Positions 1 to 64,000 of a stretch of DNA of 64,000 nucleotides are shown piece by piece. The translations under genes were made by a program, and so were the position numbers. Source of the stretch: a virus. Where the stretch lies: the IMG/VR virus record IMGVR_UViG_3300037520_000900, positions 1-64,000 of that record; one strand, 5' to 3'. The number at the start of each line of letters is the position of its first letter. Positions within the stretch are counted from its first letter, which is position 1. Under the pieces are notes generated by a model, which saw nothing but the letters and a program-made list of their open reading frames with translations, did not search any database and was not told the origin of the DNA.

Positions 1-964
1 ATGGTCTTAATGCGATCTCGCAACATGGATTAGTTCCCCAATCTTTATCGTTAGATAAGTAGATTCCAGGTTCACCTGCCCCTGATAACTCAATACGTTT
101 CCAAAGACCCATAAAGAATTCTTTTGTTATTTTGTGACGAAGAAGTACTGCCGAGTTATTTGCTCTACCTCTTTGTGCATTTTGTTCCCACCAACTTCCT
201 GACTTACAAGATATCATTTCTTCATCATCCGCCGAGAATAATGAGATAAGCGCCGCTCTTCTGATACCACCGGCCAATACCGCATCAGCAATATGACAAA
301 CAATGTCGTGAGTTTCAATTGGTGATAATCTTTCCCCATCTTTTTTGTTATCCAACACTTTTGTTATGTGGTGGATACAATCTTTTAGTGGTTGAGGTCC
401 CGGAGCCTTCCCACCTGATGTTACAAGGTTCGCCCCTTTTTGTCTAATATCTGAAAAATCAAATACAGGTGTTGACGATTTGTAACCTAAATACGATTCC
501 ATCAATACTTTAATGGCGTCTGCCCATCCTTCAATAGAGTCACCAATTAAGTAACGTCTTGTTCTTTCAGGGTTTGGTTTTTTTATTTCTGGTAGTTTTT
601 CAACATGGTGTTTTTGAACTGAGTATCCAACTCCTGTTCCACCTAAAAGTAAAAACATGGTTTCAGAAAATGCGTCCACATGGTCAATTGGCATATATGC
701 ACAATTATAAACTCTGTTTGGTGAAATCTCAATTGGCTTTCCCCCGAATTGTAATGATCTCATAGATGGTAATACTTTCTTGTCGTATACCATTTTATAT
801 ACCTCCTCTATCTCATCTTTGATGTGGGGGTACTTACGTTGGTGCATCTCTTTGTTACGTGTTACCAACTCTTCCCAAGTCTCTCTCCTGTTTAATTCAG
901 GTTGAAACTTAGCGTATTTCATAAAGACAGTAATGTCACTTAATATTTTTTGCGAAATATCCAT
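1..964 (-). CDS. nrdJ: Adenosylcobalamin-dependent (class II) ribonucleoside-triphosphate reductase, N-terminal part (truncated by window edge)
   Basis: Reduces ribonucleotides to deoxyribonucleotides for phage DNA synthesis. The reading frame runs from the ATG at 962-964 off the left edge, giving 321 residues. It resembles the Lactobacillus leichmannii-type monomeric RTPR: an early NCAY cysteine segment, a VGYSVQ-like glycine motif, an FDFSDIRQKGA/GGKAPGPQPL stretch that parallels the RTPR FDLSDIRPYGA/GGTASGPMPL region, an AGGIRRAAL segment, and at the edge NPCCEIAL, matching the NPCGEI motif that carries the thiyl-radical cysteine. The C-terminal half with the second active-site cysteine and the redox tail is outside the window. 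It follows the helicase gene by 24 nt, so it is probably the last part of the same minus-strand replication operon. B12 dependence is inferred from family resemblance; class II is favoured over class I because of the GGKAPGPQPL region. Confidence 0.9.
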   Translation of the reverse strand, partial: MDISQKILSDITVFMKYAKFQPELNRRETWEELVTRNKEMHQRKYPHIKDEIEEVYKMVYDKKVLPSMRSLQFGGKPIEISPNRVYNCAYMPIDHVDAFSETMFLLLGGTGVGYSVQKHHVEKLPEIKKPNPERTRRYLIGDSIEGWADAIKVLMESYLGYKSSTPVFDFSDIRQKGANLVTSGGKAPGPQPLKDCIHHITKVLDNKKDGERLSPIETHDIVCHIADAVLAGGIRRAALISLFSADDEEMISCKSGSWWEQNAQRGRANNSAVLLRHKITKEFFMGLWKRIELSGAGEPGIYLSNDKDWGTNPCCEIALRP

Positions 965-988
965 TTTTTACAAATTTAATAATTTATT

Positions 989-2371
989 TTAAGATTCTTG
1001 TTGTTCTTTTTGTTTTTTTCTTTCTAACAGTTCCTTAATTCTGTTCCTATTCTTTTCTTCTTTTTGTTCCTCGTGGCCAAGGAATGTTACACTTTGTTCT
1101 GTATCTATCTCTAACATACCATTGTCAAACTTACAGTTCTCAAATATAATCCCATCTTTACCGATCCTTGATTTTGTGATTGCGATTGTTGCCAAGTTCA
1201 TTTCTTTTTGTTGTAATGATTTTGCGACCGTGATAATAACGTGTCCAACTTGAGCCTTTTTAATAGAACCACCCATTTGATCTGTTGTTACAACCTCTGA
1301 TGATATTGAATTTCTGTTACCTTGTGTTGCCGTCCATCCTGCAATATCCAACTCGTGACACATTGCTTCAAATCCTCGCATTACCGATCCTTCACTCTTC
1401 CATTCATCACCTAACATCTTGTCTGGTACTACACAATCAATATAATCTAAAATAATCATATCAACCTTAATCCCTTCGGCAATCATTTTTCTAACCTGAT
1501 TTTTAATCTGATTCATAGTTACGGTATCAGATGCCAATTTTTTCATAATCAACTTATTTTTTCTTGTTGACTGAATTTCTTTGACTCTTTCAGTAACTTC
1601 TTTTCTATTTTCAGAAAGATCGTCGGGGTGTATTCCGGTCCAAAGTGTAAAGTGTTTTCTTTGGATAATTTTTGGGTTGTCCTCAAAGAATATTTGAAGG
1701 ACATTATACCCTAAGTTAAATGCGTGGTTAGCAATCTTTGTTGTAAACGTGGATTTACCAACACCGGTTGGTGCCAAAATAACACCAATTTCACCTTTAG
1801 CAAGACCACCTTTTAATAGGTTGTCAATGCCAGGTACTCCAATCGGAATTGGGTGTCTGTAGTCGTCATCCAATACCTCATCAATATTAAAAAAGACATC
1901 TGTCGTACCCTTATCTACCTCCCCAACTTGAAGTGCTCCCCTTACCATTTCTTCTAACTTATCATAACTCTCGAAATCACCTTTATCGATGATTGATTGA
2001 GCCTTGGTCATTACTTTTTGGAGTTCTTGTTGTTTACAGAATTTAAGGGACTTTTCTTGAACAAAGATTGAACCTTCGTCTGAGACGTTCTTAACCTGAT
2101 CTAATGTGTCTAAAACGCTCTTTTGAGCCATCGGTGAACTAATTTCTGACTTAGTCAATTGTTCAAGGGTATCAAATGTCGGTGTATGCTCATATTTTGA
2201 ATAATATTCTTTGATCATTTGACAAATAATCTTGAAATATTGGTTATCAAAATAATGAGGATCAATAACTTCAATTATGGAATTAGAGAAATCTTTGTAA
2301 GTAATTATGTTATTTAGTAATTGAATTTGAAAAGTATTTCCTAAGTATCCGAAGTTCTTTTTGTCTGACAT
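989..2371 (-). CDS. Replicative DNA helicase, DnaB / T4 gp41 type
   Basis: Hexameric 5'-3' helicase of the phage replisome. The 460-residue protein has a small N-terminal domain (about 1-110, primase-interaction type), a linker and a RecA-fold C-terminal domain. Walker A APTGVGKST is near residue 200 and is followed by the segment ending LQIFFEDNP. Walker B is MIILDYID, and a downstream TATQGNR resembles the DnaB motif that senses nucleotide and DNA. The tail is charged and rich in E, K and Q. It lies downstream of the exonuclease, UvsX and gp32 genes on the same strand, which is typical for a T4-like replication block. A TATTTATT element lies about 30 nt upstream of the ATG. No separate primase gene is visible in the window. 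Confidence 0.93.
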   Translation of the reverse strand: MSDKKNFGYLGNTFQIQLLNNIITYKDFSNSIIEVIDPHYFDNQYFKIICQMIKEYYSKYEHTPTFDTLEQLTKSEISSPMAQKSVLDTLDQVKNVSDEGSIFVQEKSLKFCKQQELQKVMTKAQSIIDKGDFESYDKLEEMVRGALQVGEVDKGTTDVFFNIDEVLDDDYRHPIPIGVPGIDNLLKGGLAKGEIGVILAPTGVGKSTFTTKIANHAFNLGYNVLQIFFEDNPKIIQRKHFTLWTGIHPDDLSENRKEVTERVKEIQSTRKNKLIMKKLASDTVTMNQIKNQVRKMIAEGIKVDMIILDYIDCVVPDKMLGDEWKSEGSVMRGFEAMCHELDIAGWTATQGNRNSISSEVVTTDQMGGSIKKAQVGHVIITVAKSLQQKEMNLATIAITKSRIGKDGIIFENCKFDNGMLEIDTEQSVTFLGHEEQKEEKNRNRIKELLERKKQKEQQES

Positions 2372-2409
2372 ATTGTATAGATTTTTGTTCCTTGTTTTAA
2401 TAAATATAG

Positions 2410-2862
2410 TTAAGCGAACGAATAATTAAGGTACTGATAAGATAAATTTTTCTCTGATAAAATGTCAGTCAACTCTCTTAAAATGTTTTTTATGTCTGGT
2501 CGTATGTCCAGCGTGTATCTTACCTTTGGCGGGTATAGTTTCGCGTCAATAATTCTATGACAAATTGTCTTGTTCCCGACCTTTAAGATTATGTTAAATA
2601 TCTCAGGTCCATCTGTGTTTGATGTTTCTAAAATGTTTGGGTCTTCTTCGATTTGGTATCTATTGTCTAACATATATACCATACACTTGTTTCTCAATTT
2701 TGTTTGAAGTGACTCAGATAGATACTTAATGTACTCATATAATTCAACTGAATTTTCAGCCTTTTCATGATAACCTTTTACATTAAAGAATCTTTGTACT
2801 ACAAAATTGTTGTTAAGTGTAATTAGGAACTCAACCTTTGTTACATCATTCTGCTCTTTCAT
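2410..2862 (-). CDS. Uncharacterised protein in the replication operon
   Basis: 150 residues, not recognised. It is mixed alpha/beta with no transmembrane segment, no signal peptide and no obvious catalytic motif. It has several aromatic-hydrophobic beta-like stretches (VEFLITLNNNFVVQRFF, IFNIILKVG) and an acidic middle. It lies between the exonuclease (4 nt upstream) and the helicase (38 nt downstream) on the same strand. Its position is that of a replication accessory factor such as a helicase loader, but nothing in the sequence shows T4 gp59 homology, so no function is assigned. Confidence 0.75.
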   Translation of the reverse strand: MKEQNDVTKVEFLITLNNNFVVQRFFNVKGYHEKAENSVELYEYIKYLSESLQTKLRNKCMVYMLDNRYQIEEDPNILETSNTDGPEIFNIILKVGNKTICHRIIDAKLYPPKVRYTLDIRPDIKNILRELTDILSEKNLSYQYLNYSFA

Positions 2863-2866
2863 AATT

Positions 2867-3874
2867 TTACTTTTTTGTTTTAAACTTTGTTTTTTCTTTT
2901 CTTGTTAACTTTAAAAATGGTTTTAAAAAATATACCCACTGATCGTCACCTTTCGGTAGGTATTTAAATAATCCGTCGTCCATCATCATCCGAATTAGAT
3001 TCTTATAACCTCTTCCATCAGGATCCAATGACTCAGAGTAATAAGAGTGTACTAATTCTTTTCCTTCTTCACTAATAAGTGGTTCCGATAAATCTACAAT
3101 CTTTTTATTGATTTCAAAAAACTCGTCACCAAAAATACCTTCTTTTGTTTTACCCGTCAGTAAATTTTTAAGTGCGGTATTATCTTTTTGTTCTTTAAAG
3201 AGTTCTTCACCTCTTGTTAAAATATCGGTAAAAGATACTTCTTTTTCAAGTAGCTCAGGAAATAATTTAACAATAGTCTTCTCACCTAAGTAATAGATTC
3301 CATCTATATTATCTGATTTGTCACCAGATATTATCTTGAATGTTTTTACGTTATAGTGTGGGATTTCTATTTCGTGTAGTTTAATCTTATCTCCGTTCTT
3401 ATAATACTTTTTGGTATTAGGTGAATAGATTGTAACATCTTCAGAGATAAGTTGTGTGAGGTCTCTATCTCCACTGAAAATTGTTTTATCTTCGTCTTTT
3501 GAAATTTTGCAATAGTATGCGATGAGGTCATCGGCTTCAGAGTTTTCAAATTCAACTTGTCTAACAAACATTTCTTCCAAGTATTCTTTTACTCTTTGTT
3601 TTTGTTTGTTAAATGATTGTTCTTTAAAATCTTCTGTAACCCCTTTTCGGTTAAGTTTGTATTTTGGGTAGATTAACCTTCTTTGCGAAGTACTTGTTTC
3701 TCCGTCCCAAAATACAACAACCTTGTTGAAGTTTTCGTCTTCTATGAACCTACGTAATGTGTTAAGGAAATGCCAAATACCTCCTACGTGTTCCGTACCG
3801 TTAAAGTAATCTTTAACTCCGTGAAATCCAATTTTTAATAAATTATTCCCGTCTACTAATAGGGTTTTTGTCAT
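2867..3874 (-). CDS. 5'-3' exonuclease / RNase H, FEN family
   Basis: Removes RNA primers and 5' flaps during lagging-strand synthesis, like T4 RNase H. The 335-residue protein starts TLLVDGNNLL, the first metal-binding Asp of the PIN-like 5' nuclease fold. It continues with VVVFWDGETSTSQRRLIYPKYK, the arch and second Asp region, then EADDLIAYY and FSGDRDLTQL (acidic metal cluster), and ISGDKSDNI, the helix-hairpin-helix entry of FEN nucleases. All canonical acidic residues appear present. It lies 20 nt downstream of uvsX and 4 nt upstream of the 150-residue unknown, so the genes are probably co-transcribed. Confidence 0.9.
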   Translation of the reverse strand: MTKTLLVDGNNLLKIGFHGVKDYFNGTEHVGGIWHFLNTLRRFIEDENFNKVVVFWDGETSTSQRRLIYPKYKLNRKGVTEDFKEQSFNKQKQRVKEYLEEMFVRQVEFENSEADDLIAYYCKISKDEDKTIFSGDRDLTQLISEDVTIYSPNTKKYYKNGDKIKLHEIEIPHYNVKTFKIISGDKSDNIDGIYYLGEKTIVKLFPELLEKEVSFTDILTRGEELFKEQKDNTALKNLLTGKTKEGIFGDEFFEINKKIVDLSEPLISEEGKELVHSYYSESLDPDGRGYKNLIRMMMDDGLFKYLPKGDDQWVYFLKPFLKLTRKEKTKFKTKK

Positions 3875-3894
3875 TTCTGTAAATTACAGGGTTC

Positions 3895-4902
3895 TTACTC
3901 TACTTCTTCTTTTTCTGCTTTCAAATCAAAGTCACCATCAACACCGATGATTTCTTTCCAATACTCAGCATATTCTTTTTTGTATTGTTCAATAGATGCC
4001 TTTTCTTCAGACGCTTCTTTACCTGGTAAAAATCCGTGTGGTGTTACAATAATTTTACCGTCTTCAAACCCAAGTCCATTGATGTGGTTTTTCATTACGG
4101 ACACTTTTGTTCTTGATGCGAACTTTACTGTACGTTTGTCTTTAGTTGCGGTAATCTTTGTTGTTCCTGCCCCTTTTTGATTTCCAAATAAAAAAACTAA
4201 AGATGAATTTAACCAAATCGCTTCACCACCTTTTGCCTTAATTTTTGGTTGACCAAATGGGTTGTCAGGTAATTCAACCCAAGGCTGATTAACAATAATC
4301 AAAGTGTTTTCATATTTAGAATCCGATTTACGAGATCCTGAAATACGTTGATTGATTCCCATTCCAATTTTGTCGGCTAAAACACTTGCATTGTGTTGTT
4401 TACCTCCTTTACCTTCATAAGTCATCTTACAAGGAACTGAACCAACTGAATCCCACATTATACATAATGAATAGTCTAAATCACCTTTTTCTTGTGCATC
4501 TAACAAATCATTAATGTAATCTGTAATTTGTTCAATGTAATCAAAGTTATTATTAAAGATATAAAAACCATCCCACTCTAATTCACCTGTCTCTGTGTCA
4601 ACAACTTCATCACATTCAAACCCCATAAGTTTTGCGTGTTCAAAGGACCATTTTTGTTCAGTAATAATGAACACAGGAAGTACTCCTTTTTTTTGTGCAT
4701 CAACCGCAGTTTTTACTAAGGCGGTTGTCTTACCCGTATCACTATGCCCTAAAAACATATTAATGTGTCCCATCGCAGGTCCCGGTAATCCAACAGCATC
4801 TAAGAAAGGTTCACCTAAATCAAAAAACCTTTGTGGTTTATATTTTGCTGATGTAGAAAACTTTTTCTTTAATGAACTAAAATCATTCTTTTTAATTGCC
4901 AT
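3895..4902 (-). CDS. uvsX: UvsX-like RecA-family recombinase
   Basis: Strand-exchange ATPase for recombination-dependent replication and repair. The 335-residue protein has a RecA core with Walker A GHSDTGKTT near residue 52, a Walker B-like CIMWDSVGS, and a conserved IIVNQPW segment resembling the end of RecA loop L1/L2. The C-terminal tail is strongly acidic, as in UvsX and RecA. The start overlaps the preceding 97-residue gene by 11 nt, suggesting translational coupling. It sits between the SSB and the exonuclease, matching a T4 recombination/replication cluster. Confidence 0.9.
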   Translation of the reverse strand: MAIKKNDFSSLKKKFSTSAKYKPQRFFDLGEPFLDAVGLPGPAMGHINMFLGHSDTGKTTALVKTAVDAQKKGVLPVFIITEQKWSFEHAKLMGFECDEVVDTETGELEWDGFYIFNNNFDYIEQITDYINDLLDAQEKGDLDYSLCIMWDSVGSVPCKMTYEGKGGKQHNASVLADKIGMGINQRISGSRKSDSKYENTLIIVNQPWVELPDNPFGQPKIKAKGGEAIWLNSSLVFLFGNQKGAGTTKITATKDKRTVKFASRTKVSVMKNHINGLGFEDGKIIVTPHGFLPGKEASEEKASIEQYKKEYAEYWKEIIGVDGDFDLKAEKEEVE

Positions 4903-5185
4903 TTTCTTCTTTTTGTTCGTTTAATATTTTTAACATGTCTTCGGTCACTTCAAACTTATCATCCCTTTTTACGTTGTATTTATAAACGGTTTCCAACATT
5001 TCAAGTTTACCTTTTGCGTTTGCCATCTTATCAACAGACTTATCCATTTCCTCTAAATGTTGTGGGTGTTCTCCAATCCCAACGGGGTTATTAAAATAAA
5101 CTAATAGTGTCGCTTCGGCTTCAGCCATTTCTGACCTATATTTCAAGGTCAGGGCTTCATACATTTTTTCTGATATCTTATTCAT
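4892..5185 (-). CDS. Small uncharacterised protein between gp32 and uvsX
   Basis: 97 residues, mainly helical, acidic and lysine-rich, with no cysteine and no recognised motif. It starts 10 nt after the gp32-like stop codon and its end overlaps the uvsX start by 11 nt, so translation of the three genes is probably coupled. Position and size would suit a recombination mediator (T4 uses UvsY, 137 residues), but I see no convincing UvsY similarity. Function is left open. Confidence 0.7.
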   Translation of the reverse strand: MNKISEKMYEALTLKYRSEMAEAEATLLVYFNNPVGIGEHPQHLEEMDKSVDKMANAKGKLEMLETVYKYNVKRDDKFEVTEDMLKILNEQKEENGN

Positions 5186-5195
5186 TACTTAAATA

Positions 5196-6047
5196 TTAAA
5201 ATGGTAATTCTTCTGATGGTTCATCATCCGCTTGTGGATCAACAATTGGTGTTTCTTCTTTTTGTGCGCCACCTAAAGAAATCTCAGCCTCATCTCCATA
5301 TACGTATTTTTTAAGTTCTGAACTCCACATTGGTGTTTCTCCTACGGCTACAGCCTCTAAATACTCAACAGGTTTTTTAGAATAAACATCTTTCCAAGTT
5401 AATTCATCTTGTAACCAACCTTCCATGATTTCTTTATCTGTGTGTACAGGTGCCGGGTCATCGTACATAATTGTTTGAACAACCGTATATTCTTTTCCTT
5501 GTGGTGTCTTAGCCTTTGTTAATTCAATAATAAGGTCTCTACCTTTTTCTGAATCAGTAACATCTCCTTTTGCTTTCCAAATAGGAAGGATTTTATCTAA
5601 CACACCTTCTTGTTTGTAGTTGTGTTTAAATCTCCAAAATTTAACACCATCTTGTTCATTATCTCTATCAACAACTTTAACAATGTAAAATAAACGTGAA
5701 CGGTACTGTGACGCCAATTCTTTATCTTCTTTTTTACCTGTAGAAATTAATTCGTTATAAACTTCAGTAAGTGGCGATCTTTCGTTGTCATTTTTTTCAG
5801 GGTCATACAACTTAACCCACTGTCCGTTTACTTGAATCTCGTGATACCAAACTTCAACAAATGGTGATGAACCATCTTTTGTAGGTAACACTCTGATTCT
5901 TTTTTGTGCGGATTTTTCATTTTTTTGAAGAATTGCTGAAAAATATCTTTTCATTCTGTCTTCTTGTGAGATGTTTTGTCTCGGTGAACTACTTGGTGTT
6001 GAGTTCTTTTCGTACTGTGCAAGTACTGCGTCAATTGAATTTGCCAT
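5196..6047 (-). CDS. Single-stranded DNA-binding protein, T4 gp32-like, apparently zinc-free
   Basis: Coats ssDNA and organises the replisome. The 283-residue protein has a short basic N-terminal region for cooperativity, an OB-fold core aligning with gp32 around VWYHEIQVNGQWVKLY and FYIVKVVDRDNEQDGVKFWRF, and an acidic C-terminal tail ending EELPF, resembling bacterial SSB tails. T4 gp32 binds zinc with one His and three Cys inside the core; this protein contains no cysteine at all, so that site is gone. It is the first gene of the minus-strand replication operon and has a near-consensus promoter at 6088-6115, fitting its need for high expression. Confidence 0.88.
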   Translation of the reverse strand: MANSIDAVLAQYEKNSTPSSSPRQNISQEDRMKRYFSAILQKNEKSAQKRIRVLPTKDGSSPFVEVWYHEIQVNGQWVKLYDPEKNDNERSPLTEVYNELISTGKKEDKELASQYRSRLFYIVKVVDRDNEQDGVKFWRFKHNYKQEGVLDKILPIWKAKGDVTDSEKGRDLIIELTKAKTPQGKEYTVVQTIMYDDPAPVHTDKEIMEGWLQDELTWKDVYSKKPVEYLEAVAVGETPMWSSELKKYVYGDEAEISLGGAQKEETPIVDPQADDEPSEELPF

Positions 6048-6087
6048 AGATTTTTGTTTTTAATTTTTAACTCTTTTATCTATAACA

Positions 6088-6115
6088 ATTATAAGTGAAT
6101 TTGGTAGAATGTCAA
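6088..6115 (-). promoter_or_regulatory. Promoter of the gp32-uvsX-exonuclease-helicase operon
   Basis: Read on the minus strand: TTGACA (6110-6115), 16 nt spacer, TATAAT (6088-6093), then TTG. Both hexamers are exact sigma70 consensus. The same bases also fit the Bacteroidota pattern, TTTG followed after 19 nt by TATAATTG (one mismatch to TAnnTTTG). It starts about 40 nt upstream of the gp32-like ATG and abuts the terminator of the upstream operon. Read as an early or middle promoter recognised by the host polymerase. Confidence 0.75.
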
Positions 6116-6142
6116 ATAAAAAAGGGACTTTGTCAGTCCCTT
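6114..6142 (-). terminator. Rho-independent terminator after the 234-residue gene
   Basis: On the minus strand, an 8-bp stem AAGGGACT/AGTCCCTT with a 5-nt loop is followed by a T-rich run. It lies directly downstream of the stop codon at 6148 and just upstream of the gp32 promoter, cleanly separating the structural and replication transcripts. Confidence 0.85.
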
Positions 6143-6147
6143 AGTTA

Positions 6148-6852
6148 TTATAAATCAAATTCGTTTTCGTCTTCGTCTTCTTCGTACTTACTGAATGTTT
6201 TTTTAACTTCATTAGGTGAAAAATTTTCAACTTCGTCAGATGTTAAAACATATTCATTTTTTCCTGATTTTTCCATATCCATTTTTTTATCATCAAAAAA
6301 ATCAGTAAGTTTTTGATTATATGGGTATGAGTCTAGAGATCTTAGTTCTAATTTTTCTTCAGGAGTTTTATCTCTATATTTGTCAAATTTAATCTCCAAT
6401 GAGTTTATTTTATTCATAATTTGATCCATATTTTCAAGTTTTGATTGTAAATCATCAAGTTTTGAAAATAGGTTGTCCATTATTTCATCCTGTTTATCTT
6501 TAATGTCGTTTTGAGCATTTACTAAATCTGTTATATCAATTTCTTCAGTTTCTTCATCACCTTCTTTATCTTTTTCTTCATCACCAACCTCTTCAACATC
6601 AGGGTCTTTTTCAACATCTATAGGTTCAGGTACTTCAGCACCTGCCGCTGGTGGTGCTCCTGCCGCTGGTGGTGCACCTGCCGCCGCTGGGTCTGCCGGT
6701 GGTGCCGCTGGGTCTGCCGGTGGTGCCGCTGGATCTGCCGGTGGTGCCGCTGGATCTGCCGGTGGTGCCGCTGGGTCTTGTTCGTTTAGAATATATTTGT
6801 TGATTTGATTAAACCTTCTAAGTTCTTCTAATATCTTTCTTTCAACTTCCAT
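6148..6852 (-). CDS. Pro/Ala-repeat, coiled-coil acidic protein (unknown function)
   Basis: 234 residues. A helical N-terminus ends ..INKYILNEQ, followed by a low-complexity segment of tandem AAPPADP heptads (residues about 25-75). Next comes an acidic stretch, then a long heptad-patterned coiled coil (about 105-165, e.g. LFSKLDDLQSKLENMDQIMNKI) and a very acidic C-terminus. The repeat DNA is much more GC-rich than its surroundings. It is the last gene of the minus-strand structural block and is followed by a strong terminator, so it is probably a virion or assembly protein. A role as a scaffold, linker or internal protein is possible but not shown. Confidence 0.75.
   Translation of the reverse strand: MEVERKILEELRRFNQINKYILNEQDPAAPPADPAAPPADPAAPPADPAAPPADPAAAGAPPAAGAPPAAGAEVPEPIDVEKDPDVEEVGDEEKDKEGDEETEEIDITDLVNAQNDIKDKQDEIMDNLFSKLDDLQSKLENMDQIMNKINSLEIKFDKYRDKTPEEKLELRSLDSYPYNQKLTDFFDDKKMDMEKSGKNEYVLTSDEVENFSPNEVKKTFSKYEEDEDENEFDL
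6687..6779 (-). repeat. 21-bp GC-rich tandem repeat encoding AAPPADP heptads
   Basis: Four to five near-identical copies of a 21-bp unit, differing by a GGG/GGA change, encode the Pro/Ala/Asp heptads of the 234-residue protein. The local G+C is far above that of the surrounding AT-rich genome. Confidence 0.9.
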
Positions 6853-6863
6853 TATTTTTTATT

Positions 6864-7088
6864 TTATCCGTTTAATAATGTCTTAACCCCTGTTGGTGTT
6901 TCGACTCTTAAAGTTTTATTCTTATTAACTGTGTTGTCAAATCTTTCAATCAACCCATCTTTCATTCTAATTGTATAACAATCACCAGTATCTAAATCGC
7001 AAACTTGTTTGTGATCTGAATCAATTTGTTTTTCTGTGATTCTTGTGTCTTTTCTCAAGTAATCATCTAATATTTTTTTTACACTCAT
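6864..7088 (-). CDS. Small uncharacterised protein with TRITEKQI motif
   Basis: 74 residues, not recognised. A helical N-terminus (MSVKKILDDYLRKD) is followed by TRITEKQI, then a short beta-rich part with two cysteines (VCDLDTGDCYTI) and VETPTGVKTLLNG at the end. It is preceded by its own TATTTATA element 15 nt upstream of the ATG and is followed 11 nt later by the 234-residue gene. The ITE tripeptide resembles the I/L-x-E cleavage motif of T4-type prohead proteases, as discussed in the findings. Function unknown. Confidence 0.7.
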   Translation of the reverse strand: MSVKKILDDYLRKDTRITEKQIDSDHKQVCDLDTGDCYTIRMKDGLIERFDNTVNKNKTLRVETPTGVKTLLNG

Positions 7089-7103
7089 GGTTTTTATTTT
7101 ATA

Positions 7104-7111
7104 TATAAATA
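7104..7111 (-). promoter_or_regulatory. TATTTATA element upstream of the 74-residue gene
   Basis: An exact TATTTATA on the coding strand, 15 nt before the start codon, in the context GCAATATTTATATA. It is one of a family of such elements placed just upstream of start codons across the window. Promoter or leader function is inferred from recurrence only. Confidence 0.5.
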
Positions 7112-7130
7112 TTGCAATTTTTTTATTTTT

Positions 7131-10100
7131 CTATAATTTAGAATAAATCTCATAACTAATCCTCACATATTCATCATATTTGGTAAAAGTTCCGGCAGTT
7201 TTATCTGCAAGTGTTATATCTTTAATTTGTTGTGTTGTTAGTTTTTGCCCATTTTCTCCACCATTAAATGCTTTGTTAGTATCAAAAGTGGTATATATAA
7301 TTTGGGTGATTGATTCTGCATAACTTTTTTTCTCGTCAACATTAACATTTAACCTAATAAGCTCATTAACCATTACATCAACAAACGATGAAAAGTATGA
7401 AAAAATAAAATCAGTACTTAAAGTATAGTTTTGAAAGTCTACGGTTGGTAAAGTTTCACCATTATATTTTGCACATATTTGTCCGAGTATTTTGCTTCGT
7501 AAAGATCCGTCCCAACTTTTATTACTATAGATACCATAAACATTAGAGTTGTTTGACTGAATAACTTGTCCTTGGTTAGTGTTAGTTGCTCTTGTTGATG
7601 CTATCGTCATTAAAGTTGTTATTAAAATTTTAGAAGTTGTTTTTTCTTTAATAATATTAAGTAATTCATTTACGCTAATCTGTGTCGGTTTTATATTTAC
7701 AAATTCAACATTAGGGTATTCTGTTTTTCCGCTACATTCAATTTCCGATGATTGCACGGCCGGTGTTGGATCAATTTCTAAATTTCTTTCTTTTTCTATT
7801 TCTTCTTTTGTTTGAGTTTGTGGTGCGTTTTTTTGTTGTGTTTTTTTAAAATTTTTCAATACATTTTTATTAACGGACGCAACTAAATTATCTATTTTAG
7901 GTAAAGAGTACCTTTGCATTCTTATCCCTTTAAATTTAGTTGAGAAATCTGTTTCGCTCACACTATGACTAACCTCCATAATCCAATAAGGACCATAAAA
8001 TAAAGGTACGTGTCTTAATGCGAAATACATTGTCGGTTGTATCATTACATTACCTAATGAACTTACCCCACATGTGTAGGATCTTGTTTTATATATACTA
8101 TACATTGATACCGATTGTTGAGCAACCTTATCTCCCGATACTGAATTACCTAGCTCCGCATAAGTTTTAAATGTTTCAGAAGTATTTTTTTTCTCTGACA
8201 TATCTAAATCTAAATCTTTAAATATATTTTGATTTTGGATACCAAAATCAACCGCAAAACCAACAACCTTATTACTTTTTTCTATGTCTAATTTTGGGTC
8301 TGAAACTCTTAGTGGGTTATCAGGAATCCTTAAATCAAAACTATCATCACCAAATCTTATAAATGAATTTTCTTTTGGTTTTGGCCATTCAGAAGGGTTC
8401 CCAATATAAAGGCATAAAAATTTTGGGCTAGATTCTAAATAGTCAACGTTCAAATGTGTCCCAAATAAATCATTACCAATAGTTATGTCTTGTTTAGGTA
8501 CATTCTCTCCAATTTGTTTTTGGATTCCGTAAAAGTTAATGTATGCAGGCATTGCAAAAAATTGAAAATAATTATCACTTAGAATCCAATTTACAATTTG
8601 CATCATGTTTTGTTTTGGATTTGTTTCTATTCTTTCTTTGACTTGTTGTACATCAACAATAAAAGAATCCCCAATATCACTATTAGCCCTATCTAAAAAT
8701 AAAAAGTCTTCAAATAATGTCTTTGTTTTTAAATCCGATCCCGAAACCCATTTATCGTTAAACGCCTTTAATAAATTATACGTTGTTAGTTTTGTCACAT
8801 CACCAGACACTGTCGATTTATCTATTTGTTCTTGTCCTTGTAATACTACTTTTGGTGTATTTTTATTTATATATGCGAAAGTTTTATTTAATAATTTTTC
8901 TTTAAATGCTAGTTGTACATTTAATACATCATTTATTAATTGGTTAAAATCTGTTTTATTTAGTGTCGGTTTTAATTGTTTTTGTGTAGCATAAATTTTA
9001 ATTATTGTTGCTAATGTTTTAACGTTTTGCTCTGTAAACTCAATATCCATATCAATAAAAAAGTCAGTAATAAAAGACTTTTGTGTTGTCGTATTTTGGT
9101 TGGTGTTTTGATTATTTGTTTGAGTATTTGTTTGAGTATTATTTTGTGGTGTCGCGTTTGTTATTGGTTGCGGATTTGATGGTGCCGAAACTGAGTTTTG
9201 TGGTTGTGTTGTTCCATATGAATTAGATAATAAATTTAATTTGTTATTTAAGTTATTAGGTTCGTTAGGGTAATACTCAACTTCAATTTGAAAACTACCA
9301 TTATTAGATTCATTAATTTTACAAACATTTGAATTATTCGTAATTAAACTAGAACTACACGTATACACATATAAACTATTTGGGTCGTTTATATCAGAAT
9401 TAGGTTTATAAATCTTAACCCCTTTTCTTTTAACAGGTAAAAATAAAGGATCTTCAATTTTAAAAACTTTATACCCGCCTCCTGGTTTTTCAACATTTAT
9501 GTACTTATAACCTTCATCACTCGCAACCATTGGTAGTATTGTGTTAAATTCTCCAAAATATTTTAAACTAATTTGATTTAATTGATTACTTTGTTGACAA
9601 TTTAATAATTGACTAAAATAAGATAAACAATATGCGTCTTGACTTAAACCACCTAAGTTAGCATTTGAGAACCCAGTGTCTGTCACTAAATTATATAATA
9701 TAGTCGAACCACTATTTGGTACTTTTTTTGCACAAAAGTTTTTTTCAACACCTGCTTGGTCGGTTGTTTCTAAAAACAAAACGGTATTGTCTTGATAAAC
9801 ACCAAAAACACTTTGATAGTCGGGGTCAACAACATTAAAATACTCACCTGTACATAAATTTTGCATTGTTTGTCCTGAGATGATATTATTGTTTTGTATT
9901 GGTGCTTGTGTTTGTTGTGGTTGTGGTTGAACCAAACTCACAGATGGATATTGTTGTTGAACTTGCACTTGGAAATCTAAACCAGGAATTAATGAAAACC
10001 CAACATATGTTCTTAACGCATTCCAAGCATCTTTATTTTGAGCAATACTTTGAGCTAAGGTAGTTGTACTTCCATCTCCAGGTAATGAACCTTTAACGTA

Positions 10101-13100
10101 TGGATTGAACGTTAGTTTATTTTCTGGTATAAAATTTTTAAGTGAAGAAAATGACCCAAATAATCCCCTATCAAAGGAACCTGGGTTTGAATTTTTAATT
10201 ACACAATCAAAAGATAAGAACCCCTTTACTGAATTTGTAAACCCTATAAGTTGTTTTTCACCTAATATTTGTCCGTCTAAATTTTGATCCGTTAATTGTA
10301 CTCCAGACTTTCCTACAAGAAATAACTGACTAATTTGGTAATAAAGTCTTCTAAGTTTTAAATTTTTTATAGTGTTGGTTTCGGTATAAGAAGGTGGTGA
10401 TACTTCACCTTTTAATATTAAATCTTCGGCCTTTGGTTTGTAGTTACAAAAAGTTAAAAACTTTTCTTCAAATTTATCTAACATTTCAACATTAAATACT
10501 GATAATATTTCATCAATGTATGTATATTCAGATTTTGTGTTTTTTAAATCAAAACTATTTTGTTCACTATTTTTTGTATTAATTGTTTTTAAATATTCGG
10601 TTGGTTTTGGTTTTTTAATAAGTGAATTATCAAAATACCCAAATTGTGACACACCCCATAGTGGTCTTACTGAACCATTGTAAACTGAAGTGTTTCCTGT
10701 GATTTGTATTGTTGGGACATTAAGGTTATTAAACGTTTCAAAGATTGATTGGTCGAATGGTACACCTCCCATTGATGGAAATAACATATAAAATTTACCA
10801 GAAAAATCTAAATTATTTTCTATGTCTAAATATTGATAATAATTGTTTTTAAATAATGAAACATTTGGATTACTTGGGTCATAACCAAAATTGTAAAAAC
10901 TATTTGATACATTATTTCTACCAATTCTAAACTTCTTTTCGTTATATGCTTTAAAAAATGCGTCTTGAGTATAACCTGTAAATAAATCTTTTTTTGAAAA
11001 GTACTTATAAACTTGATTAATGGCCTTTGGGTAAAATCCGGTAAAAATCATGTTCATTGATTTACCCGTTAAATTTGGTATTATCTCATTTTTTTCTAAA
11101 TATATTGTTTCTTGTCCTCCTGTATATGTTGGTATTGTATAACTTTTAGTTATTGCGGAGGTCACTGGATCATAATTTTTTTTGTAATCAAAATCTTTCC
11201 AAACACTATCTAAAATATCTACACCTGTTTTTACAAATTTTTTATATCTATGCCAAATAGATCCGTATTTTAATACCCAAGCATATGGTAGTTGGTGTAT
11301 TGCCGAATATTTTTTTAAGGTTGATGCTAAATAATCTAAGTCAGTTGCAGCACCATTAACGTCAAAACTTTTTAATCTTTCTTTTGTTGTTATTAATGGT
11401 AATGAGTTTAAGTATAAATACCCTAATGGTACATACGCATCTTCTTCCTCGTTGGATTCTTTGTCCACTCCTTCCAGAAGTGCGTTTATAAAATACGGTG
11501 TGTTTATTAAAGATGTTGTTTGAATTTTAGTCCCAACGTTACCCGAATAACTATCACCATAATCAACATAAGATTCTGTAAAGTATAAATCCTTTTGTTT
11601 TTTATCTAAAAAATATTGACTCAATGATTGTCTATTAGAAATTTTAAGTCCATTATATGTGTTAGTTAAATATGGTTGTAAAATATTTATAAATCCGTAT
11701 TTAGAAGTAAAGGGTTGTATGTCTGTTTTAGTTTCAGTTCTATTTAATCTGGCTATTGTTTTTTTATCATCTAAATAAATAAATGTTTTTGTTGTATCAT
11801 AAAAATCATCAACTGAGTTTAACGATTCACCATTAGCCAAATTAGCTTTAATCCAATTTAAATTGGTAAAAGGAAAAGTATCATATAAATCATATTTAGT
11901 TGATTTAGTACTTTCTAAGTAATTTTTTAAATTTTTACCCAATTCCGTATCAGTACTAATGGTAATAGATTTTGTTGGTTGTATTGTTTCAATACTGTAT
12001 ACTTCTTTTTGTTCAGCTAACGCATTTGTTATATATTTTGCATTAAAATTATTTCTAATAAAATTATTCCAACTTTGTCCTGCTCCGTTGTTTGATATTT
12101 TTTTAATATAATCTATAAATCTTTGGTAATTGAATTTATATTCTCTCAAAATATCCTGTAACTCAATACTAGACGTAATTGACGTAACCACATTTTGTCC
12201 TTCCATTTCAGAAAATAATAAATCGACTTGTTGTTTTTCCGCCTCTTCAAAATTAAATCTATTATATTCAGAATTAATTATAGCTCTTTCTATTATTTCA
12301 TACATAACAGAAACAGAATCTAAATTTTGATATGGTAATTCATAAAAAGGAAAAAACAATGCGTTTGGACTAGCAAGAACACTATCACTTTTTGGGTTAT
12401 TATAAACAATCTTATTTGTCTCAGTTTCTTTTACTAAACTCGCCTTTAAAAATTCTTCCACAAAATGTACTTCAGGCCAAATACTGGTATTCCAACCTTT
12501 AGTTTGATTAACAATTTTTGGATCCCCCGGATATTGTATTGTATATAATTCACTTCCGTTGTCTTGTTTTTCTTTTGTAAAATATAATGGCCACGGATAT
12601 ACTATGTTTTCATTATTTAAACTACCTGAAGACGTTTGAATAGAATTTAACCCATCAACCGAAAAATTCTTTTCAGGTGGTATTACTGATAATAATCTTG
12701 TTGTATTTTTTCTTTGGTCCCACGCTCTTTGGTGCGTGTCTTCCATTAATCTATAAAATGCATCGACGCCAGCAAACAACACCGCAAAAATATTTCTAAT
12801 TGTTGGTTTAAATCCAATCCCTCCGTCATCACTTACAACCCTATCTGCCAATATTTTTGACAAATCATCGTCTATTTGTAATTCTTTAACTTCTAATTGT
12901 TTTAATGCATCATCAATTATATCTAAAAAACTATTTGTTTCATAAACACCCTCATCCAATCTAGCATCACCAAAATAATACATTTCTAAAGATTCGTCTT
13001 CTAACTGATTTGTTAGTAAATTTAAAACTTTACTAGGAGCATTAACACGTTCATCAAGTATAAATTTTTCTAATTTTTTTTGACCTTCGGTTGTTGTTAG

Positions 13101-14504
13101 ATCTAATTTTTCACCTGTTCTATAATATCTTGTATTATTAACGTCAGTTTTATTTTCAAACCATTGTTGTAGTGGAAAATTTTTTATAACAGAACTTTTG
13201 TTTCTAATTTTAGACCATACGTTAATTTCCATGGCCAATGTTCCTTTTTGTGATTTGTAAGTACCATTTTCTCCAAATGTTTTATTTTTTCTTAGTTCTT
13301 CTACAAAATATTTTATCCTAGAATCGGTTGTTGATTTAAACGTTTCCCTATCTTTTAAGGATATAGATTTTCTAAATGGATAATATTTTTTATTTTCATA
13401 GACATAAAAAGATGCGGACTCTAAATAATTTTTTTTAGCATTTGTATAAATTGTTGTTTTTAGATCGTTTAAAACTTCTCTAAATCTTGAAACGTCATTT
13501 AAAACAGAAAAATCACCCTCTTTAATATCTTGTAAAAGTTTTGTTTCATAACTTGAAACCGCAGTTAAAAAAGAATCTATTGTGTGTGGTGGAAAATTTT
13601 CAGGTATTAATTTTTTTCTTTTATATGTGGCATATACCTCATCTAAAAATACCTTTCCTCTGGTTGTTTGAATAGTGCTAATTTCTGTTGAGGTTGAATT
13701 TTTCTTTACGGTTGCTTGTGTGGAGAACATTTTTGGTGCGGTCCTACTATAACTTAAAGGTGTGTCAAATAATAATGCGGTAAATTTTCCAATTAACTCT
13801 AACGTTATGTCAAAGTTTCCTGATTTACTATCAAACCTAGAGTTAAAACTAACTAAAGAAAGTCTATATCTTATGGCCTTTCCATAGTAACCTTTCAATG
13901 TTAAATAAAATAGTGGGTATGGAAAATTAAAAAATACTGAGTACATCGAATTTTCACCTTGTTCAAATAACATCCTACCCTGTATATCGGTCATTTCAAT
14001 TGTTACTTTAGGAACCCCTTGAGCTCCCGTAACCACATTTATATTTTTTATTCCTAAAATTTGCGTATCCTCAAATTTTTCTATCCTATTAATATAAGTT
14101 GGTTTACCGTTCCTTGTTGTTAAATTTTCAAATTTTTGGTTTGATGTTCCTCCTTTTCTTGACTCATTACCTGTAAATTGATCCGACCAACTAGAGTTAA
14201 ATGCCCTATTATCTTTTGGTTGACCTTTTGGTTGTAAAAAATTTACTCTTAAATCGTCATCACTATCACTAGTTAATGTTGCAATTGTTGTGTTTGTAAC
14301 ACTATTATCAAAAGAATCACCAATAGCTAATTTAGTCCTTGGGACTATAAATGTTTCTAAATTAGCGTAAAACACTAAATCCTCATGGTCTACTAATCTT
14401 TGTACGGGTTTACCATCACTATCAGCTAACTCATTAGGGTTAATTAACACAATATTATCGTATTGTGTTTCAATAAAAACATTTTTTGTTTGTTTACCTG
14501 CCAT
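7131..14504 (-). CDS. Giant baseplate hub-like structural protein
   Basis: 2457 residues. The N-terminal region (about 170-260: VTIEMTDIQGRMLFE, FFNFPYPLFYLTLKGYYGKAI, FDITLELIGKFTALL) and a late region (about 2100-2190: SYTCGVSSLGNVMIQPTMYF, FYGPYWIMEVSHSV, FSTKFKGIRM) look like the split beta-barrels of T4 gp27/gpD-type hub proteins. Between them are more than 1500 residues of unrecognised sequence and a Gln/Asn/Thr-rich linker near residue 1800. The C-terminal 200 residues have a weak glucosaminidase-like pattern (SNVYGIYSNKSWDGSL) without an obvious catalytic Glu. The gene follows the tape measure, the OmpA-domain protein and the LysM/gp53-like gene, the usual hub position in myoviruses. 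Its start overlaps the 106-residue gene by 11 nt. Hub identity is inference from order and motifs. Confidence 0.7.
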   Translation of the reverse strand: MAGKQTKNVFIETQYDNIVLINPNELADSDGKPVQRLVDHEDLVFYANLETFIVPRTKLAIGDSFDNSVTNTTIATLTSDSDDDLRVNFLQPKGQPKDNRAFNSSWSDQFTGNESRKGGTSNQKFENLTTRNGKPTYINRIEKFEDTQILGIKNINVVTGAQGVPKVTIEMTDIQGRMLFEQGENSMYSVFFNFPYPLFYLTLKGYYGKAIRYRLSLVSFNSRFDSKSGNFDITLELIGKFTALLFDTPLSYSRTAPKMFSTQATVKKNSTSTEISTIQTTRGKVFLDEVYATYKRKKLIPENFPPHTIDSFLTAVSSYETKLLQDIKEGDFSVLNDVSRFREVLNDLKTTIYTNAKKNYLESASFYVYENKKYYPFRKSISLKDRETFKSTTDSRIKYFVEELRKNKTFGENGTYKSQKGTLAMEINVWSKIRNKSSVIKNFPLQQWFENKTDVNNTRYYRTGEKLDLTTTEGQKKLEKFILDERVNAPSKVLNLLTNQLEDESLEMYYFGDARLDEGVYETNSFLDIIDDALKQLEVKELQIDDDLSKILADRVVSDDGGIGFKPTIRNIFAVLFAGVDAFYRLMEDTHQRAWDQRKNTTRLLSVIPPEKNFSVDGLNSIQTSSGSLNNENIVYPWPLYFTKEKQDNGSELYTIQYPGDPKIVNQTKGWNTSIWPEVHFVEEFLKASLVKETETNKIVYNNPKSDSVLASPNALFFPFYELPYQNLDSVSVMYEIIERAIINSEYNRFNFEEAEKQQVDLLFSEMEGQNVVTSITSSIELQDILREYKFNYQRFIDYIKKISNNGAGQSWNNFIRNNFNAKYITNALAEQKEVYSIETIQPTKSITISTDTELGKNLKNYLESTKSTKYDLYDTFPFTNLNWIKANLANGESLNSVDDFYDTTKTFIYLDDKKTIARLNRTETKTDIQPFTSKYGFINILQPYLTNTYNGLKISNRQSLSQYFLDKKQKDLYFTESYVDYGDSYSGNVGTKIQTTSLINTPYFINALLEGVDKESNEEEDAYVPLGYLYLNSLPLITTKERLKSFDVNGAATDLDYLASTLKKYSAIHQLPYAWVLKYGSIWHRYKKFVKTGVDILDSVWKDFDYKKNYDPVTSAITKSYTIPTYTGGQETIYLEKNEIIPNLTGKSMNMIFTGFYPKAINQVYKYFSKKDLFTGYTQDAFFKAYNEKKFRIGRNNVSNSFYNFGYDPSNPNVSLFKNNYYQYLDIENNLDFSGKFYMLFPSMGGVPFDQSIFETFNNLNVPTIQITGNTSVYNGSVRPLWGVSQFGYFDNSLIKKPKPTEYLKTINTKNSEQNSFDLKNTKSEYTYIDEILSVFNVEMLDKFEEKFLTFCNYKPKAEDLILKGEVSPPSYTETNTIKNLKLRRLYYQISQLFLVGKSGVQLTDQNLDGQILGEKQLIGFTNSVKGFLSFDCVIKNSNPGSFDRGLFGSFSSLKNFIPENKLTFNPYVKGSLPGDGSTTTLAQSIAQNKDAWNALRTYVGFSLIPGLDFQVQVQQQYPSVSLVQPQPQQTQAPIQNNNIISGQTMQNLCTGEYFNVVDPDYQSVFGVYQDNTVLFLETTDQAGVEKNFCAKKVPNSGSTILYNLVTDTGFSNANLGGLSQDAYCLSYFSQLLNCQQSNQLNQISLKYFGEFNTILPMVASDEGYKYINVEKPGGGYKVFKIEDPLFLPVKRKGVKIYKPNSDINDPNSLYVYTCSSSLITNNSNVCKINESNNGSFQIEVEYYPNEPNNLNNKLNLLSNSYGTTQPQNSVSAPSNPQPITNATPQNNTQTNTQTNNQNTNQNTTTQKSFITDFFIDMDIEFTEQNVKTLATIIKIYATQKQLKPTLNKTDFNQLINDVLNVQLAFKEKLLNKTFAYINKNTPKVVLQGQEQIDKSTVSGDVTKLTTYNLLKAFNDKWVSGSDLKTKTLFEDFLFLDRANSDIGDSFIVDVQQVKERIETNPKQNMMQIVNWILSDNYFQFFAMPAYINFYGIQKQIGENVPKQDITIGNDLFGTHLNVDYLESSPKFLCLYIGNPSEWPKPKENSFIRFGDDSFDLRIPDNPLRVSDPKLDIEKSNKVVGFAVDFGIQNQNIFKDLDLDMSEKKNTSETFKTYAELGNSVSGDKVAQQSVSMYSIYKTRSYTCGVSSLGNVMIQPTMYFALRHVPLFYGPYWIMEVSHSVSETDFSTKFKGIRMQRYSLPKIDNLVASVNKNVLKNFKKTQQKNAPQTQTKEEIEKERNLEIDPTPAVQSSEIECSGKTEYPNVEFVNIKPTQISVNELLNIIKEKTTSKILITTLMTIASTRATNTNQGQVIQSNNSNVYGIYSNKSWDGSLRSKILGQICAKYNGETLPTVDFQNYTLSTDFIFSYFSSFVDVMVNELIRLNVNVDEKKSYAESITQIIYTTFDTNKAFNGGENGQKLTTQQIKDITLADKTAGTFTKYDEYVRISYEIYSKL

Positions 14505-14814
14505 AATAAAAAATATGTGTATCTAACGCACTTTTGTAGTCTTGCAACGCAGCAACTAAAGGAAAAGGTATAATAAGTATAGTACCATCAGGAATATCTG
14601 ATTCTAAACCACCATAAATAGAATTTGCCATTTGTATTAACCAACCAAAATATGGTGTTCCATATTTTTCATAGCTGATTTTATCTAACCGACTTTGGTT
14701 TGTTCTGTAAATATATTTTTGATCAGACGACCTTTGTGGTAATTTCAAAAACGGTACTACAGTTTGTTTACCATTAATTAAAAAATTTTCATATCTGTTG
14801 TAATATTGAGACAT
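14494..14814 (-). CDS. Baseplate wedge protein, T4 gp53 / LysM-like
   Basis: 106 residues. The central part (DKISYEKYGTPYFGWLIQMANSI, then IPDGTILIIPF) has the pattern of the LysM-like fold in T4 gp53 and in tail LysM proteins: a helix after the first strand, an aromatic pair, and a closing G(T)xLxIP strand. It lies between two giant baseplate genes, 1 nt after the 2131-residue gene and overlapping the 2457-residue gene by 11 nt, suggesting tight coupling. In myoviruses a LysM protein commonly lies between the tape measure and hub genes, which fits. It probably joins baseplate wedges or clamps the hub. Confidence 0.75.
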   Translation of the reverse strand: MSQYYNRYENFLINGKQTVVPFLKLPQRSSDQKYIYRTNQSRLDKISYEKYGTPYFGWLIQMANSIYGGLESDIPDGTILIIPFPLVAALQDYKSALDTHIFYYGR

Positions 14815-14815
14815 A

Positions 14816-17800
14816 TTAGTTAAGTGTTTTTTTCAAATTAAATTTATCTCCAGTTGAGTTTTTAGCTGAATAAATATCCTTCAAATTAGTTTGTTGTGCA
14901 TCTGTTGGTGTTAAAATTTTAGAGTATGTGAATTCTCTTTGTTTTTCTAAATTGTATGGTAAATAATTCGTATATTTATTTCTGTAAAAATTATCTTTAA
15001 AGGTTAAAAAGTATACGTCAGTATCTTCTTTAGCCTTTTTATAATCAGCATATAAACCTACACTTAATGGTTCGTTTTTAAATACTCCCGTTGTTAGATC
15101 AAGTGAAAAATTCCAACCTACGTTTTTAGCAATAAATGATTGCCAATCAATGTCTGTTGGTGTATTTTTAACGGGCTCTATTACTGTTGTTATAAATTTA
15201 AGGGGGTCTTCAAGTATTGATTTTCCAAAAACCATAAAACAAACATTTTCAGTTCCAATTAAAGATTTTATTTGTAGTCCTATGTCGTAACTAAACTTTT
15301 CATTATATTTACCAACAGGGGATGTTAATAAAATGTCTTCTTCTAATTTTGAATTTAACTCAGTTAAATCCGTGTTAATTTTTGTGAAGTCTTGTTTTAA
15401 TTCATCAAACGTATTTGAAACCCCAACGCTACTTGCATTTACTTTTGACGTGCCGGTTATACCATAAACAACCACACCCCCCATTTTATTTATGTACCCA
15501 TCAGTACCATCAACAACATAATTAATGGTATCTATCATTTTAATCAATGGAATTTCATCTTTGACTATTGTAGAATTCGCGGTTTCTACATTAGCTAAAT
15601 AAGTTGGTTTAAGCGCTTCCGCCATTTGTTTCAACTTATTTTTAATTTTTCTTATGTCATCTTTTTTAAAATTTTGAGTACCAATACCTCTTAAAATAGG
15701 TATTGTTTCGTTTTCTATACTCTCTTTTAATTTTTCAAAAAGGTTATCAACTTTTGGTTGTATATTATTACTTTTTCCAAATATAGTTGTCCCACTTGAG
15801 GTATTACCACTCAAATAGTCAAAAAGACCTTTATTGTAAACTCTTTCACCGTTTAATATTGATACACCACCTAATAAACTTTTATTATATAATTCAACTA
15901 TTGAGTTGACGTAAGTTTCAGAATATGATTTGCTCTTATTAACCAAATCTTTCATAATGTCTTTATAATTTATATCTCCACTAACGACACCGGTGTCAGC
16001 ATTAAACACGTTACTTGTTAATGTACCTATCGTAACACCACCATCATTTGTTGGGGGTCTATTAAAATTATCAACAACCCCTAACTCATCTTTAATGCTT
16101 TTAATTATTTCAGCATCATACTTTGACGTAACGTCTTCAGTGGCTTCCGCTCTTTCATCATACATTTCTGTATTCGCATAATAGTTAAAAGATAGTGCGT
16201 TTTGTAATTTTGCAACAGGTCCAGCCATTCCATGTGCCCCAATAAATTTAAACCCTAACTTAACAGTTACAATCATTGGTTGTACTCCAATTCCTTCAGG
16301 ATTTAAATCCAATAAAGAATCATCGTAAGTTAAACTTAATGAATCAAATACAACTTTTGTGTGCCAAAAGTCACCCATTCTTAAAACACAAACAGGAGGT
16401 GCCCCAAATACACTATTAGTAACATCATTATAAACTAACGTAGTTCCTCCACCGTTTACTTCACTTACAGTTGGTATGGTATCGCCGGGTCTCATCATTT
16501 GTTGTAAGAACACTAATCTAGCGTTTAAACCTTCAGGTGTTATTGAATGAAAGGCGGGTTGAAAGTATTTAATTTTTTCTTTTATCCCGTCATAAATCAT
16601 TGGGTTTGATTGTCTAACTAAATCAAAATAATTACATTCCGTTAATAGTTTTCTAAGTAATTTTTTAGTTATATCTTTTCTTGGTTCTGTTCTTTTTTTC
16701 TCGACTTTTCTTTTTTCAATAACTTTACTTACTGTTGGTATATTTTCTGTAGGTATGTTTAAAACAGGGTCTGGATCTGGATTTTCTTGTGGTAGAATTG
16801 TCTCTTCTTTTTCGACTTCTTTTTGTACTTCATTTTTTGGTGGTATAGTCTCATTTTTTTCTTGTGTTGGTTTTATGACTTCAATTCCTGAAATTTTTAC
16901 TCTCCTACAAGCAGATGCGTTAATAGAAAAAACACCTTCCTCACCTATTGTTATATATTCTTTTGAACAATCAATGCTTTTGTACTTAGGGTCTTCAATT
17001 GTTTCGTTTTCACCTTTTGGTTCTTCAGTTATAATTAATTTTTTATTTTTAATATATTTGTCAAGGGTTTCTCCTTCATAACTAAAACTTTTTATATATT
17101 GTAAAACAGAATCAATTCTTCTTGTTGATAACTTGATATTATAATCATCGGTAGTGATAGCAGATGCCGATCCAATAATTTTAAACCTTATTTCAGCACC
17201 TGACTTTAAAGCTTTAAATATGTCTGTTAATAATTTTTTTAGTTGTTCAAACTGAAAGCCAGCATAATCAAAAAATTCAAGCATAGAACTTTTTCTTGCA
17301 TCTATATATTCAGTTAACCAAGTCTGCGTACTAGAATTTGGTAAACTAGTTATTTGATTTGTATAATCTTTATACGTTGCATCATCATATTTAATTATTT
17401 TATTTAATGCGGAATTAGAATATGGGTTTTTTCTACCCTTAAAATCATCCCAAAGTTTATCATAACTCAAGGTTGATGTAATCCTTGTGGTTTTTTTATC
17501 CGGATAATCATTTCTAAAATAAAGAACGGGTTCGGTAATATTAAACTCAGTCACTGCTGTAGTTGCTGTTGAAGCACTCGGTGTTGGCGTAGGAGTGGGT
17601 GTTGGTGTTGGCGTAGGAGTGGGTGTTGGTGTTGGGGTGGCACTCGGTGTTGGTGTAGGTGTTGGTGTAGGTGTTGTTAGTTCTCCTAATGTAGTTTCAT
17701 TCTTATCTACATTTGTGTTTGGTAATGTTTCAGTTATTGTTTCAATTTCTTCATCATCTAAATAACTTATTGTTTCAAATATGTCTTTAATAGTAAATTG

Positions 17801-20800
17801 TCTATATCTTTTTGCTAAGTCATATATGTCGTATTTTAAGCATCCCGCAAAAAACGAATCCATTACTTTAGTTATTTCTGTATTATTTCCTAAATCTTGT
17901 AATTCCTTCTCAACTAAAAGATTAGTAATAGAAGGGTTATCAACAATAATCTTAAATGAAATATTTCCACTTCTACTTGTATTTTGATAGGTATATACGG
18001 GTTCAGGTCTGCCTAAAAAATTATGATCCGTCCATCCCGCCTGAATACTTTCATCAAAGTCTAGTTCATATGGTGGAAACCACATGATTCTACCTCCAAA
18101 AGGTCCCTTTTCACAATCAGGTAAATCTTCATACGTATATCCTGGTTTATTTGATGTCCTCCATGCAAGATTTTCAATAGATAACATGTATTTTTTTACC
18201 TTTCCATTTTGAATGTTTGTAGATTCATTACCCCTTATTGGTGCAATATTTAAATTATAAGTTTTATCAAGTACTGAGTTTGTATATTTTCTAATATTAC
18301 CGTCGGTTTTTTGTAATTCATCGTATGTCATGTACGGTCTATCTTTTGTGAATAACCTACAATATTCATAACCAACAACATCTTTACCCGCAGGTGATGT
18401 GGGATTTGAAGTTTTAGTGGTATATCTAATTACCCTTGAACCTTTAGTTAGTTCAACGTATCCGTCATTGAAAACTTTTGAGACTTGGTTTATCGCATTT
18501 CCAACATGTTCTAATTTCAAACTAGATTTGTTCCCAGCATCAACTAATTTTTGGGTAATATCTAAAATAGAACCTTTAGTAAATTTATTATTATATGATT
18601 GTGTAGAATCAAATTGAACTCCGAACACTCTACTTTCATAAAATGTTTTATCAACTCCAAGCCCTTGCCCTAACGTATTTACAGTTTTACCTAAAGGTCC
18701 GACAAATTGGTATTTTTGAATATAATTTTTTTTAGACATCCAAGTTATTCCACCTTGAACCCCACTTAATCCATCAAAATATGGTCTTGTATTAAACCCA
18801 CTATATAAATCTGTTATTTTTTTTCCTTCAAATTCTTTACCTATATTACTATAACTTAATACGGGTCCTCCACTTGGGTCTCCGTTTTTATCTTCCGCCT
18901 GTTCATTTACAGGAGAGACTAATTCTGTTATTTGATTTTTTCTTGTTCCAATATAAAAATTTGGATCCGGTGAAAATAAATTTGGGTTTAATAATGAATT
19001 TAACCTATAATCGGGTCTATACTCGTTATAAAAAAGTTGCTCATATAAAATACTCTTTGTTGCTTCAGATGTGTTATTAACAAATAAATCAGAAGATGAT
19101 TTACTATTTGCACCTGTCAATTTCCTTATTATCCCCAAAGGACCCGCAATTAACGGTGCTATTGGATTTTCAATAAGTTGGTTTAGCATCCTTCTATTTG
19201 GGTAGTCGAAGTATTCTCCAGGTATTAAAGAAAATGGTGAATAAAGTCCCGCCAATTTTGCTGCAAAACCAATTGCGTCACCAACTATTCCTTGTGGTGC
19301 ACTAATTTTATAATTTCTTTCTAATACCGGTACATTACCACTAAGAATACCTATCGCATTAAACGGGTCTAAGTTTGGTTTTACTGAGACTTCTCCACTA
19401 TCAGGATTAATACTTGATGTTAATGCATTTACCCTACCTACGGTTTGTGACAATAACTCTAACGCAACTCTATGTTTAAATTCTTTTTGTAGTTGTTTAG
19501 CCCCTAAACTTGCTAAATCTGAATCTTGTGAAAGTTTTCCATTTGATCCTGTCGGATTTTTTGCTAATAAAATACTGTATGGTGTATATGTTGACGGAAT
19601 AAATCCTAAAGTTTTAAGTCCATCAGCATATGCTGTTCCAAAAGTTTTAATTTGTAAATCATCTATTGTTAAAACTTCATACGTACCTGTACCTGTAACG
19701 TATTTATTTTTTACATACGCCTGTTCTTCTTTTGTGGAACCAACAATCTCTAATTCACTATTTATAGTATCATTTAAATCATAAATTCCTTTATTTGGTT
19801 TTTTTGGTAAATTAACGTTTGGATCTGCAACCGTTAAATCGTTTGTTTCAGGTCTATAACTATTAGAAATTAATTGTTCTAAATTTATTTCCCCAATTTG
19901 TTCTAATTGGCTATCGACTGTATCAGGAAACCCGTACTCACCTTCATTTGTGTTTGTTTGAAGATTTACATTAATTGTTTGTTCTTTTCTTGGGTTTGAT
20001 GGTCCGTATTGATTTAACACTATTTGAAGTGGTCTATCTTTAACCCCTTCTAAAAATAATTCACTATTTAAAGTATCACCATAATCGTAATTACCTTTTT
20101 GTTCTATTGGTTTTGGTATAATGGTAAAAGGTGCAACCTCTGTTTGGCTTTGTGGTCCTTCAGGTCCGTATTCGTTTTTAATTAATAAATTAATTTTTTC
20201 ATTTCTACCGATGTTCTCTAAATTATTACCAATAGTATCTAAAAAATTATATTCACCTTCGTTTGAACCTAATATTAAATCATTATTAATTGTATACCTT
20301 GTTGGTCCAAAATCTCCAGGTTGTTCAGGAGTGTATTTATTTTTTATTCTTGATTGTACCTCTTGTATGTTACCAACTTGCTCTAATACACTATTTTCAG
20401 TATCAACAATTGAGTATTGTCCTGAACCATTTGTGAATATAGTTTGGTCATTGTTAATATACCAAACAGCACCTCCAAAATTATTTGTGTTATTAGGTTT
20501 ATAAACGTTTTTAACGATTAGTTCAGTTTCTTTTGTGTCTCCTATAGTTTCTAATTTAGATCCAACAGTTCTAGAGTACCCATAAATTCCAAGATTGGAG
20601 TTTGTAAAAATAGTATTATTTACATTTACTGTTTCGCCATATGATGTTCCGAATTCTGTTGGTCCGTATAAATTTTTAACAAATAAATAATTTTCTTGTA
20701 CTTGTCCAACATTTTCTAATTTAGAACCTACAGTTCTTGGGTACCCATAAACACCTAAATTAGCGTTTGTAAAAATAGTATTATTTACATTAACAATATT

Positions 20801-21211
20801 TCCATATGATGTTCCAAAACCTATAGGTCCGTATAAATTTTTTACATATAATAAATTTTCTTGTGTGTCTCCAATATTTTCAAGTTTACTACCAATAGTG
20901 TCAGAAAAATCATACTCACCAAAGTTAGTACTTGTATTTAAATTTTTGTTTATATTTATTGTATCTCCGTAAGTTGAATTTGTTTGTTGGGGCCCATATT
21001 TGTTTTGTTTATAAAGAAATTTTTCTTGCTGGTTACCAACAACATCAACTGTTGGTGAGTCAATGACCGAAAAATCAATTATTGTAAATTCGTTACTTCC
21101 CGGTTTTGAGTATTCGCCAAAACTACCGTCAACCTTGTAAGGTTTTAAATTTCTTATAAGGAGTTTTTTTCTAAAATTTTCACTTGAGTTGAATGATAGC
21201 GGACTTTCCAT
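14816..21211 (-). CDS. Giant baseplate/tail protein with tandem N-terminal repeats, PT-rich linker and OmpA-like domain
   Basis: 2131 residues. Residues about 20-490 form roughly nine imperfect repeats of 50-58 residues with the core YG.TVNVNN, G.YGY..TVGSKLE.IG and VKN.YGP. A middle domain carries RIMWFPPYELDFDE and GRPEPVYTYQ. A Pro-Thr linker (about 1174-1212) leads to an OmpA-C-like domain (about 1310-1390; NIKLSTRRIDSVLQYI fits the N..LS..R....V..YI helix). After a charged linker comes a domain with ITPEGLNARLVFLQQ and LNPEGIGVQPMIVTVKL. OmpA-like domains bind peptidoglycan, so a role in cell-wall contact during infection is plausible. It follows the tape measure gene by 37 nt and precedes the gp53-like gene. 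The exact virion location is inferred. Confidence 0.7.
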   Translation of the reverse strand: MESPLSFNSSENFRKKLLIRNLKPYKVDGSFGEYSKPGSNEFTIIDFSVIDSPTVDVVGNQQEKFLYKQNKYGPQQTNSTYGDTININKNLNTSTNFGEYDFSDTIGSKLENIGDTQENLLYVKNLYGPIGFGTSYGNIVNVNNTIFTNANLGVYGYPRTVGSKLENVGQVQENYLFVKNLYGPTEFGTSYGETVNVNNTIFTNSNLGIYGYSRTVGSKLETIGDTKETELIVKNVYKPNNTNNFGGAVWYINNDQTIFTNGSGQYSIVDTENSVLEQVGNIQEVQSRIKNKYTPEQPGDFGPTRYTINNDLILGSNEGEYNFLDTIGNNLENIGRNEKINLLIKNEYGPEGPQSQTEVAPFTIIPKPIEQKGNYDYGDTLNSELFLEGVKDRPLQIVLNQYGPSNPRKEQTINVNLQTNTNEGEYGFPDTVDSQLEQIGEINLEQLISNSYRPETNDLTVADPNVNLPKKPNKGIYDLNDTINSELEIVGSTKEEQAYVKNKYVTGTGTYEVLTIDDLQIKTFGTAYADGLKTLGFIPSTYTPYSILLAKNPTGSNGKLSQDSDLASLGAKQLQKEFKHRVALELLSQTVGRVNALTSSINPDSGEVSVKPNLDPFNAIGILSGNVPVLERNYKISAPQGIVGDAIGFAAKLAGLYSPFSLIPGEYFDYPNRRMLNQLIENPIAPLIAGPLGIIRKLTGANSKSSSDLFVNNTSEATKSILYEQLFYNEYRPDYRLNSLLNPNLFSPDPNFYIGTRKNQITELVSPVNEQAEDKNGDPSGGPVLSYSNIGKEFEGKKITDLYSGFNTRPYFDGLSGVQGGITWMSKKNYIQKYQFVGPLGKTVNTLGQGLGVDKTFYESRVFGVQFDSTQSYNNKFTKGSILDITQKLVDAGNKSSLKLEHVGNAINQVSKVFNDGYVELTKGSRVIRYTTKTSNPTSPAGKDVVGYEYCRLFTKDRPYMTYDELQKTDGNIRKYTNSVLDKTYNLNIAPIRGNESTNIQNGKVKKYMLSIENLAWRTSNKPGYTYEDLPDCEKGPFGGRIMWFPPYELDFDESIQAGWTDHNFLGRPEPVYTYQNTSRSGNISFKIIVDNPSITNLLVEKELQDLGNNTEITKVMDSFFAGCLKYDIYDLAKRYRQFTIKDIFETISYLDDEEIETITETLPNTNVDKNETTLGELTTPTPTPTPTPSATPTPTPTPTPTPTPTPTPTPSASTATTAVTEFNITEPVLYFRNDYPDKKTTRITSTLSYDKLWDDFKGRKNPYSNSALNKIIKYDDATYKDYTNQITSLPNSSTQTWLTEYIDARKSSMLEFFDYAGFQFEQLKKLLTDIFKALKSGAEIRFKIIGSASAITTDDYNIKLSTRRIDSVLQYIKSFSYEGETLDKYIKNKKLIITEEPKGENETIEDPKYKSIDCSKEYITIGEEGVFSINASACRRVKISGIEVIKPTQEKNETIPPKNEVQKEVEKEETILPQENPDPDPVLNIPTENIPTVSKVIEKRKVEKKRTEPRKDITKKLLRKLLTECNYFDLVRQSNPMIYDGIKEKIKYFQPAFHSITPEGLNARLVFLQQMMRPGDTIPTVSEVNGGGTTLVYNDVTNSVFGAPPVCVLRMGDFWHTKVVFDSLSLTYDDSLLDLNPEGIGVQPMIVTVKLGFKFIGAHGMAGPVAKLQNALSFNYYANTEMYDERAEATEDVTSKYDAEIIKSIKDELGVVDNFNRPPTNDGGVTIGTLTSNVFNADTGVVSGDINYKDIMKDLVNKSKSYSETYVNSIVELYNKSLLGGVSILNGERVYNKGLFDYLSGNTSSGTTIFGKSNNIQPKVDNLFEKLKESIENETIPILRGIGTQNFKKDDIRKIKNKLKQMAEALKPTYLANVETANSTIVKDEIPLIKMIDTINYVVDGTDGYINKMGGVVVYGITGTSKVNASSVGVSNTFDELKQDFTKINTDLTELNSKLEEDILLTSPVGKYNEKFSYDIGLQIKSLIGTENVCFMVFGKSILEDPLKFITTVIEPVKNTPTDIDWQSFIAKNVGWNFSLDLTTGVFKNEPLSVGLYADYKKAKEDTDVYFLTFKDNFYRNKYTNYLPYNLEKQREFTYSKILTPTDAQQTNLKDIYSAKNSTGDKFNLKKTLN
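17578..17685 (-). repeat. Pro-Thr coding tandem repeat (PT linker)
   Basis: A run of GGTGTT/GGAGTG-type hexamers on the plus strand encodes alternating Pro-Thr, interrupted by Ser-Ala, on the minus strand. It encodes a flexible extended linker just before the OmpA-like domain and is a likely site of length variation by slippage. Confidence 0.9.
19740..21150 (-). repeat. Imperfect tandem repeats of about 150-175 bp in the 2131-residue gene
   Basis: These encode about nine copies of a 50-58 residue unit. Adjacent copies near 20,560-20,880 are highly similar at DNA level, with shared stretches such as the codons for TIFTN and VGSKLE. The outer copies are much more diverged, indicating recent duplication or homogenisation of the central units. 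Confidence 0.8.
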
Positions 21212-21224
21212 TTATTGTTTTATT

Positions 21225-21232
21225 TATAAATA
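21225..21232 (-). promoter_or_regulatory. TATTTATA element upstream of the 2131-residue gene
   Basis: The minus strand reads TCTATTTATAAATAAAAC, 13 nt before the ATG. The 12-bp core TATTTATAAATA is self-complementary, so this copy contains both TATTTATA and the T4 late consensus TATAAATA. Confidence 0.45.
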
Positions 21233-21248
21233 GATTAAGATGTATTTT

Positions 21249-23423
21249 TTAACCTTCAATAGTTGCTTGATCTGCGTAGAAAGATTTTTGATTTGAAACC
21301 ATATTCATTATGTGTGTGACAAATTGTTTACCATTTAACATTTGTTCTAACACGGTTTTGTCTACACCCGCAGGTGCATCTATTTTTACTGTTAAATTAC
21401 CAAAATCAATTTTTCCTGATACTTCGTTTTTTTGATTGTTTGTTTGAGAAACCATTTGAGAAAGATAATTAGTTTTTTCATTACCCTTTTCAAATATTTT
21501 ACTAAATCCTGTACCAATCATCATTTCGTCTTGAGCGAGTCCTTTGTAAATTTGTCCCTCACTCATAATAATTGGTTCACCTCCTGAAGGAAAAAAGGCA
21601 TCATTTACTTTTTTAATCTCAGAATTCACATTAATATTCGCGTTATCTCCAACATTTATATTTGCGCTGTTGCCTATTTTAATTGGTGATAATTTTTCAC
21701 CTTCATCTTCCTTATTAATTGTGGTGCTGTCTACTTTTTTAATTGGTGATAATTTTTCACCTTCATCTTCCTTATTAATTGGTGATAATTTTTCACCTTC
21801 ATCTGTAATTCCAGTTCCTTCATCTGCATTTTCATCTGTACTTGATTTGTTTTCTTTAAGAAAATCTTTTAAGGCTTTACTACCGCTTCTTGAAAATTCA
21901 ACAATATTTTCGCCAGCGAGTTTTAACTGTTCTTCAAATGTTTTACCAGCGGCTTTTAATGTTTCGTCGTTTAACGCAGCTTTAACTAGATCTTTACTGG
22001 CCTCAATCCCTAGTTTAGAAACTTCATTAAAAGTTTTTAACATTTCCTCCACTTTTGGTAAAGCCGTTTTAGATGACTCCTTTAAACTCGTATTAATATC
22101 TTCGGTCATATCTCTTTGTTCTTGTAGAAATTTTTCTCTATTTCCCTGTGACATACTTAAAAGTAACATCTGTTTAATATCCAAGGCAACTGCCAATTGT
22201 TTTTCTTGTGTTGACATTTGAGCTAACGCCAAATCTTTATCGCTTAATTGTGCCTTTTTTTGATATTCTTCCAACGCCTTTATAAATTCGGGATCTTTTA
22301 AATTTTGATCTAAGGTGTCAAAAGTTTCTTCAAAACCAGGTATATCTACTGTTACTTCCCCATTTTTACTAATTTGTGATAAACCAGAAACTAAATTTTG
22401 AGTATCTTCATCCGCAATTTTGTCTACTAAACTTGTTTTACTTTTAATAAAATCAATTTTAGCCAATTCTTTACCTGCGTTTGCAGTTGCCTCATAATCA
22501 ATACCTAAAGCCTCAGCTTGTGCCCTCAAAGCGTACATATCTTCTGTAGTTTGAGTAAATGCTCCTGTTTCTTTATCAAATGTAAATGTGGCCTTTGCCA
22601 TGTTCAAAACTTCGTCTGTAAGTTTTTTCATATCTTTTTGACCCATATATAATAACTGAAATGGATCACCTAAGGCCCCAATATTACCACCAATCATTTG
22701 TATATTTGCGGCAGCTTCCATTGCCTTTTCAGGGTCTAATAATGATTTTGCAGCATTACCTATTCCTAATTTCTCTAAACTTGTTCCAAGAAGTTTAGTT
22801 TTTTTGACCATCTCTTCTATATCTTTTACTCCACCTTTAAACCCAAATAAACTCGCTTGTTTTAAATTTTTTGCAACTTCCTGAGTAAAACTTTTAGCAT
22901 CTAAACCACTTTTTCTCGCTTCTTTACCAAGCCTAGACATGTCAGTTATAGCCTCTTTTTGGTTTCCTCCATATTGTTGGAACTGTACTAACATTTTACC
23001 TGTTTCTTCGGAAGAAAGTCCCACTGATTTTGAAAATTGTAACGATAACCCTAAAACTTCTGTGGTGGTATTAACCATTCTACCCATTTCAGAAGCCATT
23101 CCCTTCACTATATTAATACCGTCCGAAAATTGAAGGTTCATTCCTTCAACCTCTTTTAAAGATTCTATTATTTTATTTTTTAATTCTCCTGATTTGTCAG
23201 CAAACCCACCCATTGATCTACCAAGGGCCAATGAACTATCCTCCATTGATAGCATGTTTTTAACGAGGTTATCGTAAACTTTATCCATTGATGGTCCGAT
23301 ATTCTCATCAATAACTTTGAATACTTCTTTAACCTGCTCCAATGCGGACCTACCTTTTACTTCTAACTGCTTTTCCGTTGATTCCCCTTCTGTTGTTGGG
23401 GTAGTATCTCCATAAAATAACAT
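21249..23423 (-). CDS. Tail tape measure protein
   Basis: 724 residues, predominantly helical, with long amphipathic and coiled-coil stretches and hydrophobic Gly/Met-rich patches in the first half (e.g. LGLSLQFSKSVGLSSEETGKM, then AANIQMIGGNIGALG). Residues about 540-582 hold three EGEKLSPI repeats. Tape measures set tail-tube length at roughly 0.15 nm per residue; 724 residues would suggest a tube of about 100 nm, similar to T4. The gene lies directly after the tube and chaperone genes and before the baseplate genes, the standard place for a tape measure. There is no recognisable peptidase or lysozyme domain. Confidence 0.8.
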   Translation of the reverse strand: MLFYGDTTPTTEGESTEKQLEVKGRSALEQVKEVFKVIDENIGPSMDKVYDNLVKNMLSMEDSSLALGRSMGGFADKSGELKNKIIESLKEVEGMNLQFSDGINIVKGMASEMGRMVNTTTEVLGLSLQFSKSVGLSSEETGKMLVQFQQYGGNQKEAITDMSRLGKEARKSGLDAKSFTQEVAKNLKQASLFGFKGGVKDIEEMVKKTKLLGTSLEKLGIGNAAKSLLDPEKAMEAAANIQMIGGNIGALGDPFQLLYMGQKDMKKLTDEVLNMAKATFTFDKETGAFTQTTEDMYALRAQAEALGIDYEATANAGKELAKIDFIKSKTSLVDKIADEDTQNLVSGLSQISKNGEVTVDIPGFEETFDTLDQNLKDPEFIKALEEYQKKAQLSDKDLALAQMSTQEKQLAVALDIKQMLLLSMSQGNREKFLQEQRDMTEDINTSLKESSKTALPKVEEMLKTFNEVSKLGIEASKDLVKAALNDETLKAAGKTFEEQLKLAGENIVEFSRSGSKALKDFLKENKSSTDENADEGTGITDEGEKLSPINKEDEGEKLSPIKKVDSTTINKEDEGEKLSPIKIGNSANINVGDNANINVNSEIKKVNDAFFPSGGEPIIMSEGQIYKGLAQDEMMIGTGFSKIFEKGNEKTNYLSQMVSQTNNQKNEVSGKIDFGNLTVKIDAPAGVDKTVLEQMLNGKQFVTHIMNMVSNQKSFYADQATIEG
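21677..21804 (-). repeat. 60-bp-period direct repeat in the tape measure gene
   Basis: A 44-bp block is present identically at 21677-21720 and 21737-21780, followed by a partial third copy to 21804. It encodes three EGEKLSPI units separated by Lys/Asp/Glu linkers. This looks like recent slippage or duplication. Confidence 0.9.
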
Positions 23424-23455
23424 AATTTACATTTTTAAATAAATAGAACGGAGTA

Positions 23456-23632
23456 TCATTTCTGATATTCACCAGTTAGTTTATCGATAAAAAATTTGCG
23501 TTCAAATGTTGGCATATTCATAAGGTCTGAGTAGGAAAAGTTTGCCAACTTAGTTAGATAATAAATTTCGTCCAATAAAGTTTTTTTATACTGCGAAGAA
23601 AGGACGAAAAAATTCAACCCCAAAGGATACAT
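23456..23632 (-). CDS. Overlapping second-frame tail assembly chaperone segment (58 aa or frameshift extension)
   Basis: A 58-residue frame starting with ATG at 23630-23632, inside the end of the upstream 252-residue gene, in its +1 (equally -2) frame. It ends with TGA at 23456-23458. The product contains LLDEIYYLTKLANFSYSDLMNMPTFERK, resembling the C-terminal end of T4 gp26 and of T-type tail-chaperone extensions. It lies between the tube-proximal chaperone and the tape measure, exactly where myo- and siphophages carry a programmed frameshift. AAAGG sits about 9 nt before the ATG, so independent initiation is possible. The alternative is a frameshift fusion near the TTTTTT run or at the GTA-TAA stop. 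Confidence 0.7.
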   Translation of the reverse strand: MYPLGLNFFVLSSQYKKTLLDEIYYLTKLANFSYSDLMNMPTFERKFFIDKLTGEYQK

Positions 23633-24344
23633 TAAATGTTACCTTTTCTCCTGACGGGGCTGTTACTTCTTGTTTTAAGTCAATTGACGGTTCGCACTCT
23701 TGTACAAATTTTTTAATATGTTTAGAATCCATAATTGGCATATTTACAATAAAATTTGCAATCTGCCCTTTATCTCTATTACCCTCAATTTCAACTATTT
23801 GGTGTTCTAATTTTTTTGTGACGATGGGAGCGATCATACCTTTTGGGTATTTTTCAACAATCTTGTCAATTTCTTTTAGTTCACCCCAAGTAAGAAGTTT
23901 AACTTTAACTTTTTTTCCTGTTTTAGGTAGTGTGGTTTCAAAATACCCTTCACTATCCGGTGTGTGTGTTGGGTCTAAGTATTTTAACTCATCAATTACT
24001 ACTGAAACTTCAAACTGTTTTTTTGTTGCTGGATCAGTTAATGTATATTCATATTCAGGACCAAAAGCTGTGTTTCTAAGAAAAATTAATATTGCCGATA
24101 TATCAACGTCCAATAATTGATCGACGCTAAAATTTGGTTCATAAATTTTATGTCTTAATAGTGTATGTATAACACCATCTTTAGAATTATTTTGTGACAT
24201 TAAAATATTTTCATCATTTGCAGTCAAATACCCAACCTTTACCGATTCTTTAACCGGTGTATAAAATAAACCTTTAGAAGGTAATTTTACTACATCGTGT
24301 GGTAGGTTAAAATTTTGTTGTCCATATAACATTGATTGATCCAT
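23586..24344 (-). CDS. T4 gp26-like baseplate/tail assembly chaperone
   Basis: 252 residues. LPSKGLFYTP near residues 21-30 is a feature I associate with gp26-type proteins of T4-like phages. It is followed by IHTLLRHKIYEP, a central domain (FEVSVVIDEL, VKVKLLTWGELKEI) and a C-terminal half ending VEFFRPFFAV. It is probably an assembly factor for the tail or baseplate hub. It follows the tube gene by 97 nt, across a terminator-like hairpin, and precedes the tape measure. A second frame overlaps its last 47 nt and carries the expected C-terminal helical extension, so one protein family appears to be encoded here in two frames. Similarity to T4 gp26 is recognised only from motif and position. 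Confidence 0.65.
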   Translation of the reverse strand: MDQSMLYGQQNFNLPHDVVKLPSKGLFYTPVKESVKVGYLTANDENILMSQNNSKDGVIHTLLRHKIYEPNFSVDQLLDVDISAILIFLRNTAFGPEYEYTLTDPATKKQFEVSVVIDELKYLDPTHTPDSEGYFETTLPKTGKKVKVKLLTWGELKEIDKIVEKYPKGMIAPIVTKKLEHQIVEIEGNRDKGQIANFIVNMPIMDSKHIKKFVQECEPSIDLKQEVTAPSGEKVTFNVSFGVEFFRPFFAV

Positions 24345-24388
24345 AACTTGTTTTTATTTTAAAAATAATCTAACATTAATCTATGTAA

Positions 24389-24417
24389 ATAAAAAACCCC
24401 ACTTTATCGGTGAGGTT
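24389..24417 (-). terminator. Rho-independent terminator after the tail tube gene
   Basis: On the minus strand, an 8-bp stem AACCTCAC/GTGGGGTT (one T-G wobble) with a 7-nt loop is followed by TTTTATTT. It lies 24 nt downstream of the tube stop codon. It would reduce read-through to the chaperone and tape-measure genes and keep tube protein in excess. Confidence 0.85.
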
Positions 24418-24441
24418 CTTAAAAATATATTTAATTTTATA

Positions 24442-24930
24442 TTAGTAAACTAAAATACATCTGTCAGGTTGCATTGTCGCTTTAACTGTAATTAATCCGT
24501 CTTCACTATAACCTAATGAATCAAAATCAACGTTAGTTAAAAAACATCCTTGTAGAATCCATTTTTCAACAGCAACTCCTGTTGGGTCTAACATTTCTAA
24601 ATCAACGTCTTTTTTATAACCAGCAGCATAACCCATACGTCCTGTAACTGATTCTGCATGTAGACGAACCCACTCCATTAATGCTTGTGATGCTGACGGT
24701 CCAATTGGATCTCTAAATGTCACATCAATTGAACCCCACTTAAATCTACCGGCAACATATGTTTCAGTATTTAAGAAAGGAATTGGTGTTGAACCTATCT
24801 CAACTTTAGGTCTTGTAGTACTTTCAACATACCAAGAGTTAATACCCAAAGACGAAGGGAAAGTTATGATAAACCTATTTTTTCTTTTAGGTTCATATTG
24901 AAAGGGCATTTTCATTAATAAATCAGCCAT
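24442..24930 (-). CDS. Tail tube protein, T4 gp19-like
   Basis: Subunit of the inner tail tube. 162 residues, matching T4 gp19 (163). It begins with a short hydrophobic N-terminus, then RFIITFPSSLGINSWYVESTTRP, VAGRFKWGSIDVTFRDPIGPSASQALMEW and a closing beta region with LQGCFLTNVDFDSLGY, all typical of gp19-family tube proteins. It is flanked by its own TATTTATA element (31 nt upstream of the ATG) and its own terminator, which suggests a separately controlled, highly expressed unit. The gap to the HAD gene upstream is 101 nt of very AT-rich DNA with no other gene. Confidence 0.93.
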   Translation of the reverse strand: MADLLMKMPFQYEPKRKNRFIITFPSSLGINSWYVESTTRPKVEIGSTPIPFLNTETYVAGRFKWGSIDVTFRDPIGPSASQALMEWVRLHAESVTGRMGYAAGYKKDVDLEMLDPTGVAVEKWILQGCFLTNVDFDSLGYSEDGLITVKATMQPDRCILVY

Positions 24931-24961
24931 GTTTTCTAGTTTTTAATTGTTTTATTTTTTA

Positions 24962-24969
24962 TATAAATA
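24962..24969 (-). promoter_or_regulatory. TATTTATA element upstream of the tail tube gene
   Basis: The minus strand reads CAATATTTATATAAAAAATAAA, 31 nt before the ATG. The flanks are almost identical to those upstream of the sheath gene (GGTATTTATATAGAAAAATAAA). Candidate late promoter core. Confidence 0.55.
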
Positions 24970-25031
24970 TTGTCTTATTTATTTTTTTGTATTTACTTTT
25001 TTTTAATTTCTAATATTTCTTATCTAGAAAG

Positions 25032-25991
25032 TTAATCAAATCTAGTTTTTTTACCTCCTTTAGTTAAATATAAATTAACTGGACTTTTTTCATATTCTTT
25101 CTTTAAAAATTCAGATGAGGCTTCAATATTTCTTGGGTCGTCATCAGAAAACCCTAAAGAAGTGTATTCCCCAACAAATTCCTCCACATCTTCCACCGGC
25201 TCAGACATCGCAACATCGTTTTTAAATTTTGGTGTCAAGTCTGATAATTTTATATTAGGGTTATTATCTAAAATAAACTGAACAAGATTTTTTGCCTGTT
25301 CTCTACAATAAGATATAAATTGTTTTAATGCCTTATTTTTACCTTCTTCAGGAGATGTTGCACTACCACTACCATAAGAAACAGGATGAAACTTACACAT
25401 GTTTAAATATTGTTCTATAGTAGTACTCATTCTTGGTCTCATATCTTCGGTTAAACTTTCGTTTGCCAATAAATCATATTTTCTAAGACTTTCTTCTAAT
25501 TTTTTTCTATTCAAACCATTCTTATCTGACATAATAAGATTATAAACAGCCTCTTTTAATGTCTTTGGGTTATGTCCCCTTGCCGTAATAATCGCAAAAA
25601 TAGAACCACCATTTATACACTCCACAAAATCATTCCATGCTGGACCAACAGGGGCCATCATACAATCCATTAAAAATCTTTTGTCCCCTTCTTCTCTAAA
25701 AAACCTAAAAGGATTTTCTGCGAAATTTATAATAGTTGCACTCTTATATTTAAATGGTTCTTGACCTATTTGTAATCTGTGTTCGGCAAAGTCTTCTGTA
25801 GACATCCCTATCTCATCATCGTTTTCAGATAATACCATAATTTTTGTTGGCATAAACATGATATTATCATCCCAATCAAAAGCATAATATTTTAAATCAG
25901 GTCTAAGTGTGTTGTTATCTTCATCACCAATTAACCCTTCATTAAGTCTTTTCTTAATAACTTGATTATATATATGTTTTCTTACATTCAT
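25032..25991 (-). CDS. HAD-superfamily (DWDDN) protein in the tail operon
   Basis: 319 residues. After an N-terminal basic helix ending KKRLNE/GLI, residues 36-43 read YAFDWDDN, fitting HAD motif I with Asp39 as nucleophile and Asp41 as acid/base. FAIITARGH (Thr136) fits motif II. Later regions are helical and acidic, without a clear motif III/IV. A phosphatase or nucleotidyl hydrolase activity is likely, but the substrate is unknown. It lies between sheath and tube, an odd place for an enzyme. Its ATG overlaps the TGA of the 46-residue gene (ATGA), implying coupled translation. The N-terminal IKKRLNE could be a prohead-protease cleavage tag, making it a packaged protein (speculative). Confidence 0.75.
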   Translation of the reverse strand: MNVRKHIYNQVIKKRLNEGLIGDEDNNTLRPDLKYYAFDWDDNIMFMPTKIMVLSENDDEIGMSTEDFAEHRLQIGQEPFKYKSATIINFAENPFRFFREEGDKRFLMDCMMAPVGPAWNDFVECINGGSIFAIITARGHNPKTLKEAVYNLIMSDKNGLNRKKLEESLRKYDLLANESLTEDMRPRMSTTIEQYLNMCKFHPVSYGSGSATSPEEGKNKALKQFISYCREQAKNLVQFILDNNPNIKLSDLTPKFKNDVAMSEPVEDVEEFVGEYTSLGFSDDDPRNIEASSEFLKKEYEKSPVNLYLTKGGKKTRFD

Positions 25992-26128
25992 ATTTTTTTA
26001 AGTTTTGTCAAAATGTAGTCAAGTTGTTTTTCTGTAATTATTATGTTTTGTTTTTTGTGTGAAAACGTTTTTTTTGAATCGCTTTCTAAATTCAAACTTT
26101 CTTTGATGTATTTTTTTTCTATTTTCAT
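25988..26128 (-). CDS. Small basic protein (46 aa) coupled to the HAD gene
   Basis: 46 residues, strongly Lys-rich (MKIEKKYIKESLNLESDSKK at the start), with NIIITEKQLDYILTKLKKI at the end. It has a TATTTATA element 11 nt upstream. Its stop codon overlaps the next start in an ATGA arrangement, which supports it being a real gene. The ITEKQL motif recurs in similar form in the 74- and 169-residue proteins. Function unknown. Confidence 0.6.
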   Translation of the reverse strand: MKIEKKYIKESLNLESDSKKTFSHKKQNIIITEKQLDYILTKLKKI

Positions 26129-26139
26129 AATTTTTTATT

Positions 26140-26147
26140 TATAAATA
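26140..26147 (-). promoter_or_regulatory. TATTTATA element upstream of the 46-residue gene
   Basis: The minus strand reads TATATTTATAAATAAAAA, 11 nt before the ATG. It begins a few bases after the sheath terminator hairpin, so it could restart transcription. The core is self-complementary. Confidence 0.45.
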
Positions 26148-26176
26148 TATAATGGGGAATATTTCTACTCCCCATT
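26148..26176 (-). terminator. Hairpin terminator after the tail sheath gene
   Basis: A perfect 8-bp inverted repeat AATGGGGA/TCCCCATT with a 10-nt loop lies 15 nt after the sheath stop codon. It is followed on the minus strand by ATATATTT rather than a pure T run, so termination efficiency is uncertain. Confidence 0.7.
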
Positions 26177-26191
26177 AATTTTATTTTTTTA

Positions 26192-29100
26192 TTAAACGTC
26201 ATCAAAAGATGCACCTGTTGGTGTTATAACAAACTCGATATCAATATATTCTAACGCTCTTGTTGGTTTCAAATAAATTTTACCTGTTAAAGTGTTTGAA
26301 TCTAAATCTTCAGGAGTGTTTGAAACTGTAACTCTAAAGTCAATTAAACCTCTATCTCTTCTAATTGAATCCAAAATTGGGTTCACTGAATCTAAGAAGT
26401 CTTGTCTAACTTTATCGTCGTTTTGTTCAAATAGTAATCTTACTGCAACTGCTGAAATTAATTTTCTTGCTTGTAATAATAATCTTCTTACATTGATTCT
26501 GTCAAGTGCAGACTCTCTAACTTGTAATGTTTTATTACCCCAAATTACAGTTCCAACATCAGAGAAAGTGGCGATTGGGTTCAATCTTCCTTTATATAAA
26601 GTATCTCTATCATCTTGGGTCAGTTTTCTTCTTGCTTTAATCGCGTTTACAATACCACGAGTGTAACCTGCCGAAGCAAACCAAGGAAATGCAATATTGT
26701 CAGTTAATGCCAAGTTTTTAGTTACCTCTGCAGTTGGTGGTAAATAAAGTTGTGTATTATTAACTGAGTCTCTTGTTAATACCCACGGGTAATAAGTTGC
26801 GGTATAATTAGAATCAATTCCAGTATCTTCTAAGTTATCCACTGCCTGTTGTGGGTATATTAAACCTTCTTCTAAATCATTGTATGTTGGTAAGAATAAA
26901 TCAAAATCAGGAGTTGTACAAATATAAACTGAATCCGCTCTGTCTGTTTCAACCATATCTATCGCCAACTCAACAAGATTTGAATTATTAACATAATCAA
27001 TACCAGGTGTTGTAAATACGTTAATGTTAACCGCTTCAGGGTTTGCGAAAGTTTGTTGACCCCATAAATAAGCGTAGTAGTCAGTATTTGCCCAAGTCTC
27101 TTGGTTAGGTCCTGAAATTTGTTTGAAAGCTCCCCATCCTGTAGCAGTTGGGTATGTTATTGATGCTTCCGCACCTGCTTTGTAACCTGCTTGACCTAAT
27201 GCGAAAGTATCCTCATTTGTTCTATATTCTCTATATATGTCCCATCCATCAAAACCACCATAAGCAAAAACAGTAAATTTACGTGTATTCAAACGGAAGT
27301 ATGGGTTATTACTATCATTTGGTTCACTATTAAATGACCCAACACCAACTTCAAATGCTGCTGTTTGACCTGAAGTTAAAGTGTTATATTGTGTAATAAC
27401 TGTTGCTCCACTATCCATGTGAAAACCTTTAGTGGTATAACCCCAATCAATACCTTCAGTATCGGTACCTAAATTTATAGGAACTCGTTTTCCTTTATAT
27501 TCAAAGAAATCATAATCAATTCCTGTAATATTAGAAATTCCTAAGTATGCTCTTCTTGGGTTTTCACCGTTTGAAATAACTGGGTTATCTCCACCGTTAG
27601 ATGATCCAAAAGGAGGGTTATAAATCAATTCACCTGGTTGTAAATATTTAGTTTTATAAACCATAAATGGTGGTGTTGCGTTTGAGTATTCTCTCATGTT
27701 GTAACCCTCAAAACCACAAGGAAGCGCATCTACAGGAGCCTCATCGCTCATGTCTAACATGATATATTTTGATTTAACTTGATACTCGCCGTTAGATGTA
27801 CCAATTTTATTTGCCACATAATTATTCTGATTTGGATCTAACGAACAATTAGTGAAACTTTCTATAACTCTAACATTTTGATCAGTATCAAAGAAATCTC
27901 TAACAAATAAATCAAATGTTGAGTTATTGAATGACATGTTTGCTACCGATATTTTAACTAACCTGTTTGCCGCATTACCATCAGAAATTAATTTAGCCTT
28001 AAATAATTTATAAACTTTATTACCTCTTAGTTCAGAAACAAAATACGGAGTTTCTGGTGTTTGGAATTGCTCAAGATAAAATGCGATTGATCCTGTATCA
28101 TTTTGTCTTACACCACCTAAATCAATCCAATCACTATAAAGTCCTCTAATTTTACCTTGTCTATAACCTGTTGTTAAAAGTGCAGGGTAAGCCTCCTCAA
28201 CAAATAAAGGAACTTCCGTTCTATCTTTTCCAAAATTACTTCTACCAAATACCTTAGAAATATATTTTGAATCTGTTGTTAACATAGATGTTTCAAAACT
28301 AAAGTTATCTCCGTCTTGAGTCACACCAGAAACTAAGAACGTATCAAAAGGATCTCTGGTTACTCCAACATAATCTCCTGAAGTAATTAATATTGTATCT
28401 GTTTTAGCTGATACTTCATATCTAGGTCCGTCCTGTGTTGATGAGTAAGTTGAAATACCTCTTGATCTTAATGTTGCAACAACTAAATCATCAAATTCTA
28501 AATAAGGCGTTCCTGAATATTGTGTAAACATAATATTACAAGAACCAGAATAAGAACCTGCGGTTGCTCCCGTACTTATAGCATCTAAACTAATACCAAA
28601 ACCAAATCCAAAATATGATGATGCATCTGTTGATGGGTTTTGTGAATATGCGAATTGAGAATAAAACCAAGGATCGTTAGTTGATGATGATAATGTGTTA
28701 TTTGCAACATCTATACTACTAACCCCATAAGTCTCAGTTACTGAAGTAATGGTATTAACAGGTGTTGACGTTCCCGTAATGTAAGTAATAACTCCACCAC
28801 TTACACTACCCCAAAATTGAGCTGATGTGCCTGATGATGGATTTGCAGTTGAAAACAAAGTTATTTCGTTTGATAAATACGCTTGAATATCACTATTAAT
28901 TGTTGATGTTGAGTTATCATAGTTAGTGTATGTTGCATTTATAACTGTTGATAAAATAGCTGGAATATTAATTAATGATATTGATGACGGATTACCAGTT
29001 AACCCTGTAAATTGAAAGGTTGATGTAGTATTACCCGTAGCACCAATTGTTGACGGATCAACATTACCCATCGTTGTAATTGACCAAGAAGGTCCTGCGT

Positions 29101-29407
29101 CGTAACCTGACAAACCAAGTACTCTTGTTACGAACAATTGATTTGATTGTTGTAAATACGCCTTAGCAATATAAGATGTTTCGTATTTTGGTATTTGGGT
29201 GTTTACATATTTTTCAGGACTAGTTGAACCAAAATATACTTGGTACTCATCAAAATTTGTGATGAATATTGGTTCAAATGCCGGACCCTGTAAAGTCTCC
29301 CCAACAATACCTAAAGTTGTAACGCCGACACTTTGTGCGACGAATGTTAAATCTCTTTCTGAAGTATAAACCCCCGGAGATACAAATACTTTGTTAGATG
29401 AAGCCAT
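26192..29407 (-). CDS. Tail sheath protein, T4 gp18-like
   Basis: Contractile sheath subunit, 1071 residues against 659 in T4. The N-terminus SSNKVFVSPGVYTSERDLT and the C-terminal region are typical of gp18-type sheaths: FSDVGTVIWGNKTLQVRESALDRINVRRLLLQ, then the conserved helix and the segment with GLIDFRVTVSNTPEDLD and IDIEFVITPTGASF. The extra 400 residues are mostly a Ser/Thr/Gly-rich beta insertion between about residues 90 and 350, probably a surface-exposed protrusion. The gene has its own TATTTATA element and a hairpin at its end. Confidence 0.93.
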   Translation of the reverse strand: MASSNKVFVSPGVYTSERDLTFVAQSVGVTTLGIVGETLQGPAFEPIFITNFDEYQVYFGSTSPEKYVNTQIPKYETSYIAKAYLQQSNQLFVTRVLGLSGYDAGPSWSITTMGNVDPSTIGATGNTTSTFQFTGLTGNPSSISLINIPAILSTVINATYTNYDNSTSTINSDIQAYLSNEITLFSTANPSSGTSAQFWGSVSGGVITYITGTSTPVNTITSVTETYGVSSIDVANNTLSSSTNDPWFYSQFAYSQNPSTDASSYFGFGFGISLDAISTGATAGSYSGSCNIMFTQYSGTPYLEFDDLVVATLRSRGISTYSSTQDGPRYEVSAKTDTILITSGDYVGVTRDPFDTFLVSGVTQDGDNFSFETSMLTTDSKYISKVFGRSNFGKDRTEVPLFVEEAYPALLTTGYRQGKIRGLYSDWIDLGGVRQNDTGSIAFYLEQFQTPETPYFVSELRGNKVYKLFKAKLISDGNAANRLVKISVANMSFNNSTFDLFVRDFFDTDQNVRVIESFTNCSLDPNQNNYVANKIGTSNGEYQVKSKYIMLDMSDEAPVDALPCGFEGYNMREYSNATPPFMVYKTKYLQPGELIYNPPFGSSNGGDNPVISNGENPRRAYLGISNITGIDYDFFEYKGKRVPINLGTDTEGIDWGYTTKGFHMDSGATVITQYNTLTSGQTAAFEVGVGSFNSEPNDSNNPYFRLNTRKFTVFAYGGFDGWDIYREYRTNEDTFALGQAGYKAGAEASITYPTATGWGAFKQISGPNQETWANTDYYAYLWGQQTFANPEAVNINVFTTPGIDYVNNSNLVELAIDMVETDRADSVYICTTPDFDLFLPTYNDLEEGLIYPQQAVDNLEDTGIDSNYTATYYPWVLTRDSVNNTQLYLPPTAEVTKNLALTDNIAFPWFASAGYTRGIVNAIKARRKLTQDDRDTLYKGRLNPIATFSDVGTVIWGNKTLQVRESALDRINVRRLLLQARKLISAVAVRLLFEQNDDKVRQDFLDSVNPILDSIRRDRGLIDFRVTVSNTPEDLDSNTLTGKIYLKPTRALEYIDIEFVITPTGASFDDV

Positions 29408-29443
29408 TTTTAAATCTTTTGTTTTTTATAATTTATTTTTCTA

Positions 29444-29451
29444 TATAAATA
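29444..29451 (-). promoter_or_regulatory. TATTTATA element upstream of the tail sheath gene
   Basis: The minus strand reads GGTATTTATATAGAAAAATAAA, 36 nt before the sheath ATG. It shares a long similar context with the element upstream of the tube gene. Candidate late promoter core for two abundant structural genes. Confidence 0.55.
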
Positions 29452-29500
29452 CCGCACTCAATAGCAAAAAGCTTTGATTTTTTTTATAAAAAAATATATG

Positions 29501-29558
29501 GTATGAAAAATTTCTGCCTTTTTTCATACTAATAAACTATTTATTCCGGTATGAAGAA
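29501..29558 (+). promoter_or_regulatory. Inverted and direct GTATGAAAAA boxes upstream of the RHH gene (candidate operator)
   Basis: GTATGAAAAA at 29501-29510 and its exact inverse TTTTTCATAC at 29520-29529 form a perfect 10-bp inverted repeat with a 9-nt spacer. A third copy with one mismatch (GTATGAAGAA) overlaps the start codon of the RHH gene at 29549-29558. Arc/MetJ-type regulators bind paired short boxes near their own promoters, so autoregulation is plausible. The inverted repeat could also act as an RNA hairpin. Confidence 0.5.
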
Positions 29559-29700
29559 AATCAAAAACATTAAAATTTCTGAAGAAGTTCACGACGTTTT
29601 AAAAAAATATTGTGAAGAAAAAGGATATAAAATTCACAAGTTTTTAGAAAAGTTGATTTTAAAAACATGCCAAAAAGAAAAAGATATTTACGGAGAATAA
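29551..29700 (+). CDS. Ribbon-helix-helix (Arc/MetJ-like) regulator
   Basis: 49 residues on the plus strand, alone inside a long minus-strand structural block. MKKIKNIKISEEVHDVLKKYCEEKGYKI... fits the RHH pattern: a short basic strand (KIKNIKIS), a first helix (EEVHDVLKKYCEEKG), a turn, and a second helix (HKFLEKLILKTCQ). RHH proteins are dimeric DNA-binding repressors that read DNA with the paired strand. Its stop codon at 29698-29700 abuts the end of the convergent gp15-like gene (29701). Repeated GTATGAAAAA boxes precede and overlap its start. Targets are unknown; autoregulation and control of nearby late genes are the obvious guesses. Confidence 0.8.
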   Translation: MKKIKNIKISEEVHDVLKKYCEEKGYKIHKFLEKLILKTCQKEKDIYGE

Positions 29701-30741
29701 CTATATTATATATGTAACCGTCTTTAGTGTCGAAGATTCAGATACGTTATTTTTAGTTACAATTATTTTTAAAGTATCACCATTAGTTATTTGAATAGTT
29801 CCTATATTATCCCCAACATAATTGTTATTTATATAGACAGAATATGCGTCTACATTGATTGTATTTTCTACCACAATGTCTGCAGTATAATTAAATAATT
29901 CACTAACTTGGGTATTAGCACTAACAAATAAAATATCTAAATCAAAATTATCGGGTCTTGGTGGTTCTATTTTAATTTTTCTTTTTCTTGTTTTAGTGTC
30001 CACTTCTAACATAGTAACCGCCCTTGTTATTGCTGGAGAAACTTGAAATTCCTCTTCATCGATTAGTAAACCCTTTAAAGTGATTTTATAATTTGCAATA
30101 TAGTATTTTCTTTTTTCAAGTTCTTTTGACGATTCATCAGAAACATCGTCCATTATTATGGGTAAATAGTGTCCTTTTACATTTACGTACGCTTGTTTTG
30201 ATGTGAATGTTTGCATGAATATTTTATTAAATTCATTCAACTCCCTCATTCTATTACAGAATAGTTTTATATTATAGGTAATGTCAACAGGTATTGGTTG
30301 AGGTATTTTATAAACGTCAGCACCTTTTCTTTGCCCGTCCCAAGTTGGCACAGTATAATAATGAAAATGTTTTCTTTCAGGGATATTCGCTAACCCTCCT
30401 TGTAATGTTCCGTATTTAACTTCGGGCATTCTAACTGTAGTGACAAAAGGTAATTTAATATTTTTATCTAAATCATTAAAGTTCCAAGTTGTTGTAAATT
30501 GTGCCCAATTTTGATTTGTAATTATTTTATCAATTGTTGGTACTTTTTTTCCGTCAACAACAAGTTTCAATCTTTCTTTTACAAAATCTAAAATACCTTT
30601 ATCTAAATCCGCATGTAAAACACCTTTTGGTAAAAAAGTTCCGTCATCAGTTATTTGATCTAATAACTCTTGTCTTCTTTCTTTACCGACCTTTTCTGGC
30701 ACTAATGGTAAATGTTTTTTTATTTTTTTTGGTAATGCCAT
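29701..30741 (-). CDS. Tail terminator / sheath stabiliser, T4 gp15-like
   Basis: 346 residues. The segment IPVDITYNIKLFCNRMRELNEFNKIFMQTF, followed by VNVKGHYLPIIMDD and a strand region YYIANYKITLKGLLIDEEEF, parallels T4 gp15 (PIKMIYELSIFTRYEDDMFQIVEQIL and following). gp15 caps the tail and binds the neck. The protein has an extra C-terminal beta domain (about 260-346, with AYSVYINNNYVGDNIG) resembling a small Ig-like fold. It lies directly after the gp14-like gene in a TAATG (1-nt) overlap and before the sheath, as in T4-type order. Assignment rests on short motif similarity plus gene order. Confidence 0.7.
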   Translation of the reverse strand: MALPKKIKKHLPLVPEKVGKERRQELLDQITDDGTFLPKGVLHADLDKGILDFVKERLKLVVDGKKVPTIDKIITNQNWAQFTTTWNFNDLDKNIKLPFVTTVRMPEVKYGTLQGGLANIPERKHFHYYTVPTWDGQRKGADVYKIPQPIPVDITYNIKLFCNRMRELNEFNKIFMQTFTSKQAYVNVKGHYLPIIMDDVSDESSKELEKRKYYIANYKITLKGLLIDEEEFQVSPAITRAVTMLEVDTKTRKRKIKIEPPRPDNFDLDILFVSANTQVSELFNYTADIVVENTINVDAYSVYINNNYVGDNIGTIQITNGDTLKIIVTKNNVSESSTLKTVTYII

Positions 30742-31256
30742 TATATCCCTTTGAATTCATTTTCATTAACAGGTGAAGCAATAATTGATCTGTAGAATCT
30801 TTTATACCCACCGTAAGTATGTTTGTTGTCAGTAAATACCCTTCCGTCATTGACGACAGAATAATACCTAACTCTATCTTCAGTCTCATAGTACCCAATG
30901 TAGTCACCATATTCAATTTCAATTCCCATCTCGTCTAAGTGTTTTTGATATACACCGACCTTTAAATTTCCTGGTTCCATTTGTGTTAGTTTAGAAGAAC
31001 CATAATCTGTATTTGCCGGAGCCTCAACTTGAACATATCCTTTAAATTCTACTGGGGGTAAAAATTGGATTCCGTCCTCTAATGTTTCACCATAAACATC
31101 ATCATTATTGGTTCTTTGTTTATCAACTCTATATAAAACAAGTGTAAAGTTCATGTCTCCATGTAACCACTCTTCACCCATATTAATATCTAAATTAAAA
31201 TCTTCTTCTGAGAAGAATTTATTTAATCTTGTAATTGGAACTTTATTCTGTGACAT
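30741..31256 (-). CDS. Neck / head-closure protein, T4 gp14-like
   Basis: 171 residues. The pattern FTLVLYRVDKQRTNNDDVYGETLEDG, then beta-rich segments and IEYGDYIGYYETEDRVRYYSVVNDG, has the same order as T4 gp14 (YYVPREYVSPDLIFGEDL, then EGDLIYFPMDNSLFEINWV), although it is shorter. gp14 with gp13 forms the neck collar that joins the head to the tail. A TATTTATA element lies 4 nt upstream of the ATG. It overlaps the gp15-like start by 1 nt. Assignment is by pattern and context, so moderate. Confidence 0.6.
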   Translation of the reverse strand: MSQNKVPITRLNKFFSEEDFNLDINMGEEWLHGDMNFTLVLYRVDKQRTNNDDVYGETLEDGIQFLPPVEFKGYVQVEAPANTDYGSSKLTQMEPGNLKVGVYQKHLDEMGIEIEYGDYIGYYETEDRVRYYSVVNDGRVFTDNKHTYGGYKRFYRSIIASPVNENEFKGI

Positions 31257-31260
31257 ATAA

Positions 31261-31268
31261 TATAAATA
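31261..31268 (-). promoter_or_regulatory. TATTTATA element upstream of the gp14-like gene
   Basis: The minus strand reads AGTATTTATATTATATG, with only 4 nt between the 8-mer and the ATG. If this is a -10-like promoter core the mRNA would be essentially leaderless. Confidence 0.45.
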
Positions 31269-31275
31269 CTATTAA

Positions 31276-31305
31276 AACAAAAAACCCACCTTTATGGGGT
31301 GGGTT
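31276..31305 (-). terminator. Rho-independent terminator after the 169-residue gene
   Basis: On the minus strand, a perfect 8-bp stem AACCCACC/GGTGGGTT with a 7-nt loop is followed by TTTTGTTTT. It ends transcription of the 169-residue gene just before the gp14-like gene. Confidence 0.88.
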
Positions 31306-31325
31306 ATTTATTAGATTATTTTTTT

Positions 31326-31835
31326 TTAATATCCTCCATATCTTTTTCTATCTCTATCTAAATGTCTACGTAATTCTTGTCTTCTTTTACTAGTGTCATT
31401 AATACCCGTCTCATCTTGATATTTTTTAAATGAACTTTCCCATTTTGAAATATCGTCATCAAAATCTTTTAAATATGGTGCGTTTTTCTTAAAATCATCC
31501 ACTTTTGTTCCAAGTTCGTCATATTCACTTTGATAAGCGTCCACATCAAAATCCGAAGGTCTATTTTTAACAACATCAGAATATCTATCTTCTTCTTGTT
31601 TTGCTCTATAATCACGTTTTTTATTTTTTAACTCCATATGTCTTGGTTCGTCCCTCCATTTTTCAAATTCAGGTTCAAATAAATCAATATCACCATCAAA
31701 ATCGTTTAGGTACGGTGCTTTAGATCTAATATCTTGAAGTTCCATTTCATCTTCATCTGACCATTCATTCTCTCTAATTACTCGTCTTACAATTCTTGTA
31801 AGATCTGATTCAGTTAATCTAACTATTCTTTTCAT
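31326..31835 (-). CDS. Uncharacterised acidic protein with internal duplication and N-terminal LTESDL tag
   Basis: 169 residues, highly charged and helical. It starts MKRIVRLTESDLTRIVRRVI, a basic amphipathic helix with an L-T-E tripeptide. The body contains two copies of a 24-residue unit: APYLNDFDGDIDLFEPEFEKW (about 39-62) and APYLKDFDDDISKWESSFKKY (about 117-140). The gene forms its own unit, with a TATTTATA element 29 nt upstream and a strong terminator behind it. Probably a virion-associated or packaged protein, going by the tag and its location next to the neck genes. Function unknown. Confidence 0.75.
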   Translation of the reverse strand: MKRIVRLTESDLTRIVRRVIRENEWSDEDEMELQDIRSKAPYLNDFDGDIDLFEPEFEKWRDEPRHMELKNKKRDYRAKQEEDRYSDVVKNRPSDFDVDAYQSEYDELGTKVDDFKKNAPYLKDFDDDISKWESSFKKYQDETGINDTSKRRQELRRHLDRDRKRYGGY

Positions 31836-31864
31836 CGTTTTTTTTTTGATTTATTATTTTTTCA

Positions 31865-31872
31865 TATAAATA
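31865..31872 (-). promoter_or_regulatory. TATTTATA element upstream of the 169-residue gene
   Basis: The minus strand reads TATATATTTATATGAAAAAATAA, 29 nt before the ATG. It lies in the divergent region shared with the SNF2 gene (31836-31932), which otherwise holds only A/T runs. Confidence 0.5.
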
Positions 31873-31919
31873 TATAGTTAAAAAAAAAAGATTGATTTTT
31901 TTATATTATTTACTATTTT

Positions 31920-31927
31920 TATTTATA
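31920..31927 (+). promoter_or_regulatory. TATTTATA element upstream of the SNF2 helicase gene
   Basis: The plus strand reads TTTATTTATAATATAATGG, with the 8-mer 5 nt before the ATG. It is the plus-strand counterpart of the elements preceding minus-strand genes. Confidence 0.45.
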
Positions 31928-31932
31928 ATATA

Positions 31933-33696
31933 ATGGAAGAACTAATTTCAAAAACTCCCGAAACAAGAGCCGTTCAATTGTTAGAAGAATATGAAGGGTC
32001 AAATAACTATATCTTGGCGTTAAAATACAAAAAGAATAATAGTAAATCATTTACACCCACAAGATCACAGGCCGAATACATTATAAATTTTCACGGACGA
32101 ACACCAAAAGTTGCAAAAAAATGGGTCAAACTTGATTCGTATTTTGGTAAAAAAATGATGGAAGAAAAAATGTACACCAAAGAACCAACAGAGATATATG
32201 TTGAGAAACTTTTGGTTGAGAAAGACAAATCATATCATATTTGGGGTAAGATATTTAGTGGTGATACCGTACATGACTTTTGGTTACCAAAATCGGCACT
32301 TATAAAAGATAACGAAGTGAAAAACGTTATTGTTGATTACAACAAATACAACCATAGACTTCCGATGGATCACCAAAAAGAGGCGATCACTAAATTGGTT
32401 GGTAACAAAAAATTCATATTGGCTGATGATATGGGACTTGGTAAAACTACATCAACGATAATATCCGCACTTGAAACGGGAGCAAAAAAAATATTAATAG
32501 TTTGTCCAGCATCTTTAAAAATAAATTGGCAACGTGAAATTGAAAATTATTCAGATAGGTCTGTTTATATTTCGGAAGGTAAAAAATTTTCTACTGAATC
32601 TGATTTTGTTATAATTAATTATGACATATTAAAAAACTTTCACGACCCAAAAAAGAAAGACGACTCTATTATTTTAAATTCTAATTTTGATTTGGTAATT
32701 ATGGACGAAGCTCACATGATTTCAAATCCACAAGCACAAAGAACAAAAATTGTAAATGATTTATGTGGAAAGGTTGAAAGAGTTTGGTTATTAACAGGAA
32801 CCCCAATGACATCAAGACCAATGAACTATTATAATCTTTTAAGTTTGGTTGAAAGCCCTGTTGCTGCAAATTGGATGGCTTATGCTAAAAGATACTGTAA
32901 TGGGTTTCAATTTAGTGTTGGAAAAAGAAAAGTATGGAATGTAGCTGGAGCCTCTAACTTGGATGAACTAAGAGAAAGAACTCAATCACATATTTTAAGA
33001 AGATTAAAAGAAGACGTATTAGATTTACCCGATAAAATTATTACACCTGTTTATTTAAGATTAAAGTCAAAAGATTATGAAGAACTTATGGGGGAATACT
33101 TCAATTGGTATGACAACAACTCAGAAGAGTCATCATCTTTAACAATTCAGTTTGGAAAACTAATGAAAGTTAGAAAGGTGATTGCTGAAGAAAAAGTTAA
33201 AAACACAATTGAATTGGCTGAAAATATTATTGAACAAGGGAAAAAAGTAATCATATTTACAAATTTTACAGACACATTACGAACAATTTATGAACACTTT
33301 GAAAAACAGGCGGTTTATTTAGACGGGTCTTGTTCAAAACCTCACCGACAAAAAGCTGTGGACGATTTTCAAGAAAATGATAAAATTAAAGTTTTTGTTG
33401 GTAATTTAAAAGCTGCTGGTGTTGGTATTACATTAACCTCAGCAGAAGCCGTAATCATGAATGATTTATCCTTTGTTCCTGCAGAACACGCACAAGCAGA
33501 AGACAGGTCTCATAGAATAGGTCAAAAAAATTCAACTTCAGTTTATTACCCTTTATTTGAAAACACAATAGAGGGTGTGATCTATGACATTTTAAATAGA
33601 AAGAAAAAAATCATATCAACAGTCATGGGTGATGACATGATGGAAGACGCATCTTCAATTGAAGAAATGTTAAATTTAATTTCTTCTAAGAGGTGA
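31933..33696 (+). CDS. SNF2-family DNA helicase/translocase (UvsW-like role)
   Basis: 587 residues. An N-terminal domain (1-145) is followed by a superfamily 2 core: HQKEAI, ADDMGLGKTT (Walker A, about 164-173), VCPASLKINWQREI, VIMDEAH (about 255-261), LLTGTPMTSRP, and a second RecA domain with VIIFTNFTDTL, GNLKAAGVGITLTSAE and QAEDRSHRIGQ (motif VI). The set is typical of SNF2, closest in style to SMARCAL1-type annealing helicases. In T4-like phages an SF2 enzyme (UvsW) rewinds R-loops and remodels forks, so the same role is likely here. First gene of the plus-strand block; 12 nt separate it from the zincin-SOD gene. Confidence 0.9.
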   Translation: MEELISKTPETRAVQLLEEYEGSNNYILALKYKKNNSKSFTPTRSQAEYIINFHGRTPKVAKKWVKLDSYFGKKMMEEKMYTKEPTEIYVEKLLVEKDKSYHIWGKIFSGDTVHDFWLPKSALIKDNEVKNVIVDYNKYNHRLPMDHQKEAITKLVGNKKFILADDMGLGKTTSTIISALETGAKKILIVCPASLKINWQREIENYSDRSVYISEGKKFSTESDFVIINYDILKNFHDPKKKDDSIILNSNFDLVIMDEAHMISNPQAQRTKIVNDLCGKVERVWLLTGTPMTSRPMNYYNLLSLVESPVAANWMAYAKRYCNGFQFSVGKRKVWNVAGASNLDELRERTQSHILRRLKEDVLDLPDKIITPVYLRLKSKDYEELMGEYFNWYDNNSEESSSLTIQFGKLMKVRKVIAEEKVKNTIELAENIIEQGKKVIIFTNFTDTLRTIYEHFEKQAVYLDGSCSKPHRQKAVDDFQENDKIKVFVGNLKAAGVGITLTSAEAVIMNDLSFVPAEHAQAEDRSHRIGQKNSTSVYYPLFENTIEGVIYDILNRKKKIISTVMGDDMMEDASSIEEMLNLISSKR

Positions 33697-33704
33697 TATT
33701 TATA
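33697..33704 (+). promoter_or_regulatory. TATTTATA element upstream of the zincin-SOD gene
   Basis: GATATTTATAATACATG: the 8-mer overlaps the end of the SNF2 stop region and stands 4 nt before the ATG. Confidence 0.4.
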
Positions 33705-33708
33705 ATAC

Positions 33709-34800
33709 ATGAAAGTTAATATCACCTATAAAGGTTATGTTCCGACAAAAGAACAAAAAAGTCTTTTTGAAAAATTTATAGATTTTTTAAAAAAATCACA
33801 CCCATTAAAAAAAGATATTGATATTGTCTTTACCAAAGAAAGATACGGTAAGATGACAACAGGTGTAAGAACAAAAGATGACCTTATAAAAATTTTAGTA
33901 AAAGATAGATTAAATAGGGATATTCTAAAAACATTGTCTCATGAGTGGATGCACGAATATCAAAGAACGATATTAGGTAGAAAAAAAGGACCTAACATTG
34001 GTGGTAAAAATGAAGATGAAGCAAACGCTGTTTCAGGGGCCGATGTAAAAAAATTTGAAAAGGGTAACGAAAAACTAGAAAAAATAATTTACAAAAAATT
34101 TCAAAACAAAATTGATAAAATTGAAGAGGGGTTAAATGTCGAGTCATTCAATAATAAACTTTTAATAAATGAAATTAAAAAAGTTAGTATTGAAAGTTTA
34201 CCTTATGGTTATGGGGACTTAACAAATTTTATTGACTCTGAAACTATGAAAACTCATTACACAAAACACTACAAAGGTTATGTTGATAAATTAAACGTTG
34301 AATTAGAAAAAGTTAAAGGTAAAGATATTGATTTAGAAGAAATTATTACAAAAATATCAAAATTTAATAATAAAGTTAAAAATAATGGTGGGGGGGCTTT
34401 CAACCACGCATTATTTTGGAAAATGTTGTCACCAAAAAAACAAACAATTCAGGACCCAATAAAAAATGAAATTGAAAAAAACTTTGGTTCTTTTGAAAAA
34501 TTTAAAGAAAAATTTGAAGAAGAATCAAAAAATAGATTTGGTTCAGGTTGGGTTTGGTTAATACTAACCGACACCAACAGATTAAAGATTGTCTCAACGT
34601 CAAATCAAGATAACCCACTTATGAATACAGAAAAAGAACGGGGTTATCCGTTATTAGGTCTTGATGTTTGGGAACATGCATACTATTTAAAATATAAAAA
34701 CAAAAGAGACGATTACGTAAAAAACTTTTGGAAAGTTGTTAATTGGAGTTTTGTAAATGATCAATATACAACAAGAGTAGATATAAACAAATCAAAATAA
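33709..34800 (+). CDS. HEXXH zincin fused to an Fe/Mn-type superoxide dismutase
   Basis: 363 residues in one uninterrupted frame. The N-terminal domain (1-145) has LSHEWMHEYQ, a zincin HEXXH at 78-82, and a downstream GGKNEDEANA offering a third zinc ligand. The C-terminal domain (about 160-363) is a full Fe/Mn superoxide dismutase. It has ESLPYGYGDL, ligand His183 in THYTKHYKGYV, NNGGGAFNHALFW with His233, FGSGWVWL, STSNQDNPLM, and LGLDVWEHAYYLKY with Asp319 and His323. All four metal ligands are present. The GGG before His233 and Gln300 favour the Mn type. The linker contains LLINE, an I-x-E motif like those cut by T4-type prohead proteases. The enzyme would turn superoxide into peroxide and oxygen. 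No Met lies between the domains to allow a separate SOD start. Confidence 0.9.
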   Translation: MKVNITYKGYVPTKEQKSLFEKFIDFLKKSHPLKKDIDIVFTKERYGKMTTGVRTKDDLIKILVKDRLNRDILKTLSHEWMHEYQRTILGRKKGPNIGGKNEDEANAVSGADVKKFEKGNEKLEKIIYKKFQNKIDKIEEGLNVESFNNKLLINEIKKVSIESLPYGYGDLTNFIDSETMKTHYTKHYKGYVDKLNVELEKVKGKDIDLEEIITKISKFNNKVKNNGGGAFNHALFWKMLSPKKQTIQDPIKNEIEKNFGSFEKFKEKFEEESKNRFGSGWVWLILTDTNRLKIVSTSNQDNPLMNTEKERGYPLLGLDVWEHAYYLKYKNKRDDYVKNFWKVVNWSFVNDQYTTRVDINKSK

Positions 34801-34805
34801 CCAGA

Positions 34806-34813
34806 TATTTATA
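34806..34813 (+). promoter_or_regulatory. TATTTATA element upstream of the gp13-like gene
   Basis: GATATTTATATAGAAATATA, 15 nt before the ATG, with the same right flank (ATAGAAA) as the sheath-gene element on the other strand. Confidence 0.5.
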
Positions 34814-34828
34814 TAGAAATATATATCT

Positions 34829-35950
34829 ATGGCCTCTACTGTAATTATTACCGGTCCTGAAAGAGAAGCACTTTATAAAAGAATAAGAAATTTACTTGGT
34901 GCCCCTCTTCGTTCAGTTGAATTAGAAGACGAAATGTTAGATTCTCTTTTAGAACTTTCTATTGAAGATTATGAACAACATATCCAAGATTGGCTAATTG
35001 AAGCTCAATGGACTTCTGTTTATGGTTTAAATTTAGATGAACAATCAATAACAAGAGCACTTACAACTCGTGATATGAATTGGGAAACTCAATACACTTA
35101 CGCATATTCAAAAATTGTAGGACTACAGGCTGGTGGGGATTGGGTATTAGAAAAAGATTATATTGATTTAGTCCCTAACCAACAAATGTATGAAATACCG
35201 GCAGGTAGAGAAGTCAATGAATTATTATGGTTTGCTCGTTCTGAATTAGATGCTGCTTACTTCGATCCATTTATGGGTGGATTTGGTGGATTTGGTGGTA
35301 TTGGTCTTGGTGGTGGTGCGGGGTTTTCTCAAATGGGGACTACCGGTAATTATTTTATTACACCAGCTTCTGATATTCTTTTAAGAATGGCAGATATACA
35401 AATGAAAAGAAGAATTATTACCGGAGATTTAACATATAGAATAACGGCACTTCCTGAAGGTAAAAAGGCCATACATTTATATAATGTTCCTGGTGGTAAA
35501 TTTGATTTTGGTAACATGCAAAGAAATAAATATAGAGTATGGTATTGGTATTACGATACTTTTGATAGGGAGGATTGTTTAGATAAAAATCCAGACGTTG
35601 TTAGATTACCTTCAGATGTTCCTTTAGAAAAATTAAGATGGGATAAATTAAATAACCCTTCTAAAACTTGGGTTAGAAGGTGGTTTACCGCATATTGTAA
35701 AGAAAGTCTTGCAAGGGTAAGAGGAAAATATAGTGGTAGTTTAAAAACACCTGATAGTGAATTAACTTTAGAATATACAACATTACAGTCAGAAGCAAAA
35801 GACGAAAAAACTATGTTGTGGGAAGAACTTAAAACTCGTTTAGAAAGATTAAGACCTGAGAAAATGATGGAGGCGAAAGCACTACAAGCAGAAAATTTAA
35901 ACAAACTTTTAAAGTTCAGAGCATTTACAAGTCCGTATAATGTAATATAA
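34829..35950 (+). CDS. Neck / head-completion protein, T4 gp13-like
   Basis: 373 residues. The N-terminus (RIRNLLGAPLRSVELEDEMLDSLLELSIEDYEQHIQDW) parallels T4 gp13 ([34 protein letters not shown]), the helical adaptor signature. A beta region and a Gly/Phe-rich loop (about 150-172, MGGFGGFGGIGLGGGAG) follow. The rest contains WVRRWFTAYCKESLARVRGKYSG and a helical C-terminus. gp13 sits below the portal and receives the tail through gp14. Its separation from the gp14- and gp15-like genes on the other strand, about 3 kb away, is unusual for T4-like order. Confidence 0.75.
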   Translation: MASTVIITGPEREALYKRIRNLLGAPLRSVELEDEMLDSLLELSIEDYEQHIQDWLIEAQWTSVYGLNLDEQSITRALTTRDMNWETQYTYAYSKIVGLQAGGDWVLEKDYIDLVPNQQMYEIPAGREVNELLWFARSELDAAYFDPFMGGFGGFGGIGLGGGAGFSQMGTTGNYFITPASDILLRMADIQMKRRIITGDLTYRITALPEGKKAIHLYNVPGGKFDFGNMQRNKYRVWYWYYDTFDREDCLDKNPDVVRLPSDVPLEKLRWDKLNNPSKTWVRRWFTAYCKESLARVRGKYSGSLKTPDSELTLEYTTLQSEAKDEKTMLWEELKTRLERLRPEKMMEAKALQAENLNKLLKFRAFTSPYNVI

Positions 35951-35953
35951 ATA
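35946..35953 (+). promoter_or_regulatory. T4 late-promoter-like TATAAATA before the 110-residue gene
   Basis: AATATAAATATTTTATG: an exact TATAAATA (the T4 late -10 octamer) 4 nt before the ATG, overlapping the end of the gp13-like gene. This is the opposite orientation to most elements in the window, and a chance match is possible in such AT-rich DNA. Confidence 0.3.
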
Positions 35954-35957
35954 TTTT

Positions 35958-36290
35958 ATGGGAATTTTCAGAAGTATCTCTTCAAAAAAAATAATTAATG
36001 GTGTTGAAATTCAAACGTCCGATTTGGCTGTTATTACAAATGAAAATTACAAAACTAACGGAGAATCCGCAATAGTAATTAAAGGTGTTGAAAATTGTAA
36101 TTTATTTTTAAATTCAACTACCACCGATCATATTGTAGTAAAGGCACTTACAAATGTTTTAGTGACATCAGATACTCTAATTGACGAAGAATTCAACGAG
36201 GTTGAGCTGACTAAAGGGTCTTGTGTTGAATTTAGAAAAATAGGTGACTTTTGGTATATACTTTCTTCGGACGGATTAAAAAATTCTTAA
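35958..36290 (+). CDS. Small beta-rich protein, possibly virion-associated
   Basis: 110 residues, not recognised. It is mostly beta with many Thr/Asn/Val residues (ESAIVIKGVENCNLFLNSTTTDHIVVKALTNV) and no charged helix. This looks like a short beta-solenoid or fibre-attachment fold, but that is a reading of composition only. It follows the gp13-like gene by 7 nt and ends tail-to-tail with the DNA polymerase gene, overlapping it by 4 nt. No terminator separates the converging transcripts. Confidence 0.6.
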   Translation: MGIFRSISSKKIINGVEIQTSDLAVITNENYKTNGESAIVIKGVENCNLFLNSTTTDHIVVKALTNVLVTSDTLIDEEFNEVELTKGSCVEFRKIGDFWYILSSDGLKNS

Positions 36291-39187
36291 TCAAAAACTA
36301 AAGACATTAAATCTCCATCTTCATCAAATTCATATAGTTCTTCATCACCAACCTTATTTTTAGAAACTCTAGTTTTCATTAGTTCCATATTACTATTAAC
36401 ATAATCGGTATTAACTAAATTAATAGTGTCGTCAATATACATGTAGTATGGATCAATACCTACAGATTGCCAAAATGATATTTCCATATCGGATAACGTT
36501 AAAACCTCATCTAAATTATCTTGATCTTTTTCTTTCATTGGGTAACCTCTACCTAACTCTGTTTGTGATTTAGTGAATATTGGTTGGTCTTTTGGATCCT
36601 CAATTAAAATGTCTTTTCTAATATCAGGACTATAAACAACAAGTAATGGTTCAATTCTTTTATTAAATGCCGCCAAATATCTCGGAACATTGTACTCACC
36701 TAATAAGTCGGGGTTATTTTCAATTTCTTTTTCATCAATCAAATAACAATTTAGAATCACTTCACTTTTTGATAACATTTCAGGTGGTATTGCTCCGTGA
36801 ATTTTTGTATAATCCTCGATTTGTTTTTTAGTCATTTTTGTAGTTTTTTTCTGAACATCACCATGTGATTTCTTTTCACCATTATTAACATAATAAATGG
36901 TGTCACCTAAACCTGGTTTTTTTCCTGCGTTCATTAAAAGTTCCATATGTGCCTGTCTTGACATTAAACTTCCCGCCTTTGTTGTTTTTGTTATGTGAAC
37001 TTTATAATCATCTATTGATTGTTTAACACGAGACTTGTTTGCAATTTTTGCCAATGGTATTTCTCTATTATAAATTTTACTTACGTACTCATAATAGAAA
37101 TCTAAAAATTCACCACCCTTACCGTCGAGTAACATTCTAAGACCCTTATCCAAAAATTCAGCAACGTATGTTTGAAGTTTTTTAGATTTAATTGAGTTAC
37201 CCGTAAGTTTAACTTTACCTTTATCTGTGAGAAGTGCGTAGTTTTTACGAGCCACGTTAATTGTTGCTGGCCATACACCATCAATATCAAGACCCATTTC
37301 GTTTCTCATAAATAAGTCATTGTATTCTGCAACATCAGCTTCTGCACCTGTATAAACCTCACCCTCATTTACTAACCCATTAAGACCTTTACCCACATAC
37401 GTATAGTTTTCTCTATCAACAGGAGTTTCAAAGTTTACACCATCGGTATCCATTACCAAAGGAACATAACCTCGTTTCATAAAATACATAATCATCTGTC
37501 TAAGGTACTGTCTACCGGTACACGTAATCTGTTCTCCCATGTCGATGTCACCCCACGGGAATACGTGTGGAGCAGATAATGATCCAAAGAATGCGTTGAT
37601 AAAGATTTTGATTGGTAACTGTTTTCTGTCGTATGAGACAGAAAGTTTCGGATCCGTTTTTTTAAATTCACTTGCTAAGTTTTTATATTTTATACGAGTA
37701 TCTCTAAAGTACTTTAACATACTCTTCATCGCTCCTGTCACATCACAAGCAGGGAATACGTCATGAACTAATTGAATAGAGGGGTATAGTGACGAGTAAT
37801 CGAGTTTTAATACCTTTCTTGAGTATCCAACCTGAACTAATCTAGAAAGTCCACCCGTAAACTTTCTCTTTTCTTTTTTCTTAGGTAGTGCTAAATTGTT
37901 TTTATATGACCACGCACACATAATCATTTTCCATAATGTTGCGGTACCCATGGTTGAAAGTCTTTCATATGTTGTTGGTACAAGTTTAGAAAGTAAAAAG
38001 TTTGCTTGATTGAACTGTTCGTCAACAACCATTGTTTCATAAAGGTCATCATCAAGGTAGTCTTCAATTATTTTTGAACCCGATGTTAGTTTATAGACAT
38101 CAGTTCTTCTTGAACAAACCTCATCTATTTTTTCATTAATACCTACTTTTTTATAGTTACCATTTTCTATATTCATCCAATAGTCCTCATTGTCAAAATA
38201 TATTTTACCAATCTTATCACCTTCAACATAAACACGATTTTCTTTTTCTGCCTCAATAAACTTTGTAATGTATTTCAATGACCAACTCTTAATGTCTGAG
38301 TTGATTGCTTGTGCTCTACGAACCGCATGTGCAATGTCCACAATGTTATAACCCCACATTTGAGTTTGAACATAAGGTTCCATCTCATTTGCTAACTTTA
38401 AAATTCCATCTTTTTGTTTTAATGAATAATCGGGATTTAAAGTTTTAGATATTTTTTTAATGTTTAGATTTAAAATTTCAGCCCGTTTTAAAATAAACGG
38501 GAAGTCAAAGAAGGCTGAATTGTAACCACCAATAAGAGAAGGTTTTAATTCGTCAATGGTTTTGAAAAACTCAATAATCATTTGTCTTTCTTCATCTTCA
38601 TTTTGTGCTGATAGTAATTTTAGAAAACCACGATTATCTTTCATCCCTATCAAGAACATTTTACTTGTCTTTGGATCTAAACCTGTGGTCTCGATATCGA
38701 ATACAAATCTGTGGATTTCGTCATACTCATCAAACCCTTTAAATAGTCTTTTACTTTTTTGGATGAGGTATTGTTCTACGGGTGATAGTATTGTGATACA
38801 ATCTGAATTATCTCTTCCCCATGGATCAAGACCACCACCTTTAAAAAAGTTTACAAGGTTTGAATATGATTTTGTTGTTTTTACTAAGAACGTCAACCCA
38901 TTCTTTAATCTTTCATCTCCGTGATCTTCTAATTTTTCTATAATGATGCCGTTTTCAGACATCGCTTTCTTTTGAAAGTCTTTGTTACCCTTATAAAAGT
39001 TTTTACTTCTAAGATCTCCAACCCAAGCAAATGGAATAAATGTATCCATTCTCAAAAGTTTACCTTTGATTGGGTCTTGTATTACTTTAAATATTTTATC
39101 TGATTTGTAATCGTATTCAATTGCGACAATGTATTTCTCGTCGTCTTCGCCATGTAAAAAGCGTTCGATTTCTTCTTGTGGAACCAT
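36287..39187 (-). CDS. Family B DNA polymerase, T4 gp43-like
   Basis: Replicative polymerase with proofreading, 966 residues (T4 gp43 is 898). The exonuclease domain has FDIETTGL (Exo I), GYNSAFFDFPF (Exo II) and a YxxxD-like YLDDDL (Exo III). The polymerase domain has KLDYSSLYPSIQ (motif A), IKIFINAFFGSLSA (motif B) and LVMDTDGVNFETP (motif C). Motif C reads DTDG instead of the usual DTDS; both catalytic aspartates are kept. The gene is transcribed from its own near-consensus promoter (39251-39279), with a palindrome filling the spacer and hairpins in the leader, hinting at autoregulation as known for T4 gp43. It lies apart from the other replication genes, between the neck and fibre blocks. 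Confidence 0.95.
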   Translation of the reverse strand: MVPQEEIERFLHGEDDEKYIVAIEYDYKSDKIFKVIQDPIKGKLLRMDTFIPFAWVGDLRSKNFYKGNKDFQKKAMSENGIIIEKLEDHGDERLKNGLTFLVKTTKSYSNLVNFFKGGGLDPWGRDNSDCITILSPVEQYLIQKSKRLFKGFDEYDEIHRFVFDIETTGLDPKTSKMFLIGMKDNRGFLKLLSAQNEDEERQMIIEFFKTIDELKPSLIGGYNSAFFDFPFILKRAEILNLNIKKISKTLNPDYSLKQKDGILKLANEMEPYVQTQMWGYNIVDIAHAVRRAQAINSDIKSWSLKYITKFIEAEKENRVYVEGDKIGKIYFDNEDYWMNIENGNYKKVGINEKIDEVCSRRTDVYKLTSGSKIIEDYLDDDLYETMVVDEQFNQANFLLSKLVPTTYERLSTMGTATLWKMIMCAWSYKNNLALPKKKEKRKFTGGLSRLVQVGYSRKVLKLDYSSLYPSIQLVHDVFPACDVTGAMKSMLKYFRDTRIKYKNLASEFKKTDPKLSVSYDRKQLPIKIFINAFFGSLSAPHVFPWGDIDMGEQITCTGRQYLRQMIMYFMKRGYVPLVMDTDGVNFETPVDRENYTYVGKGLNGLVNEGEVYTGAEADVAEYNDLFMRNEMGLDIDGVWPATINVARKNYALLTDKGKVKLTGNSIKSKKLQTYVAEFLDKGLRMLLDGKGGEFLDFYYEYVSKIYNREIPLAKIANKSRVKQSIDDYKVHITKTTKAGSLMSRQAHMELLMNAGKKPGLGDTIYYVNNGEKKSHGDVQKKTTKMTKKQIEDYTKIHGAIPPEMLSKSEVILNCYLIDEKEIENNPDLLGEYNVPRYLAAFNKRIEPLLVVYSPDIRKDILIEDPKDQPIFTKSQTELGRGYPMKEKDQDNLDEVLTLSDMEISFWQSVGIDPYYMYIDDTINLVNTDYVNSNMELMKTRVSKNKVGDEELYEFDEDGDLMSLVFD

Positions 39188-39218
39188 ATTTGTATTTTTT
39201 AAGTTTGGTGTATTAGCT

Positions 39219-39242
39219 GTTACTCATAGGTAACATTTACCT
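39219..39242 (-). promoter_or_regulatory. Alternative hairpins in the DNA polymerase leader
   Basis: Between promoter and ATG, two inverted repeats share one arm: AGGTAA/TTACCT (39228-39242, 3-nt loop) and GTTAC/GTAAC (39219-39234, 6-nt loop). They cannot form at the same time. T4 gp43 represses its own translation by binding a leader hairpin, so a similar RNA operator is plausible here, although these hairpins lie about 30 nt upstream of the start rather than on it. Confidence 0.45.
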
Positions 39243-39250
39243 TCGTCTTA

Positions 39251-39279
39251 AATATAAGAGTAAACCTTACTCTTGTCAA
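39251..39279 (-). promoter_or_regulatory. DNA polymerase promoter with palindromic spacer (candidate operator)
   Basis: On the minus strand: TTGACA (39274-39279), 17 nt spacer, TATATT (39251-39256). The spacer is a perfect inverted repeat AAGAGTAA/TTACTCTT with a 3-nt centre (39256-39274), so a protein bound there would block the polymerase. It also fits the Bacteroidota pattern, TTTG-N20-TATATTTA. The -35 box overlaps the stop codon of the 117-residue gene. Confidence 0.75.
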
Positions 39280-39629
39280 ATAATATTGATATAAAGATTT
39301 TCTCTAATTGGGCCTATTAGTTCTCCGTTTGATAACTCAATTAAAAATTCTCCGATGAATCTACCTTTTTTTGAGGTGTCTTTTCCTCTCCACTTGTAGT
39401 AAATATAATATTCTCTTGGTGAGTCGGGATTTCTTCTTTCTTTTTCTGTGATGTATGCCGGTCTCATAAATATTTTTTGGATCCCGTCATTTTCACTTTT
39501 CATAGAAAATCTAATGGTTGCATTGTCCAATATGGAATAAAAATCTTTCCAAGAGTCAGTTCTTCCGTCTCTTACGACATCCATTTTTAAAATGGGTAAA
39601 TTACTATTTTGTTTTATAAAGAATTCCAT
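39276..39629 (-). CDS. Small virion/fibre-associated protein (unknown)
   Basis: 117 residues. It begins EFFIKQNSNLPILKMDVVRDGR, then NATIRFSMKSENDGIQKIFMRPAYI and a segment rich in aromatic and basic residues (YYIYYKWRGKDTSKKGRFIGEFLIEL). This resembles the N-terminal beta domain of BppU-type baseplate upper proteins, in which a short strand pair is followed by FxM...G, but the match is weak. It is the last gene of the fibre block, after the two paralogous MSTKYIVDN proteins. Function left as structural, unknown. Confidence 0.6.
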   Translation of the reverse strand: MEFFIKQNSNLPILKMDVVRDGRTDSWKDFYSILDNATIRFSMKSENDGIQKIFMRPAYITEKERRNPDSPREYYIYYKWRGKDTSKKGRFIGEFLIELSNGELIGPIRENLYINII

Positions 39630-39652
39630 TTAATATGAATAATTATTTTTTA

Positions 39653-40342
39653 TTATCCTACCCACCTTGCTTGGAACCAAGACCTTGAGTCGTATTGTGC
39701 TCTTGATAATGATGCTCCACCAACATTTATAATGCTTATATAATCAGTTGAACCGTTTAGATATACAATTTTTGTTATCTGTTGAGCCACCGCATCAAAA
39801 GAACCTGCAGCCGCAACGATGTCGGTATTTTTCTTAATTGCCATACTTGCTTCACTATTTCTATAAACATCATAAGTTGCGGTAATTTCCCAATAACCGG
39901 ACTTTTGTGGTGTAAATCTATAAGTTGAAGTATTGAACCAACCGCTTGGTACGTTGACTGTATTATTTACAATACTATATCTACAAGTATCATCAGTAAA
40001 ACCACCTGGTAAGGTGTAAGTCACATCTGCATACGCTTCAAGTAAATAAAGAGTAGGCACGGAACCGGTTCCACCTGTATATGCTGTTGTTTGTATCGTA
40101 TCATCAGGAAAAGTCATACCTGTTGGAGAAAAACTCCATGCGGTCCCAATTCCATCAGAAAAGTTAATGTTCACGTTTGTCGGATTAGACACTACCGCAC
40201 TACCTGGGGCGGATGGTCCGCTACTTATTGAGTCAGGAGTTGGTATGTTTGAATAACTTGTTGCTGATAAAATACCGTTAACCGTAAGATCTCCTGTAAT
40301 TGTTTGTCCTGAAACATTATCTACAATATACTTTGTACTCAT
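39653..40342 (-). CDS. Tail-fibre tip protein with C1q-like domain
   Basis: 229 residues. The N-terminal 20 residues (MSTKYIVDNVSGQTITGDLT) are almost identical to those of the neighbouring 153-residue protein and probably form a shared attachment point. A linker with SDGIGTAWSFSPTGMTFPDDTIQTTAY is typical of fibre and appendage proteins. The C-terminal 130 residues (YSIVNNTVNVPSGWFNTSTYRFTPQKSGYWEITATYDVY to RSWFQARWVG) look like a C1q/TNF-type jelly roll, a common receptor-binding trimer head. Probably binds the host surface. Confidence 0.7.
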   Translation of the reverse strand: MSTKYIVDNVSGQTITGDLTVNGILSATSYSNIPTPDSISSGPSAPGSAVVSNPTNVNINFSDGIGTAWSFSPTGMTFPDDTIQTTAYTGGTGSVPTLYLLEAYADVTYTLPGGFTDDTCRYSIVNNTVNVPSGWFNTSTYRFTPQKSGYWEITATYDVYRNSEASMAIKKNTDIVAAAGSFDAVAQQITKIVYLNGSTDYISIINVGGASLSRAQYDSRSWFQARWVG

Positions 40343-40351
40343 TTTGCTTGT
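40284..40351 (-). repeat. 68-bp direct repeat, copy 1 (fibre gene 5' end)
   Basis: Identical over 68 bp to 40801-40868. It covers about 9 nt upstream of the ATG and codons for roughly the first 19 residues of the fibre protein. A further shared ATTTATTCTATTTTGT lies just upstream of the gene. Confidence 0.95.
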
Positions 40352-40397
40352 ACTTCTCTTTTAGAATTTATTCTATTTTGTTTTATAAAAAATTACA

Positions 40398-40859
40398 TTA
40401 GTTGTATACTCTTATTTCTATTGATGTTATAATGTCATTCCCACCAATACCATCAGCTGATGATCCGGGCTCTACTGAGTTATTTGAGTATAATAATAAT
40501 CTATCATCACTCATCCATCTTGCAATACTTAATCTTCCTTTAGGTTGACCGTTGCCCCAAATTTGTGTATGTACTAATGTCTTGTTTTGGGTAAATTCAT
40601 TATTTGAACTAGTTATACGATATGTGCCTTGAGTTTCTCTTAAAAATGTTATTGACCCCGTAAAAGTACTTTCAAGAACAGTTGGATTAGGATCTCCACT
40701 TCCTGTTAATTGTGTTAACAAAGCAGTATATACTTTATATTTTGGTGTTATACTATTACCACTTACATAAAGAGTTGTTGCGGATATACTACCATTAATT
40801 GTAAGATCTCCTGTAATTGTTTGTCCTGAAACATTATCTACAATATACTTTGTACTCAT
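40398..40859 (-). CDS. Fibre protein paralogue sharing the MSTKYIVDN N-terminus
   Basis: 153 residues. The first 20 residues match the 229-residue neighbour, differing only in the following VNG/ING. The rest is unrelated: a beta-rich domain (YRITSSNNEFTQNKTLVHTQIWGNG, then DIITSIEIRVYN). The pair therefore looks like one attachment module carrying two different heads. Its start overlaps the stop of the 275-residue gene (ATGA), indicating coupled translation. Presumed adhesin or fibre subunit; the ligand is unknown. Confidence 0.7.
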   Translation of the reverse strand: MSTKYIVDNVSGQTITGDLTINGSISATTLYVSGNSITPKYKVYTALLTQLTGSGDPNPTVLESTFTGSITFLRETQGTYRITSSNNEFTQNKTLVHTQIWGNGQPKGRLSIARWMSDDRLLLYSNNSVEPGSSADGIGGNDIITSIEIRVYN

Positions 40860-40868
40860 TTTGCTTGT
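40801..40868 (-). repeat. 68-bp direct repeat, copy 2 (fibre gene 5' end)
   Basis: Identical to 40284-40351. Repeated identical 5' ends of adjacent fibre genes are ready substrates for recombination that would swap or delete the receptor-binding domains. Confidence 0.95.
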
Positions 40869-41683
40869 TCTTGACTTTGTGGATTTATTCTATTTTGTAT
40901 AATACTATTATAGTTATCTTTTATATTTTTTTGTTTAAAATCTTGATAACTAACGTTATTTATTATTTCATCTCTATTAGTGGTAAAAGATGCCCTTTTT
41001 AATACTTCTGTTGTTGTTGTTGCACTAAAATTATTTGAATCTACAACCATGATACCTAAAGCCCCAGTACTATCACCGACATATAGAGTTGACCCCTCGA
41101 TCCTTACGTTTTCAACCTGGTTATCGTCTGAAATAAAATATGTAAAAGGTTCGGTGTAATCACCAGATATACTTAAAACATCTCCTTTATCTAGTCCGTA
41201 ACTATTATTAATTAATATTTCTCTGTCAAAAGACACTGAGAATCCTCCTTGACATCCAAGACAATTATTATACTCAGATACAAGTCGTGAGGATGAGATT
41301 TCTAAATCCTCAGAAGTTAACCCAATAAACTCATAACAACCCTCAATTTCGGATATGCTTCCAGAAAAAACCTTACCTACTATTGGTAGAGTTTCAAACC
41401 CTATGGGTGACACGTAATAGTTAATTTCAGTCAAACAATTTCTAAAAATTAATTTAAAATTATTTTTATCCAAACAGTCCACACAATCTAAAGAATCTCC
41501 AAAAATTTGATAGTTTTGAAACTGATCGGTTTCTTCAACTGCACTATAACATCCTGTAATTTCACCACCAGGACCAGGTGTTCCCGCAGGTAAAACACTG
41601 CCGGTTTGTAACTGATTTTTTTTATCATTTACTATTTTAGTATCAGTAGGGTCTAAACAATTTTGTATTTTCCAATTTGCCAT
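40856..41683 (-). CDS. Cysteine-rich tail/fibre-associated protein
   Basis: 275 residues with about ten cysteines in the first 150, including CVDC, CLGC and isolated GCY motifs. This is unusual for a cytoplasmic phage protein and suggests metal binding or disulfides in the virion. GCYSAVEE and GCYEFIGL look like two copies of one small module. The C-terminal 130 residues are beta-rich, then Gln/Asn-rich and helical. It lies between the giant solenoid fibre and the two MSTKYIVDN proteins, so a fibre connector is likely. Not recognised by family. Confidence 0.65.
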   Translation of the reverse strand: MANWKIQNCLDPTDTKIVNDKKNQLQTGSVLPAGTPGPGGEITGCYSAVEETDQFQNYQIFGDSLDCVDCLDKNNFKLIFRNCLTEINYYVSPIGFETLPIVGKVFSGSISEIEGCYEFIGLTSEDLEISSSRLVSEYNNCLGCQGGFSVSFDREILINNSYGLDKGDVLSISGDYTEPFTYFISDDNQVENVRIEGSTLYVGDSTGALGIMVVDSNNFSATTTTEVLKRASFTTNRDEIINNVSYQDFKQKNIKDNYNSIIQNRINPQSQEQAK

Positions 41684-41696
41684 AATATTTTATTTT

Positions 41697-44600
41697 TTAA
41701 TCTGTTATATCTACAATATTTAATACGTCAGCTGAATCGTAATAAGATAATCTAGGTGCACCATCTTGTCTACCGAATATCGTACAATTATATCCACCAT
41801 AAACGTGTGTTGCTGGACCACTAGTAAAATCAAAAGCCTCAACACCAAATTCCACTGTATTATAACGGAAATCATCACCAACTGTATTTTGATGAAAATT
41901 ATCGGTTGTAATTCTATTATTGAAAAATCCCGTCCCAACAGTATTGTCATAAAAGTAGTAACCAATAAAGTTAGAACCGAAATTATTACCAACACTGTTA
42001 TTGTTAAATGCAAAGCCTATTTCATTACTGTAAAAGTTAATACCAATGTTATTGTTATTAAAACCACCACCAATGTTATTACCATAGAAAGGACCATCAG
42101 TAGTATTATTGTTAAACCTGTTACCTATTTGGTTATTTTGAAATTCGGCAAATCCAGAGACATCGTTTATTACATTATTAAAAAATTCATTTCCTATGTC
42201 ATTTCTTCTAAAAATTGCGTCAGTGGTATTGTTGTAAAACTCATCACCAATTAAGTTATCGATGAAGTTATTATTAATTACATTACCTCCAGCATTATTT
42301 GATGTATCGTTCCCAAAATAATTTCCAATTTTGTTATTTGTGAAAACCCCATCAATTACATTTTCAGTACCTGAACCACCATTACCAAAATAGTGACCAA
42401 TATCGTTATTTTCAAAAGTATTATTTATAGTATTAAACGCCATATAATTACCAATCTTATTAGAAACAAAATCAGAAGATATTGTATTTCCTACACATAC
42501 ATTTGATATATTGTTATCGACAAAATTTGGATTTAAGATGTTGAATATAAAATCATTTCCGATTTTATTATTTGTTGTGTTTGTGTCTGTTATATTAAAA
42601 GTAAAATTATCACCTATAACATTTCCAGAAAAACCATTATTAATTAAATTACCTCCGTCGACACCTAAATAATTTCCAAAGTTATTTCCGATTACGTTTG
42701 ATTTAAAGTCGTCAAAAATTTGATTGGTTAAACCTGGTGACCCAAAACCATTATTTCCAAAATTATCTGCAATTGTATTTTTTTGAAAGTTTAGTCCTAT
42801 TGTGTTATTAAAGAAATAATTACCAATTCTATTACTTTCAAAAGCATCGTCTATAGAATTACTTTGGAAATTGTTTTGAATTAAATTGTTTTCAAAATTG
42901 ATCCCTATAGTGTTATCTTGAAAATAATTCCCAATTACATTACTGTACATGTATTGACCAATAGTGTTATTTTGAAATCTGTCTCCTATTCTATTTCCGT
43001 ATTCTAATGATCCTCCATAACCAAAATCACTATCTATTATGTTATTATTAAAATAAGAACCAATTATATTATACGCAAATCTTTCACCATTATTTGATTG
43101 TGTGTAGATTGAGTTCCATTCGGTGTCACCAGGACCTGGCCAACCACCACCGAATGGAGGTGTATCAGTTATTGTATTATATAACCCACCTTGACCGTCT
43201 CTTGTTATTTCTACAACACCAGAAACAATAACATCTACTTCTGAACCATAATTAGTTTTAGTAAAAATAACGAATGAACCTATGTTATTACCATTTGAAT
43301 CTATTTCTTGTCTTTCGTATTGGAATCCGCCACCATTTCCTCCTTGTGTCCATTGTGTAAATTTAATTTTAAAATATTGTTGTGTTGATATAACTCTCAT
43401 CACAAGTTCTTTACCTAAAATATAATTACCAACATTATTATCAAGTGAAACTCTTAATGTATCATATGTTCTTGTTGATACTGTTGATAAGTCATTCCAC
43501 CCAAATAAATCTGAGTTAGAAGGCCTATTGTTTTCAAAATAAGTACCGACTGTATTAGTCCTAAAACCACTACTAATTATATTATCGTTAAAATAATAAT
43601 CAGTCGTGTTATTAGAAAAATCATCATATATAATATTTTCATTAAACCCATTACCAATATTATTTAAACCAAAATAGTTACCGGTTGTGTTATTGTTAAA
43701 TCCATTTAAAATGGTATTACCAATAAATTCACCATTAATTTCATTTGATTGGAAGTTTGTACCAACTTGATTATTTTGGAAATCTCGTCTAATTGTGTTA
43801 TTATTAAAATTATTACGAATATAATTTCTATAAAAATCAAAATTACCATAGTTAGCAAAGTCACCAATTGTGTTGCTATTAAAGTTATCTAATACTTCAT
43901 TTTTGTAAAAATCAGGATAAATCGTGTTACCATTAAATTCATTAGCAATTAGGTTATCATAAAATTGTGAAAATATTTCGTTATCATAAAATCCATGACC
44001 AATTGAATTATAATTAAAATTTCCATCAATAACATTATTATAAAAACCGTTTCTAATTTTGTTATCCCCAAAGTCGCTGTATATGGTGTTATCATTAAAT
44101 CCGACACATATTTGGTTATCAACGAAATTGCTGTTATTAAAGATTTTATTATTATTAAAATTATCTCCAATTACATTATCATTAAAATCGTCACAGATTA
44201 TTAAATTATTTCTGAAATTAGCGGCTATTTGATTATCAGTGAAATCCCAACCATTATAAATTGTATTATTCTCAAACTCGTCTCCTATAACATTATGTTC
44301 AACATCACTACTAAATGTGTTATTTATAAACTCGTTACCTATTCTGTTTCCAATTACGTCCTCACCAAAGACATTATTTGGTAATAAAAAATCATGCTCA
44401 CTCCAGTTTCTAAATATTGCAACATCTCCAATGTAATTTGAAATTATATCTTCATCTCCAAATAAGAATGTAGGATGTTCTGTGTATTGAATTGATATAT
44501 TATTTTGTTTATAGGTAAGTCCTGATCTTTGTGCAGGATAAAAACTAGCACCTGCCGAAACAGTGGGTATAGTTAATCCACTTACCACCATACTCGTGTC

Positions 44601-45455
44601 ACCAGATATTGATACAATTTCAAAGAAAGTCACATTTGTATCAGGAATCGCTATGTGGTCACCAACATTATAATTTGAAAATTTAGTTTCTCTACCTATT
44701 ACTTCACCTGTATTTTCAATTAGTTCAATCGTTCCTTCAGCAATATTGTTTTCTTTATAATAGTAGTTATCGTACCTTCTAAACAAAACTGATCTATGAT
44801 CATAATCAGTTCTATTACTAAACTCATCTATTCTTTCAGTGATTCTACCTTTTGCTTGACCCAAAGTAACTTCTGTTTGATTCCATGACCAATCATATTT
44901 TATTTTATCTTTTGGATATGTTGGTTGGTAAGCAATATTACTTATTGTGTTCGCACTTGTTGATAGAACAACGATTGGTTCTATAGGTCCTTGTTTGTAA
45001 TTGCCCGTAGTAATTGCACTACCCGCAAAGTTATAATCAGGTTGGTCATAACAAGTTTGAAAATCATTGATTAGATAATACGAACCTGGGTTTAATGTTC
45101 CACCTGTAATTAAATTATATAATTCACTATATGTTACAGAACTATAATTAGTTGTTGCAACACCAGTAAGATTAGAGCCATCCCCAAATAAGGTGGTGGC
45201 ACTAAAAGTACTTGCACTTAAACCATTATTAAAAATAGTATCTCCCGATACAGTACCACCTGTAAATGTACCACCGGTATTTATCACCACAGATTTTGTT
45301 CCACCTGTTGGGTTTGTTATTGTTAAAGTATTTGCAGAATAAGTAAGACCTGAAACACCTACCCCTTGCAAATAATAAAGGTTATTGTCCATGTCAGAAA
45401 AAGTAAGTTTACTACCCTTAGCATCTGGACCTATTTGTCTTGTAATTAATCCCAT
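41697..45455 (-). CDS. Giant tail-fibre/adhesin with nonapeptide (NxIGxxFxN) solenoid
   Basis: 1252 residues. The N-terminus (residues 1-105) has fibre features: SDMDNNLYYLQG, then SATTLFGDGSNLTG. A globular region follows to about residue 340. From there to about 645, and again from about 795 to 1205, the chain is almost entirely nine-residue units of the form N-x-I-x-x-x-F-x-x (examples NTIGINFEN, NVIGNYFQD, NLIANEFNG), some 70 units in all. The two solenoid stretches are separated by a beta domain (about 650-785). The C-terminus has an aromatic cap (THVYGGYNCTIFGRQ). Regular inward Ile and Phe with Asn at corners predicts a beta-helix-like rod. It is first after the 642-residue gene in the fibre block, with a TATTTATT element upstream. 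Confidence 0.75.
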   Translation of the reverse strand: MGLITRQIGPDAKGSKLTFSDMDNNLYYLQGVGVSGLTYSANTLTITNPTGGTKSVVINTGGTFTGGTVSGDTIFNNGLSASTFSATTLFGDGSNLTGVATTNYSSVTYSELYNLITGGTLNPGSYYLINDFQTCYDQPDYNFAGSAITTGNYKQGPIEPIVVLSTSANTISNIAYQPTYPKDKIKYDWSWNQTEVTLGQAKGRITERIDEFSNRTDYDHRSVLFRRYDNYYYKENNIAEGTIELIENTGEVIGRETKFSNYNVGDHIAIPDTNVTFFEIVSISGDTSMVVSGLTIPTVSAGASFYPAQRSGLTYKQNNISIQYTEHPTFLFGDEDIISNYIGDVAIFRNWSEHDFLLPNNVFGEDVIGNRIGNEFINNTFSSDVEHNVIGDEFENNTIYNGWDFTDNQIAANFRNNLIICDDFNDNVIGDNFNNNKIFNNSNFVDNQICVGFNDNTIYSDFGDNKIRNGFYNNVIDGNFNYNSIGHGFYDNEIFSQFYDNLIANEFNGNTIYPDFYKNEVLDNFNSNTIGDFANYGNFDFYRNYIRNNFNNNTIRRDFQNNQVGTNFQSNEINGEFIGNTILNGFNNNTTGNYFGLNNIGNGFNENIIYDDFSNNTTDYYFNDNIISSGFRTNTVGTYFENNRPSNSDLFGWNDLSTVSTRTYDTLRVSLDNNVGNYILGKELVMRVISTQQYFKIKFTQWTQGGNGGGFQYERQEIDSNGNNIGSFVIFTKTNYGSEVDVIVSGVVEITRDGQGGLYNTITDTPPFGGGWPGPGDTEWNSIYTQSNNGERFAYNIIGSYFNNNIIDSDFGYGGSLEYGNRIGDRFQNNTIGQYMYSNVIGNYFQDNTIGINFENNLIQNNFQSNSIDDAFESNRIGNYFFNNTIGLNFQKNTIADNFGNNGFGSPGLTNQIFDDFKSNVIGNNFGNYLGVDGGNLINNGFSGNVIGDNFTFNITDTNTTNNKIGNDFIFNILNPNFVDNNISNVCVGNTISSDFVSNKIGNYMAFNTINNTFENNDIGHYFGNGGSGTENVIDGVFTNNKIGNYFGNDTSNNAGGNVINNNFIDNLIGDEFYNNTTDAIFRRNDIGNEFFNNVINDVSGFAEFQNNQIGNRFNNNTTDGPFYGNNIGGGFNNNNIGINFYSNEIGFAFNNNSVGNNFGSNFIGYYFYDNTVGTGFFNNRITTDNFHQNTVGDDFRYNTVEFGVEAFDFTSGPATHVYGGYNCTIFGRQDGAPRLSYYDSADVLNIVDITD
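41845..44420 (-). repeat. Degenerate 27-bp coding repeats of the nonapeptide solenoid
   Basis: About 70 units in two runs (roughly 44420-43530 and 43090-41845) encode N-x-I-x-x-x-F-x-x. At DNA level the units are diverged but keep AAT/AAC for Asn and an ATT/ATA and TTT/TTC frame. The interruption at about 43500-43100 encodes a separate beta domain. Confidence 0.85.
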
Positions 45456-45478
45456 TTTTTATTTAATAAATATAAAGT

Positions 45479-47407
45479 TTATTCAAAATAAAACTCATCA
45501 ACGTAACCTTCAGGTAAATATCCATTTGTCACAAGACAATCAGGACACCAAAAATCAAATAGATTAAATTTGTTTTTTAAAACCCTAAAGTTATGTTGTA
45601 CTTGAGGAGAACCTAATGGTTCAACATACATTCTAAATTGTGATATTGCACCCATAAAAGTTCCACCAAAATTTTGTTCTAATAAAATATTTGTTGACAG
45701 TCCTGAAAGTGTTGTTGCAGATAAAATATTATTTGGAAACAATTCAGGGTCTTGCATATAAGGTCCGTTAGGTAAAGAACACCCTGAAAATATTAAATGA
45801 TCGTGTAATCCTTGGGTTCCCCCACCAAACGATAAGTTAAAAGGTACTCCTACTTGTTTTTCTTTTTCTGTATTTAATTCTCTCGGTATGATCTCTTCAA
45901 AGTCTTCTATAACTAAAAACAAATAACCATTAACATATAATTTTAATGTTCCTAACCTATAATCTAATTCATCAAACCATTTTCTATCAAAACTAATTTT
46001 ATGTATTTTTCTTTCTGGCGTAGACCCTGGATGTGTTTCAGGAGGAGATATTAAATTTATTGATCTACCATCTATTGATGATTGTGTTGTAATAACTCTT
46101 AAATCATTTAACCCACCAAGATTTAATAAATCACAGTCCTCAATTGTTTTATACCTTTCAAATACTGCACTTATCATTACCCACCTTTCCTCTTCTGTAT
46201 CACCACACTCTAAATTACAAATATCATAAATTGGTGGTGTACAGTATTCATTAATTGTATAACCTGTTTGAAATGTCACTCCCGTTGTTTCACAATATCC
46301 GGTAGTAACACAATCACCCGTTATTTTAATGTATCTGACACATAAACTTGGATTTAAAGGACAACCACTAAATTTTAAAGACATTGCATTTGATAAAACA
46401 TCAAATTTTGGATCTGTTTCAGGTAACGGAACATTTACTGTACTAACACATCCACAATCACAAGAAGTATCATGTATTGTTGTAAAACCACCACTTGGGT
46501 AAACTTTTATACAATCTGAATTTGTAACTGCGGTATTTGAACACCCACACGTTTCTATACAAGTAAGTTCGTTTGTGTTTCTTGTGTAACCAGTATCACT
46601 TAAAGGTGAACCACTTGCGTTATGGTAGAATTTATTTTCAGCTCTTGTACCAAAATAAAAGAATGTACCAGCATTAGATGGGTATTTGTCATTTAGATAT
46701 TCTTGTGTTGAAGTATTAATAAAAAATTCATCAGTTATCCTTGGTTTTAAAACCATTTCGGCAGTCCACCCTTTATTTACCCTTTCAGGAAAAACTTCGT
46801 AATCATATCCTTTTAATTTATAAAACCCTTGATAAAACCCACCATAAAGTTCTTGATAATAACCAATAGTTGATGCACTTTTAGAAACAATATTATAAAC
46901 CGTTTCTTTTGGTCTTCCTGAAAATCTTACGTTTGGCGGATTAACCAAACTTCTAACTGGATGCATTTTAAATCTACCATCCCTATAGTGTGGATCAAAC
47001 TTGTAATCATTGTGAACACCCTTTATGTAATATAAAGTTTGTCCGCTAAGTTCAGTAAATAATCCATTATCTGTACCAACTAAACCTACGTCACAAATTC
47101 CTGTGTATGCTGTATAACAACTAAAATCTAAATTTTTTGGGTTATAATAGTTAGAAGAAACTAAAGTATTAGATGGTATGTAATTTCCAAATGTGATATT
47201 TGATTGTAATGTATTTCCTGAATTATCTAACTGTATTGATATTGGAAGTCTGTTTCCGTCATTTAACGCAATAACATCGTTAGAAAAAACAACTTCTTCA
47301 TCATAACTTCTTTCGTCAGATGCAAGTGTTAGATCAAAATACCGACCATAACTTAATTTAGTAGAATATTTTGGAAAATAATAAGAATTAATATTTTGAC
47401 TTGGCAT
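45479..47407 (-). CDS. Tail/baseplate-associated structural protein with lectin-like C-terminal region
   Basis: 642 residues. Beta-rich throughout, with many Tyr and Phe. A central cysteine cluster (ETCGCSNTAVTNSDC and CDCGC, about 280-325) could bind metal. The C-terminal 200 residues contain LGTLKLYVNGYLFLVIEDFEEI and LEQNFGGTFMGAISQFRMYVEPL, the strand pattern of LamG/concanavalin-type sandwiches (a strand with xLYVNG, then GxIsxFRiY). Such domains bind glycans. It is the first gene of the minus-strand fibre block and probably anchors or forms part of the adhesion apparatus. Family assignment is by pattern only. Confidence 0.65.
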   Translation of the reverse strand: MPSQNINSYYFPKYSTKLSYGRYFDLTLASDERSYDEEVVFSNDVIALNDGNRLPISIQLDNSGNTLQSNITFGNYIPSNTLVSSNYYNPKNLDFSCYTAYTGICDVGLVGTDNGLFTELSGQTLYYIKGVHNDYKFDPHYRDGRFKMHPVRSLVNPPNVRFSGRPKETVYNIVSKSASTIGYYQELYGGFYQGFYKLKGYDYEVFPERVNKGWTAEMVLKPRITDEFFINTSTQEYLNDKYPSNAGTFFYFGTRAENKFYHNASGSPLSDTGYTRNTNELTCIETCGCSNTAVTNSDCIKVYPSGGFTTIHDTSCDCGCVSTVNVPLPETDPKFDVLSNAMSLKFSGCPLNPSLCVRYIKITGDCVTTGYCETTGVTFQTGYTINEYCTPPIYDICNLECGDTEEERWVMISAVFERYKTIEDCDLLNLGGLNDLRVITTQSSIDGRSINLISPPETHPGSTPERKIHKISFDRKWFDELDYRLGTLKLYVNGYLFLVIEDFEEIIPRELNTEKEKQVGVPFNLSFGGGTQGLHDHLIFSGCSLPNGPYMQDPELFPNNILSATTLSGLSTNILLEQNFGGTFMGAISQFRMYVEPLGSPQVQHNFRVLKNKFNLFDFWCPDCLVTNGYLPEGYVDEFYFE

Positions 47408-47437
47408 TCTTTTTTATGATAAATAGTTTAATCGCGG

Positions 47438-47445
47438 TATTTATA
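47438..47445 (+). promoter_or_regulatory. TATTTATA element in the divergent region before the 255-residue gene
   Basis: CGCGGTATTTATAGG, 13 nt before the ATG at 47459, within the 51-nt gap between divergent genes. The opposite gene has a 7/8 match (TATTTATC) about 20 nt before its own ATG. Confidence 0.5.
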
Positions 47446-47458
47446 GGTAAAACCCTAT

Positions 47459-48226
47459 ATGAAAACATATAAATATTCAACTAAAGAAAGGGCGGAAAGA
47501 GTTGCAAAATCTTTAGGGTGTAGTGGATCACATTACCATAACGAAGATGGTGATAGAAAATACATGCCATGTAAAGATATGAAAACCTTTAAAGGAAAAA
47601 CAAAAAAAGAAACAAAAGGAAAAGAAGAAGAGGTGACAGAATTAATTGATTTTGACGGTACTTGGTTATCTGACGCAACACCAATAATGGATCCCGCTAG
47701 TTCGGGAATGAAAAATAATCCATCAATTTCTGATAAAATAGTACACCAAGCAAGAATGCCAAGAGACCCACTTTTAAGAGGTTGGTATGGGTATTACGGT
47801 GAAAGTGAAATCAAAGAAGAAAACATGGAAGATGCCTTTGGTTTTGAAGACACTATGTTTATGGACTATAAGGACACTGTTAAACACTATGAAAAAGAAT
47901 TAGGTTTAGATAAAGAAGACGCAATTGAAAGGGCGGTTCAACAAGGTAAAAAACCTAACTTACATAAAAAAACACCTAAAAAAATTAGTAATAAAAAAAA
48001 TTATATAGATAGATTAATATTGAAAGAAAAAGATATTGACGAAAGTGAAAACTTGGGTGAAGATATATTATTAGATAAAGGGGATGAAGTTTCTGGAGAA
48101 TTAAATGATGGATCACAAAATATTAACCCAATATTGTTGAGAAACATAAACTCATTGAAAAAAATGGCTAAAAGTCAGGGTATTTCAACCAAAGAATTAA
48201 TTAACCTTTTTAGAAATGAATTCTAA
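47459..48226 (+). CDS. Uncharacterised protein with CxxxHxH...C N-terminus
   Basis: 255 residues. The N-terminus (KERAERVAKSLGCSGSHYHNEDG, then YMPC) offers a Cys-His-His-Cys set that could bind a metal. The middle contains DPLLRGWYGYYGESEI and a helical region, and the C-terminus is charged. No family recognised beyond a feeling that the Cys/His head recurs in marine phage proteins. First of five co-directional small genes (47.5-50.0 kb); it overlaps the next gene by 11 nt. Confidence 0.65.
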   Translation: MKTYKYSTKERAERVAKSLGCSGSHYHNEDGDRKYMPCKDMKTFKGKTKKETKGKEEEVTELIDFDGTWLSDATPIMDPASSGMKNNPSISDKIVHQARMPRDPLLRGWYGYYGESEIKEENMEDAFGFEDTMFMDYKDTVKHYEKELGLDKEDAIERAVQQGKKPNLHKKTPKKISNKKNYIDRLILKEKDIDESENLGEDILLDKGDEVSGELNDGSQNINPILLRNINSLKKMAKSQGISTKELINLFRNEF

Positions 48227-48665
48227 ACTTTATGGTAATATTATTATGATTCCTTCATCTCTTTTAAAACATTTAGAGGAGTGTTTTGGTTCAATACAAG
48301 GTGACACAAATACTGAAGGTTGGAAAAGAAATCAAGAGTTAAGACAATCAAAACAAGTGACCTACCAACAAGTTAAAAGAATAAAAAATTGGTTTGATGG
48401 GTATAACGGTAATAAAGAAGATGCACCATTTATATTGAATGGTGGGGATAGAATGAATACTTGGTGTGATGAAGTTTTAAGGGTAATGCGAGATGGTGTT
48501 AAATCATCTAAAGAAGTTAAATCTAACACCGGTATGCAAAACCAGTATTTATCTTCACATGAAAAAAATTCATTTAACTTAAACGATAAACACACAACAA
48601 CAACAGACTCTTTGAAAGAAGAGATAAATAGAATAAAAATTTTAATTAATGGCAACACAATCTGA
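48216..48665 (+). CDS. Uncharacterised protein (149 aa)
   Basis: Helical, basic-acidic mix with SLLKHLEECF, VKRIKNWFDGYNG and a C-terminal helix SLKEEINRIKILI. The frame begins at an ATG inside the previous gene. An alternative start at 48246 (MIPSSLLKHL) would remove the overlap. The end overlaps the next gene by 17 nt, so the block is translated as a tightly packed unit. No function proposed. Confidence 0.65.
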   Translation: MNSKLYGNIIMIPSSLLKHLEECFGSIQGDTNTEGWKRNQELRQSKQVTYQQVKRIKNWFDGYNGNKEDAPFILNGGDRMNTWCDEVLRVMRDGVKSSKEVKSNTGMQNQYLSSHEKNSFNLNDKHTTTTDSLKEEINRIKILINGNTI

Positions 48666-48942
48666 CAAATTAGATTTTTCGCAACCAAATAACACGTTAT
48701 CTCAAATCGCAGATGAACAAAGAAGAAAGTTATTTGCTCGTAATGATTTTAAAGAAACGGATCAATATTCTACCGTTCATCCTGACGCAATTGCTAATGG
48801 GGATAAAATTGGTAGAGGTACCGGTGGCGATTTAGACGTTTATAATAATAATGCAGGAACATCTACAGATATTTTTGAAAGGAAGGACGACCTTAAAATA
48901 AATAAGTTTTCACCTAATAATCCTTACTATAACGTAAAATGA
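48649..48942 (+). CDS. Uncharacterised small protein (97 aa)
   Basis: Polar, Asn/Asp-rich and apparently largely disordered (SDKLDFSQPNNTLSQIADEQRRKL, ending FSPNNPYYNVK). Its stop overlaps the next start as ATGA, implying coupling to the WYL-like gene. The low complexity and packed context suggest a structural or assembly accessory, without direct support. Confidence 0.6.
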   Translation: MATQSDKLDFSQPNNTLSQIADEQRRKLFARNDFKETDQYSTVHPDAIANGDKIGRGTGGDLDVYNNNAGTSTDIFERKDDLKINKFSPNNPYYNVK

Positions 48943-49340
48943 GATTATTAAATTCTCTTAGTGGATTGATAACTGAAATTGCTGCTCTTGATCAAGTGCA
49001 AGATAGTATACGTGATAAAAAAGTTATCGTAATTTATTATGATGGTAATGATAATGGAGGAAAGGGATATAGAACTATTGAGCCCGTATGTTTAGGTTAT
49101 AGTAAAAAAGGTAATTTAGTTTTAAGAGCATGGGAACAAGAGGGTAAATCTCACTCAAGAGACACTAAAGGAAACCCAATACCGGGTTGGAGGTTATTTA
49201 GATTAGATAAAATATTTACATATAAACCAACAATGGATAATTTTGTAGATATAAGACCAAATTATAACCCTAATGGTGATAGGTCTATGACAAGAGTCTT
49301 ATTAAACGCCATATTTGGCAATGAAGAAAATTTAGCATAA
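48939..49340 (+). CDS. Stand-alone WYL-like domain protein
   Basis: 133 residues. After a short helix, SIRDKKVIVIYYDG, YRTIEPVCLGYSKKGNLVLRAWEQEG and GWRLFRLDKI follow the WYL fold order: an R/K..v.i.Y strand, ..R.i.P..l strands, and a closing R.FRLD.I. WYL domains sense ligands (often nucleotides or nucleic acid) and usually sit behind HTH domains in regulators. Here no HTH is attached. It is tied by an ATGA overlap to the upstream gene and lies 2 nt before the next one. Possibly a regulator subunit or a co-opted structural domain. Confidence 0.65.
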   Translation: MRLLNSLSGLITEIAALDQVQDSIRDKKVIVIYYDGNDNGGKGYRTIEPVCLGYSKKGNLVLRAWEQEGKSHSRDTKGNPIPGWRLFRLDKIFTYKPTMDNFVDIRPNYNPNGDRSMTRVLLNAIFGNEENLA

Positions 49341-49342
49341 TT

Positions 49343-49963
49343 ATGAATAATGAAATGGATTTAATGCAAAGACTAGCGGTCTCTAAAAAAATTATGGAAA
49401 AACATAGTGAAATTAAAAGAGGAGACGCAAGACAAACAACACCTATGGTTGAGGAATACTCACCAGTAAACGCAAATTACAATTTACCTTCTGAACTTTT
49501 AACAGAATCAGAAGAAACAACACAAAGACATGACCCATCAGTTCCTTTAGATCAAAATAGAATATTAAATTCTAAATTACCTGATGAAATCAAAAGGTTA
49601 ATGATTGAACAACCAATAGTTCAACCAAGTTCTATGGGTGGAGGTGCGGTCTTATCTAATGATGTTATTGAGGGAGCGGCAAGATTGATGAAAAAAGATA
49701 AAATATCTGAAACACCCCAAACACAAATACCAAAACAAAAAATAACAGAAACACAATCATCATCTAACATTAATGTTAATGAAATTAAAAACATGATTAG
49801 AGATGTTGTAAGAGATACCGTAAGAGATGTTGTAAGAGAAGAATTAAAACAGGCTGGTATGGTTGTTGAATCAACAACAAAGACTAACGAATCTTTACAA
49901 TTTAAAGTTGGTAATACTTTATTTATTGGTAACGTAACAAAAGTCAAAAAGTTAGAAAAATAA
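49343..49963 (+). CDS. Uncharacterised protein with amphipathic helix (206 aa)
   Basis: A helical N-terminus (MDLMQRLAVSKKIMEKHSEI) is followed by a long polar linker containing SELLTESEE, then a strongly amphipathic helix NEIKNMIRDVVRDTVRDVV (about 151-170). It closes with a small beta hairpin (LQFKVGNTLFIGNVTKVKKL). The repeated RDVVRD pattern suggests oligomerisation. Last gene before a strong terminator. Function unknown; assembly or scaffold roles would fit the shape. Confidence 0.65.
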   Translation: MNNEMDLMQRLAVSKKIMEKHSEIKRGDARQTTPMVEEYSPVNANYNLPSELLTESEETTQRHDPSVPLDQNRILNSKLPDEIKRLMIEQPIVQPSSMGGGAVLSNDVIEGAARLMKKDKISETPQTQIPKQKITETQSSSNINVNEIKNMIRDVVRDTVRDVVREELKQAGMVVESTTKTNESLQFKVGNTLFIGNVTKVKKLEK

Positions 49964-49983
49964 AAGTTTATTATTAGTTATTG

Positions 49984-50012
49984 AATCCACCTTATTAGGG
50001 TGGATTTTTTGT
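49984..50012 (+). terminator. Rho-independent terminator closing the 47.5-50.0 kb block
   Basis: On the plus strand, an 8-bp stem AATCCACC/GGTGGATT with a 7-nt loop is followed by TTTTG and TTTT. It separates the small-gene block from the glycosyltransferase cassette. Confidence 0.88.
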
Positions 50013-50049
50013 TTTATAATTATTATATTTTACTTAAATAGATTTTTAT

Positions 50050-51261
50050 ATGAGTAAAATTAAAGTATTAGTACTACCATCAGATAGAACGGGAGTTGGG
50101 AAATTTCGTTCTGTAGACCCACACGTTATGTTACAAAATAATCACGGAGACGATTTTCATGTTGATATTGATTATGATCCTAAAATTAATGATGTAAATT
50201 ATTGGAAGCAATATGATATTGTTCATTTTCATAGAAGTATAGGTCAGGATTATAACATAGCCCCAACAATAATTCAAAACTTAAATAATTTAGGTATTGT
50301 AACCATTATGGATTTAGATGATTATTGGTTACCAACGAAAGAACACCCTGTACACCAGTTGGTATTGCAAAATAAATTACATGAGAAAATCTTGGCAAAT
50401 ATGAAGGTTGCAGGGCATGTTATTACCACAACCTCCATTTTTGCAACAGAAATATCAAAATACAATAAAAATGTATATGTGTTACCAAACGCGATTAACC
50501 CAAATGAACCTCAGTTTCAAGCAGAAACAAAAAGTTCAGAAAAACTTAGGTTTGGTTGGTTAGGGGGGTCTTCTCATTTACACGACCTTAAACTTTTAGA
50601 CGGAACACTAAGTACGTTAACACAATTCAAAGATAATTTTAGTATGTATCTTTGTGGATTTGATACAAGGGGAACTGTAACAGAAATCAATCAACAAACG
50701 GGAGAACAAAAACAACGACCAATTAACCCTGAAGAAACTGTATGGGCTCGCTATGAAGAAATATTTACTGACAAATATAAATTAGTTGATGATAAACACA
50801 AAGAGTTTTTAATGAAATTTAAAGAAGAAGATTACGTTTCAGATACAGAAACTTTCTATAATAGAATTTGGACAAAACCTGTTACAAGTTATGCGGCTAA
50901 TTACAGATGGTTTGATGTATCATTGGCACCAATTAAAAATCATATCTTTAATAGAGTTAAATCACAACTTAAAGTTATTGAGGCCGGATTCTATAAGAAG
51001 GCAATAATAGCATCAAACGTTGGTCCATATACTATAGACTTGAAACACTCATTACAAAATGGTAACTTTGTTGATGGAAACGCACTTTTAGTGGATGAGG
51101 TTAGAAATGGTGATTGGTCTAAGTACATGAAGAAATTAATTCAAAACCCTAATTGGGCGTACGATTTAGGTCAAAGATTATATGAAACAGTGAAAGACAC
51201 ATATGATTTAAATAAAGTAACAAAAGATAGAGCAGAATTATATAAAACACTTAAAAAATAA
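50050..51261 (+). CDS. GT-B fold glycosyltransferase (group 1 / GT4-like)
   Basis: 403 residues. An N-terminal Rossmann half (KVLVLPSDRTGVGKFRSVDP, YDIVHFHRSIG, VTIMDLDDYWLP) and a C-terminal half (LRFGWLGGSSHLHDLKLLDG, then SLAPIKNHIFNRVKSQLKVIEAGFYKKAII and LKHSL) give the GT-B layout. The E in KVIEAGFYKKA corresponds to the nucleotide-sugar binding EAMA-like motif. First gene of the cassette. Donor and acceptor are unknown. It starts 86 nt after the previous gene, beyond a terminator. Confidence 0.85.
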   Translation: MSKIKVLVLPSDRTGVGKFRSVDPHVMLQNNHGDDFHVDIDYDPKINDVNYWKQYDIVHFHRSIGQDYNIAPTIIQNLNNLGIVTIMDLDDYWLPTKEHPVHQLVLQNKLHEKILANMKVAGHVITTTSIFATEISKYNKNVYVLPNAINPNEPQFQAETKSSEKLRFGWLGGSSHLHDLKLLDGTLSTLTQFKDNFSMYLCGFDTRGTVTEINQQTGEQKQRPINPEETVWARYEEIFTDKYKLVDDKHKEFLMKFKEEDYVSDTETFYNRIWTKPVTSYAANYRWFDVSLAPIKNHIFNRVKSQLKVIEAGFYKKAIIASNVGPYTIDLKHSLQNGNFVDGNALLVDEVRNGDWSKYMKKLIQNPNWAYDLGQRLYETVKDTYDLNKVTKDRAELYKTLKK

Positions 51262-51266
51262 AAATC

Positions 51267-51836
51267 ATGATAAACGAAACAGGTTATTGGAACAAAGAAG
51301 TGGCACCAAGTTGGCACGCACATAGTAAAGAATTAAATGACTGGTTAATTGATTATTTAAAAGATAACAAAGATGAAACGATTATAGATTTTGGTTGTGG
51401 TATGGCAACTTACTTAGAAAACTTTTACAAAAATGGTTTTAAAAAATTAATCGGTTTAGAAGGAGATCCCGTTAAAACTGATTTTGAATTTGAAGTCTTA
51501 ACTCAAAATTTAGCTCAAGAATTTAATTTAAATAAAAAAGGTATTGTTATTAGTTTAGAGGTTGGGGAGCACATTCCACAACAATATCAAGACACTTTTT
51601 TAAATAATTTAGATAGACATTGTAAAGACTTACTAATCGTATCATGGGCAATTAGAGGCCAAGGGGGTGTTGGTCATTTTAATGAATTAAATAATGATGA
51701 AATAATACCTGAAATAGAAAAAAGAGGATTTAAATTAATGGATGAAGATACTAAATCAATAAGAGAGTGTATTAAAACAGACTGTTTTTATTTCCAAAAT
51801 ACTTTAATGGTTTTTAAAAGACAAAAAAATGATTAA
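51267..51836 (+). CDS. SAM-dependent methyltransferase (class I)
   Basis: 189 residues. Motif I is ETIIDFGCGMATYLENF (about 37-53), followed by an acidic LIGLEGDP and the motif IV region GIVISLEVGEHIPQQY. This is the UbiE/Methyltransf_11/23 type that often modifies sugars or small molecules. There are no DNA target-recognition features (no DPPY or NPPF). Its place between a glycosyltransferase and an exonuclease suggests sugar methylation. It overlaps the next gene by 8 nt. Confidence 0.8.
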   Translation: MINETGYWNKEVAPSWHAHSKELNDWLIDYLKDNKDETIIDFGCGMATYLENFYKNGFKKLIGLEGDPVKTDFEFEVLTQNLAQEFNLNKKGIVISLEVGEHIPQQYQDTFLNNLDRHCKDLLIVSWAIRGQGGVGHFNELNNDEIIPEIEKRGFKLMDEDTKSIRECIKTDCFYFQNTLMVFKRQKND

Positions 51837-52557
51837 TATACCCATAACAAAAATATTATTCTTGGACATTGAAACCGTTGGTCTTTGTAAGGATTGGTCA
51901 ACATGTCAAGAAAGCAACCCAAAAGTTGCGGAACAATTTGTAAAATATTTTGATTGGTTTTTAAAAAGATTTCCTGAAGATAATTACGAAACAGACGGTC
52001 TTGAACAAGAACTTCAAAAGATGAATGATGTCTATTCTAAACGTTCTGCACTTGTTCCTGAGTTTGCAAAAATAGTTTGTGTGTCTATGGCCTTTGTTAT
52101 GGAAAATGGTGATGTTAAAAGACAAACATTTTCAGGTGACGATGAAAAAGAACTATTACTTCAAGTAAGGAATTTATTAGATAGGTGTCAAAAGTTAGAT
52201 TTTTATCTCTGTGGTCATAACCTTAAAAACTTCGATATACCTATGATGGCAAAACGTATGATAATTAATGGTATAATGCCATCAAAATTATTACCTTCAT
52301 ACGATACAAAACCTTGGGAAGTAAAAGCAATTGACACAAAAGAAATTTGGCAATATGGTGCATATTCATCAATAGGTTCATTAGATTTAGTTTGTGCAAC
52401 ATTAGATATACCAACACCAAAAGATGGTGAAATAAATGGTGGTATGGTACACGAAGCATATTGGAGTGGTGATCGATTATCTGAAATTGCGGATTACTGC
52501 GAAAAAGACGTGGAAGTATTAATACACTTTATAAAAAAATTAAAAGAATTAAAATGA
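51829..52557 (+). CDS. 3'-5' exonuclease, DnaQ-like (DEDDy)
   Basis: 242 residues. Exo I is LFLDIETVGL (Asp13, Glu15), Exo II is CGHNLKNFDIP (Asp136), and Exo III is ADYCEKDVEVL (Tyr223, Asp227), a complete DEDDy set. It resembles the stand-alone predicted 3'-5' exonuclease (PolB-like) family. It could trim 3' ends in repair or degrade host DNA. It lies between a methyltransferase and the dUTPase; the ends overlap by 4-8 nt, indicating co-translation with the sugar genes despite an unrelated role. Confidence 0.88.
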   Translation: MINIPITKILFLDIETVGLCKDWSTCQESNPKVAEQFVKYFDWFLKRFPEDNYETDGLEQELQKMNDVYSKRSALVPEFAKIVCVSMAFVMENGDVKRQTFSGDDEKELLLQVRNLLDRCQKLDFYLCGHNLKNFDIPMMAKRMIINGIMPSKLLPSYDTKPWEVKAIDTKEIWQYGAYSSIGSLDLVCATLDIPTPKDGEINGGMVHEAYWSGDRLSEIADYCEKDVEVLIHFIKKLKELK

Positions 52558-53153
52558 TGGAAGATTTAGAAGGATTAAGAAAACAATTGAGCACATTAAA
52601 AAACATTCAATCAGACGGGTATAATTTAAATACTGAAAGTACTTCATCGTTGTTTGAAAGTTTGGGAATTAATTTTGATGAGCTTAGTGATCAATTTGAT
52701 AGTCAGTTTGAACAAAAATTACAATTACAGTATACAAATGATTCGGAAAATAATGAACCCGAATACGCTTACGGGTCAGATTCCGGATTTGATTTAAGAT
52801 CAACCGAAGAATTGTGGGTTCAAGCAAATGGTAGACTGTTAGTACCAACAGGATTAAGGTTTGATATACCCGATGGTTATGAAATTCAAGTAAGAAGTAA
52901 AAGTGGTTTAGCTCTTAAACAAGGACTTATGGTTTTAAACTCACCAGGAACTGTTGATAGTGGGTATCAAGGAGAAGTTAAAGTTATAATTTTTAATACT
53001 ACTAATGAAAGAATTAAAATAGAAAAAGGCCAAAAAATTGCACAAGCGGTTCTTTGTCCTGTAGTAAATGGAAAATGGGTTAATTTGGTTAAGGTAGAAG
53101 AAATCGGTGAAAAAGACCGAAACGATAAAGGATTTGGTTCAACTGGATTGTAA
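52554..53153 (+). CDS. dut: dUTP diphosphatase with extra N-terminal region
   Basis: Hydrolyses dUTP to dUMP and keeps uracil out of DNA. The 199-residue protein has an unusual N-terminal extension (1-70, helical, acidic) before the five dUTPase motifs: GSDSGFDLRS (74-83), RSKSGLA (114-120), NSPGTVDSGYQGE (129-141), GQKIAQAVLCPV (159-170) and the C-terminal P-loop-like RNDKGFGSTG. The fifth motif is complete, so the enzyme is probably active as a trimer. Two possible starts (52554 and 52557) differ by one Met. The extension might link it to another replication protein. Confidence 0.92.
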   Translation: MMEDLEGLRKQLSTLKNIQSDGYNLNTESTSSLFESLGINFDELSDQFDSQFEQKLQLQYTNDSENNEPEYAYGSDSGFDLRSTEELWVQANGRLLVPTGLRFDIPDGYEIQVRSKSGLALKQGLMVLNSPGTVDSGYQGEVKVIIFNTTNERIKIEKGQKIAQAVLCPVVNGKWVNLVKVEEIGEKDRNDKGFGSTGL

Positions 53154-53154
53154 T

Positions 53155-54030
53155 ATGGAAAAAATAGATGTTTGTATCACGGTATTTGGTAAACCATACC
53201 AAACGATTGTAACATTAAAAAGTTTGTTAAAATATTCTGCATCTAAAATAGATAAAATTTATTTAATAGAAGAAAAAAATCAACCGATAGATTATGATTT
53301 TAATTTAATAAAAAATGAATTAGGTTATGAAAATTTTGAAAGATTTATCCCAAACTTTTATTTAGGTTTTGGGTTTTCAAATTTTGATGAAGCCAAAAAA
53401 AATGAAGAGTACAGAAAATCATTGAGGTACGAATACGGAATACAATCAACAGATAAAAAATACATTTTAATTATACATAATGACGTATTATTTAAAGGCG
53501 ACATTGTTACTGAAATGTTAAAAGAAAGTAATGGGTATTTTGGTATTGGGGATATTGGTCAATGTTGGAACTGCCCGTTTAATACCGAATCTTTATGTAA
53601 CGGATCCAGATTACAAGAAAATATTGACATGAATCATGATTATAATGAGGTTATTAAAATTGTCGAAAAACATAATACTACGAGAATTGCTAATCACGGT
53701 AAAAAATATATCGATAAAAATAACCCATTTCCTATGCCTGAGTGTAGAATAAATGAATGGTGCGCACTTGTGAATGTTGACATGTATAAAAAAGAAGTAA
53801 TCCCAAACGGGGAAGCTTCACCTATTGGTGGTATTTTTAATATTGATATTGGTGATAAATGGTTTTATGATATGGTAAAAAAGGGACATAAGTTTAAACA
53901 CTTTAACATATATGATTACTGCACCCATGGTTTTTTTTCAGAAGTAGGTAATGGACATACGTCTATGTTTAATAAAAAAATGTATGAAGATGATGAAATA
54001 AGGGCAAAAAATTTTTTAAAAACATTATAG
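53155..54030 (+). CDS. GT-A-like glycosyltransferase (probable)
   Basis: 291 residues from the ATG at 53155, directly after the dut stop. This start was chosen over one 48 nt upstream inside dut because the protein then opens MEKIDVCITVFGKPYQTIVTL, a typical GT-A first strand. KKYILIIHNDVLFKGD supplies a DXD-like HND, and PECRINEWCALVNVDMY with a later NIDIGDKWF resembles the acceptor side. Five or so cysteines in the middle (CWNCPF, LCNG) are unusual. Donor sugar unknown. Confidence 0.7.
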   Translation: MEKIDVCITVFGKPYQTIVTLKSLLKYSASKIDKIYLIEEKNQPIDYDFNLIKNELGYENFERFIPNFYLGFGFSNFDEAKKNEEYRKSLRYEYGIQSTDKKYILIIHNDVLFKGDIVTEMLKESNGYFGIGDIGQCWNCPFNTESLCNGSRLQENIDMNHDYNEVIKIVEKHNTTRIANHGKKYIDKNNPFPMPECRINEWCALVNVDMYKKEVIPNGEASPIGGIFNIDIGDKWFYDMVKKGHKFKHFNIYDYCTHGFFSEVGNGHTSMFNKKMYEDDEIRAKNFLKTL

Positions 54031-54031
54031 A

Positions 54032-55537
54032 ATGATAACAATAATATATTCAACACATAAAGATAAAGAATACAATGATAAATTTAACGACCATCTTGTA
54101 TTAACTTCTGGTCTCCAAGGGGTTCAAATTTTACCTTATGAAAACCACAACCAATACTCATTGGCTGAAGTTTACAATCGTGGAATATCAGAATCAAAAT
54201 ATAATATTGTTGTTTGTTGTCATAACGATATTAAATTAGAAAAAAATTGGGGTAAAAAACTTTTAGAAGATTTTAATAAAAACCATGAGTTTGGTATAAT
54301 TGGCAAGGCCGGATCTTGTTATTTTCCTGAGTCTGGTGTTTATTGGGAAAGGTTACAACAAACAATGGTTGGCCAGGTTTATCATCACCCGAACAATCAA
54401 AAAAAGTTTCTAAGTAAATACTCACCTAAATTACCATTCTTAATTCCTGTTGTTACAGTGGATGGTCTTTTTATTTCATTTGATAAGACAAAAATTAAAC
54501 ATAGATTTGATGAATCTTACGGTAAGTTTCACTTTTACGATCATGGGTTTGCGGTGCCAAATTACTTAGATGGAGTTAAATTAGGTGTGACTTCATCTTT
54601 TGAAATAACACATCAATCAATCGGGCAACCTAATCAAGAATTTTGGGAAAGCAAAGAAAAGTTTGTTGAAAAGTGGGGTAGTAAACTACCTTTAGACTTA
54701 AAACCTAATTTTGTTTATGCCCCTGAGATAAAGACAAAAAAATTTAAAAAATTAGGTAGGGTTGCAATAATAATACCAACAAAAGGAAATGTTAAAATAT
54801 TAATGGATTGTATTGACTCATTTTACGAACACTGTGATAATGAGGTGTTTGATATTTTTATAGCAGATACGGGATCAACAAATGAAGAAAAAGACGAAAT
54901 AAAACTAAAAATAAAAGAAAGAAAAAACATTAATTTTATTGAGTATGATTATTATAATTTTGCTAAAATAAATAACGATGTTGTAAAAAATTATTTAGAC
55001 GATAAGTATGAATTTATACTTTTTTGTAATAATGACATTAAAATATTGAATGATGTTATTACAGGGTTCTTAGATGTTTTTGAAAAAAATAAAAAAACAG
55101 GGACAGTAGGGGGTAGATTACATTATGCAGACAACACCATACAACATGATGGTATTTTTATGGCAATAATAAAAAAATCATTAGAAGTTGGTCACATTAA
55201 TTTAAAAAATTATTATAACCATAACATTGGTGTTGTAAATGTTTTTGGAAACACGGGCGGTTTATTAATGATAAGAAAAAAATTATTTGAAAATGTTGGA
55301 TTTTTTAATGAAAATTATATATCTTGTTTTGAGGATGTGGAACTAAATTTAGAATGTAATTATTTAGGGTTTGAAAATTATGAAAATTCTAATTGTGTTG
55401 CATACCATTATGAATCATTGTCTAGAGATTTGGACACTGATAAATTAAAAAAATTACAATTTGATTATATAAACTCATTAGTACCTACAGTACAAAAAAG
55501 ATGGGAAAAAATAAAAAATAAAATATTAATAATGTAA
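54032..55537 (+). CDS. Two-domain family 2 glycosyltransferase
   Basis: 501 residues with two GT-A units. The first (1-230) begins ITIIYSTHKDKEYNDKF and has VVCCHNDIKLEKNWG as its DXD region. The second (about 240-501) is canonical GT2: VAIIIPTKGNVKILMDCIDS, FILFCNNDIKILND, FGNTGGLLMIRKKLFENVGFFNENYISCFEDVELN. The ED of FEDVELN is the usual catalytic-base region of rhamnosyl-type GT2 enzymes. Two domains in one chain would allow alternate sugar additions. It is 1 nt after the preceding GT and 2 nt before the next. Confidence 0.85.
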   Translation: MITIIYSTHKDKEYNDKFNDHLVLTSGLQGVQILPYENHNQYSLAEVYNRGISESKYNIVVCCHNDIKLEKNWGKKLLEDFNKNHEFGIIGKAGSCYFPESGVYWERLQQTMVGQVYHHPNNQKKFLSKYSPKLPFLIPVVTVDGLFISFDKTKIKHRFDESYGKFHFYDHGFAVPNYLDGVKLGVTSSFEITHQSIGQPNQEFWESKEKFVEKWGSKLPLDLKPNFVYAPEIKTKKFKKLGRVAIIIPTKGNVKILMDCIDSFYEHCDNEVFDIFIADTGSTNEEKDEIKLKIKERKNINFIEYDYYNFAKINNDVVKNYLDDKYEFILFCNNDIKILNDVITGFLDVFEKNKKTGTVGGRLHYADNTIQHDGIFMAIIKKSLEVGHINLKNYYNHNIGVVNVFGNTGGLLMIRKKLFENVGFFNENYISCFEDVELNLECNYLGFENYENSNCVAYHYESLSRDLDTDKLKKLQFDYINSLVPTVQKRWEKIKNKILIM

Positions 55538-55539
55538 AT

Positions 55540-56172
55540 ATGTTTAATGTTATTACTCCACTAGCAAGATTTAATAATCTAAATGATTTAACCAAACATT
55601 TATCAAACAAAGGTATAAGATGGCATGTTATTACCGATAGCGACTCAAATCAAAATTTAGAAATAGAAAATGAATGGACTAAACATTATATTTGTCCTAA
55701 TGAAGGACAAACTTTTTGGGAAAGATGTAATTTTTCAATTAATTGGTTTATTGAAAATCAAGAAATAAATGATGATGAATATTATTGTATTTTAAATGAC
55801 GACGATGGGTATGAAAATGACTTTTTTAATAAAATTAAAAAATATATCTATGAAAGTGAATCCCAAAAAAGACCCAACGATCTTATTATATGTTCAATGT
55901 TAAGGGGACATAATACACCAATGGACGCAATACCTGTAAGGAGGCACCCCACAAATACTTTATTTGCTAGACCAGATCTAATGACAGTTGGTAATGTTGG
56001 TGTTGAACAGTTTATTGTTAAAGGAAAAATACTAAAAAATCACAGGTTACCATTAACAACTTGTGGTGATGGTGAGCTTATAACATTATTAGTAAAACTA
56101 TATGACACACTTTATTTACCTGAAGTTTATGTTTGGTTTAACTACTTTGAACCGGGTAGATGGAATAAATAA
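55540..56172 (+). CDS. GT-A-like glycosyltransferase, short
   Basis: 210 residues. FNVITPLARFNNLNDLTKHL at the start matches a GT-A first strand and helix, and YYCILNDDDGYENDFF gives a clear DDD metal-binding motif (about residues 85-87). Near the end, TTCGDGELITLLVKL resembles a catalytic-base helix. It is shorter than most GT2 proteins, lacking a membrane or C-terminal extension. It lies within the cassette, so a sugar-transfer role is likely. Confidence 0.7.
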   Translation: MFNVITPLARFNNLNDLTKHLSNKGIRWHVITDSDSNQNLEIENEWTKHYICPNEGQTFWERCNFSINWFIENQEINDDEYYCILNDDDGYENDFFNKIKKYIYESESQKRPNDLIICSMLRGHNTPMDAIPVRRHPTNTLFARPDLMTVGNVGVEQFIVKGKILKNHRLPLTTCGDGELITLLVKLYDTLYLPEVYVWFNYFEPGRWNK

Positions 56173-56188
56173 AATTAATTAAATTTAT

Positions 56189-56443
56189 ATGGAAACAATC
56201 GGTAACTTAATTGATAAATTAACTGTAACTAATATTCGTATATGGATGGCCGAGGATATTAAAAGAAAAAACGATGCAACGGATTTTGAGATTGCAAATG
56301 CAACAAAGATTACGAATGTTGCAAATCAACAAAGAAATGACCTTATACAAGAAATTGATGAGTTGATTAATTATTTGGTTGAAAATAAAAAATCTCAAAA
56401 ACTTTACAAACAAGGATCAAATAAAATGTACGGAAAGCAATAA
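56189..56443 (+). CDS. Small helical protein, DUF4254-like
   Basis: 84 residues, all helical: TIGNLIDKLTVTNIRIWMAEDIKRK, then VANQQRNDLIQEIDELINYL. The GxLIDKLxxxNxxIW beginning recalls DUF4254-type small proteins often seen beside glycosyltransferase genes. Function unknown. Its stop codon is 1 nt before the ATG of the SDR gene. Confidence 0.65.
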   Translation: METIGNLIDKLTVTNIRIWMAEDIKRKNDATDFEIANATKITNVANQQRNDLIQEIDELINYLVENKKSQKLYKQGSNKMYGKQ

Positions 56444-56444
56444 A

Positions 56445-57395
56445 ATGAAAATTTTAATTACGGGACCACTAGGACAAGATGGTAAAATTTTAACTAAAAT
56501 ATTAGAAAATAAACACGAATTAATTGGTGTATGTAGATTAAACGTACCCCACCAAAAAGTAATTGACCATAACAAGCATTTTAAAATTGAGTTGTGTATG
56601 TCGGACTTAACTGATATTGGGTATGTTGAGCAATTAATAAAATCAGTTAAACCTGAAATAATAATTAATTTTGCTGGTGAAACGAACGTAATAGACCCTT
56701 GGTCTAATGTGTATGAAACCTTTAATCAAAATTTTAAAATTGTTTTTAATTTTTTAGAATCAATAAAAAAAGTAAATAGGGACATATTTTTTTTTCAATC
56801 GTCATCATCTTTAATGTTTGGTAAATCTAAAGAACGTATAATAAATGAAAAAAGTTACTTTTCACCTCTTTACCCTTATGGGGTTTCTAAGTTAACATCT
56901 CATAATTTATTAGATGAATATAGATTTAAATATAATATTAAATGTTGCTCTGGTATTTTTTTTAATCACGATTCTTTTTACAGAAATGAAAAATTTATAA
57001 CAAAAAAAATATCAACACATATTTGTGACATATTAATGGGATCAAAAAAAAAATTAAACTTGTATAATCTTAATTTTTATAGAGATTTAAGTCATGCAGA
57101 AGACTTTATGAAGGCAGTTGAAATAATAATAGAAAAAAAACTAAATGAAAATTTTGTTTTTAGTAGTGGTAATGAGGTTAATTTTTTAGACTTATCTAAA
57201 AAATTTTTTTATAAACACAATCTTGATTTTATGGAATTTGTAGAATACACTGAGGATAAAAAAGATACTGAGTTTCAATATAATATTATTGGGGACAGTA
57301 CCAAATTAAAATCTTTTGGGTGGTCCCCAAAATATAATACAGATGATTTAATAAATGATATGGTAATTAAAGAAATAAAATATAGAAACAGATGA
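56445..57395 (+). CDS. NAD(P)-dependent sugar epimerase/dehydratase (extended SDR, diverged GMD paralogue)
   Basis: 316 residues from the ATG at 56445. The frame extends 66 nt upstream into the previous gene, but the start here gives a proper Rossmann beginning, MKILITGPLGQDGKIL. IINFAGETN, SSSLMFG and YPYGVSK (Tyr145, Lys149) complete the extended SDR set. The similarity to the GMD at 61701 in layout (GQDG, FNHDS, a C-terminal GDSTKLKSFGWSPKYN) suggests an old duplication followed by divergence. It may perform a later step on a 4-keto-6-deoxy sugar, such as 4-reduction; substrate not evident. It overlaps the next gene by 4 nt. Confidence 0.85.
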   Translation: MKILITGPLGQDGKILTKILENKHELIGVCRLNVPHQKVIDHNKHFKIELCMSDLTDIGYVEQLIKSVKPEIIINFAGETNVIDPWSNVYETFNQNFKIVFNFLESIKKVNRDIFFFQSSSSLMFGKSKERIINEKSYFSPLYPYGVSKLTSHNLLDEYRFKYNIKCCSGIFFNHDSFYRNEKFITKKISTHICDILMGSKKKLNLYNLNFYRDLSHAEDFMKAVEIIIEKKLNENFVFSSGNEVNFLDLSKKFFYKHNLDFMEFVEYTEDKKDTEFQYNIIGDSTKLKSFGWSPKYNTDDLINDMVIKEIKYRNR

Positions 57396-58327
57396 GTGTA
57401 ATTTTTATAAATCATGTAAAATCACAGTGTGGTGTTTATGAAATTGGTAAAAGAATTTTCGATTTAATAGATAAAAAAACTTTACCTGTTAAATATTTTG
57501 AAACCTCAGTAAATGGTCTTAATGAATACCTTAAAATAATAGAGACAGAAAAACCTGATTTTATTTTATATAACTATTTTTCGGTTACACTACCGTATTT
57601 AAATAAATCACTATTTAAAATGTTTCCTAATATAAAACACATTGGGATAATTCACGATCCCCTAACCCCTCAAATGATTGATTTTTATAACAATACTTTT
57701 GACTGTTGGGTAATTCATGATCAAACAAATAAATCAATTAGTAATAATAAATTTACAACTGTTAGACCTATAAGAAGATTTGAAAAATTAGAAAAAAAAC
57801 CTAATGGTACATTACAAATAGGTTCACACGGTTTTAGCGTATCACCGTGGAAGATGTTTGATAAAATTATAGATTTAATTAATCATGAATTTGATGAAGT
57901 TGTAATAAATATGAATATAACTCAAGCAACTTTTGGTGGTTACGAAGACCCTAAAAGATTTGACAATTGGAGAAAATTAATAACCAAAAAAAATGTTCAT
58001 TTAAATATTACAAATACGTATTATGAAACGGAGAATGAACTAATAAATTACTTATCAAAAAATGATTTAAATGTTTATTTTTACAACCCCCCACACGAAT
58101 TTGTTGGTGTTGGTGGTAGCGCAGATTTAGCAGTTAGTTCCCAATCCAGTCTGGTTGTTAACAACACATATATGTATAGACATTTTCATGATTATTTAGG
58201 ATTTTTTGAACAAAAAAATAATTTAACGTCATTTTTAGATAACAAAAAAGAAGTAAAAAAATTGTACGATTTATGGTCACCTGAAAAAATGACACAAGAT
58301 TATAAAAATATGATAGAATCATTATGA
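57392..58327 (+). CDS. GT-B-like glycosyltransferase (probable), paralogue of next gene
   Basis: 311 residues. CGVYEIGKRIFDL at the N-terminus, IGIIHDP, TLQIGSHGFSVSPWKMFDKIID opening the second half, and LNVYFYNPPHEFVGVGGSADLAVSSQSSLVV near the end have the GT-B two-lobe order. The terminal part resembles the donor-binding region, although a classic EX7E is not seen. It shares layout with the following gene (CGV...G..I, SFGFGFPDKGF, NCFFYD), so the two are probably paralogues. Joined on both sides by ATGA overlaps. Confidence 0.65.
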   Translation: MSVIFINHVKSQCGVYEIGKRIFDLIDKKTLPVKYFETSVNGLNEYLKIIETEKPDFILYNYFSVTLPYLNKSLFKMFPNIKHIGIIHDPLTPQMIDFYNNTFDCWVIHDQTNKSISNNKFTTVRPIRRFEKLEKKPNGTLQIGSHGFSVSPWKMFDKIIDLINHEFDEVVINMNITQATFGGYEDPKRFDNWRKLITKKNVHLNITNTYYETENELINYLSKNDLNVYFYNPPHEFVGVGGSADLAVSSQSSLVVNNTYMYRHFHDYLGFFEQKNNLTSFLDNKKEVKKLYDLWSPEKMTQDYKNMIESL

Positions 58328-59232
58328 AAAATGTTTTATTAGTTAATAGAAAGACAACTAATTGTGGTGTACACCAATACGGTTTAAACATATTTGAATC
58401 TTTAGAAAAAAGTAATAAAAATAAATATTTTTATTTAGAAACTAATGATTCAGAAACACTAATTAATTTTTTAAATAACAACAAAATAGATGTAATAATC
58501 TTTAATTACATAATTTGGGTTATGGGGTGGATTACAAATGACTTAATTAGTTCTTTATTTTTAAACTATAAAATTTACTTTATTTATCACGATGGGGACA
58601 TACCCAATTTCCCATACAATGGAATACTTTATAATGACCCAACTAAAAATGTTAATAATATAAATGAATTTCTAATAGATAGATGTCTTTTTGAATTTGA
58701 GTCAAATGAAAAAATAAATTTAGATAAAACCATAATATCCTCTTTTGGTTTTGGGTTTCCAGACAAAGGATTTCAAAAAATAATAAACAGAATAAATGAG
58801 GAATTTTCAGGGGCAATAATAAGACTACATATGCCAAATGCAAACGTAGATCCATTTAATAATTTAAAAAACCAAACTTTAGATTTATGTAATAAAGAAG
58901 TTAAATCAAAAAATGAAATTATAATTACTAACAACTATATGAGTAATTTAGAACTTCTTAATTGGTTAAGCGAAAGTACAATAAATTGTTTTTTCTATGA
59001 CAATAAAAGTTCAAAAGGAATTTCTTCTGTTATTGATTATGCTCTTTCTGTTAATGTACCAATTGCTGTTACTGACTGCGATATGATGAGGCATATAATT
59101 TCAGACAAAATTTCTATTGAAAAAAATAAAATTTCAGATATAATTAATTATGGTTGTACACATCTTGAAGAATATAAAAAAAATTGGTCTAATAAAAATT
59201 TTAGAGATAAATTAGACTATATAATAAATTAA
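58324..59232 (+). CDS. GT-B-like glycosyltransferase (probable)
   Basis: 302 residues, very Asn/Ile/Lys-rich. NCGVHQYGLNIFESL parallels CGVYEIGKRIFDL of the upstream gene. IYFIYHDGD, IISSFGFGFPDKGFQKIINRI and INCFFYDNKSSKGISSVIDYALSVNVPIAVTDCDMMRH match the second-lobe order. Base composition is even more AT-rich than in its neighbours, consistent with rapid divergence. Role in glycan assembly inferred from context. Followed by 13 nt of A-rich spacer. Confidence 0.6.
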   Translation: MKNVLLVNRKTTNCGVHQYGLNIFESLEKSNKNKYFYLETNDSETLINFLNNNKIDVIIFNYIIWVMGWITNDLISSLFLNYKIYFIYHDGDIPNFPYNGILYNDPTKNVNNINEFLIDRCLFEFESNEKINLDKTIISSFGFGFPDKGFQKIINRINEEFSGAIIRLHMPNANVDPFNNLKNQTLDLCNKEVKSKNEIIITNNYMSNLELLNWLSESTINCFFYDNKSSKGISSVIDYALSVNVPIAVTDCDMMRHIISDKISIEKNKISDIINYGCTHLEEYKKNWSNKNFRDKLDYIIN

Positions 59233-59245
59233 ATAAAAAAAAAAT

Positions 59246-60466
59246 ATGCAAGAACTTTTTACACTTGGTGATCTTTATGTTTCCGACTTTTTAAATGAAA
59301 ATGATAAACCTAGAGGTGGTAAGGTCGATTTAAAACTTATGTTAGAACACGAGACAGGATCGGTAAGACTCGATCAATGTGCCCCTTTAGACACTATGTA
59401 CGGAAAGTACTGGTATAGATCAGGAATTAACAACACAATGAAAAAAGAACTTAATGGTATTGTTACTTCTATATTGGAAAATTATAAATTACAAGATTCT
59501 GATTTATGGATTGATATCGCATGTAATGACGGTACTTTATTAAGTAATTTACCAAAAACATTAACTAGAGTTGGGATAGATCCTGTTGACGACTCATTTA
59601 AATCGGAATCGGAAAAACACGCAAATTTAATAATTCAAGACTATTTTAGTTCAGACGTTTTTAAGAAATCTAAATATGGTGAGTTAAAGGCTAAAGTTAT
59701 TACGACAATCGCTATGTTTTATGATTTAGATAAACCAAAAGATTTTATTAACGATGTTTATGACGTGTTGGATGATAACGGTGTTTGGGTGTTACAAATG
59801 TCATACACACCGTTAATGATTGAGCAAATGGCATTTGATAATATCTGTCACGAACACGTATATTATTATTCATTATTTAATATTAAAAAAATCTTTAACG
59901 AATGTGGTTTTGACATTATTGATACACAATTAAATGATGTTAATGGGGGTTCTTTTAGGATTTATTGTATGAAAAAAACCTCCGATAAAACTAAATTTGG
60001 AACGCAACCATATAGAGATGTTTGTAAGTTTAGAGTTGAGTCTCTTCTTGAATATGAAAAGAGTTTAAGGTTGGATTCGCCGATTACATGGTTTAATTTT
60101 TTTAAAAACATTAATGAACTAAAAGAAAAAACGGTTTCTTTTATTAAAGAAGAAAAAAATAAAGGTAAGAAAATATGGGCTTATGGTGCGTCAACAAAAG
60201 GGAATACGTTGTTACAGTATTTTGGTTTAGACAACACTTTAATTGATGGTATCGCAGAAAGAAGTCCTTATAAATTTGGTTTAAAAACAGTTGGTACAAA
60301 TATCCCTATTTTTTCTGAAGAAGAAATGAGAAAAGAAAACCCTGATTACTTGTTGGTGTTACCTTGGCATTTTATAAATGAGTTTGTTGAACGTGAATCC
60401 GAATTTTTAAAGTCTGGTGGTAAATTTATTGTTCCGTGTCCTAAATTTGAAATCATTGGTAAATGA
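59246..60466 (+). CDS. C-methyltransferase of the NDP-sugar type, zinc-binding domain missing
   Basis: 406 residues. The middle is a class I methyltransferase (SDLWIDIACNDGTLLSNLP, about 84-102; NICHEHVYYYS), and the C-terminal domain (about 275-406; KKIWAYGASTKGNTLLQYFGL, LVLPWHFINEF) is the characteristic C-methyltransferase tail of TylC3-type NDP-hexose enzymes. YGKYWYRSGINN is also typical. Relatives begin with a Cys-rich zinc-binding domain; here the protein starts at LFTLGDLYVSDFL and retains only one of those cysteines (LDQCAP). It would add a methyl to a keto-sugar carbon, fitting a cassette that begins with GMD. It overlaps the FkbM gene by 4 nt. Confidence 0.88.
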   Translation: MQELFTLGDLYVSDFLNENDKPRGGKVDLKLMLEHETGSVRLDQCAPLDTMYGKYWYRSGINNTMKKELNGIVTSILENYKLQDSDLWIDIACNDGTLLSNLPKTLTRVGIDPVDDSFKSESEKHANLIIQDYFSSDVFKKSKYGELKAKVITTIAMFYDLDKPKDFINDVYDVLDDNGVWVLQMSYTPLMIEQMAFDNICHEHVYYYSLFNIKKIFNECGFDIIDTQLNDVNGGSFRIYCMKKTSDKTKFGTQPYRDVCKFRVESLLEYEKSLRLDSPITWFNFFKNINELKEKTVSFIKEEKNKGKKIWAYGASTKGNTLLQYFGLDNTLIDGIAERSPYKFGLKTVGTNIPIFSEEEMRKENPDYLLVLPWHFINEFVERESEFLKSGGKFIVPCPKFEIIGK

Positions 60467-61095
60467 AGTATTACGCAGAATTTGATACAGATAAAATATT
60501 AAGAGAAACTTTTTTTCCTGATTTTAACTATAAAGGTATTATTGTTGAAGTTGGTGGTGGTACTCCGGATTTTCTTTCTATGTCCAAACACTTTAAAGAT
60601 ACCGGTTGGAGGGCTATAATTATAGAACCTAACCCTAAATTTGTTGAGGATCATAAAAAACATAATAATGAGGTATATCAGTATGCATGCTCTTATGAAA
60701 ATAGAATCGGGGAATTTACAATTGTCCAACAAAACGTAGAAGCCTATGGCGGTAAAGTCACTGACCATTCTTTTTCATCTATTTCATTAAAAGAAGAATA
60801 TTTGAAAGAAACAAACGTTAACCCAAATAGTTTAAATATAAAAAAAATATCTGTTGAAATTAAAAGGCTTGATGATATTTTGAGTGATATTGGTGTTAAG
60901 GATATTGACATATTATCTATAGACGTTGAAGGTTGGGAATTAGAGGTTATGATGGGTATAGATTTAAATAAAATAAACTGTAATATAATAGTTGTAGAAA
61001 ATTTTTTAAATGATAAAAAGTACAACGAATATTTTGAAAGTTTGGGGTATAAATTAACCCGTCAAATAAAATACAACCAAATTTATACAAAATAA
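60463..61095 (+). CDS. FkbM-family methyltransferase
   Basis: 210 residues. IIVEVGGGTPDFLSMSKHFKDTGWRAIIIEPNP gives the SAM-binding motif and acidic second strand, followed by KRLDDILSDIGVKDIDILSIDVEGWELEVMMG, the signature SIDVEG(W/F)E of FkbM proteins. These O-methylate sugars or polyketides. It is followed 2 nt later by a second FkbM-like gene, so two distinct hydroxyls may be methylated. Confidence 0.85.
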   Translation: MKYYAEFDTDKILRETFFPDFNYKGIIVEVGGGTPDFLSMSKHFKDTGWRAIIIEPNPKFVEDHKKHNNEVYQYACSYENRIGEFTIVQQNVEAYGGKVTDHSFSSISLKEEYLKETNVNPNSLNIKKISVEIKRLDDILSDIGVKDIDILSIDVEGWELEVMMGIDLNKINCNIIVVENFLNDKKYNEYFESLGYKLTRQIKYNQIYTK

Positions 61096-61097
61096 AA

Positions 61098-61697
61098 ATG
61101 TACTACTCTCAATCAAATCAAGACAAATGGGTCAATGAGTTTTATAATAATAAAAAAGATGGGTTTTTTGTTGAAGTTGGCGCCTTTGATGGTATACAAA
61201 CAAGTAATACCTACTTTTTTGAAAAAACTTTAGGGTGGGGTGGCGTATGTATAGAGGCCAATCCTGAAATTTTTAAAAGATTATCTCAAAACCGTAGGTC
61301 AATAAATTTAAATTATGCAATTTCAGATCACGAAGGTGAGTGTTTTTTTTCCACAGATAGAATTTCAGAAAATGGGTATAGAGTGAATTGTTCAAGACTA
61401 GACGTGCTATTGAAAAGTGTTAATTGCCCAAGAATAATAGATTATATGTCTATAGATATTGAAGGTCATGAATATATAGCACTTAATAATTTTAATTTTA
61501 GTGATTTTCAAGTTAACCTTATGACGGTAGAACATAATCTTTATTCGGAAGGATCTAAAATGAAAGATGAAATTTATCATCTTTTAACTGATAATGGATT
61601 TACAAGAGTTTTAGAAGATGTTGTTTGTTTAGACACTAATCCATTATACTTTAATAAACCATACGAAGATTGGTACATAAATAACATATTACTTTAA
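61098..61697 (+). CDS. FkbM-like methyltransferase, second copy
   Basis: 199 residues. SQSNQDKWVNEFYNNKKDGFFVEVGAFDGIQTSNT, WGGVCIEANPEIFKRL and IDYMSIDIEGHEYIALNNF reproduce the FkbM motif set (VEVGAxDG, IEANP, SIDIEGxE). It differs from the first copy in length and in lacking the proline-rich middle. Presumed sugar O-methyltransferase of the cassette. Confidence 0.85.
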   Translation: MYYSQSNQDKWVNEFYNNKKDGFFVEVGAFDGIQTSNTYFFEKTLGWGGVCIEANPEIFKRLSQNRRSINLNYAISDHEGECFFSTDRISENGYRVNCSRLDVLLKSVNCPRIIDYMSIDIEGHEYIALNNFNFSDFQVNLMTVEHNLYSEGSKMKDEIYHLLTDNGFTRVLEDVVCLDTNPLYFNKPYEDWYINNILL

Positions 61698-61700
61698 AAA

Positions 61701-62672
61701 ATGAAAAAAGCAATAATAACGGGAATAAATGGTCAAGACGGCTCATATTTGGCGGAGTTTCTTTTAGAAAAAGGTTATGATGTTCATGGTGTGATGAAAC
61801 GTAATTCTGTTTCTGAAACACAAGCAATAAGAGTAGAACACATAACCGATAAAATAACATTACATTATGGTGATATTACAGATTTATCCTCATTAATACG
61901 TATTATAGGTGAAGTACAACCAAATGAAATTTACAATTTAGCAGCACAATCTCACGTTAGAATTTCTTTTGACGAACCAATTTATACATCACAAGCCACA
62001 GGTGTTGGGGCATTGAATGTTATTGAATCCGTTAGACTTTTAAAACTCGATTGTAAAATTTATCAAGCATCGTCTTCAGAAATGTTTGGTAATAATATAG
62101 ATAATGATGGATTTCAGAGAGAATCAACTAGAATGGTGCCTGTATCCCCATACGGAATTTCAAAGTTATTTGCACATAATATGGGTATAAACTATAGAAA
62201 TTCGTATAATATGTTTATTAGTAATGGTATTTTATTTAATCACGAATCACCTAGAAGGGGTACAAATTTTGTAACAAACAAAGTTTGTAAGGAGGCAGTA
62301 AAAATAAAATTAGGTTTAACTGATAAAATAAAATTAGGCAATTTAAAGGCGACTAGAGATTGGGGACACGCTAAAGATTACGTTGAGGCCATGTGGTTAA
62401 TACTACAACAAGAAACCCCCAACGATTACGTATGTTCAACAGGAATATCTCATTCAGTTGAAGATCTTGTGATTTATGTTTTTAACAAATTAGGGTTAGA
62501 TTGGAAAAAATACGTTAATACAGATTCAAAATACCTAAGACCTGAAGAATTAAATGATTTAAAAGGAGATTCCACTAAATTAAGAGAATTGACAGGATGG
62601 AAACCAAAATACACTTTTGAGTCTATGTTAGATGAAATGATTGAATATTGGTTAAATTATTATAAAAAATAG
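61701..62672 (+). CDS. gmd: GDP-mannose 4,6-dehydratase
   Basis: Converts GDP-D-mannose to GDP-4-keto-6-deoxymannose, the entry to fucose-, rhamnose- and perosamine-type sugars. The 323-residue protein carries ITGINGQDGSYLAEFLLEKGYDVHG (NADP binding), IYNLAAQSHVRISFDEP, the catalytic SSSEMFG (Ser124-Glu127), Tyr151 and Lys155 in SPYGISK, then FNHESPRRG, TRDWGHAKDYVEAMWLILQ and the C-terminal GDSTKLRELTGWKPK. All conserved GMD residues seem present. It provides the likely sugar source for the C-methyltransferase and glycosyltransferases upstream. Lies 3 nt before phoH. Confidence 0.95.
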   Translation: MKKAIITGINGQDGSYLAEFLLEKGYDVHGVMKRNSVSETQAIRVEHITDKITLHYGDITDLSSLIRIIGEVQPNEIYNLAAQSHVRISFDEPIYTSQATGVGALNVIESVRLLKLDCKIYQASSSEMFGNNIDNDGFQRESTRMVPVSPYGISKLFAHNMGINYRNSYNMFISNGILFNHESPRRGTNFVTNKVCKEAVKIKLGLTDKIKLGNLKATRDWGHAKDYVEAMWLILQQETPNDYVCSTGISHSVEDLVIYVFNKLGLDWKKYVNTDSKYLRPEELNDLKGDSTKLRELTGWKPKYTFESMLDEMIEYWLNYYKK

Positions 62673-62675
62673 AAT

Positions 62676-63410
62676 ATGACAAGAAAAAAACAACAACCAC
62701 AAACCGAAGAACAGGATTCAAAACCCTTTTCAAAAAAAGACTTTATAAATTCAGTAGTCAAGAAAAAAGTAAAAAATAAATTTCTAACAGAAAATCAAGA
62801 ACATTATTATAATCTTTTAAGAAACAATCAAATAACAATTTGTTCGGGACCTGCGGGTGTTGGTAAATCATATATCGCAATGAAAGCGGCGGTTGATTTA
62901 TTAATGGACCCAACTAACCATTATGAAAAACTGGTTATTGTTAGACCGGCAGTAGAGGCTGAAGAAAAATTAGGATCACTCCCTGGTAACTTAGAAGAAA
63001 AATTAGACCCTTACATTTTCCCGTCTTATTACTTATTAAATAAAATTATTGGAAAAGAGGCAAGAGAGAAATTAAAAGATGCTGAAATTATTGAAGTATT
63101 CGCATTAGCATACATGAGAGGAATGAATATAGATAACACGATTTTAATATTTGAAGAAGCACAAAACTCAAGTCCAAATCAAATGAAATTACTATTGACA
63201 AGGATAGGGTTTAATAGTAAATTCTTTATATCAGGAGACATTGAACAAACTGACCGTTATAGAGACAAAAAACAATCAGGTCTGTATGACGCAATTAAAA
63301 AGTTTAATGATGTTCACGATATTGGCGTGTTTGAGTTTGGTGATGGGGATGTGGTAAGAAACCCACTTATAAGTAAGTTATTAAAAAAGTATGAAGAGAA
63401 TAGGGATTGA
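62676..63410 (+). CDS. phoH: PhoH-family ATPase
   Basis: 244 residues. A basic N-terminus precedes ITICSGPAGVGKSYIAMKAAV (Walker A, about 54-74), KLVIVRPAVEAEEKLGSLPGNLEEKLDPY, typical of PhoH, LIFEEAQNSSPNQMKLLLTRIG (Walker B, EEAQN) and KFFISGDIEQTD. PhoH proteins are ATPases common in marine and T4-like phages, sometimes linked to phosphate stress or RNA metabolism; the phage role is unclear. It overlaps the next gene by 20 nt. Confidence 0.93.
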   Translation: MTRKKQQPQTEEQDSKPFSKKDFINSVVKKKVKNKFLTENQEHYYNLLRNNQITICSGPAGVGKSYIAMKAAVDLLMDPTNHYEKLVIVRPAVEAEEKLGSLPGNLEEKLDPYIFPSYYLLNKIIGKEAREKLKDAEIIEVFALAYMRGMNIDNTILIFEEAQNSSPNQMKLLLTRIGFNSKFFISGDIEQTDRYRDKKQSGLYDAIKKFNDVHDIGVFEFGDGDVVRNPLISKLLKKYEENRD

Positions 63411-64000
63411 AATTAATGGTGTGTTAAGGGATACTATCGGTAAGTTTACACAGTTATATGAAAAACATATGATTGAAGAAAAAGAAGATGGGTCAAAAAC
63501 TTATGAACTTGATATGTCCGGTAATACCGAAGAACTAAACCCAAAAGAAGATTTTGAATATAAAATTTTAAATGATGTTACATCATTAAACTTGATGGAT
63601 CATTTCAGTTTTAATGATGAGAATGAACTTTACTCTTTTATGTATGAAGATTTTGCAATGCAGATTTTTGGACACGCTGGTTCGACAGAAACCTTTACGT
63701 TTAATGACTTAAATGAAATTTATCATAATTATCGAAATACAAATGAACTTTTAATAGTCTCTGATGAAATGGGTAAATCAAAACCAGCATCATTATTTTT
63801 CCTTTCTAAGTTTGGGTGTTTATTAGAAAAGATAAAATTTTATTCAAATTTTACAATAAATTCAATGTGGGATGAAATTGACGTTTTACTTACAGCAAAT
63901 CCTCAACTAATATTAGAAAAACCAAAAGATAAAATCGTAGTTAAATATAATACGACATATAATAAAAACGTCGAAGCGGACTATGAGATTGAAAAATTGA
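63391..64000 (+). CDS. Degenerate HAD-type nucleotidase-like protein (cut by window edge)
   Basis: 203 codons from the ATG at 63391, open at the right edge. It begins MKRIGIEINGVLRDT, where 5'-nucleotidase-type HAD proteins have DxDG; here the two catalytic aspartates are replaced by Glu and Asn (EIN). LLIVSDEMGKSKPASLFFLSKFG and the segment MWDEIDVLLTANPQLILEKPKDKIVVKYN mirror HAD motifs II-IV in order but without the acidic DD pair (LTANP). It therefore looks like a pseudo-enzyme with the fold kept. The start overlaps phoH by 20 nt in another frame. The missing end prevents judging its full length. Confidence 0.7.
   Translation, partial: MKRIGIEINGVLRDTIGKFTQLYEKHMIEEKEDGSKTYELDMSGNTEELNPKEDFEYKILNDVTSLNLMDHFSFNDENELYSFMYEDFAMQIFGHAGSTETFTFNDLNEIYHNYRNTNELLIVSDEMGKSKPASLFFLSKFGCLLEKIKFYSNFTINSMWDEIDVLLTANPQLILEKPKDKIVVKYNTTYNKNVEADYEIEKL

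What the first reader, a model, noticed from the sequence alone, without database searches (positions are those of the whole stretch)
33709..34800. Phage-encoded zincin-superoxide dismutase fusion
Seen: one frame holds HEXXH (78-82) with a downstream EDE region, then a full Fe/Mn superoxide dismutase with all four metal ligands (His183, His233, Asp319, His323) and the Mn-type NNGGG...NQD features. Known: Fe/Mn SODs are cellular antioxidant enzymes and are not part of the usual T4-like gene set. Inference: the phage brings antioxidant activity, perhaps packaged, and the zincin half may target or process it. The LLINE site between the halves would release the SOD if a T4-type prohead protease cuts it. 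The combination looks previously undescribed to me, but I cannot search.
Basis: partly seen in the sequence, partly recalled or inferred. Interest (0 to 1): 0.88.

Follow-up and report, generated by a model that had tools for sequence, protein, structure and literature searches.

The report
Phage-packaged superoxide dismutase cargo polyprotein
A group of T4-like phages known only from environmental sequences makes an antioxidant enzyme joined to a protease-like domain by a short segment that keeps, in nearly every relative examined, the cutting signal used when phage heads mature, which suggests the enzyme is loaded into the virus particle as a cleavable cargo.

Summary
ORF 33709-34800 is one open frame with an HEXXH domain (1-118), a linker, and a complete Mn-type superoxide dismutase (SOD; Pfam E=5e-42 and 1e-21). 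It is not an artefact: the fusion is intact in 80 of 80 best IMG/VR loci, with dN/dS of 0.04 (SOD) and 0.09 (zincin).

The linker is the key. Among 112 distinct SOD proteins at this locus, the predicted P1 residue before the SOD is Glu in all 111 that have a linker, and P3 is Ile/Leu in 110, with a free residue between. This is the L/I-X-E signature of the T4 prohead protease. The same genome encodes that protease type and a capsid protein with LINE|A.

Nineteen relatives lack the zincin; eighteen keep a 25-35-residue N-terminal propeptide ending in the same site. Others add domains behind the SOD with similar linkers, and nuclease-like modules occur alone with their own propeptide. The gene carries the phage's late-type upstream element.

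Best reading (not shown): a modular head-cargo precursor, cut during prohead maturation and delivered with the DNA. The zincin is probably another cargo, not the targeting part. Packaging, cleavage and activity are untested.

The parts
33709..34800 (+). Gene for the 363-aa zincin-linker-SOD precursor
   Evidence: ORF; intact in 80/80 best IMG/VR relatives
33697..33704 (+). TATTTATA element just upstream of the start codon, the late-type element of this phage group
   Evidence: In all distinct upstream sequences of the gene in relatives; 9 observed vs 0.48 expected upstream of window genes, 19 vs 1.1 in relative G002; in G002 the core TATTTAT precedes 20/52 genes of virion regions vs 1/49 of replication/glycan regions, p=3e-6
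33709..34062 (+). N-terminal zincin-like domain (aa 1-118)
   Evidence: AlphaFold2 pLDDT about 90 over aa 1-120; fold search hits mostly zincins but none below E=0.02; found alone in freshwater contigs related to cyanophage S-SRM01
33940..33954 (+). HEXXH motif (aa 78-82, HEWMH)
   Evidence: H78, E79 and H82 invariant
34012..34020 (+). EDE (aa 102-104), candidate third zinc ligand
   Evidence: E102 invariant among 37 sequences; the stand-alone cyanophage domain has ENEANA at the same place
34063..34173 (+). Linker / propeptide-like segment (aa 119-155), predicted flexible in part
   Evidence: pLDDT below 50 at 137-161; median pairwise identity 35% over 119-152; an equivalent N-terminal propeptide stands alone in SOD-only relatives
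34165..34173 (+). Predicted prohead-protease site I153-N154-E155, cut after E155
   Evidence: P1 Glu 111/111, P3 I/L 110/111, P2 variable
34174..34797 (+). Mn-type superoxide dismutase domain (aa 156-363), the predicted mature product
   Evidence: Pfam, PDB comparison, invariant active-site residues
34255..34257 (+). Metal ligand H183
   Evidence: alignment to MnSODs, invariant
34405..34407 (+). Metal ligand H233
34663..34665 (+). Metal ligand D319
34675..34677 (+). Metal ligand H323
34829..35950 (+). Conserved downstream neighbour, weakly similar to the head-tail adaptor family; marks the locus
   Evidence: phrog_211 E=9e-11; adjacent to the cargo gene in relatives
31933..33696 (+). Upstream SNF2-type helicase, locus neighbour
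   Evidence: Pfam SNF2/Helicase_C and phrog_62

Best explanation
The gene encodes a late-expressed head-cargo precursor of a T4-like phage that probably infects Bacteroidota. The variable, helix-rich linker before the SOD acts like the capsid-targeting propeptide of T4 internal proteins: it brings the precursor into the prohead core, and the phage's T4-type head maturation protease cuts after the Glu of [LI]-X-E. That frees an SOD of normal length and separates the zincin in front and any extra domain behind. The SOD (and zincin) then sit inside the capsid with the DNA and enter the host on infection; the SOD removes superoxide, protecting phage DNA in the particle, the infected cell, or both. 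Shown by sequence: the fusion, its conservation, the conserved site, the modular variants, the protease and the matching capsid-protein site in the same genome, and the late-type upstream element. Inferred: packaging (about 0.7), cleavage at this site (about 0.75), SOD activity (about 0.85), the antioxidant benefit during particle survival or infection (about 0.5), and the zincin as a co-delivered peptidase (about 0.4).
For: Site: in 111 of 111 linker-bearing distinct SOD proteins P1 is Glu, P3 is I/L in 110 (V in 1) and P2 is free. In a 50-sequence set E155 and K157 are the only invariant positions between 119 and 163, while the linker diverges to 9% identity. T4 gp21 cuts after L/I-X-E and propeptides target internal proteins (PMC9026906). 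The cut would leave the SOD starting within two residues of E. coli MnSOD's first residue. Own genome: capsid protein phrog_138 with ...ASHLINE|AAST and protease phrog_207, the latter truncated at the contig end; the capsid site is conserved in relatives and, as [IV]SE|A, in Flavobacterium phage immuto and Mel-JY01. Modularity: 18 SOD-only homologues with a 25-35-aa propeptide ending [LI]-X-E; the second linker behind the SOD has at least one [LIV]-X-E in 50/50 and at least two in 44/50, against 30% and 0% of control windows; a nuclease-like module alone with a propeptide ending LSE| (L304). Late-type element upstream of the gene in all relatives and enriched before virion genes. Purifying selection.
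Against: No virion proteomics, cleavage assay or enzyme assay exists. L/I-X-E is a short motif and the residue after the cut is mostly Met or Ile here, while the capsid protein of the same phage has Ala. The 111 sequences are related, so the counts are not independent. The TATTTATA element is inferred as late from its distribution, not from transcription data. One SOD-only copy (L349) lacks the propeptide. Capsid-targeting function of the linker is by analogy; its sequence is not shown to be homologous to T4's. The zincin has no N-terminal propeptide of its own.
Confidence: 0.7

Rival explanations
1. An uncut two-domain enzyme that works in the infected cell as an auxiliary metabolic protein: the SOD lowers oxidative stress during infection, the zincin is a passenger or local peptidase, and nothing is packaged.
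For: Stand-alone SODs occur in other large phages (Vibrio phage 2.275.O, Callisto), and an Fe/Mn SOD has been listed as an auxiliary gene in freshwater viruses (PMC12542629). Stand-alone zincins occur in contigs related to cyanophage S-SRM01.
Against: It does not explain why an otherwise variable linker keeps L/I-X-E with a free middle position, why SOD-only forms keep a propeptide with the same site, or why other modules carry the same kind of linker.
Confidence: 0.18
2. The zincin is a self-processing or SOD-processing protease that cuts its own linker, so the Glu site is its own specificity.
For: The HEXXH domain lies directly before the linker and its catalytic residues are invariant.
Against: SOD-only homologues without zincin keep the same site, and the nuclease-like module alone keeps one too. 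The capsid protein shares the motif.
Confidence: 0.05
3. Packaged and cut as proposed, but the SOD fold serves a non-enzymatic role (metal storage or a structural head component).
For: Ala230 replaces a His present at that position in E. coli MnSOD.
Against: All four ligands and other active-site residues are invariant, with dN/dS 0.04 in the SOD.
Confidence: 0.08
4. Assembly chimera, frameshift or contamination joining two genes.
For: Both halves occur separately elsewhere.
Against: The fusion is intact in dozens of separate contigs with conserved synteny and under purifying selection.
Confidence: 0.01

Closest known systems
T4 internal proteins IPI-IPIII and Alt (capsid-targeted, gp21-cleaved, injected)
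   Same: Short N-terminal propeptide ending L/I-X-E, a T4-type protease and capsid protein, presumed packaging in the head core (PMC9026906)
   Different: T4 internal proteins are single cargos. Here several unrelated domains are strung in one precursor with a site at each junction, and the cargo is an antioxidant enzyme. The propeptides are not shown to be homologous.
Chlorovirus PBCV-1 Cu/Zn SOD (a245r), a virion-packaged SOD
   Same: Late viral SOD packaged in the particle (PMC7019647)
   Different: Different enzyme family (Cu/Zn, not Fe/Mn), eukaryotic algal virus, not described there as a fusion or a cleaved precursor
Stand-alone phage Fe/Mn SODs (Pseudomonas phage Callisto, Vibrio phage 2.275.O)
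   Same: Phage-encoded Fe/Mn SOD
   Different: About 180-190 aa, separate genes with no zincin; distant in the SOD tree
Stand-alone zincin-like protein of Synechococcus phage S-SRM01 and related freshwater contigs
   Same: Homologous domain: HE..H..Q and ENEANA
   Different: 132-135 aa, no SOD, no linker
Bacterial Mn-SOD (6gsc, from Sphingobacterium by own recollection; E. coli SodA 1d5n)
   Same: Full SOD domain and active site
   Different: No phage linker or extra domains; nearest bacterial genome hits 39-48% identical

Membership tests
Fe/Mn superoxide dismutase | Both Pfam domains above cut-off | tested here: met
   PF00081 9.5e-22 and PF02777 5.3e-42
Fe/Mn superoxide dismutase | His-His-Asp-His metal site and second-shell residues | tested here: met
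   H183, H233, D319, H323 plus H187, Y191, Q300, E322, Y326 invariant
Fe/Mn superoxide dismutase | Mn-type pattern (Gly in the NN.GG region, Gln in NQD) | tested here: met
   G229 and Q300 align with E. coli MnSOD; the metal itself is not testable here
Fe/Mn superoxide dismutase | Catalytic activity | not testable with these tools
   needs an assay
Zincin metallopeptidase | HEXXH on a helix | tested here: met
   aa 78-82 within helix 69-87, invariant
Zincin metallopeptidase | Overall zincin fold | tested here: inconclusive
   Foldseek top hits are M61, thermolysin, YbeY and other zincins but E is 0.02 or worse
Zincin metallopeptidase | Third zinc ligand | tested here: inconclusive
   E102 invariant, E104 also a candidate; geometry not inspected
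T4-type gp21-processed internal head protein | L/I-X-E site before the mature domain | tested here: met
T4-type gp21-processed internal head protein | T4-type head maturation protease and capsid protein in the same genome | tested here: met
   phrog_207 (partial) and phrog_138 in G000
T4-type gp21-processed internal head protein | Late expression | tested here: inconclusive
   late-type upstream element only
T4-type gp21-processed internal head protein | Presence in the virion in cleaved form | not testable with these tools
   needs proteomics

The most novel reading that the evidence does not exclude
These phages run a cargo-polyprotein system: one locus between a helicase gene and a head-tail gene encodes strings of interchangeable domains (zincin, SOD, at least two families with nuclease-like motifs, others unknown), with prohead-protease sites at the boundaries, so that a single precursor loads a mixed enzyme kit into each capsid for delivery to the host.
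Probability: 0.5. Interest if true: 0.9.

Novelty: new variant of a known kind. Interest (0 to 1): 0.78.

Why it matters
If true, it would be a tailed phage that carries an antioxidant enzyme in its particle, and a polyprotein strategy for loading several enzymes into a phage head. It makes a clear prediction (cut after Glu155, SOD inside virions) that one proteomics run could settle. It suggests that [LI]-X-E propeptides can be used to read out the injected protein set of uncultured T4-like phages, and it may offer natural modular tags for capsid loading.

Tried and rejected
Frameshift or assembly error: rejected by 80 intact relatives. Fusion in bacterial genomes: the one genome scan gave only SOD-region matches in 11 contigs and no fusion, but its search patterns came from the SOD half. 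Plasmids: SOD-region matches only. Zincin as the targeting or processing part: rejected as the main idea because SOD-only forms keep the linker. General enrichment of loose [LI]xE at all N-termini: weak (15.3 vs 11.9 per thousand in G002), so not used as proof; a stricter motif is enriched about 3.5-fold but on 11 sites. Pfam, PHROG and PDB profile searches of the extra C-terminal domains gave nothing significant; the nuclease-like reading rests on motifs only. One PADLOC hit (Cas6, E=0.003) on one such domain was treated as chance. Several SOD hits labelled Staphylococcus, Listeria or Enterococcus phage in the phage collection look like host DNA and were not used as phage SODs.

Full report
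What is there. The ORF at 33709-34800 is a single ATG-started frame of 363 aa on the + strand. Residues 161-351 match both Pfam Fe/Mn-SOD domains far above their cut-offs, and the closest solved structures are Mn-SODs. The four metal ligands and the second-shell residues are present and invariant in 37 aligned sequences. Residues 1-118 form a compact predicted domain (pLDDT about 90) with an invariant HEXXH and downstream Glu. It has no significant family match of its own; single relatives show weak hits to SprT-like, M78, M91, DUF4344 and BSP metallopeptidases, and the fold search is headed by zincins, though none is below E=0.02. I therefore call it zincin-like.

It is real and conserved. 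In IMG/VR the full fusion is an open frame in all 80 best loci, from 98% down to about 55% identity, with the same downstream neighbour where the contig reaches that far. Pairwise dN/dS is 0.086 for the zincin, 0.11 for the linker and 0.044 for the SOD. The single scan of bacterial genomes gave 11 SOD-region matches and no fusion. The zincin-like domain occurs alone, 132-135 aa, in all 80 loci found with the Synechococcus phage S-SRM01 protein. Stand-alone SODs occur in other large phages.

The linker is the most informative part. In 50 unique fusions, between residues 119 and 163 only E155 and K157 are invariant, although the linker as a whole falls to 9% identity between the most distant pairs. 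Over all 112 distinct SOD proteins collected at this locus, P1 is Glu in 111 of the 111 that have a linker, P3 is Ile or Leu in 110 (Val in one), and P2 takes many different residues. That is the T4 gp21 rule, L/I-X-E with cleavage after Glu (PMC9026906). Cutting after E155 would leave the SOD starting one or two residues before the place where E. coli MnSOD starts (from the alignment). The model has its lowest confidence here (137-161 below 50), as expected for an accessible linker.

The machinery is in the same genome. The window lies in an 80,276-base virus record. Beyond the window it carries a T4-type major capsid protein (phrog_138) whose N-terminal region reads ASHLINE|AAST and, at the contig end, a truncated head maturation protease (phrog_207). 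A 166-kb relative (G002) has terminase, portal, protease and capsid protein in order. The capsid site is conserved in relatives and as [IV]SE|A in Flavobacterium phage immuto and phage Mel-JY01.

Modular variants. Searching with the downstream neighbour recovered other states of the locus. Of 80 loci, 53 have the zincin-SOD, 23 have SOD without zincin, and 4 have neither. Eighteen of the 19 distinct SOD-only proteins begin with a 25-35-aa segment, for example MKKIQDKINLINESLILHEEKENESLFLLE|MKKIGIEKLPY in L336, ending in the same site; L349 lacks it. So the linker of the fusion corresponds to an N-terminal propeptide, and the zincin is an optional addition in front. Fifty-one proteins continue behind the SOD with a second linker, typically KKLNES...LLxE. 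In the 50 with a long enough tail, at least one [LIV]-X-E lies in its first 48 residues in 50/50 and at least two in 44/50, against 30% and 0% of same-length windows within the SOD. The extra domains fall into at least four families without database matches. Two of them (A5, A7) have an invariant Asp followed by Q-x-K (QIKP, QVKP), reminiscent of PD-(D/E)XK nucleases; this is a motif-level inference. In L304 and L317 the A5 module stands alone with its own propeptide...TLVLSE|SKAEKCS, and L317 also has an A7-like module as a separate gene. L280 strings about five domains in 962 aa. In the SOD tree the locus SODs separate from bacterial and other phage SODs, with zincin present or absent in different parts; the outgroup rows are long-branched, so gain cannot be told from loss.

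Timing. The 8-mer TATTTATA is strongly enriched just upstream of genes in this phage group (19 vs 1.1 expected in G002, 9 vs 0.48 in the window). In G002 its core TATTTAT precedes 20 of 52 genes in virion regions and 1 of 49 in replication and glycan regions (p=3e-6; the regions were assigned by hand). A (G/A)TATTTAT element lies 9-15 bases before the start of the fusion gene in every distinct upstream sequence examined. I take it as a late-type promoter element, by analogy with TATAAATA of T4 (own knowledge); no transcripts were examined.

Host. By capsid protein the nearest named phages include the Flavobacterium immuto phages and Rhodothermus phage RM378, besides a record labelled Microcystis phage Mel-JY01 and uncultured phages. 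Shine-Dalgarno-like motifs are nearly absent upstream of genes (1 of 50 in the window, 5 of 169 in G002), which fits a Bacteroidota host; this is inference.

How it most likely works. A late precursor enters the prohead core through its propeptide-like linker, the head protease cuts at [LI]-X-E, and the freed SOD, the zincin and any further module remain in the head and are delivered with the DNA. The benefit of the SOD may be protection of packaged DNA against oxidants outside the cell, or of the infected cell; PBCV-1, an algal virus, does package a Cu/Zn SOD as a late protein, and cells infected with it held less superoxide than cells infected with a virus lacking it (PMC7019647). What the zincin cuts is unknown; the conservation of its catalytic residues argues that it is active.

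Limits. The sequences are related, so the counts measure conservation, not independent events. Nothing here shows packaging, cleavage or activity. Literature was searched only in the open-access library, so 'undescribed' means not found there.

Noticed in passing
window 31326-31835 (-), 25032-25991 (-), 6148-6852 (-); L085:12701-13174, L085:14362-14715: Other proteins begin with an amphipathic segment ending in or near [VIL][LI]xE, e.g. MKRIVRLTESDLTRIVRRVIREN and MKKIVRLTESDLVNIVKRVIEEQ, on unrelated bodies; candidate head-targeting propeptides.
   Followed up: partly
upstream of many window and G002 genes: TATTTATA element, the reverse complement of the T4 late box TATAAATA, enriched before virion genes; it also precedes head genes of Flavobacterium phage immuto.
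   Followed up: partly
L304, L312, L317, L319; alignments A5 and A7: Stand-alone or fused C-terminal modules with D...QxKP motifs, possibly PD-(D/E)XK nucleases, with no database match.
   Followed up: partly
L312, L317 and L319, beside the cargo locus: Genes resembling HNH (METKICSKCKE...) and GIY-YIG (MNQFNLYYLSCPTTNEVRYVGITTQPIKNRLLQHL) homing endonucleases lie near the helicase and cargo genes; judged by eye.
   Followed up: no
window 41697-45455 (-): 1252-aa protein made largely of short N-rich repeats of the form FxNNxIGxxF, probably a solenoid virion protein.
   Followed up: no
window 7131-14504 and 14816-21211 (-): Two giant ORFs of 2457 and 2131 aa near tail/baseplate genes, with similarly sized and placed ORFs in G002; not annotated here.
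   Followed up: no
L349:1975-3009: SOD-only copy that starts directly at MKKIGIEKLPY without the propeptide, otherwise nearly identical to L338; natural deletion or assembly variant.
   Followed up: no
L081:7980-8378 (Synechococcus phage S-SRM01): Annotated hypothetical protein is a stand-alone zincin-like domain, found in all 80 loci retrieved with it.
   Followed up: partly
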